Virus record (IMG/VR): IMGVR_UViG_3300031539_000401
Location: 1 to 20,226 of that record
Length of the DNA: 20,226 nt
Source of the DNA: a virus
Direction: 5' to 3' (one strand)
The translations under genes and the position numbers were made by a program. Positions 1 through 20,226 of the stretch are shown piece by piece; positions within the stretch are counted from its first letter, which is position 1; every line of letters begins with the position of its first letter. Below the pieces are notes generated by a model. The model had not been told where the DNA came from. It worked only from the letters and a program-made list of their open reading frames with translations, and did no database searches.

Positions 1-644
1 TGAACCCGCTTGGACCCGGACGCGCCCAGAAACAATACCTCACCAGCAGCGAAGCCACGGAATGATGCGTTGTTGACCTTGTTCGTGAGACGGAACAGGA
101 GCTTCTTGTAATTCGTGGTGATATAGGCATCGGCTATGTAGTGGGTTTCGCTGAAGTTGAAGATCGAGACATTGATATCCACACCCTCGACGCCTGAGTT
201 GGTGACCCCGATGGCACCCCTGTAGCCCGGAATCAAAGCGTAAGCCTCGCCGGTTGCTGGATCAATACCAGATGCATAGCCCTTGGTCGTACGGGATTGC
301 GTAATGTGCTGCGTTCCGCCGCCCGTGTCGAAGTTCCACTCCGAGTCGCCGGTTTCGGGGGGGGTGTAGTCCTCGGCTGATCCCTGCCCTGCGGGCGCAT
401 AGCTGGCTTCGCCTGCAAAGATGCAGTTGTCGTCGTTGTCCGGGTCGATGTAGACCGTGCGGGCGGTACGACCCTTCCGCTCCAGTCCCTCATAGGTGGC
501 GGGACAGAGTTCGCTTGCGCCCAACGCGGTTAGCGCAGCCGCAGTATCCGCCGCGCCCACGATGGAGAACTTGAGCGTGGCCGAAGCGTTCTTGCCCGTG
601 GTCTGCTCGGCAAACTGTGCAGAGTCAATCACTACAGCAGCCAT
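1..644 (-). CDS. Phage tail protein, N-terminal part (runs off the window at base 1)
   Basis: The frame opens with ATG at 644 and stays open to the window edge, giving about 214 residues without a stop. The start has an SD (GAGG, 6 nt spacer) that overlaps the end of the tape-measure gene, and the two genes are 8 nt apart. The N-terminus begins MAAVVIDSAQ. A later stretch around residues 165-208 contains FSETHYIADAY and ends with FRGFAAGEVLFLGASG, an aromatic and Gly-rich pattern I associate with beta-rich phage tail proteins. Its place immediately after the tape measure fits a distal tail or tail-tip-associated protein. No catalytic motif is visible. A run of eight G on the plus strand (about 357-364) lies inside the frame, so a sequencing indel there would break it, but the frame reads through cleanly. 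The tail-protein call is an inference from position and composition. Confidence 0.75.
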   Translation of the reverse strand, partial: MAAVVIDSAQFAEQTTGKNASATLKFSIVGAADTAAALTALGASELCPATYEGLERKGRTARTVYIDPDNDDNCIFAGEASYAPAGQGSAEDYTPPETGDSEWNFDTGGGTQHITQSRTTKGYASGIDPATGEAYALIPGYRGAIGVTNSGVEGVDINVSIFNFSETHYIADAYITTNYKKLLFRLTNKVNNASFRGFAAGEVLFLGASGSKRV

Positions 645-652
645 ATATCACC

Positions 653-2854
653 TCATGCAAAGACCCACCCGCCGCCCTCGATGACCTGGAGGGTGCGTTC
701 TGTGTTGCGTTCGATATCCTTGCTGACCTTTACGTTTTCCTCGGTGGCCTTGGCTGTGCGGTCGAGTGCGGAGCCGCCGCCCATGCCCCAGAGGGCTTCG
801 GACGAGAAAGTGCCGGCCACGGAAACGGTTTCACCTGCGGCACGAACGGCCTGTTCCCGGAGCGCAAAGAGTTCTTCGATCTGGGCAATGACCTCGGGCG
901 GCGCGCCGACCTGAACTGCTTCGCGTAGGGCTTTCTCAAGTTCGAGTTGCAGGAGCGTAACTTCCTCAGCGATGCCGTCCTTCGCCGCGCGGATGCGCTC
1001 AACGGCGAGCGCCTCCTGGACGCTCAGAGCGTGTCTCTCCATGCGTTCACGCGATGCCATTTGTTCCTCGGCCTGGCGTTCGTGCTCCCGTGCAAATTCT
1101 TCTTCCTTCTTGAGCCGGAACTCAACCATCGCGTTGGCGCGCGCCTGCTCCCATTGCTGCTGTATCAGCCCAAGTTCCTTTTCCGACGCCTTAATGTCTT
1201 GTGCCGCCTTGTACTCGCGCTCGTATCTCACGTTGATTTCCTCAAGCCGCCGCTTCTCTTCGTCCCGAATGGCCGCGATCCTGAGATCGTGCAGTTTGCG
1301 TTCAGCTTCGGCCTCATGAGTGATTGCCGCATCTTCTGACACCGCACCGGCTCTGCCGCCCTTCGGGGTTGTGCTCAGTGCTCCTCCGGGTGCAAGCACC
1401 TCTTTCTTGTGTTGGCGCAGCTTCAACAACTTGGCGGCCAACTGTTCTATTTCTGCCGCCTGTTCGTGTTCCAGGCGGCTTGCGGGTTCCCGTCCCCGCA
1501 GGCGCCCCCCCAGTACCTTTATGCGCCGGGTGGTAGCAGCGATTTCGGCTTCTGTTTCCTGAAGCGCGAGTGCGCGCCCGGCTGGCCCCAAATCCTTTGT
1601 GCCCTCACCGAACTGTCGCATCCGCAATTCCAGGCGCTTCAGGCTTTCCGCCGTCCCGTCAATCTCGCTAGCCCATTCAGGGAAAAGCTTTTTCAGGCGT
1701 TCTGTGATGTTGTGTAGTTCGAGGGCTTCAGCAGCCGTGCGGTGGGTTTTCTTCACGAGTTCTTCGTAGCGCGCGACGAGTTTGTCCGCTGCGGCGGCGC
1801 TCTGAGAGATGTTTTGTGTCGCGGTTGCCGCGCTGCTGGCGAACAGACGATTGGTGATGGCAACTCCCCCGAGCACACCACCGAGGGCGAGGAGGGCTGC
1901 AATAACAGCACCGACGGGGTTGAGTAGACCGCCCAGCAGCGTGATGAGCGTCCCGACGCCGACCAGTAGCGCCCCGCCGACACCAATGGCAACGGTAAGC
2001 TTTGCCAGCGTTTGTATGAGCTTGGGGTTGGCCTCAGCCCAATCGCGTACACTGGCGACAACATCAACAATGCGTCTGACGAGGTCCGTCACCGCCGGGA
2101 GGATGGCAAGCCCGATAGCCACGGCGGTATCGTGAACGTACGCGCGCAGGCGTTTCATCATGTTGACGAACTCGCCGGCAGTGCGCACAGCGTCCCCCAC
2201 GACCCCCTGCTTGGTGAGGGTTTTCGCGATCAGCGAATAGCGCGCCAGCACCTTCTGCTGCCCCGTTAACTCCCCCGTGCCCTTGGCAATGCCCATGTTG
2301 AAGGCTTCCTGTTGCACGGTGCTGTCTAGGATGTTGATACCGTATTCGCGCAGGGTGCGGGGCATACCGGCGAGGCCGCTCTGAATCTTCTCAATGGCCT
2401 CCTTGTCCTGGATGTTGTAAAGAGAGGCGAAGTCCAGGGCGAGCTTCTGGATTTCCTGAGCCATTTCGCGTGCTTTGTCCGCGCCGAACCCAAAGCCGAG
2501 GAAAAAGGCGTGAAACGATGCTAGCGTGTCGTATATCTCATAACGCGAGCGCCCCACGGCCTTTGCCAGTTCGTCCGCGAACTCGCGCGCCGCTGCGGCC
2601 TGCACGCCAAAGACCTGCTCAAACTTGTTGAGCGTTTCGATGGCATCGCCCGCCGCCTTGGCGCTATAGATGAAGGGGACGGACATTAATCCCGCCGCGA
2701 CCATCATCTTCGTGCCGATGCCACGCACGGCGTTGCCGAACTTCTCAACCTTCGCCTGAGCGGCCCGCAGGCCGCGCAGGAGCTTCGAGTCATCGGCAAA
2801 GAGTTCGACGAATGCCTTGCCCGCGCGTATGCCGCCTGTTTTTCCGAATGCCAT
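653..2854 (-). CDS. Tail tape measure protein
   Basis: This 733-residue protein is expected to set tail length and pass through the tail tube during DNA ejection. It has the usual tape-measure layout: an N-terminal helical region with KVEKFGNAVRGIGTKM and many Ala-rich helices; a central strongly hydrophobic segment (about residues 285-345, with repeated VGVG, LLGG and ALLALGG) that could span or insert into a membrane; and a long charged coiled-coil stretch (about residues 370-670, rich in E, K, R, A and Q). The ATG at 2854 has an SD GGAGG with an 8 nt spacer, just after the stop of the second tail-chaperone frame. It is the longest gene in the tail module and sits directly downstream of two small chaperone frames, the classic position. 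If length scales as in known siphoviruses, 733 residues implies a tail of roughly 100 nm, which is inference. Confidence 0.92.
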   Translation of the reverse strand: MAFGKTGGIRAGKAFVELFADDSKLLRGLRAAQAKVEKFGNAVRGIGTKMMVAAGLMSVPFIYSAKAAGDAIETLNKFEQVFGVQAAAAREFADELAKAVGRSRYEIYDTLASFHAFFLGFGFGADKAREMAQEIQKLALDFASLYNIQDKEAIEKIQSGLAGMPRTLREYGINILDSTVQQEAFNMGIAKGTGELTGQQKVLARYSLIAKTLTKQGVVGDAVRTAGEFVNMMKRLRAYVHDTAVAIGLAILPAVTDLVRRIVDVVASVRDWAEANPKLIQTLAKLTVAIGVGGALLVGVGTLITLLGGLLNPVGAVIAALLALGGVLGGVAITNRLFASSAATATQNISQSAAAADKLVARYEELVKKTHRTAAEALELHNITERLKKLFPEWASEIDGTAESLKRLELRMRQFGEGTKDLGPAGRALALQETEAEIAATTRRIKVLGGRLRGREPASRLEHEQAAEIEQLAAKLLKLRQHKKEVLAPGGALSTTPKGGRAGAVSEDAAITHEAEAERKLHDLRIAAIRDEEKRRLEEINVRYEREYKAAQDIKASEKELGLIQQQWEQARANAMVEFRLKKEEEFAREHERQAEEQMASRERMERHALSVQEALAVERIRAAKDGIAEEVTLLQLELEKALREAVQVGAPPEVIAQIEELFALREQAVRAAGETVSVAGTFSSEALWGMGGGSALDRTAKATEENVKVSKDIERNTERTLQVIEGGGWVFA

Positions 2855-2857
2855 TGG

Positions 2858-3127
2858 CTATCCCTCCACCTTCCGTGCGGCTCCGGCAAAGACCTTCGCC
2901 AGCGACTTGAGACTCTTGGGCGTGATGGGCACACCGCCGCTCGTGTGTCGATGTTCACCCGCGAGCATCGGGTTGAAGTCGTGTGGACTCCGCGCCCTCC
3001 CCTTCTTCGGATCACGATTCATGTTGTAGATGATCGACATGAGGCTGCTCGTATGGTTCCAGCGTTCGAGTTGCACGGCGTCCGCCATGACGCACAGTTC
3101 TCCGAGCGTGAACGGGTCTGGGTTCAC
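2858..3127 (-). CDS. Tail assembly chaperone, second frame (gpT-like position)
   Basis: This is an 89-residue frame read from a GTG at 3127 that overlaps the TGA of the preceding chaperone (GTGA). The protein begins MNPDPFTLGELCVMADA and continues with LERWNHTSS and NMNRDPKKGRARSPHDFNP, a pattern I recognise from small ORFs placed between the first tail chaperone and the tape measure. The GTG has no SD at normal distance. The same frame stays open upstream and reads DLWRTVYGLAGLCG just before the GTG, which looks like continuation of the same domain. Expression by -1 frameshifting from the first chaperone, as for lambda G/GT, or by termination-reinitiation, is therefore likely. By analogy it would bind the tape measure and recruit tube subunits. 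The role is inferred from position and pattern. Confidence 0.7.
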   Translation of the reverse strand: MNPDPFTLGELCVMADAVQLERWNHTSSLMSIIYNMNRDPKKGRARSPHDFNPMLAGEHRHTSGGVPITPKSLKSLAKVFAGAARKVEG

Positions 3128-3588
3128 GCCACAGAGTCCGGCGAGTCCGTAGACCGTTCGCCAAAGATCGCCTTCACCTCCTCCGTCGGATTGATCTTCG
3201 CCAGCACCGCGTCGGCCTCGGAGACGGCGGCCTTTATCAGTTCCGCTTGCGTCGTCACCGCTCGGGCGAGTTCGGCGCGGCCGAGGCCACGCAAAAAATC
3301 CGTGAGTTCCTCGTAGAACGCCTTCTGCGCGTTCTGTGCGGCCTCACCGCCGAGCGCTGCCCCGAATGCTTCATCGGACACGCCCGCTGCGTCCGCCTCC
3401 GGCTTGACCAGGGCAAAAATGGTGTCGATGAGCAGCACAACGTCCGTGCCGAGCCGCGTGAGCAGCGGCGGCTTCCCATCCGAGAGGCCCAACAGGTCGA
3501 TGCCTATCAGGCCCCTCACCCGCTTGAGCGCGCCGATGGTCATATGGAGACGCCACGTGCGTCCCTCGCTATCCGTAAACTCCCTCAT
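3124..3588 (-). CDS. Tail assembly chaperone, first frame (gpG-like position)
   Basis: This 154-residue protein lies between the tail tube gene and the second chaperone frame. The ATG at 3588 has a strong SD (GGAGGAGGT, about 5 nt spacer). The N-terminus MREFTDSEGRTWRLHMTIGA followed by LKRVRGLIGIDLLGL resembles tail-chaperone proteins that start with a short beta motif describing a residue-by-residue 'DSEGRTW' segment and continue as helices. The rest is helical and Ala/Glu-rich and ends AKINPTEEVKAIFGE. By analogy with lambda gpG it should coat the tape measure during tail assembly and be absent from mature virions. Its 3' end overlaps the next frame by four bases and contains a perfect AGGAGGTGA SD-like sequence at 3174-3182, well inside the coding region, which may stimulate frameshifting. 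Confidence 0.78.
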   Translation of the reverse strand: MREFTDSEGRTWRLHMTIGALKRVRGLIGIDLLGLSDGKPPLLTRLGTDVVLLIDTIFALVKPEADAAGVSDEAFGAALGGEAAQNAQKAFYEELTDFLRGLGRAELARAVTTQAELIKAAVSEADAVLAKINPTEEVKAIFGERSTDSPDSVA

Positions 3589-3621
3589 ACAAACCTCCTC
3601 CAGTCCTCGTAGTTGTGTGGA

Positions 3622-4074
3622 TTAGGAACCGGCGACTTCGTAGAGGTCTGCGAAAGACGACGGCCGCAGGCTCACGCTTACGGTGACGCCATCCTCCAGC
3701 GGCTCGTTGCGCGTCATGTTGAGGACGCTCATGTTCGCGCAGAAGCCTTCGCTGCCGCCGGTCTCGATATCGCCGTCCATGATGGCGATGCCGATTTCGT
3801 CCCCGCTGTCCCACGCATCGCGCAGGGCCTCGTAGGCGGTATCGGTAGCATCGTAGGAGAGTTCCATGTCGACCCTGCCATTCTTGAGCGTGGCCTTGAA
3901 GGCGGCCCACGTAGACGCGCGGGAACTGACGTCCGCCTCGCCGCGTTCGAGGGTGAGGGTGATGTCACGCGCCTCGTCGATCTCGTTCCAACTCGCCGTG
4001 GCGGGCGTGACGTCATCGCTCAGCACCGCCGATGCGTAGTACGCCTTGCACTCCAAACCGATCTTTTTACCCAT
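3622..4074 (-). CDS. Major tail tube protein
   Basis: This 150-residue protein begins MGKKIGLECKAYYASAV. I chose the ATG at 4074 because it has an SD AGGAGGT with an 8 nt spacer. A longer in-frame reading to 4197 would run through the terminator-bearing intergenic element and add an untranslated-looking leader. The sequence is beta-rich with acidic loops (EIDEARDITLTLERGEADVS, then WAAFKATLKNGRVDMELSYD and IAIMDGDIETGG), the pattern of tail tube subunits of the HK97/lambda gpV superfamily. Position supports this: it follows the connector proteins and precedes the two chaperone frames and the tape measure. It should form the hexameric-ring tube. The repeated structured element just upstream suggests separately regulated, probably high, expression. 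The family assignment is by pattern and context only. Confidence 0.85.
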   Translation of the reverse strand: MGKKIGLECKAYYASAVLSDDVTPATASWNEIDEARDITLTLERGEADVSSRASTWAAFKATLKNGRVDMELSYDATDTAYEALRDAWDSGDEIGIAIMDGDIETGGSEGFCANMSVLNMTRNEPLEDGVTVSVSLRPSSFADLYEVAGS

Positions 4075-4107
4075 CGTCAAATACCTCCTGTGTGTGTTGG
4101 TGGTCTG

Positions 4108-4212
4108 GCGGGCGAGGCCAAAAGAAAAGGCCGCCGGGGTGTCTGGCCCCAGACGGCCTTTCACTTCATGGCACACAGCGCGGCGGGAGCTACCCACCGT
4201 GCCGTCGCCCGC
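4108..4212 (-). repeat. Structured intergenic element, copy 1 (before the tail tube gene)
   Basis: On the minus strand the element is enclosed by an 8 bp stem (GCGGGCGA at 4205-4212 with TCGCCCGC at 4108-4115). Inside are a 7 bp hairpin with a 5 nt loop (4193-4199 with 4181-4187), a linker containing GTGTGCCATGAAGTG, and a terminator-like hairpin with a U-rich tail. About 70 nt of it match copy 2 with three differences. It lies entirely between the gp10-like gene stop and the tail tube SD. It may be a transcription-control RNA, a processing site, or a module-boundary sequence used in recombination. Confidence 0.6.
4120..4160 (-). terminator. Terminator-like hairpin in element copy 1
   Basis: On the minus strand AAGGCCG (4154-4160) pairs with CGGCCTT (4127-4133). 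An internal GTCTG/CAGAC or TGGGG/CCCC pairing strengthens the stem, and TTTTCTTTT follows. The tube gene starts 46 nt further on, so complete termination here would silence it. Partial termination, antitermination or RNA processing is more likely. Confidence 0.6.
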
Positions 4213-4238
4213 ATCTTGATTGTCAAACTACGCCGCAG

Positions 4239-4724
4239 CTACACGCCTGCGGTTTTGATCATCGCGTCCTGCCAGAACTCGTCGAGATGTGCCTTGCCCG
4301 CTTCAAAAGCCGGTCCCATGTAAGGACGGGCGGGGTAGATATGCACCTTGCCGTCAATGCCGATGACCGTTCCGCCCCCTTCCATGAGTTGGGGGACGGT
4401 CGTAGGTCCATACATATGTCCTCGTTCAAGCCGCTCCGGTCCGATCACAACGGAACGCTGGTCGAAATCGAATGAGTAAAAGATGAGTTCGCGCAAATGT
4501 CCTTCATGGCTGTGCGGGGCATGTCCGGGGGCGCTCGCCCCCGGCGCACGCTTAATCATGCGCTTCGCAATCTTGCGCACATAGCCGCCGAAATGTCCGA
4601 GCGCATTGCGGGTCGCCCGGTCCATTGCATTGACGACCTTGGCGCGGTCAAAGAAACATTCCTTGACGCGGAGCCCGATGCCGCCGCCGCGTCCCAGGTC
4701 TGCCAGTCGCTTGACGAAACTCAT
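4239..4724 (-). CDS. Head-tail connector / minor tail protein, HK97 gp10-like
   Basis: This 161-residue protein starts at the ATG at 4724, preceded by AAGGAG with a 6 nt spacer and overlapping the previous stop as ATGA. The N-terminal half is basic and helical (RATRNALGHFGGYVRKIAKR). The middle has PGASAPGHAPHSHEGHLREL and then YSFDFDQRSVVIGP, VPQLMEGGGTV and YPARPYMGPAFEAG. This order (PG-P-H motif, a strand ending in VVIGP, a hydrophobic-Glu-Gly-Gly segment, and RPYMGPA near the C-terminus) is typical of HK97 gp10-like neck or tail-completion proteins. The gene belongs to the short connector block between the head genes and the tail tube. Its C-terminal stop is followed by the 164 nt gap holding element copy 1. 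Confidence 0.75.
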   Translation of the reverse strand: MSFVKRLADLGRGGGIGLRVKECFFDRAKVVNAMDRATRNALGHFGGYVRKIAKRMIKRAPGASAPGHAPHSHEGHLRELIFYSFDFDQRSVVIGPERLERGHMYGPTTVPQLMEGGGTVIGIDGKVHIYPARPYMGPAFEAGKAHLDEFWQDAMIKTAGV

Positions 4725-5164
4725 GTGAGGCTCCTTGACGTGCGGAATCCGAGTCGGACAACCGTTATGAATACGCGGCCTTGCTTCATGTGGTTGGGCG
4801 CATAGATGGGGATATTGTCCACAGACACGCAGCAGACGTGGGGTGCCACGTCCGGCACCCACGCGCGGAAGTGGTCGGCAATTTCCTCAGCGAGCGTCAT
4901 CAGTGCGTCACGTTCGGCGGTCACGGCCTCTACCTCCGAGTACTTTTTCTGGATGCCGATGTCCACCTGATACTCGTACCGCCAGTCCTTGCGGGATTCC
5001 AGCCCGGACTCCGCGTTGCGCGGGACGACGCTCACGCGGAGCGTGGCCAGCGCGGTCAACGCCTGTTCCACCGTGTAGGTGCGCACCGGCGTAAACGCCT
5101 GGCTGAACTCGGTTGCCTTGAGTTCAGTGACTACGGCGTCCGCGATGTCTAGGATGAACGCCAC
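4721..5164 (-). CDS. Tail terminator / tail completion-like protein
   Basis: This 147-residue protein uses a GTG start at 5164. The start is preceded by GGAGG with a 6 nt spacer and shares one base with the stop of the upstream membrane-protein gene (TAGTG). The translation begins MAFILDIADAVVTELKA. It then has alternating strands (LATLRVSVVPRNAE, DWRYEYQVDIGIQKK), a helix with TAERDALMTLAEEIADHFRAW, and a final strand (RVFITVVRLGFRTS). This alpha/beta order resembles tail-terminator proteins of the lambda gpU / SPP1 gp17 type, which cap the tube and join it to the head. The assignment is by fold-like pattern and position, since no diagnostic motif exists. It is coupled to the gp10-like gene by an ATGA overlap. 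Confidence 0.6.
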   Translation of the reverse strand: MAFILDIADAVVTELKATEFSQAFTPVRTYTVEQALTALATLRVSVVPRNAESGLESRKDWRYEYQVDIGIQKKYSEVEAVTAERDALMTLAEEIADHFRAWVPDVAPHVCCVSVDNIPIYAPNHMKQGRVFITVVRLGFRTSRSLT

Positions 5165-5415
5165 TATCCGCCTCCGATACGGTTGGCAAGGAACTGTGCA
5201 AGCGACACACCACTGCCGGCGGCGAATGCGCCGACCGCCCCGCCGATGATGCCGCTCCCGATAACGAAGCCGATCACATAGGCGAACCGTTGCTGAAGTC
5301 GCTCCACGGGTGCGCGCAGCGGGCACTTCTTCTCGTGTTTCAGGAGCGCCCGGTCAATGACACGCTCTACCCATTCGTCAAGCGGTTCGGTGATATTGTC
5401 CTTTGTCGGGGCCAT
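5164..5415 (-). CDS. Small single-span membrane protein within the connector operon
   Basis: This 83-residue protein starts at the ATG at 5415, directly after the TAG of the stopper gene. Residues 1-43 are charged and helical (TEPLDEWVERVIDRALLKHE, then a Cys-Pro and basic segment). Residues about 44-68 form a Gly/Ala-rich hydrophobic helix (FAYVIGFVIGSGIIGGAVGA), and the last residues are NRIGGG. This is one predicted membrane span with a cytoplasmic-looking charged N-terminus. I do not recognise a family. The size and topology resemble small holin-like or XhlA-like phage membrane proteins. The position inside the head-tail connector operon could instead mean a membrane-anchored assembly or injection factor. 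There is no evidence for lysis function, because no endolysin gene is present in the window. Confidence 0.65.
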   Translation of the reverse strand: MAPTKDNITEPLDEWVERVIDRALLKHEKKCPLRAPVERLQQRFAYVIGFVIGSGIIGGAVGAFAAGSGVSLAQFLANRIGGG

Positions 5416-5799
5416 CTATTTGGTCTCCACGTGTTTCGTGTGTATCCGCAATGTTCCGCGCGTGGCGTCACAGTAACGCCAGTGCGGTTCGTTATTGCCC
5501 GGTTCCAGAACCTCATAGACATAGGTCTGGTCATCCGCGCCCGTCTCTTCAATGCGGTCGCCTACTTGCGGGAGCGTCGCCACTGCATCGAACAGTAGGT
5601 CGGTGGTGTCGACCAGAAAATCACGCATCTCAAAAACCGTTTCAACCCCATCGAGTCCCATCATGCGGAATACGGTCTTGCCCACCGTGGCGTCGAGCGC
5701 GACAGAATCCTCACCCCGTCGGTACGTAACCGCGTGCGTCATGTGGGCCTTGCGCTGCCCGCGCAGCCAATCAAAGCCGTCCTGGAGCATATCGCTCAT
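5416..5799 (-). CDS. Head-tail stopper / head completion protein (gpFII-like)
   Basis: This 127-residue protein starts at the ATG at 5799, overlapping the stop of the glycosyltransferase fusion gene as ATGA, which places it in the same translationally coupled unit. A longer upstream reading would run into the glycosyltransferase gene and is not used. The sequence begins MSDMLQDGFDWLRGQRKAHM and continues with VTYRRGEDSVALDATVGKT, then RDFLVDTTDLLF, PQVGDRIEETG and a C-terminal PHWRYCDATRGTLRIHTKHV. The YRRG start, the 'dfLvd..dL..d' strand, the PxxGDRI turn and the terminal RIHTK strand are typical of the small beta-barrel stopper proteins annotated as head-tail joining or 'ATP-binding sugar transporter-like' in phages. 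It is expected to seal the portal after DNA packaging. Confidence 0.75.
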   Translation of the reverse strand: MSDMLQDGFDWLRGQRKAHMTHAVTYRRGEDSVALDATVGKTVFRMMGLDGVETVFEMRDFLVDTTDLLFDAVATLPQVGDRIEETGADDQTYVYEVLEPGNNEPHWRYCDATRGTLRIHTKHVETK

Positions 5800-7409
5800 C
5801 GCCTGGCATCCTGCACGAGTTGGGCCATCACGCTGCCTTCCCGCAGTTCGTCCGCGTTGTGCTGTCGGCAGGCGAGCCACTGAAGATAGTTCGTCACGGC
5901 ATCGGACTTGGGCAGCCACCCGCGGACCATCTCCTCCAGGTCTCGCTTAAACGTGGCAAGGCTTGTCGTATGCGCCACGCCGGCATTGCCGTAGAGCGAC
6001 GGGCCGAACGCGAGGACCGGGCATCCCATCGCAAGGCATTCGTTCCCGGCATTCGAGTTGATGGTGACGGCGAACTTGGCGCCAGCCACGGCCTCCGCGA
6101 GCGTCGCGGCCTGACATCGCGGCAGGTATTGATGGCGTGACTTGACCCGTTTGTTCGGATGCGGACGCAGGACACCGCGGACGCCTCGCGGCAGGTTGCG
6201 GGCGACGAGTTTTTCGACCTGGAGGGCATGACACGGCGTAGAATCGTCGAGTTGGCTGTCGCCATCCATCTGTCCGAGCACTAGCACGTACCCTTCCCGC
6301 CTGCCGAATGATCCGAGCGGTCGGGGCCAGACCTTCGCCAGTCGCGCGGCACCGTCGGCCGGGGCGGGCCTTGCCCAATCATGCGCCCAGCTCGCCCAGT
6401 GGAGAATCCCGCTCTTGTTCAGGTGGATGTAGTTGCGGCGGTCGAAGAATCCATGCTCGAACACGATGTAAGGCACATGGCGCGCCCGTGCCGCACTCAC
6501 CGCCTTTTCATATTGAAACTTGCGACCATTCCAGATGATGAGCATGTCCGAGGTGTCAAAGTCGGGGACCGCCTGACTCAATCGCCAGACTTCCACGGTA
6601 CAGCCGATGTTCTGGAGCCCCTGAGCAATCGCATGGAAGGGCTGTTCCGTGTCCTCCCATTGCACGTCGAGCAGGGCGTAACAGACCCGCAGCCCCTTGT
6701 ACTGCGTGCCGCGCGGTTCCAGTTCGGTAATCAATTCCGGCGCGGGCGCAGCCGACAACTCCGTCCGCCCGTGCGCCCAGAGATGGAGCGTGAAGGGCAT
6801 CTGCCCGCTCGTCGGGGCGACATACTGCATTCTGCGGCACCCGTTCTTCCAAATACGGATCGCCCGCCCGATGGCGGCAGGATAGAACCACGGCCACGCG
6901 CCAACGGTGAACAGGTCAACATGCCCCGCAACAAGGGCCGTGAACATCTCCGGGCCGAAGCAGCAGCGCGAGAACGGCGGTTTCTGCGCGGCGCAGTAGG
7001 CGCGGATATGCGGCCACGCGGCGGAATCGGTATTGCCCGCGATGATGCCGTTGGCCATCGTGAGCGCCTGATTCTTCTGCCCATGCTGTTCGGTGATGAA
7101 CATCCGCTGCCCATCGACCGCGTAGGCGCTCGTAATGTCCGAAACGGGACGGAGCGGTATGTAGTCCGTGTCAAAATACCACCCGCCATATCGTTCAACG
7201 GCTGACAGTGCCAGCAGATCCGACTTCGAGCATGTGTCCTCGAGATGATTGTAGGCGTCCACGTAGTGGGGCAAGAGCACTTCGTTCCCGTGTATCCGCA
7301 CCTCATAGTCGGGATTGAGCAGGCGGAACTTCTCGACGTTCATCAGCATCCAGTGGGGCATCGGCGGTGAACCGTCAACCCAGACAAAATGAATCTTTTG
7401 GGGAATCAC
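5796..7409 (-). CDS. Two-domain glycosyltransferase: DXD sugar-transferase domain fused to a capsule-synthesis-like domain
   Basis: This 537-residue protein uses a GTG start at 7409, with AAGGAG upstream (8 nt spacer) and a GTGA overlap with the previous gene. Residues 1-230 form a GT-A domain of the 'glycosyltransferase sugar-binding region containing DXD' family (PF04488): it starts IPQKIHFVW, and the metal-binding DTD is at residues 80-82 in GGWYFDTDYIPL. This half is clearly paralogous to the preceding gene (shared FGPEMFT, LFTVGAWPWF and LHLWAHG). Residues about 240-537 look like a GT-B type capsule-synthesis domain (KpsC/KpsS-like, PF05159): GYVLVLGQMDGDSQ, VLRPHPN, and TINSNAGNECLAMGCPVLAF followed by GPSLYGNAG. 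One protein could therefore add two sugars in sequence. It is the last gene of the cassette and is coupled to the stopper gene. Substrates are unknown. Confidence 0.85.
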   Translation of the reverse strand: MIPQKIHFVWVDGSPPMPHWMLMNVEKFRLLNPDYEVRIHGNEVLLPHYVDAYNHLEDTCSKSDLLALSAVERYGGWYFDTDYIPLRPVSDITSAYAVDGQRMFITEQHGQKNQALTMANGIIAGNTDSAAWPHIRAYCAAQKPPFSRCCFGPEMFTALVAGHVDLFTVGAWPWFYPAAIGRAIRIWKNGCRRMQYVAPTSGQMPFTLHLWAHGRTELSAAPAPELITELEPRGTQYKGLRVCYALLDVQWEDTEQPFHAIAQGLQNIGCTVEVWRLSQAVPDFDTSDMLIIWNGRKFQYEKAVSAARARHVPYIVFEHGFFDRRNYIHLNKSGILHWASWAHDWARPAPADGAARLAKVWPRPLGSFGRREGYVLVLGQMDGDSQLDDSTPCHALQVEKLVARNLPRGVRGVLRPHPNKRVKSRHQYLPRCQAATLAEAVAGAKFAVTINSNAGNECLAMGCPVLAFGPSLYGNAGVAHTTSLATFKRDLEEMVRGWLPKSDAVTNYLQWLACRQHNADELREGSVMAQLVQDARR

Positions 7410-8095
7410 GCCTTATTCTCCTTGCCCGGCACCAGCAAGTCCGGCTTGCCATGTGCCCAAAGATGCAGCATGTACGGCAGTTGCCCGCCCGTAGGGGCCA
7501 CCAACCGCAGGGATGTCAGACCATGTTGCGCGGCGTACCGGTGCATGACGGCCGCCGTAGCTATGGGCAACGGAAAGAACCATGGCCAGGCGCCGACAGT
7601 AAACAATTCGGGATGCATCGCCTCGAAATGTGTGAACATCTCCGGCCCGAAGCGTGTCCGGCTATGCGGGGGTCTCGCCGCCGCAACGTGTTCCTCAAAG
7701 AGCGGCCAGCCGCGCCACTCCGTGCTCGCCGCCATCACGCCGCACGCAATCTTCAGGGACTTGTCCCGCTGCCCGTGCTGCCGCGCGACAAACATGGTCT
7801 GCCCATCCAGCATCCAGGCGTAACGCAAGTCACTCAGGCTGCGCAGGGGCACGAAATCCGTATCGAAGTAGAAGCCCCCTTGCGTGCGCATGACGCTCAG
7901 GGCTACAAGGTCCGCCTTGGTACAAAGGTCGTCCGTCTCCACGTAGCGCCGCCTAAATGGTTCTACGAGTTCCGACTCATTGTGGACAATGACGCGATAA
8001 TCTGGGTTGAGGCGCTGAAAGCCCCCGATGTTCTCCTGCACCCATGCCGGACGCGGCGGGCCAATCCAGACAAAATGTATGAGAGAGGGAATCAC
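7406..8095 (-). CDS. DXD-type glycosyltransferase (GT-A, PF04488-like)
   Basis: This 229-residue protein uses a GTG start at 8095 that overlaps the TGA of the previous gene, with AAAGG six bases upstream. It begins MIPSLIHFVWIG, the usual opening of this family. It has KADLVALSVMRTQGGFYFDT with the metal-binding DTD at residues 78-80, and conserved blocks RFGPEMFTHFE, ELFTVGAWPWFFPL and MLHLWAHGKP. It probably transfers a sugar from a nucleotide-sugar donor. The protein covers only the single GT-A domain and is paralogous to the N-terminal half of the next gene (5796-7409), suggesting tandem duplication followed by fusion or loss of a second domain. It is a soluble protein with no signal peptide or membrane segment. 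The acceptor is unknown. Confidence 0.87.
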   Translation of the reverse strand: MIPSLIHFVWIGPPRPAWVQENIGGFQRLNPDYRVIVHNESELVEPFRRRYVETDDLCTKADLVALSVMRTQGGFYFDTDFVPLRSLSDLRYAWMLDGQTMFVARQHGQRDKSLKIACGVMAASTEWRGWPLFEEHVAAARPPHSRTRFGPEMFTHFEAMHPELFTVGAWPWFFPLPIATAAVMHRYAAQHGLTSLRLVAPTGGQLPYMLHLWAHGKPDLLVPGKENKA

Positions 8096-8766
8096 GGTTT
8101 GCCTTTCTTCTCGGCTGCGAGTACTTCCGCTTCCTTCTTGGACTCACAGAGGGGATGCCAGCGGTGGATAAACGCCGGATCATCTTCTCGGACCCTTAGT
8201 TCGCGCACATGCCACCAGTGGGCAAAGCGCCCGTCCTCATTCGCTACACCCCACTTGTAACTCACGACCCACAGGTTGATGGCCCACTGGTCCTTGCGGA
8301 CGATGCAGCAACCGTGTCCGGCCCCCCAATACATCGCGGCCCCAGGCCCGTGCTCACGCTGGTAGCGCGGGAAGTATCCCTTGCCTGCTGTCGCCAACTC
8401 CATGCCGCGCCGGAGCACGGTGGCGGGCACCTCCATGTCCGTCTCCATGAAAAACAGAATGGGGGCCTGCGCGAGTTTGGCGGCCTCGTTCTTGCCGCCA
8501 CCAAGACTGAACGGGCCGTCCTGCTGCTGAATCCGCACGGGGATCGGGTCGGCGCGTGCGGGCAGCCACTCCGCCAGTGGCCAGTCGGTGCTGTGGAAGT
8601 CCGCGACGATGATCTCCACCTTCAGCCCCGACTCCAAGACGGACTTGCGCAGGCAATCCATGGTATGCGGGAACGGCTCTAGGGGCCGCTCTACCTGTTC
8701 GCCGCCGGGCAACGTGGCCATGTATGTCATGCGTGACCTGTTGAAGCACGCAAAACAGATGCTCAT
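8092..8766 (-). CDS. GT2-like (GT-A fold) glycosyltransferase
   Basis: The protein has 224 residues from the ATG at 8766, which overlaps the epimerase stop as ATGA. An ATG six bases upstream (8772) is an alternative. The N-terminus MSICFACFNRS is the first beta strand of a GT-A fold. It is followed by a helix (LRKSVLESG), the strand VEIIVADF, and GGGKNEAAKLAQAP before FFMETDMEVP, where TDME is the DXD-like metal site (around residues 109-112). The later WGVANEDGRFAHWWHV resembles the 'WG.ED.' region found in chondroitin-polymerase and beta-4-galactosyltransferase relatives, which contributes the catalytic acid. The C-terminus is Lys/Glu-rich (KKEAEVLAAEKKGKP) and probably flexible. It belongs to the coupled glycan cassette and lies between the epimerase and two DXD transferases. 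The sugar specificity cannot be read from sequence. Confidence 0.8.
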   Translation of the reverse strand: MSICFACFNRSRMTYMATLPGGEQVERPLEPFPHTMDCLRKSVLESGLKVEIIVADFHSTDWPLAEWLPARADPIPVRIQQQDGPFSLGGGKNEAAKLAQAPILFFMETDMEVPATVLRRGMELATAGKGYFPRYQREHGPGAAMYWGAGHGCCIVRKDQWAINLWVVSYKWGVANEDGRFAHWWHVRELRVREDDPAFIHRWHPLCESKKEAEVLAAEKKGKP

Positions 8767-9704
8767 ATCCATAGGTGGTGATACTCCAATGCTTTCTGTG
8801 CGGCGTCTGCGGAGACTTCTTCAACGTACCAGCGATATGTCGCTTCCAGTCCCTCTACCCACGGGGTGAAACCGAGGATCAGGTTCGCGCGCGCAAGCGC
8901 ATGACGGAGCGGGTTGATATCGGCTACCAGCCGCGTGTTCTCAACCTCCCCGACGCGCATGGGTAGGTGTCGGATACCCGCAGCACTCCCCGCAACCTCA
9001 TTGATGGTCTGCGCCACTGCCAGGACTGAAAGGGCGTGTCCCGTGCCCAGTTCGTAGACCTTATCCGCCAGCCCGGAGCGCGTTGCGGCCACCGTCCATC
9101 GGGCGAGGTCGTCAGCGTAGATCATGTCCGTTGTGTTCAATCCCGTTCCGTAGATCGGCAGGGGCAGACCAAAGCGGGCGCAGAGACAAAACGTGGGGAC
9201 GATTTTTCGCACCGGGGCCGTGTGCTGCTCCGGCCCGTATGCGTTGAACCATCGCAAGCGGATGATCTGCGTTGCCTCGCAGGTCAGGATTTCCGCAAAC
9301 CTGTCCGCCGCCTCTTTCGTTATCGTGTATGCGTTCAGCCACACATTGGGCTTCGTCGGGTAAAACACACGGCGGACGCCGGCGCGGACGCACGATTCAA
9401 AGACGTTGACCGCCCCCTTCACGTTCACGTCAATCGCCATCTGCATCGCGCCGTTCAACTCGGAGGTGCCCAGCACACCCGCTAGGTTGTACACCTCATC
9501 GGCGCCCACGATTGCCTCGTCTATCGTCGCGGGCTGGAGAATGTCGCAGGAGGCCACGGTAAGTCCCATGCTGCCCGCCGCCCACTGTGGCGAGAGGCCG
9601 GACAGGGTGGTGACGTGCAACTCATCTCCGCGCGCAAGCAACTCGCGCGCGATTGCGCCGCCCAAGAACCCGTCGCTTCCTATAACTACGCAACGCATGG
9701 GCAT
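8763..9704 (-). CDS. NAD-dependent nucleotide-sugar epimerase/dehydratase (extended SDR)
   Basis: This 313-residue protein starts at the ATG at 9704 (MPMRCVVIG), overlapping the previous stop as TGATG and preceded by AAAGG with an 8 nt spacer. It has the extended-SDR dinucleotide-binding motif GSDGFLGG (about residues 9-16), the VYNLAG strand (residues 71-76), and catalytic Tyr126 and Lys130 in AYTITKEAADRF. The C-terminal substrate part contains LRWFNAYGPEQ, YGTGLNTTDMIYADDLAR and YELGTGHALSV, all characteristic of UDP/GDP/dTDP-sugar epimerases and dehydratases. It likely converts a host nucleotide sugar into the donor used by the downstream glycosyltransferases. It is the only sugar-forming enzyme in the cassette, so other steps must come from the host. 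Exact reaction (4-epimerase, dehydratase or reductase) is not determinable here. Confidence 0.9.
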   Translation of the reverse strand: MPMRCVVIGSDGFLGGAIARELLARGDELHVTTLSGLSPQWAAGSMGLTVASCDILQPATIDEAIVGADEVYNLAGVLGTSELNGAMQMAIDVNVKGAVNVFESCVRAGVRRVFYPTKPNVWLNAYTITKEAADRFAEILTCEATQIIRLRWFNAYGPEQHTAPVRKIVPTFCLCARFGLPLPIYGTGLNTTDMIYADDLARWTVAATRSGLADKVYELGTGHALSVLAVAQTINEVAGSAAGIRHLPMRVGEVENTRLVADINPLRHALARANLILGFTPWVEGLEATYRWYVEEVSADAAQKALEYHHLWI

Positions 9705-10276
9705 CACACCAACCTTTCCAGCCAGTCGGGAATCGGGGAATCGGACAGAACACTCGTCCACACGGGATACCGCTTGTAGTCCCAGCGGTATCGGAAGTCC
9801 GGCAGACGGTGCAACTCGTAGACCGGGCGAGTCGGCCCCCTGCCCTGCGGATCGGGTTCGGTATTGTTCAGGATGAAGAGGTCGGCCTTGCCGCGCAGGG
9901 CTATAAGATTGTCGGGGCGGCGCTGGGCAATCCCGGAATCTTCAAAGACGACGGACCAGCGGCCGCCCTCGGGGAACTCGTAGAGATCACCTGTTGCGGG
10001 GTGCCGTCCGAAATGCCGGCAACCCACAAACTGCGAGATCACGTCGGTATGGACGATCTCATGCAGGGGCGCGCGCAAGTCTGCGAAGCGCGCAAGCCAT
10101 TTCAGGTTGACATCCACCGTCAACAGTTGGCGGCCCATTGCGCCGCAGAGCGCGTGGAGCAGGCGCGTGCTGTAGTGACCGCATCCGAGTTCAAGCACCG
10201 GGCCGGTCGTCTTGGCGACACACGCCGCGAGCACGGGGATGTGCGTGCCCCAAAGGTCTATTTCGCCGTTGTCCAT
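9704..10276 (-). CDS. SAM-methyltransferase-like protein, paralogue 2
   Basis: This 190-residue protein starts at the ATG at 10276, with AGAGG five bases upstream and the stop of the TylF-like gene in between (AGGTAGACATG). The opening IDLWGTHIPVLAACVAKTTG leads to PVLELGCGHYSTRLL, a Rossmann-type SAM-binding motif I (about residues 27-37). LLTVDVNLKWLARF follows, with the acidic residue expected at the end of strand 2. The C-terminus RYPVWTSVLSDSPIPDWLERL matches the end of the paralogue at 10847-11350, where YSPWTSVVSDTEPLDWLKP occurs. Around residues 130-165 it carries an insert-like VVFEDSG and DLFILNNTEPDP segment. It is likely a class I methyltransferase acting on the glycan, but the substrate is unknown and a nucleotide-binding non-methyltransferase role is possible. 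Confidence 0.72.
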   Translation of the reverse strand: MDNGEIDLWGTHIPVLAACVAKTTGPVLELGCGHYSTRLLHALCGAMGRQLLTVDVNLKWLARFADLRAPLHEIVHTDVISQFVGCRHFGRHPATGDLYEFPEGGRWSVVFEDSGIAQRRPDNLIALRGKADLFILNNTEPDPQGRGPTRPVYELHRLPDFRYRWDYKRYPVWTSVLSDSPIPDWLERLV

Positions 10277-10278
10277 GT

Positions 10279-10845
10279 CTACCTCTTGATGAACCAGATG
10301 TGGTGCGAAGGAAGGAGCACGCCTTCTTCTACCACGCGCGTACACGTCATCCACTCACGAATAGCTTGCGTGGCGAGCCATTGATATTCGGGATACCAGT
10401 CGTGACAGCAGAGAATGCCGCCCGGACTCATACGGCCCCACACCCATCGCAAGGTTTCGTACGTCGGGCGATACTGGTCGAGGTCCACATGCACGAACGC
10501 AAACCGGGGCAACCCCATGCGCCAGAGCACCGTCGGAATGTAGCCGTCCCATATCACGACAGATCGCCCGAACGGTGCGACTAACTGACGAAAGGCCGCC
10601 GAGCCACCGACGTTCAGAGAACCCTCGGGGTAGGAGCACTTGCCTTCCTTGTCAAAATCCTTTTCTGTGGGCCAGGCCATGCCGCGAAAACTGTCTACGG
10701 CGTGGACGTGCTTGGCGACCGCTATTGCCGCCTGCGCGAGCGGTATGAACGTCGCACCATGCCAGACCCCGAACTCGGCAAAGTCGCCCGGAATGGTCTT
10801 TGCCTGTTCGACGAGATGGGCAATCTGTTCAAAGGCTGCACGCAT
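10279..10845 (-). CDS. TylF/MycF-family methyltransferase
   Basis: This 188-residue protein starts at the ATG at 10845, with GAGG six bases upstream and the preceding stop in the spacer. A longer reading to 10878 lies within the previous gene and lacks an SD. The protein has GDFAEFGVWHGATFIPLA (SAM motif I, about residues 20-37), VHAVDSFRGM (motif II, around residue 50), FAFVHVDLDQYRPTYETLRW (residues about 117-134) with the Asp pair 121/123 that binds the metal, and GGILCCHDW (around 142-150). These are the landmarks of macrocin-O-methyltransferase (TylF) and MycF, Mg-dependent sugar O-methyltransferases of macrolide and polysaccharide pathways. In this cassette it probably O-methylates a sugar or glycan. 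It is flanked on both sides by two mutually paralogous methyltransferase-like genes. Confidence 0.88.
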   Translation of the reverse strand: MRAAFEQIAHLVEQAKTIPGDFAEFGVWHGATFIPLAQAAIAVAKHVHAVDSFRGMAWPTEKDFDKEGKCSYPEGSLNVGGSAAFRQLVAPFGRSVVIWDGYIPTVLWRMGLPRFAFVHVDLDQYRPTYETLRWVWGRMSPGGILCCHDWYPEYQWLATQAIREWMTCTRVVEEGVLLPSHHIWFIKR

Positions 10846-10846
10846 G

Positions 10847-11350
10847 TCAGACCTCGCAAATCGGTTTAAGCCAATCAAGGGGTTCCGTGTCGCTCACGAC
10901 GGACGTCCACGGCGAATACCGCTGCCATTCGACGCGATGCTTGAACTGTGTCAGCAACGGTTCGTATCGATAGCAGCGATTCTCGGTGTCGTGGATGACT
11001 ATGAGTTTCGTCAGCGGACGAAGGCGCAGGATGTCCGGCACGCGACGTATCGGCGGGGCATGGTCTATCAGCGCCACGTCCCACGTGCCCGATAGGTCGG
11101 CTGCCGACCAATCCGGCACCAGCAGCAGGCGGTGCCAGGCCGTGGCGAAGTGTCGGAACTGTGCCAGCCAGTTTGCATCGCTTTCCAGACTCAAGAGCGT
11201 CCGCCCCGTCTCGGCACAGAGGGCGTGGAGCATCGGCGTCGAGAATGTCCCCGTCCCCAGTTCGATGATGGGGCCGCGCGTATGCTGCACGCACGCCATC
11301 AGCAGCGGCAGATGCGTCGCGTAGGGCGGCAATTTCGCTCGTTCATCCAT
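10847..11350 (-). CDS. SAM-methyltransferase-like protein, paralogue 1 (first gene of the glycan cassette)
   Basis: This 167-residue protein starts at the ATG at 11350 (MDERAKLPPYATHLPLLMAC), preceded by AGAGGA with a 5 nt spacer. A longer reading to 11386 would begin inside the terminator and is rejected. Residues 28-37 (IIELGTGTFST) form SAM motif I, LLSLESDANWLAQF is the motif II strand, and WDVALIDHAPP is the later acidic strand. The paralogue at 9704-10276 shares (T/A)THxPxLxAC, the motif, LLHALC, and the C-terminal PWTSVxSD. It lacks the insert seen in paralogue 2. It opens the seven-gene coupled cassette and lies 23 nt downstream of the terminator hairpin. Its role on the glycan is inferred from context. 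Confidence 0.72.
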   Translation of the reverse strand: MDERAKLPPYATHLPLLMACVQHTRGPIIELGTGTFSTPMLHALCAETGRTLLSLESDANWLAQFRHFATAWHRLLLVPDWSAADLSGTWDVALIDHAPPIRRVPDILRLRPLTKLIVIHDTENRCYRYEPLLTQFKHRVEWQRYSPWTSVVSDTEPLDWLKPICEV

Positions 11351-11372
11351 GCGCGTCCTCTGCTTGACAACC

Positions 11373-11417
11373 GGAAAAGAAACCACAGACGCCCATCTCA
11401 GGCTGCCCCGTCTGCGG
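11373..11417 (-). terminator. Intrinsic terminator between the cement protein gene and the glycan cassette
   Basis: On the minus strand CCGCAGACG (11409-11417) pairs over 9 bp, with one wobble, with CGTCTGTGG (11383-11391) around a 17 nt loop. TTTCTTTT follows. It lies just after the cement gene and just before the first cassette gene, and no promoter is visible between it and the cassette. Read-through from the head operon would therefore set a low level of cassette and connector expression. Confidence 0.7.
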
Positions 11418-11453
11418 CTATCCCTCGGGCCTTTTGCCGGGGAGGGAGCATCC

Positions 11454-11789
11454 TTACGGGATGAGCTTCACGCGGACCGTTGCCGCAGCCGCAGCCGCAG
11501 CGATCACGACCTTGCCGAATCGCTTGAGGATGCCTGCAACCGAGGTCACAATATCCTCCGCGTCATTCCAGTAGACAATCGTCCCTGCGGCGAGGGCCGA
11601 GGTGGACGTGGTATCCTTGGGCACGTCGAACACGCCCTCAACGTAGAGCGCGCCCTTGCGGTTGGCCGCGATGTCATCCACGGCCACGCCGACGAGATCC
11701 GCCTGGACAATCACGTCTCCGGCAGAGACATTCGAGCCGGGCGTGTAGTCCACCATGTTCCCGGCCTGCACATATGTTGCGGTCGCCAT
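11454..11789 (-). CDS. Capsid cement/decoration protein, DUF2190-like
   Basis: This 111-residue protein starts at the ATG at 11789, preceded by GGAGG with a 9 nt spacer. The sequence begins MATATYVQAGNMVDYTPGSN. It continues with VSAGDVIVQADLVGVAVDDI, NRKGALYVEGVFDVPKD and AGTIVYWNDAEDIVT, and ends FGKVVIAAAAAAATVRVKLI. This is the recognisable layout of DUF2190 proteins: a 'YTPGSDVSAGDVI' strand, 'GVA', a GxLxVEGVF strand, an 'aGTxVYWDD' strand, and an Ala-rich GK(V)..AA stretch before a terminal VRVKL strand. DUF2190 members are small beta-barrel proteins that trimerise on the capsid surface as cement. The gene follows directly after the capsid gene and is separated from it by a strong stem-loop. 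The Ala-rich segment is longer than usual (seven Ala in a row). Confidence 0.88.
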   Translation of the reverse strand: MATATYVQAGNMVDYTPGSNVSAGDVIVQADLVGVAVDDIAANRKGALYVEGVFDVPKDTTSTSALAAGTIVYWNDAEDIVTSVAGILKRFGKVVIAAAAAAATVRVKLIP

Positions 11790-11825
11790 CTGTTTGAACC
11801 TCCATGAGCCAAAGTGTCAGGTTAT

Positions 11826-11856
11826 GGGCAGGCCCGCCGTATGGCGGGCCATGCCC
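11826..11856 (-). other. Strong intercistronic stem-loop between capsid and cement genes
   Basis: GGGCA plus GGCCCGCC (11826-11838) pair with GGCGGGCC plus TGCCC (11843-11856), giving 13 base pairs with a single-base bulge and a 4 nt loop. No T-run follows on the minus strand (ATAACCTGAC follows), so it is not a classic terminator. It may stabilise the capsid-cement mRNA 3' end or reduce read-through. The function is inferred. Confidence 0.6.
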
Positions 11857-11865
11857 GGAACGTGC

Positions 11866-13353
11866 TTACAAGGCACCCTTGGACTTCACGCCGCCGAGGT
11901 AGTCGGCAAGCGCAACGCCGAAGTCCCAATAGCAGCGGTACTGGATGCCGAGCAGGTTGAAATCAACCTCGCCCTGCTCGATGATGGGCGTCCGCTGGCC
12001 CTTCAGGTAACCCACCTCGAACGCCGGGATGTCATTCGGGTTGGCCAGGAGATACCAGGCCGTCGTCGAATAGCCGGTGAGGTTGGCGTTGCTGAGGTAA
12101 GGGCTGCACTCAACCTTGTAAGAACCCGCGTGCGGATTCGAGTTCGGCTTCGGCACGTTGGCCGTAGTCGTCTCGTTGACCGTGATGTCGGTGTAGAGCT
12201 GCTTGGCAAGTATCAGCAGCGCCGTGGGCACCAGGATCATCGTCGGCGTGACTGCAATCGGGTCGCCGTCGGCATCAACCTGATCCATGAACATCTGGAC
12301 CGCCGTGGTGAGCGAACTGATTTGCAGGTTCGTTGCCGCGCCGGCGAAGTAGTTGACGTTGGCAGCCGTGAAGAAGCTGGCCCCGACACCCGTCGCGTTG
12401 ATGGCCGTAAACAGCGCCTTCTCGCGCGAGAGCGCGGCCTTGCGGCCGAGGAGCGCCGGGATCTCGGTAAACGCGCCCAGGTCATCGTTGACGATCTGTT
12501 GGCGCGTGAGTCCGATAAGCACGCCACGGGTGTCAAGCTGGTGCGTGTAGCTATCCTCGCCCAGTGTGAGGTGCTTGAGTTCACCTCCAGACCCCACGGT
12601 CTCCATGTTCCCACCCATGCTCATGCGATAGCGGGTGTGAACGTGGAAGTTGTTGAGGTCTACCTGCTTGGCAATGCGCGTGCTCACGGGGTCAACTGCG
12701 GTGAATGCCGCGAGCAGGCTCTTGTTCGCAACGGCACCGAGGATGCCGGGCAGCGTCAAGGTGCTGAACGCGGCGCGGATGGTGTCATTGTCGAACACCG
12801 GGCCGACGCCCTTACCCTCCATGCGGCAGCATTGGAGGAAGAGGTCTCTGAGGCCCATCCCCCGCAGCGGATAGGCCGCCTCAAGCGTCGGGGCGTCATA
12901 CGCCTTCTCGATGTCGATGCCGACGCCCATACATAGCGCGGCTTCGAGCACCTTGGGCGTGCGGGACTCGGAATGGGCCGGGCGGATGCCGATATGCCCG
13001 CGATCAGCGCGCATGACCTCAAGTTCGGCCTTTTCCGGCGTCCAGTCCTCGGTGAGCGCCTTGGCGAGAATCTCCGCGTGCTTTTCGCCGCAGAGTGCGC
13101 GCAGATTGGCTTCGCGTGCGCGTTCCGCCTTTAGGTCCGCGCGGACGGCCGCGATCACCTTGTCGGTGTCAACGGTCGCCTGAATCGCGTCGGGCGTCTC
13201 CTTGCCCGTGTCTGTCTCCGTCTCCTCGTCATTTTCTGCGTCGGCCACCGCCTTCACTTCAGCGTCATAGGCGGCGCGGAGCGCCTTGGACTGCTGCTCA
13301 TTCAGGGTCTTCGCATCGAAGCCCTGTGCTTCAAGCCACTTGTCGAACTCCAT
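11866..13353 (-). CDS. Possible nested product: scaffold plus major capsid protein from an internal start
   Basis: An in-frame ATG at 13353 (MEFDKWLEAQGFDAKTLNE) has a perfect SD (AGGAGGT at 13360-13366) with a 6 nt spacer. Initiation here would give a 495-residue protein with the scaffold-like segment and the whole capsid domain but no protease. The junction sequence immediately before it, SLTTTGGQD, looks like a linker. This start would fit the need for many more capsid subunits than proteases, similar in principle to nested protease/scaffold genes such as lambda C/Nu3. Whether the ribosome uses it is inferred from the SD alone. Confidence 0.65.
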   Translation of the reverse strand: MEFDKWLEAQGFDAKTLNEQQSKALRAAYDAEVKAVADAENDEETETDTGKETPDAIQATVDTDKVIAAVRADLKAERAREANLRALCGEKHAEILAKALTEDWTPEKAELEVMRADRGHIGIRPAHSESRTPKVLEAALCMGVGIDIEKAYDAPTLEAAYPLRGMGLRDLFLQCCRMEGKGVGPVFDNDTIRAAFSTLTLPGILGAVANKSLLAAFTAVDPVSTRIAKQVDLNNFHVHTRYRMSMGGNMETVGSGGELKHLTLGEDSYTHQLDTRGVLIGLTRQQIVNDDLGAFTEIPALLGRKAALSREKALFTAINATGVGASFFTAANVNYFAGAATNLQISSLTTAVQMFMDQVDADGDPIAVTPTMILVPTALLILAKQLYTDITVNETTTANVPKPNSNPHAGSYKVECSPYLSNANLTGYSTTAWYLLANPNDIPAFEVGYLKGQRTPIIEQGEVDFNLLGIQYRCYWDFGVALADYLGGVKSKGAL

Positions 13354-14115
13354 GTCCTGACCTCCTGTAGTAGTAAGGGAGAACGTCGCCGCGATTTGCA
13401 GGCGGGTGGTACGGTCTGCACCTACGGGCACAACGGATATCTCCCGCAAGATCGCGCGTTTGACGTGGGAAAACGGCCCGGTATGCGATTGGCCGTTCAC
13501 GATGCGCGTGTCGCGCACAAGTTCGCTGTCGAGAACTTCAACTCCGATGGACATCTGCCAGTCCGCCCCGGCCTGCGCCTGGCTGAGCACCTGTTTGGCC
13601 TCGCTGTTGGTCGGCAGGATTTCGCCCTCAACGGTGAGGGTGTTCTGATCCTTGCGAGCCTGCACCATGCCGATGCGCGAGCGGGTCTTGTTCTCGTGAT
13701 TAGTGAGGAGGGGCACAGCGGCAACGGCTTCCAGTCCGGCCAGGTCGACCACGACGGGATACTGCCAGCCGGGAACCTTCATCTTGCCCCCGCCATACGC
13801 CAAGCCGACCACGCGGGCGCGTGCGATATCGCCTGCGGCCTCGACCAGCAGAAACTCCGCAGCGCCCTCGGCCTGTTCCCCGGTAGCGGGTTCAAACAGA
13901 ATCGGCTTGTGGTCATGCTCCGCAAGCCACACCTTGGCCTCGGCCACGGTGAACTTGCCGGAGTCAAACCGGATGGCCTGCAACTCCATAGACCCGCTGG
14001 CCTTTTTGCAGTAAATCGCGTCTATCCCGGCGCCGAATTCGTCTGTAGCCGTCCGGCATGTGTCGTACTGACCAGGATCGCGCAATCGCGCCGAGTGTTG
14101 ACCTTGAAAGGGCAT
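11866..14115 (-). CDS. Prohead protease - scaffold - major capsid protein fusion
   Basis: This 749-residue polyprotein starts at the ATG at 14115 (MPFQGQHSARL), preceded by AAGGAG with a 7 nt spacer. An upstream in-frame ATG at 14139 lacks this SD and sits within element copy 2. Residues 1-40 hold an 'QHSARLRDPGQYD' motif often found at the N-terminus of phage capsid-assembly proteins. Residues about 90-245 form an HK97-type (U35/S78) protease with candidate catalytic His140 (PLLTNHE), Ser189 (MSIGVEV) and Glu225 (LREISVVPVGAD). Residues about 255-370 are an acidic, helical, scaffold-like segment (AVADAENDEETETDTGKE). Residues about 380-749 resemble a Mu gpT-type/HK97-fold major capsid protein (VDPVSTRIAKQVDLNNFHV, LLGRKAALSREKALF, ILVPTALLILAKQLYTD, CYWDFGVALADY at the C-terminus). 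Protease and capsid are usually separate genes, and here they are one frame. Confidence 0.88.
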   Translation of the reverse strand: MPFQGQHSARLRDPGQYDTCRTATDEFGAGIDAIYCKKASGSMELQAIRFDSGKFTVAEAKVWLAEHDHKPILFEPATGEQAEGAAEFLLVEAAGDIARARVVGLAYGGGKMKVPGWQYPVVVDLAGLEAVAAVPLLTNHENKTRSRIGMVQARKDQNTLTVEGEILPTNSEAKQVLSQAQAGADWQMSIGVEVLDSELVRDTRIVNGQSHTGPFSHVKRAILREISVVPVGADRTTRLQIAATFSLTTTGGQDMEFDKWLEAQGFDAKTLNEQQSKALRAAYDAEVKAVADAENDEETETDTGKETPDAIQATVDTDKVIAAVRADLKAERAREANLRALCGEKHAEILAKALTEDWTPEKAELEVMRADRGHIGIRPAHSESRTPKVLEAALCMGVGIDIEKAYDAPTLEAAYPLRGMGLRDLFLQCCRMEGKGVGPVFDNDTIRAAFSTLTLPGILGAVANKSLLAAFTAVDPVSTRIAKQVDLNNFHVHTRYRMSMGGNMETVGSGGELKHLTLGEDSYTHQLDTRGVLIGLTRQQIVNDDLGAFTEIPALLGRKAALSREKALFTAINATGVGASFFTAANVNYFAGAATNLQISSLTTAVQMFMDQVDADGDPIAVTPTMILVPTALLILAKQLYTDITVNETTTANVPKPNSNPHAGSYKVECSPYLSNANLTGYSTTAWYLLANPNDIPAFEVGYLKGQRTPIIEQGEVDFNLLGIQYRCYWDFGVALADYLGGVKSKGAL
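13360..13366 (-). promoter_or_regulatory. Internal ribosome binding site for the nested capsid start
   Basis: AGGAGGT on the minus strand is followed by a CAGGAC spacer and the in-frame ATG at 13353. It is better than most gene-start SDs in the window, which argues that it is not chance. Confidence 0.65.
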
Positions 14116-14139
14116 CTGTCGTCTCCTTGTCTGCTTCAT

Positions 14140-14245
14140 GCGGGCGAGGCCAAAAAGAAAAGGCCGCCGGGGTGTCTGGCCCCAGACGGCCTTGCACTTC
14201 TTGGCACACAGCGCGGTGATGATCAGTCACCGCGACGTCGCCCGC
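14140..14245 (-). repeat. Structured intergenic element, copy 2 (before the capsid polyprotein)
   Basis: The same layout as copy 1: an enclosing 8 bp stem (TCGCCCGC at 14238-14245 on the plus strand with GCGGGCGA at 14140-14147), a hairpin of 8 bp with a 7 nt loop (14227-14234 with 14212-14219), the linker GTGTGCCAAGAAGTG, and a terminator-like hairpin. It lies between the portal stop and the capsid gene. The near-identical part includes linker and terminator, while the variable hairpin differs from copy 1 in sequence but keeps pairing. Confidence 0.6.
14152..14193 (-). terminator. Terminator-like hairpin in element copy 2
   Basis: On the minus strand AAGGCCG (14187-14193) pairs with CGGCCTT (14160-14166) and is followed by TTTTCTTTTT. 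The capsid gene starts 37 nt further on, so efficient termination would block the most abundant virion protein. Regulated read-through or processing is more plausible. Confidence 0.6.
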
Positions 14246-14259
14246 TTACTGTCGGGTTG

Positions 14260-15765
14260 TCAAGCCTGTACGCCCATCTCGCGCAACGCCTCTGCAATCT
14301 CTTCCGCGTCGGGTGCGTCGCCGGCGGATTCCGGCTTGGACGCGACTTCGGGCAGGTCGAGTCGTTCCCGCTCCTTCTTTTCACGCGAAAGTTGCTCATA
14401 GACGTCTTCCCAATCCATGCCGCGCCTGGCAAAGTGTTCGGTATCGGTCAGGAGTCCGGCCTTCTTCAGCGTGTCGGCGGCGTCCGCTTCCTTCACGGGG
14501 TCGACATGGGGGACGCCATCCCAGTAGTATTCGCGTTCAGCATCGACCATGAGCCCACCCCAGTCCGGGAATACAAGGTTGGCCTCTGCAATCCAGTCGT
14601 CCACAATCGAGTCCAGAATGTCATCCTCGCCCTGCTTACGGTCTACATACATGTCAACCCAGAATGTCTGCTGGTCAAGGCGCCCGCTCGCGTAGTTGTA
14701 GGAACTCGAATCGCAGGCCGCGATGTTATAGGGCATGTTCAGCGCGCGCCCGATCTCGTTCAGGACTTCCCGCTTGAACTCCTTGTAGGTGGACGAGGGC
14801 TGGGTAGGTTCCATCTGCCCGGGCTTCCAGCCTGCGGGCGCGATGGTCAACATATTGCGTTCCAGTTCTATCGCGTCGAATCCCGTAAGTATTTCGGCAT
14901 AGCCGTTCGGCGGGATCTCCGTATACAGGATGTTCGCCATAGTCGCCGCCATCTCTGCGGCGCTCAGTACGGCGAGCGTATACCGTCGCATCTGTCCATA
15001 GAGGGGGAGGCTGGACATGATTTCGCTCAGGCCCCGGTGCTGTTCCGGGCGATCCGTGGAGAACCAGTGGAGCATCCTGGAGGCAGGCACAGTCTCGTAT
15101 TGGGGACTCGGCAGGTTGTAGAGTCCGCCGGGGTGCTGTTTCAGCACATGGTATTCCTTGGGGTTCCCGAACTCGTCGAGCACCACGCCATCCACGTTGT
15201 AGGGGTCGCCCGTCGCTCCGAGTTCAGTCACGCGGTCGCATTCGATAATGCGCAGGTCAAGCTTCACGGCATGGTTGAGATTCGGGTTCGTCTCCTTGAC
15301 GGCAAAACTCTCGCCGTCCACGGTACGGGCCTCGTGCATCTGGAGCAGCTTCTTGGCAAGCCCGACCCGACGCGCCCATGACTTGAACTCGCGCTCGACC
15401 TGCTTGGCAATCTCCTTGTCCTCGATGAGCAGTTGCAGGCGGGGGCCGCTGCCGATGACGAAATTGGAGCGTGTTTTTACCATGCCGCGGGCATAGCAGT
15501 TGTTCGCAAACTCGTACCGGGCGCGCTCACGGACCCTCTTGCGGATGCTGTAACTATTGGCCTGATCAGCGTTCAGGGCGTCGGTGTTCGCCCAGTGGCG
15601 GGTATTCTCAGTGGTAGTCTGCGCCGCGTCATATCTCGCCTCGATCAGATGCGCTGCGTGTCTCCCCTGGCGGACGCGCCCCTGCGCCAGTATCTCACTC
15701 AATGCGTCGCGGATTTCCGCCTCACGTTTCGCGGCGCGCCGTTTGCCTATACCGAACAGGTCCAT
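14260..15765 (-). CDS. Portal protein, lambda gpB type
   Basis: This 501-residue protein starts at the ATG at 15765, sharing one base with the stop of the preceding small gene (TAATG). The N-terminus is basic and helical, followed by HWANTDALNADQANSYSIRK and RERARYEFANNCYARGMVKT with SNFVIGSGPRLQ, the usual opening of lambda-family portals (PF05136). It continues with TVDGESFAVKETNPN, LRIIECDRVTELG, YHVLKQHPGG and HWFSTDRPEQHRGLSEIMSS. Further on it has a helix region with LDQQTFWVDMYVDRKQ and a C-terminal acidic tail. The length fits the family. It forms the dodecameric ring at the capsid vertex, through which the terminase packages DNA. The position after the terminase and before the protease-capsid gene is standard. 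Confidence 0.93.
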   Translation of the reverse strand: MDLFGIGKRRAAKREAEIRDALSEILAQGRVRQGRHAAHLIEARYDAAQTTTENTRHWANTDALNADQANSYSIRKRVRERARYEFANNCYARGMVKTRSNFVIGSGPRLQLLIEDKEIAKQVEREFKSWARRVGLAKKLLQMHEARTVDGESFAVKETNPNLNHAVKLDLRIIECDRVTELGATGDPYNVDGVVLDEFGNPKEYHVLKQHPGGLYNLPSPQYETVPASRMLHWFSTDRPEQHRGLSEIMSSLPLYGQMRRYTLAVLSAAEMAATMANILYTEIPPNGYAEILTGFDAIELERNMLTIAPAGWKPGQMEPTQPSSTYKEFKREVLNEIGRALNMPYNIAACDSSSYNYASGRLDQQTFWVDMYVDRKQGEDDILDSIVDDWIAEANLVFPDWGGLMVDAEREYYWDGVPHVDPVKEADAADTLKKAGLLTDTEHFARRGMDWEDVYEQLSREKKERERLDLPEVASKPESAGDAPDAEEIAEALREMGVQA

Positions 15766-15962
15766 TACACCGTCCCCGGTGGCTGGAGTTGGCGGAATCG
15801 CAGACCGACCGTCTGCACGTCGGCGGCGTCCCTGCCCTTGATATACTTGTCCGCCTCAATCTGGTCCTGGAGGGGGTGCTGATCAACCTCGCCCTCATCG
15901 CCCCGGACACGCTTGGGACCGACCGCGTTATCCTCCAGCGCCTCGTCAATTTCTTCGGACAT
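15765..15962 (-). CDS. Small conserved-looking protein before the portal (possible head-tail/joining role)
   Basis: This 65-residue protein starts at the ATG at 15962, preceded by AGGAGG with an 8 nt spacer. The portal starts at its stop codon (TAATG). The N-terminal half is acidic (MSEEIDEALEDNAVGP, then RGDEGEVDQHPLQDQIE). The C-terminal half has ADKYIKGRDAADVQTVGLRF followed by RQLQPPGTV, a helix-then-strand layout. Small genes directly before a lambda-type portal often encode gpW-like joining proteins or other minor head components. The sequence does not clearly match gpW, so I leave it unnamed. Coupling to the portal argues for a head-assembly role. Confidence 0.7.
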   Translation of the reverse strand: MSEEIDEALEDNAVGPKRVRGDEGEVDQHPLQDQIEADKYIKGRDAADVQTVGLRFRQLQPPGTV

Positions 15963-15984
15963 GCCTTGTGCCTCCTGTGAGAGT

Positions 15985-16079
15985 CCGCGCCAAAAGAAAA
16001 GGGCCGCCTGGTGGTCTGGCCGCCAGACGGCCCTTGAATTCTCTTGGCTATGAGCGTGCGGGCTTGCAATCCCGCGCGC
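15985..16079 (-). repeat. Structured intergenic element, copy 3 (before the small pre-portal gene)
   Basis: A divergent member of the same element. It has a hairpin of 9 positions with one C/A mismatch and an 8 nt loop (16071-16079 with 16054-16062), then a linker containing GCCAAGAGAATT in place of GCCAAGAAGTG, then a terminator-like hairpin with U-rich tail. The enclosing stem seen in copies 1 and 2 is not clear here. It sits just before an SD, as the other copies do. Confidence 0.5.
15992..16035 (-). terminator. Terminator-like hairpin in element copy 3
   Basis: On the minus strand AAGGGCCG (16028-16035) pairs with CGGCCCTT (15999-16006), with additional GTCTGG/CCAGAC pairing inside, followed by TTTTCTTTTGG. 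The next gene's SD begins within 20 nt. Confidence 0.6.
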
Positions 16080-16089
16080 ATTTACCTTC

Positions 16090-16227
16090 TCAAACTATTC
16101 TGTTCGACACTCCCCAGACTATGGGTCTGTCTACATAAATCCAGGGGTTCTCATCCCGCACGACGATCTGCACATCAGGCAGGAAGAAATCCACATCAAC
16201 GTAAAGTGTAAAATCCTCAAGTGCCAT
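16090..16227 (-). CDS. Possible small protein between the zinc-ribbon gene and element copy 3
   Basis: A 45-residue frame from the ATG at 16227 to a TGA at 16090. It begins MALEDFTLYVDVDFFLPDVQ, continues IVVRDENPWIYVDRPIVWGV and ends SNRIV. The alternating hydrophobic and acidic residues resemble a small beta protein, and the stop abuts the structured element exactly as larger gene stops do at the other copies. Against it, no good SD precedes the ATG. I recognise no family. It may be a minor head protein or a non-functional frame. Confidence 0.4.
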   Translation of the reverse strand: MALEDFTLYVDVDFFLPDVQIVVRDENPWIYVDRPIVWGVSNRIV

Positions 16228-16353
16228 CTTTTTCGCTCACAAGTACGTTCAAACTGTCAGCCTACATTTTGCCCGATTTTGTTTTCTGCACAAAACCGCC
16301 GATTACACATCTGTACTTTTCTCTTATAACGCCCAAATATCGCATCCATAAGA
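16228..16353 (-). other. AT-rich intergenic gap, possible control region
   Basis: This 126 nt gap between the zinc-ribbon stop and the small ORF is AT-rich (the 60-base line from 16261 counts 40% GC) amid GC-rich genes. A 30-residue basic frame (16257-16349) has no SD. I see no clear -35/-10 pair, tRNA or terminator. It is a candidate for a promoter of the head operon or a packaging site. Confidence 0.35.
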
Positions 16354-16584
16354 CTAATGGTGAGGCGGATTTTCTGACATTTCTTGACCGGACTTCTCGA
16401 AAGTGCGCGTCCGGCGACCGCAGTTGCGACATTCACGCGCCCGCATGATGCCCCCGAAGGTGCGGCGCGTGTAGAGGACATAGAGGTGCTGGCAGCCGCA
16501 TTCGGGGCAGCGTATGCCTTCCTCTTGCGACTGGCGCGCCTTGTTAATATCCGAGTGATCGGGCTTCGCGTGCTTCTCGCGCAA
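16354..16584 (-). CDS. NrdR-like zinc-ribbon protein
   Basis: This 76-residue protein overlaps the end of the terminase gene by 41 bases. I chose the TTG at 16584 because GAGGAGG (16592-16598) precedes it by 7 nt. Residues 24-63 form a rubredoxin-like zinc ribbon: IRCPECGCQHLYVLYTRR with Cys26 and Cys29, then RARECRNCGRRTRTFEK with Cys52 and Cys55. The pattern CPxC-(..)-R..CxxCGxRxxTFE closely follows the N-terminal zinc ribbon of NrdR, but the ATP-cone that makes NrdR a nucleotide-sensing repressor is absent. It may bind DNA or RNA, for example as a late regulator or packaging cofactor, or bind the terminase. Function is not known. Confidence 0.75.
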   Translation of the reverse strand: MREKHAKPDHSDINKARQSQEEGIRCPECGCQHLYVLYTRRTFGGIMRARECRNCGRRTRTFEKSGQEMSENPPHH

Positions 16585-18754
16585 GTCGTGCCCTCCTCTG
16601 CATCTCTGCGGCGCTCATCGGCGCCTTCTCGGTGCGGACCTGCACCTTGGTCATACCAGTACCCGGCAATGCGGCGCCCAGCATGGACGCCCCGGCCGCG
16701 CAGCCCACTACGCAATCGAACCAATGGTTGTCTGGTCTGTGCGCGGGCTGCTTCCACTCGTCCAGTTCACGGCCGCGCCCCTGTGTCCGTACGCGGTATT
16801 CACTGGTCATGTGCTCGGCAAAGAGGCGGTGTTCACCGGGCTTCGTGCCGAAGAGTGACAAGCACCCCTTGTCCCCCATCGCGGTTGAGAAGCGTTCATG
16901 GACAAAGGTTTTCCAGTAGTTGGTATCCACCTCAACGTGCCGCAGTGCCCGCTTCTTTGCTACGCTGGGAATCCACCAGTTGTGCCCGATGCGGTCGCCA
17001 CGGTGCCTGTCGAACTCGCTGATGGGTTTCATGCTCGCGGTGATCCCATGTCCGCGTGCGGGCATGAGCGTAGCCGCGTGGCCCGATTGCCGGCAGAACT
17101 GGTGGACGACGGGCGTGAGCCATCCCTGGTCTATCAGGCACCATCGAACCCGCATGACCGCCCCATCGTCACGCGCCCACTCCGCTGTAATCAGGTGGTT
17201 CACCGCCGCCCCCAGCGCGGCGTATATGGCACCCTCAACGCCGGTCCCCGGGTGCGCGCGGCGGATCGTCCGTTGCACGTCGCGGTATGCAAAGTAGGCA
17301 CTGCCCTGTTCGGGATAGGTGCCGTAGTCCATGATGTAGCCGGTAAAGTCCGGCTCCCATGCGCAGACGGCCCAGTACAGCAACTTCTCCCCCACGTCTA
17401 CAAACGCGGTCAGGTGCTCGGCAGTGTGCGGCACCTCGCCCCTGATGCGCCCGTTGATCTTGGCAGCGATGCCGTCAGCATCCAGTATGGGCACCTGTTC
17501 CAGTTGCGGCGCCATCGGCTCATTCTGGTACTCCGAGAAGAACGCCGCCTCATCCCGGAGTCTCAGGTTGATAGCGTGCTGAATCGCTGAAAGCTCGTCG
17601 GGGTTGTGACACTCCGGCCATGCTATCTGCGCGCCCTGGTCCATTTCGGCCTGATGCTCCCGATAGAACTCCGTCGCCTCCTCACCGTTGGCGCCCTTGC
17701 GGAAACTGTCGGCCCGGAGTTCTGCGTATTGCTCCCACCGTTTCGCGTTGGTCGGGAACTGATAGACCATCTTGAACCGTTCCCCGTTCCATTCGGGGTG
17801 CGCGTCGCGGTCCAATATGCGGTCGGCCATGTCGCCCGGGCTGATGACCGTGCAGGGCATGATGCCCGATATCTTCTTGCCCGGCCCTGCGAGGCCGAGT
17901 GCCGCGCCCGCGAGTATGCGCTCCCGCGCCTGGCACTGGGAGAGGCTCCGCGCGCTTTCGTCTGTCTGCGGGTCGTCCAATATCACCACGTCAGGGCGAA
18001 TTGAGTCGCCTTCCGGCGTCTGGTGCTTCATGCCGCGTATGCGCCCCGTGATACCTGCTACCTTCAGGATCGCCCCGCTCGCCTTGCTCCCCGGAATCGT
18101 GGGCAGCACGATTTCTTTCTGTGTCCATTCTATGTGCGTGCGTTCGCCCTCACAGAGTTGGCCCGCGCAGCGATTCGCAATCCCCTCCAGACATTGAATC
18201 GGGTAGGCCACCTCCGGGAAATCCGCGAGCAGCAAATCGTTCGTGTCGAGTTCCACTTTGATGGTGTCCAGCATATTGACGGCGTGCCCCTCGTCCGAAC
18301 CGATGAGCGCCACAAAGCGCCGGTGTCCGTATGCGGTAGACCAGATGCACGCGCGTTCGCAGAGCGAACTCTTACCACTGCCGCGCGGCATCGCCACGGC
18401 AAACAGACCCCCTCGCAGCACAGCCTGCTCAATACGCGCGATGACCTTCAGATGATCCGGCGACCACGGCAGATAAAATACGTGGGGGAAATAGCTTTCG
18501 CAGAACACCCGGAAACTGCCGGCGGCCTGCGCCTTGCGTTCGGGGTCGGCAACCGCTGGAATGGGCGCAATGTCACGCCCGGCCTGCGCCATCTGCGCCT
18601 GACGCGCGCGGGAGCGTTCCTTGCGGCTGGCATAGTCGCCGTTACCATCCCGTGGCTTGCCGATGCTGCGCAGCAGTCGCACATCATCCGGCGTCAATGC
18701 CCCAATGTTTGTCTTGGCAAGCTCGATGATTTCAGCAATCGTCCGCTTTGCCAT
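16544..18754 (-). CDS. Large terminase subunit (packaging ATPase-nuclease)
   Basis: This 736-residue protein starts at the ATG at 18754, sharing a base with the methyltransferase stop (TAATG). Walker A is VAMPRGSGKSS (about residues 120-130) and Walker B is VVILDDPQTDE (256-266) with the Asp-Asp pair. The segment SPGDMADRIL (306-315) fits the coupling region. The nuclease half begins near AFVDVGEKLLYWAVC (Asp454). It carries LIDQGW later and ends with RPDNHWFDCVVGCAAGASML (around 685-705), the final acidic strand typical of these enzymes, in a style close to GpA-like terminases. An extension of about 30 basic residues (MQRRARLAREAREARSLGY at the end) follows and overlaps the zinc-ribbon gene. 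It packages DNA into the prohead through the portal. No small terminase subunit is recognisable in the window, so it is presumably upstream. Confidence 0.92.
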   Translation of the reverse strand: MAKRTIAEIIELAKTNIGALTPDDVRLLRSIGKPRDGNGDYASRKERSRARQAQMAQAGRDIAPIPAVADPERKAQAAGSFRVFCESYFPHVFYLPWSPDHLKVIARIEQAVLRGGLFAVAMPRGSGKSSLCERACIWSTAYGHRRFVALIGSDEGHAVNMLDTIKVELDTNDLLLADFPEVAYPIQCLEGIANRCAGQLCEGERTHIEWTQKEIVLPTIPGSKASGAILKVAGITGRIRGMKHQTPEGDSIRPDVVILDDPQTDESARSLSQCQARERILAGAALGLAGPGKKISGIMPCTVISPGDMADRILDRDAHPEWNGERFKMVYQFPTNAKRWEQYAELRADSFRKGANGEEATEFYREHQAEMDQGAQIAWPECHNPDELSAIQHAINLRLRDEAAFFSEYQNEPMAPQLEQVPILDADGIAAKINGRIRGEVPHTAEHLTAFVDVGEKLLYWAVCAWEPDFTGYIMDYGTYPEQGSAYFAYRDVQRTIRRAHPGTGVEGAIYAALGAAVNHLITAEWARDDGAVMRVRWCLIDQGWLTPVVHQFCRQSGHAATLMPARGHGITASMKPISEFDRHRGDRIGHNWWIPSVAKKRALRHVEVDTNYWKTFVHERFSTAMGDKGCLSLFGTKPGEHRLFAEHMTSEYRVRTQGRGRELDEWKQPAHRPDNHWFDCVVGCAAGASMLGAALPGTGMTKVQVRTEKAPMSAAEMQRRARLAREAREARSLGY
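16592..16598 (-). promoter_or_regulatory. Ribosome binding site that fixes a TTG start
   Basis: GAGGAGG on the minus strand lies inside the last codons of the terminase gene, 7 nt before TTG at 16584. No ATG or GTG occurs at this distance, so the zinc-ribbon gene very probably starts with TTG. Confidence 0.65.
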
Positions 18755-19740
18755 TATGCTCCCTTGCTTGCCTTCCTTAGTATTTCTATCTTCATATGTT
18801 CTGCAATTGCCTTTATCAAGTTCGGAGGAACGCTATTGCCGATATGTGCTTTTATATCTGTCTGGGTTCCATGCCATTTAAAGGTATCAGGGAATCCCTG
18901 CAAGAGACTAGCTTCCTGTATAGTCAAGTGCCGTGGGACTTCATAATGCCAATTGGAATGGGCTTTGATTTGCGTATTGCTGGGCCTATTCGGGTCAAGT
19001 CGTACAGACTGAAAACTTCCAACATACCGGACGGCTTTGCATAGAGATTGCCCGGGCTTGCTTTTGTACCACGCATCAATTACTTGTGGCTGATGCTTGC
19101 CCTGTTCTCCCTTCGGCAAATGCCCAATAGCATCCCTGACCGTTCTTGGTTTCGTCTGTGGCTGCGGGAAACTTGGCTCAATCCCCAAGTTGTTCCGTAC
19201 GCCGATAATGATAACCCGCTCCCGACTCTGCGGCACATTGAAGTACATGGCATTCACGACTTCGCCTCTGGCCCGATATCCACACTCTCGTAGGGTCTGA
19301 ATGATGCATAGATATGCCTGCTTCATATATCCCCTTATCAGTCCGGTCACGTTCTCCATAACAAATGTACGGGGCTGCAAATCCTTTAGTAATCTCGCAA
19401 ACTCCATGAATAGACTATTACGCAGATCAGTAAACCGCCGCTTCCCAGCCGTACTGAATCCCTGACAGGGCGGGGAAGCATCCAATAGGTCAAGTGCGCC
19501 CAACTTGATGTCAGCGAGTCTTATACATTCTGGACCGGTTAGCTTTGCAATATCGCCATGATAGACTGGTACATCAGGAAAGTTTAGCTTGAATGTTGCT
19601 ACGGCATTATCATCCCACTCAATAGCAAGTAGTTCTCGAAATCCTGCTAGCTCATAGCCAAGAGAAGAGCCGCCGCATCCAGCAAAGAGAGAAATTACTG
19701 TCGGCTGCTTACCACTTGAATCCACACTTGGGACATTCAT
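18754..19740 (-). CDS. DNA (cytosine-5) methyltransferase
   Basis: This 328-residue protein has all main C5-methyltransferase motifs in order: I ISLFAGCGGSSLGYE (about 16-30), IV SPPCQGFSTAGK with catalytic Cys92, VI FVMENVTGL (127-133), VIII QSRERVIIIG (171-180), IX RHLTIQEASLLQGFPDTF (270-287), and X HIGNSVPPNLIKAI (299-312). The recognition domain lies between VIII and IX and is short and basic. No endonuclease gene is next to it, so it is an orphan enzyme, likely protecting phage DNA from host restriction. The ATG at 19740 lies inside the end of the ParB-like gene (32 bp overlap) without a good SD, so coupling is likely. The gene is much more AT-rich than its neighbours (two 60-base lines at 42% GC), suggesting recent acquisition. 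The target sequence cannot be read. Confidence 0.95.
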   Translation of the reverse strand: MNVPSVDSSGKQPTVISLFAGCGGSSLGYELAGFRELLAIEWDDNAVATFKLNFPDVPVYHGDIAKLTGPECIRLADIKLGALDLLDASPPCQGFSTAGKRRFTDLRNSLFMEFARLLKDLQPRTFVMENVTGLIRGYMKQAYLCIIQTLRECGYRARGEVVNAMYFNVPQSRERVIIIGVRNNLGIEPSFPQPQTKPRTVRDAIGHLPKGEQGKHQPQVIDAWYKSKPGQSLCKAVRYVGSFQSVRLDPNRPSNTQIKAHSNWHYEVPRHLTIQEASLLQGFPDTFKWHGTQTDIKAHIGNSVPPNLIKAIAEHMKIEILRKASKGA

Positions 19741-20176
19741 GGGTTGTCTCTGCTAACTTGGATTCGTCAATGATCTTGTTTTCATCAGGAACTATCAGTC
19801 TAGCCAGGATTTCCTCAGGCTTCAATCCGAATTGGCTCAGATCAATCTCGCCCAACTCCCGCACTTCTGCCGCCAGCGCCTCCTCAATCCATGCCGACAA
19901 GTCCCGCGTAGAATTGTCTGCCAACCGATATGCCCGCACCTGCGCAGGCGTCAAGTCCCGCACCACATGCACCGGAACCTCGGCCAGTCCCAGTTTCAGG
20001 GCCGCCCTGTACCGCGTGTGTCCACAGACGATCACCCCGTCAGCGTCCACCACAATAGGTTGTCGCCACCCAAACTGCTGAATCGAGGCCGCAACAGCGT
20101 CTACCGCCCCGTCATTGTCGCGGGGGTTCCTGTCGTAAGGCTTTAGGTCAACAACCTTTCGGAGTTCAACGTCCAT
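19709..20176 (-). CDS. ParB/Srx-like N-terminal domain protein with a C-terminal CxxC
   Basis: This 155-residue protein starts at the ATG at 20176 with GGGAGG and an 8 nt spacer. Residues about 1-100 form a ParB-like nuclease/CTPase domain: KPYDRNPRDNDGAVDAVAAS, IQQFGWRQPIVVDADGVIV, and CGHTRYRAALKLGLAEVPVH, which holds the family's GHTRYRA motif. This is followed by VRAYRLADNSTRDLSAW, a segment seen in phage ParB-like proteins that precede or fuse to DNA methylases. The last residues TTHECPKCGFKW have a single CxxC, half of a zinc ribbon. Here the adjacent methyltransferase is a separate overlapping gene. It could help target methylation or act in packaging. The C-terminal part is AT-rich like the methyltransferase gene, unlike the N-terminal part. 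Confidence 0.87.
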   Translation of the reverse strand: MDVELRKVVDLKPYDRNPRDNDGAVDAVAASIQQFGWRQPIVVDADGVIVCGHTRYRAALKLGLAEVPVHVVRDLTPAQVRAYRLADNSTRDLSAWIEEALAAEVRELGEIDLSQFGLKPEEILARLIVPDENKIIDESKLAETTHECPKCGFKW

Positions 20177-20179
20177 CGG

Positions 20180-20226
20180 TTACGCCTCCCTTCTCGGCAG
20201 AAAGCAAGTCTGCTCACATTGGCGTT
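20180..20226 (-). CDS. Possible C-terminal end of an upstream gene
   Basis: One frame reads RQCEQTCFLPRREA and ends with a TAA at 20180-20182, just before the ParB-like gene start, leaving a 3 nt gap. The short Cys-containing tail and close spacing fit the end of an upstream gene in the same operon. Fifteen codons are too few for identification, so this is tentative. Confidence 0.25.
   Translation of the reverse strand, partial: RQCEQTCFLPRREA

Follow-up and report, generated by a model that had tools for sequence, protein, structure and literature searches.

Phages of an uncultured lineage carry, between the genes for their cement (decoration) and stopper (head-tail joining) proteins, a slot whose one constant gene encodes a GT32-type transferase fused to a KpsC/WbbB-like domain, and they probably decorate their capsids with an unusual glycan, which may sit on the cement protein. 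In the phage studied here, the slot holds a cassette of seven genes.

A gene cassette between the cement and stopper genes

The window, the whole stretch of 20,226 nucleotides that was analysed (IMG/VR record IMGVR_UViG_3300031539_000401), is a fragment contained in a 33.5-kb contig at 99.99% identity. As stated in the original prediction, seven coupled minus-strand genes are present at positions 5796-11350; all seven ORFs are there, supported by Pfam and flanked by the cement gene on one side and the stopper gene on the other (Table 1). Most junctions overlap or almost touch, with the exception of the 103-bp gap after the cement gene, and the predicted overlap between the last cassette gene and the stopper gene is also there: the TGA of the fusion gene and the ATG of the stopper gene share the sequence ATGA (5796-5799). 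This arrangement is far beyond chance, because the homologues, their order and the overlaps were seen again in divergent phages. No sigma-70-like promoter was detected on the cassette strand of the 103-bp spacer. The hairpin that can form there is no better than those of shuffled sequences (z -0.59), and attenuation after the cement gene is therefore not claimed.

Table 1. Features of the cassette and its surroundings, numbered from the first letter of the window
Feature	Position	Strand	Evidence or remark
Stopper / head-tail joining protein	5416-5799	minus	Pfam PF25138 1.7e-36; ATGA-coupled to fusion gene
Fusion: GT32-type (DXD) transferase + KpsC/WbbB-like retaining beta-Kdo-transferase domain	5796-7409	minus	Pfam, Foldseek
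(K/R)XHP motif R415-P-H417-P418, fusion C-domain	6156-6167	minus	R-X-H-P in 20/20 members
QXXXD motif Q380-MDG-D384, fusion C-domain	6258-6272	minus	20/20 members
DXD motif D80-T-D82, fusion N-domain	7164-7172	minus	FDxD (once MDxD) in every member with N-terminus present
Stand-alone GT32-type DXD transferase	7406-8095	minus	Pfam Gly_transf_sug; paralogue of fusion N-domain
GT2-like glycosyltransferase	8092-8772	minus	Pfam PF00535 (Glycos_transf_2) 4.9e-5
Extended SDR, nucleotide-sugar epimerase/dehydratase type	8763-9704	minus	Pfam Epimerase 1.1e-26
MT-like protein b, class I SAM-MTase family in common with a	9704-10276	minus	36% to a; alignment; model of a
TylF/MycF-type O-methyltransferase	10279-10845 (longest start 10878)	minus	Pfam TylF; MycF, NovP matches
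MT-like protein a, first cassette gene	10847-11350	minus	AF2 pLDDT 89; Foldseek, class I SAM methyltransferases
Spacer of 103 bp, cement to cassette	11351-11453	minus	Hairpin possible
Cement (decoration) protein, DUF2190, candidate glycan acceptor	11454-11789	minus	Pfam Phage_cement_2 3.4e-22
Cement Ser62-Thr-Ser64, loop motif, candidate O-glycosylation site	11598-11606	minus	Cassette-associated column

In all 15 fusion-encoding phages in which the slot could be resolved, the fusion gene lies between the cement and stopper genes, directly upstream of the latter, and its stop codon is part of an ATGA or GTGA at the stopper junction in 17 of 20 cases. Random placement or opposite orientation of the cassette in relatives had been named beforehand as evidence against the prediction; the cassette was always found in the same slot, on the same strand and coupled to the stopper gene, and in dozens of relatives that lack the fusion the cement gene adjoins the stopper gene, i.e. 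the slot is empty. The seven genes do not form a unit as had been supposed. Besides the fusion, the genes in the slot turn over (GT2, TylF and other methyltransferases, SDR, an exostosin-like glycosyltransferase and a sulfotransferase-like protein), and only the fusion is constant. It is very unlikely that the slot is a permissive intergenic site whose genes are passengers and share no constant target. The slot does also accept a trypsin-like protein (L087) and an unrelated virion-like ORF (L141), but the constant fusion gene has kept its motifs and its coupling to the stopper gene, and it co-diverges with the terminase TerL (r=0.82, p=0.0005), at a similar rate, and with the portal (r=0.55, p=0.006).

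A first version of the portal tree suggested a single origin of the cassette, which was discarded when wider sampling required about four changes, with a nested loss in L141, a phage that sits among the cassette phages and has lost the fusion. tblastn searches of INPHARED (50,697 phage records) gave no match for the fusion, the GT2, MT-like protein a or the stopper, and weak partial matches only for the stand-alone GT32-type transferase. The best isolate portal among the matches listed is only about 26% identical, and therefore no host is inferred. In a genome collection scanned for the fusion, two bacterial MAGs matched over short N-terminal stretches only, which gives no cellular source for it. 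The fusion was found neither in an isolated phage record of INPHARED nor in a bacterial genome of this collection; the lineage is one of uncultured phages.

The fusion protein and the accessory enzymes

The fusion has 20 distinct members, including the one described here, all of them in viral contigs. Its N-domain is of the GT32 type: Gly_transf_sug scores above the Pfam cut-off (2.7e-6 and 5.7e-6 for the two DXD transferases of the cassette) and the DXD motif is conserved. The stand-alone transferase and this N-domain are paralogues (48% identical). The C-domain matches Pfam Capsule_synth (4.4e-10) and has a modified GT-B fold. The top Foldseek matches for it are KpsC and WbbB (probability 1.00); with the model of the fusion, KpsC 6mgc (E=1.3e-8), WbbB 5fa1 (7.8e-7) and Och1 9n3s (7.4e-6) were retrieved, the target TM values of the KpsC/WbbB match being modest (about 0.34-0.58). 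The C-domain also contains both QXXXD, the nucleophile motif of retaining beta-Kdo transferases (PMC10148158, PMC12887879), and (K/R)XHP, their CMP-binding motif (PMC12887879). Judged by these motifs, it carries the catalytic signature of a retaining beta-Kdo transferase, and Kdo transfer from CMP-Kdo is predicted. The domain had originally been called KpsC/KpsS-like, a description that can now be sharpened accordingly. The GT32 domain also resembles clostridial toxin glucosyltransferases; a toxin reading was rejected because the likeness consists of the common GT-A fold and DXD motif, and no other toxin domain was identified.

The TylF profile scores 1.5e-11 (44.5 bits against a Pfam cut-off of 23), and the protein matches MycF 4x7y (1.8e-6) and NovP 2wk1 (3.6e-4). 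It thus resembles the TylF/MycF sugar O-methyltransferases both in family profile and in sequence; unlike a constant gene, it is missing from most slots. The two MT-like proteins, proposed as paralogues, gave no Pfam family match but are 36% identical, and protein a, when modelled with AF2 (pLDDT 89), has a class I SAM-methyltransferase fold according to Foldseek. The SDR matches 6pmh, a structure related to UDP-glucose 4-epimerase, and dTDP-glucose 4,6-dehydratases, and relatives of the GT2 are present in the slots of L015, L021 and L128.

Probable virion glycosylation and the candidate acceptor

The explanation that we favour, on balance though narrowly, is that the enzymes of the slot are expressed late, work in the cytoplasm and assemble a short glycan on the virion of the phage itself, with Ser62/Ser64 of the cement protein as the best acceptor candidate. 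A nucleotide sugar bound through a metal ion would serve the GT32-type N-domain as donor of a hexose-like unit. The C-domain would then draw on the host pool for Kdo or a different CMP-activated ulosonic acid and add it in a retaining double displacement that runs through Asp384. The extra glycosyltransferases would lengthen the glycan, the SDR would make or modify a sugar donor, and the TylF-type and other methyltransferases would cap the product, as the sulfotransferase-like protein may do elsewhere. The glycan would be O-linked to Ser62/Ser64 of the cement protein encoded by the neighbouring gene, and the benefit could be shielding, stability or altered adsorption.

The cement protein is related to a minor capsid protein (9gay_C, 5.5e-6). 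Cassette phages were compared with relatives lacking the cassette in a scan for diagnostic columns that covered 2,632 columns of 11 structural proteins. The top column is the Ser in the cement loop, present in 14 of 15 phages with the cassette and in one of 52 without it. L141, which lost the fusion, also lacks this Ser; the exceptions are L127 (fusion without Ser) and L189 and L194 (Ser without fusion). As it was found by a scan, the association is post hoc. It also rests on few independent contrasts, because the cassette phages mostly belong to one part of the portal tree: two are on well-supported branches, too few pairs for a formal test to reach significance. Ser62/Ser64 is possibly the acceptor, and as such a testable lead.

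It is unlikely that the glycan sits instead on a different protein of the virion (major capsid, tail tube, tail-tip or receptor-binding protein) and that the cement Ser is a hitch-hiking clade marker. The low number of contrasts would fit this, as would the slot of L128, which holds a 422-aa protein with a Ser/Thr-rich N-terminal part, and the modification of both capsid and tail tube in mycobacteriophages, as reported in PMC11600133; against it, the cement protein supplies three of the seven most diagnostic columns from 4% of all columns, and the first filter left no Ser/Thr, Asn or Tyr column in any of six further structural proteins. The N-terminal extension of the MCP of cassette phages was rejected as acceptor: it is absent in L025 and lies within the protease half, which is expected to be cleaved off.

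Virion and host surface had both been proposed as targets. Of these, the virion now fits better, given the soluble enzymes, the missing GtrA and CMP-sugar synthetase, the co-divergence with the terminase and the cement Ser; for the target itself and the sugar we have inference. None of the seven cassette proteins is predicted to have a membrane segment, all being soluble, and neither GtrA (PF04138) nor a CMP-sugar synthetase was found in the 13 records of cassette phages, which include fragments and one probably circular 39.4-kb genome. With neither a GtrA flippase partner nor membrane glycosyltransferases, the cassette differs from Gtr O-antigen conversion cassettes. Methyl capping acts as a terminator of glycan chains, and the accessory enzymes vary as serotype-like surface chemistry would. 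It is nevertheless rather unlikely that the enzymes act on the host surface, adding methyl and beta-Kdo caps late in infection to O-antigen or capsule that is still being made in the cytoplasm, so that progeny avoid re-adsorption to debris or superinfection is blocked. KpsC and WbbB, which themselves build cell-surface polymers, do act on cytoplasmic lipid-linked acceptors, and the beta-Kdo added by WbbB stops O-antigen elongation (PMC12887879), but a flippase and a membrane anchor are lacking, the genes lie in a late structural operon with stopper coupling in nearly all members, and the cement Ser association would be left without explanation. Against the virion reading, the need for late expression could by itself account for the placement among the head genes.

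DNA is a possible substrate of phage glycosyltransferases, and the window also contains a C5-cytosine methyltransferase-like gene (18754-19740). That the transferases glycosylate modified bases is hardly credible, as the capping methyltransferases, the SDR and the KpsC-type domain look like glycan pathways, no base-hypermodification gene was noticed by eye in the 33.5-kb relative, and the slot is fixed among head genes.

A more specific version of virion glycosylation, possible though doubtful, is that the cement proteins are decorated at the Ser-x-Ser loop with an O-glycan in which Kdo comes from the host and methyl or sulfate groups form serotype-like caps, the slot being dedicated to swapping enzymes and so diversifying the coat. 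The capsid would then be covered with a sugar of the bacterial envelope, which would give a phage a new means of wearing host chemistry, and such a coat would disguise or toughen virions. With 15 phages that have the fusion, dozens that do not and one nested loss, the slot is a natural experiment, and acceptor and function are directly testable.

Comparison with known systems

The domains of the fusion have separate counterparts. The fold, QXXXD and (K/R)XHP of its C-domain are shared with KpsC (GT107), WbbB (GT99) and KrkA (GT140), whereas in the phages this domain follows a GT32-type GT-A domain in a soluble protein encoded in a structural operon. The N-domain resembles GT32/GT-A sugar transferases such as Och1 (a fold common to GT44) in fold and DXD motif, but is joined to a Kdo-type domain. 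This architecture was found here only in phages. The chlorovirus PBCV-1 protein A064R, a capsid-glycan enzyme of GT-GT-MT organization, likewise combines fused virus-encoded transferases with methyl capping (PMC9614988); it belongs to a eukaryotic virus, acts on an N-glycan and uses other GT families, and is an analogy only.

The original prediction named DNA and host O-antigen as the targets of known phage glycosyltransferases, which was incomplete, as it omits the virion glycosylation of mycobacteriophages (cluster O and others; Freeman et al. 2023, as cited in PMC11600133 and PMC13313380). According to PMC11600133, an O-methyltransferase and tandem glycosyltransferases modify capsid and tail tube, and both kinds of enzyme are phage-encoded, as in the cassette. 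The enzymes are different, the fusion, MT-like protein a and GT2 having no tblastn match in the 50,697 records, and the cassette is set apart by its KpsC-type domain, its single fixed cement-stopper slot, the cement protein as candidate acceptor and its uncultured lineage. If the virion reading is true, phage virion glycosylation extends beyond the actinobacteriophage examples found here and is tied to a named slot and to candidate acceptor residues, and a KpsC-type ulosonate transferase joined to a GT32 domain is added to its enzymes. The cassette probably represents a variant of virion glycosylation, of which mycobacterial phages have so far supplied most of the known cases.

The cassette and its slot in related phages

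The original prediction described seven packed minus-strand genes between the genes for cement (a DUF2190 decoration protein) and stopper (the head-tail joining protein), and analysis of ORFs and Pfam domains showed this arrangement to be real. Pfam assigned TylF, extended SDR, GT2 and two Gly_transf_sug (DXD) proteins; the DXD proteins are 48% identical, and the second is fused to a Capsule_synth domain (the fusion). The two MT-like proteins are paralogues that matched no Pfam family, and the AF2 model of MT-like a adopts a class I SAM-methyltransferase fold. The cassette is very probably glycan-building machinery. The window is a phage fragment, included whole in a second contig of 33.5 kb at 99.99% identity.

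Features of the window and of related viral contigs
Feature	Contig	Position	Strand	Remark
Stopper gene	window	5416-5799	minus	cassette flank
Fusion gene	window	5796-7409	minus	
MT-like b	window	9704-10276	minus	
MT-like a	window	10847-11350	minus	
Cement gene	window	11454-11789	minus	cassette flank
~105-bp element	window	4108-4212	minus	just upstream of tail-tube gene
~105-bp element	window	14140-14245	minus	just upstream of major-capsid gene
Zinc-ribbon-like ORF	window	16354-16584		small; overlaps end of large terminase (TerL) gene
Protease ORF	L087	5249-6508		trypsin-like serine protease, replaces glycan genes in slot
422-aa protein	L128	6968-8236		in slot; no Pfam match; N-terminal part Ser/Thr-rich
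Sugar cassette	L048	6403-12415		follows cement gene
Sugar pathway	L022 (165 kb)	3500-15694		contains GT32-type gene
Cement and slot region	L141 (IMGVR_UViG_3300031806_000001)	8228-9758		300-aa cement without Ser motif; 168-aa virion-like ORF in slot

In the two ~105-bp copies (89% identical), a T run comes directly after a strong GC hairpin, which resembles a terminator; among the loci compared, none was found beyond the window phage and its twin contig. The zinc-ribbon-like ORF adjoins TerL in most relatives.

Viral contigs were scanned with the fusion, portal and neighbouring proteins, giving about 200 loci, and profiles made from the window genes were run across all their ORFs. In every non-redundant fusion-encoding phage with cement on the contig (set: L003, L015, L016, L018, L020, L021 with L124, L025, L112, L115, L116, L118, L120, L126, L127 and L128), cement and stopper flank the fusion and share its strand. 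Stopper follows immediately wherever the downstream side is present, and the fusion stop codon is part of ATGA or GTGA at 17 of 20 junctions. The fusion is the sole recognised slot gene in L112, L116 and L127; other slot genes differ between phages (GT2 in L015, L021 and L128; MT-like a/b in L015, L016 and L025; TylF in L016 and L118; a methyltransferase-GT2 fusion in L020, L025 and L125; Methyltransf_24 in L018 and L115; exostosin-like GT47 in L115 and L120; sulfotransferase-like in L120 and L128). In 48 loci of one scan and 35 of another, with contigs partly shared between scans, no more than about 130-150 bp separates cement from stopper.

The L048 cassette is a different one, with a GT-like gene, several methyltransferase-like genes and one radical-SAM-like gene, the last resembling a gene adjoining the GT32 gene of L023. 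Judged by eye, the long L022 pathway includes SDRs, a cyclase resembling dehydroquinate synthase, and genes that look like those for a phosphosugar isomerase and a cytidylyltransferase.

Age and predicted chemistry of the fusion

Among cassette phages (relatives encoding the fusion in the slot), fusion distances follow those of TerL (Mantel r=0.82, p=0.0005), portal (r=0.55, p=0.006) and capsid (r=0.51, p=0.002), and mean divergence is alike (0.57 versus 0.52-0.59). The fusion, MT-like a and GT2 proteins had zero matches among 50,697 phage records, and the fusion had just two short N-terminal matches across 84,980 species of bacteria and archaea. The fusion is therefore a long-standing resident specific to phages, rather than a recent passenger. 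In the related contig G006 (IMGVR_UViG_3300033062_002250, 39372 bp), the fusion gene is split across both contig ends; the contig therefore probably represents the whole of a circular genome from this lineage.

The best structural matches of the fusion model (AF2, pLDDT 77) were KpsC and WbbB, with the N-domain matching Och1 (GT32). Two motifs are common to retaining beta-Kdo transferases: QXXXD, which supplies the nucleophilic Asp, and the CMP-binding (K/R)XHP (PMC10148158, PMC12887879). Both are invariant in 20 of 20 phage fusion proteins, and the N-domain DXD is kept in every member with the N-terminal part present. Because of these invariant motifs, the predicted C-domain donor is, on balance, a CMP-activated ulosonic acid. 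Kdo is the obvious host pool of such a sugar in Gram-negative cells, and no CMP-sugar synthetase (PF02348) was detected in any of 13 cassette phages, G006 included.

Candidate targets and known virion glycosylation

No GtrA-type flippase was found in the cassette phages searched and no membrane segment in any of the seven window proteins, which argues against Gtr-type O-antigen conversion. The enzymes may instead cap cytoplasmic lipid-linked glycans, against which these absences do not count. We consider it probable that the cassette acts on a virion protein.

In a search for an acceptor, each of 2,632 columns from 11 structural proteins was scored by how well its residues separate phages with the cassette from those without it. 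A Ser in a cement loop ranked first (14/15 with versus 1/52 without the cassette), and a second Ser two residues further ranked sixth (80% versus 8%); these are Ser62 and Ser64 in the window. L141 falls with good support within the cassette phages; its fusion has been lost, and its cement has no such Ser. The first Ser is present in L048, the carrier of the different GT/methyltransferase cassette, and L127, L189 and L194 are exceptions. Fisher's test gives p=1e-8 with relatedness ignored, and the well-supported independent contrasts number only two; the cement Ser as glycan acceptor is therefore a tentative lead, not a result. The 422-aa protein of L128 is a possible virion surface protein and acceptor. 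PDB 9gay contains a DUF2190-like minor capsid protein, and the JBD30 virion offers an example, by analogy only, of the placement of decoration trimers on a capsid (PMC11445458).

Virion glycosylation by phage is already known: according to two papers citing Freeman et al. 2023 (PMC11600133, PMC13313380), mycobacteriophage capsid and tail tube are modified by tandem glycosyltransferases and an O-methyltransferase. Chloroviruses glycosylate their virions with fused GT-GT-MT enzymes (PMC9614988). The present system is new in its enzyme family, its fixed slot, its predicted CMP-ulosonate chemistry and its candidate acceptor, encoded by the adjoining gene.

Follow-up and report, generated by a model that had tools for sequence, protein, structure and literature searches.

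Conserved internal start at the protease/scaffold junction of a viral protease-scaffold-capsid fusion gene suggests two nested head products

The window (the whole stretch of DNA analysed here) is a 20,226-base IMG/VR virus record; both the virus and its host are uncultured. Its head genes include a fusion gene encoding protease, scaffold-like and capsid segments (Table 1), which lies on the minus strand, a point on which the earlier note was silent. The uninterrupted 749-codon frame claimed in that note was recovered and is stop-free from ATG 14115 to the stop codon at 11868-11866. There is also an in-frame ATG further upstream (14139), but it has no Shine-Dalgarno (SD) sequence (-1.5 kcal/mol) and ATG 14115 is preceded by aaggag (-8.0 kcal/mol), and ATG 14115 is therefore the likelier start. 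A second, 33.5-kb contig of the same virus (L002) encodes a fusion protein that is 100% identical. A frame artefact or sequencing error was ruled out, as the same frame is present in this longer contig and in all of the relatives tested.

Table 1. Features of the fusion gene and its immediate neighbours in the window.
Feature	Coordinates	Strand	Details
Portal gene, lambda family	14260..15765	-	directly upstream of fusion gene
N-terminal SD, aaggag, for ATG 14115	14121..14127	-	duplex -8.0 kcal/mol
Protease-scaffold-capsid fusion gene	11866..14115	-	749 codons; predicted 80.8 kDa
N-terminal module	13868..14115	-	~82 residues; missing from most relatives
Prohead protease domain (predicted)	13354..13845	-	S78 family, herpesvirus-assemblin / T4 gp21 fold; candidates H140, S189, E225
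Internal SD, AGGAGGT	13360..13366	-	duplex -11.0 kcal/mol
Internal ATG	13351..13353	-	residue 255; linker end, immediately before first scaffold helix
Acidic helical scaffold-like (delta-domain-like) segment	12754..13353	-	residues 255-454; pI 4.75
HK97-fold major capsid domain (modelled)	11869..12753	-	residues 455-749; Phage_capsid_4 / Mu gpT type
Predicted second product, scaffold-capsid	11866..13353	-	495 aa, 53.5 kDa; from internal start
Head decoration (cement) gene	11454..11789	-	directly downstream of fusion gene

A gpA-type terminase gene precedes the portal gene and is adjoined by a C-5 cytosine DNA methylase gene (18754-19740, minus strand) and by a gene that is ParB-like by eye (19709-20176, minus strand). 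A sugar-gene island (5796-11386, minus strand) separates the decoration gene from the head-tail joining gene. It comprises genes for an NAD-dependent epimerase and a TylF-type methyltransferase, three glycosyltransferase-like genes, of which one has a Capsule_synth domain, and two neighbouring genes without a Pfam match; it may be a module for modification of virion or host glycans inside the head operon. A 64-nt element is present in 97% identical copies at 14153-14216 and 4120-4183, in front of the fusion gene and of the major tail gene, respectively, and a third, weaker copy (about 15980-16030) lies before a small gene that is itself upstream of the portal gene. The element forms a strong hairpin with a U-rich run behind it (z -3.4); upstream, the similarity reaches as far as a conserved TTGACA-like word. 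Both close copies are present in the longer contig, and none was found in the records of six relatives. It might be a cassette that combines promoter and terminator, or one that stabilises mRNA, for the proteins needed most.

The domain composition of the fusion protein was examined by profile searches and by an AlphaFold model built from 30 relatives. Pfam matches were obtained to Peptidase_S78 (E 1.6e-7), Phage_capsid_4 (E 2e-40) and Mu-like_gpT (E 2e-6), the last of which bears out the Mu gpT-like capsid domain proposed earlier; the S78 and Phage_capsid_4 matches are both above the Pfam cut-off, and S78 profiles also match the protease region. No convincing PDB relative was found by sequence. 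The model contains a confident protease at residues ~100-243, a linker (residues 244-253) with pLDDT <50, helices at 257-263, 273-296 and 317-342, and a capsid domain from residue ~455. When modelled alone, the protease part gave VIA Z scores of 10.6 to T4 gp21 and 8.0-9.4 to several herpesvirus proteases (assemblins). The catalytic candidates named in the earlier note (H140, S189 and E225) are correct in the 749-residue numbering and are invariant among the 30 aligned relatives. The assemblin-type fold of the model and the His-Ser-Glu triad identify this domain as an HK97-type (S78) prohead protease, with predicted activity.

The segment that follows the linker had been described as acidic and scaffold-like, and residues 255-345 indeed have a pI of 4.45 and a net charge of -9. 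Composition and the AlphaFold model indicate that residues 255-454 as a whole are acidic and mostly helical, and they would probably serve as the scaffold. The modelled capsid domain has the HK97 fold: Foldseek returned E values of about 1e-9 to phage capsids and 1e-8 to HK97, and VIA gave Z 13.7 to HK97 (1ohg) and up to 15.8 to encapsulins. The N-terminal module is ~50% identical to the N-terminus of 'major capsid' proteins from Synechococcus phages S-CBS1 and S-CBS3 and Roseobacter CRP phages, and has a sub-threshold likeness to the plant BRX domain.

It had been noted that these functions are encoded by separate genes in most phages. This is true, but the one-frame fusion is itself an established family, represented by NF045541, PHROG 4523 and the description of phage MD8. 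NCBIfam NF045541 and NF045540 and PHROG 4523 and 133 cover protease/capsid fusions, such as those of Gifsy-2, F10/MD8, mEp460, S1 and RcDormio. Like them, the fusion protein described here joins a protease, a scaffold-like segment and a capsid in one frame; it differs in its additional N-terminal module and its planctomycete-associated group. It matches PHROG 4523 (E 1e-73) and NF045541 (E 7e-86 over residues 137-756 of a 757-residue form), and an S78-type protease and a Mu-gpT-type capsid are joined in one open frame. The NF045541 score of 289 bits is below the curated NCBIfam cut-off of 525 bits, and the protein is therefore a divergent relative with the architecture of the family rather than a member by the NCBI threshold. 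Sf11 was rejected as a further example, its capsid protein being 356 residues long and not fused. In the parts of the literature that could be consulted, phage MD8, whose protease is ClpP-type, is described as encoding protease, scaffold and capsid by one gene (PMC8508860), and protease/capsid fusions are reported for Paracoccus and Rhodobacter phages (PMC6536676, PMC8601537); the accessible text of these three descriptions gives one product only and no internal start. Protease-capsid fusion is thus already known. No mention of the internal start was found in the literature covered, which included only a minority of subscription papers.

The internal start in the window has the form aggaggt caggac ATG, i.e., AGGAGGT with a 6-nt gap before the ATG at 13353, as reported in the earlier note, which placed it at the junction of protease and scaffold; in the AlphaFold model Met255 falls on this predicted domain boundary. 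An exact AGGAGGT-N6-ATG occurs once in the window, compared with 0.02 expected occurrences in shuffled sequence. Using duplex energy as a proxy for initiation, the internal SD in the window (-11.0) is stronger than its N-terminal counterpart (-8.0). Across clusters of relatives the two are comparable with no clear trend, so these energies cannot decide whether internal initiation exceeds N-terminal initiation and do not support the quantitative part of the earlier note, little fusion product and much protease-free capsid.

Conservation of the internal start in homologues, the check proposed in the earlier note, was investigated with relatives collected in two scans (160, with identities of 36-100%; planctomycete genomes and environmental viruses supplied most of them). 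Most of the genome matches (L086-L165) are to MAGs with a Planctomycetota label (Phycisphaerales, Pirellulales and others), and planctomycetes are thus indicated as hosts for this group of viruses. Because homologues were ranked by their likeness to a query that is itself fused, non-fused relatives are under-sampled; protease and capsid share one open frame in every relative examined, a result that this ranking favours. Conservation was assessed in 151 fused relatives, none identical to another and most of them phages and prophages of planctomycetes, in 20 clusters at 60% identity. Of the 151, 123 have an ATG at the junction and 13 a GTG, counting only starts whose SD duplex reaches -5 kcal/mol. 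An in-frame ATG with an SD of -6.5 or better was found at 80% of junctions and in 4.7% of the other 50-codon blocks of the same 151 frames; with one sequence per cluster (20), the values were 80% and 1.8%. The gap between GGAG and ATG peaks at 6 and 9 nt. A chance SD was ruled out by the same-frame block controls, synonymous redraws and shuffles. At the level of sequence, these comparisons show that the internal start is selectively retained.

An alternative explanation is that only the full-length precursor is made and the protease cleaves itself out, the junction motif being a protein-level linker or cleavage site whose likeness to an ATG with an SD is incidental. HK97-type proteases do cleave scaffold from capsid, and most of the planctomycete relatives read the SD in a single phase, as K/Q-E; within that family alone, K/Q-E may be under selection at the protein level. 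However, the peptide encoded by the SD varies among relatives (TGG in the window, and KEN, QEN, LEV, EEE and YGG elsewhere), yet the SD and the start codon stay. The other two fusion families show the SD in every one of the three reading phases. In five sequences Met is replaced by Val, and the codon is GTG in 5/5, compared with 43% of the Val codons in those frames. The SD is stronger than in synonymous redraws (combined p 0.001), its distance from the ATG is that of working initiation sites, and the mRNA around the internal start is less folded than the remaining frame in 18/18 clusters tested (mean z +1.5, p 8e-6). The junction signal therefore looks to be nucleotide-level rather than protein-level.

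The two other families of fusions were also investigated. Among ClpP-type fusions, a junction ATG with an SD of -4.5 or better was found in 67/67 frames and 10/10 clusters (control blocks 5/71), and among other S78-type fusions in 70/73 frames and 31/33 clusters (control blocks 29/143). Cultured phages with this arrangement are Gifsy-2 (Met221), F10 (Met220), mEp460 (Met188), Stenotrophomonas S1 (Met207), Bordetella PY223 (Met218) and Shewanella 1/44 (Met205); the signal is weaker in RcDormio (Met214) and Pben1 (Met223). Internal SD and ATG are therefore kept far above controls in three fusion families, which supports the two products suggested in the earlier note. The refuting condition named there, loss of both from close homologues, was examined and did not refute them. 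ClpP-type and S78 proteases have unrelated folds and both carry the site, suggesting that it follows the architecture rather than one type of protease. That the same signal also accompanies ClpP-type proteases, which are unrelated, and is found at the annotated internal start of Mu argues further against a precursor-only scheme, which is improbable overall.

One point in favour of the precursor-only scheme is a clade entirely without the internal start. This group (L042, L046, L048, L055, L056 and L088) and a few scattered relatives have no internal signal, and at least four changes are needed on the tree of relatives to account for its presence and absence. In the six records of the group, most of which are partial, no second capsid gene was found; judged from this single capsid gene, the fusion can apparently work without the internal start. 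Either another initiation signal is used in the group or the fusion alone suffices. The internal ATG and SD have been lost and the first scaffold helix retained, and the group is a natural experiment on the need for the short product.

Two further explanations were considered. The internal start could be an unused relic of ancestral protease and capsid genes that were once separate: tailed phages more often keep the two as separate genes, and Mu I/Z and T show the likely ancestral layout. An unused site would have decayed, however, whereas this one persists within a hypervariable linker in frames only 36-47% identical to that in the window, with reduced mRNA structure, making a relic highly unlikely. 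It is just as hard to credit that the SD is a pause site letting the protease fold before the capsid domain is synthesized, for although SD-like sequences inside genes can slow ribosomes and the site is at a domain boundary, pausing requires neither a start codon at 5-9 nt nor open mRNA, and all three are retained.

The arrangement was compared with known nested-start systems, its defining feature being an in-frame internal start codon with an SD at the protease/scaffold junction. The analogy with lambda C/Nu3 drawn in the earlier note is apt: a protease gene contains an in-frame internal scaffold start (Nu3 SD -6.9), and long minor and short major forms co-assemble. Lambda differs in that its protease is S49-type and its capsid (E) is separate. 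Mu I/Z is closer, having a capsid relative and a matching signal. The in-frame scaffold start (Z) within the Mu protease gene (I) is annotated as 'start site internal to gene I' and has the shared CAGGAGAAC-N6-ATG signal (cagGAGaac-N6-ATG; SD -7.4), its junction peptide (QQENKP/MNETL) resembles the planctomycete motif QEN-x-x-M, and relatedness between the Mu capsid gpT (gene T) and the capsid domain described here is detectable. In Mu, however, the capsid has its own gene (T), and the internal start yields scaffold alone; no homology between the protease described here and Mu I was detected (hhalign probability 0.1), and Mu I itself matches PF10123 only. In HK97 gp4/gp5, as here, the scaffold is the N-terminal domain of the capsid protein and the protease acts within the prohead, but protease (gp4) and capsid (gp5) are two genes. 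Herpesvirus UL26/UL26.5 combines an assemblin-fold protease-scaffold fusion, the fold matched here by VIA, with a nested scaffold-only product that has a common C-terminus; the UL26.5 product is translated from its own transcript, and the capsid is encoded by another gene. By analogy, the mechanism proposed here resembles that of Mu I/Z and lambda C/Nu3, extended by the capsid.

The explanation favoured by these observations, with a probability of about 0.84, is that the gene encodes two nested in-frame translation products: an 81-kDa protease-scaffold-capsid and a 54-kDa scaffold-capsid. Ribosomes starting at ATG 14115 would produce the former and those starting at ATG 13353 the latter, which would be the functional precursor of the major capsid protein, with an N-terminal scaffold like that of HK97. 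We infer use of the internal start in vivo, co-assembly of the products, their cleavage and the ratio between them. Long and short forms would co-assemble through the common capsid domain and, because both products end in that domain, the long form could enter the prohead shell as a protease-carrying subunit. After assembly, the enclosed protease would cut off itself and the scaffold, and how many proteases each prohead receives would depend on the ratio between initiation at the two sites.

A broader proposition, held with somewhat greater than even confidence, is that phages with protease-shell fusions generally keep a junction start whatever the protease (ClpP- or S78-type), such that the shell would be a mosaic of protease-bearing and protease-free subunits, the dose of protease would be set by initiation alone, and the annotated 'head maturation protease' would hide the true major capsid precursor. 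A protease on each of some 400 shell subunits would crowd the prohead interior and hamper control of processing, and a conserved internal start would be a simple answer for the entire class of single-gene heads. A second product is predicted in the cultured phages Gifsy-2, F10, mEp460 and Stenotrophomonas S1. The annotation of capsid genes in fusion phages would change, stoichiometry would become testable by point mutation, and the layouts of Mu, lambda, HK97 and the herpesviruses would be linked as one nested-product theme.
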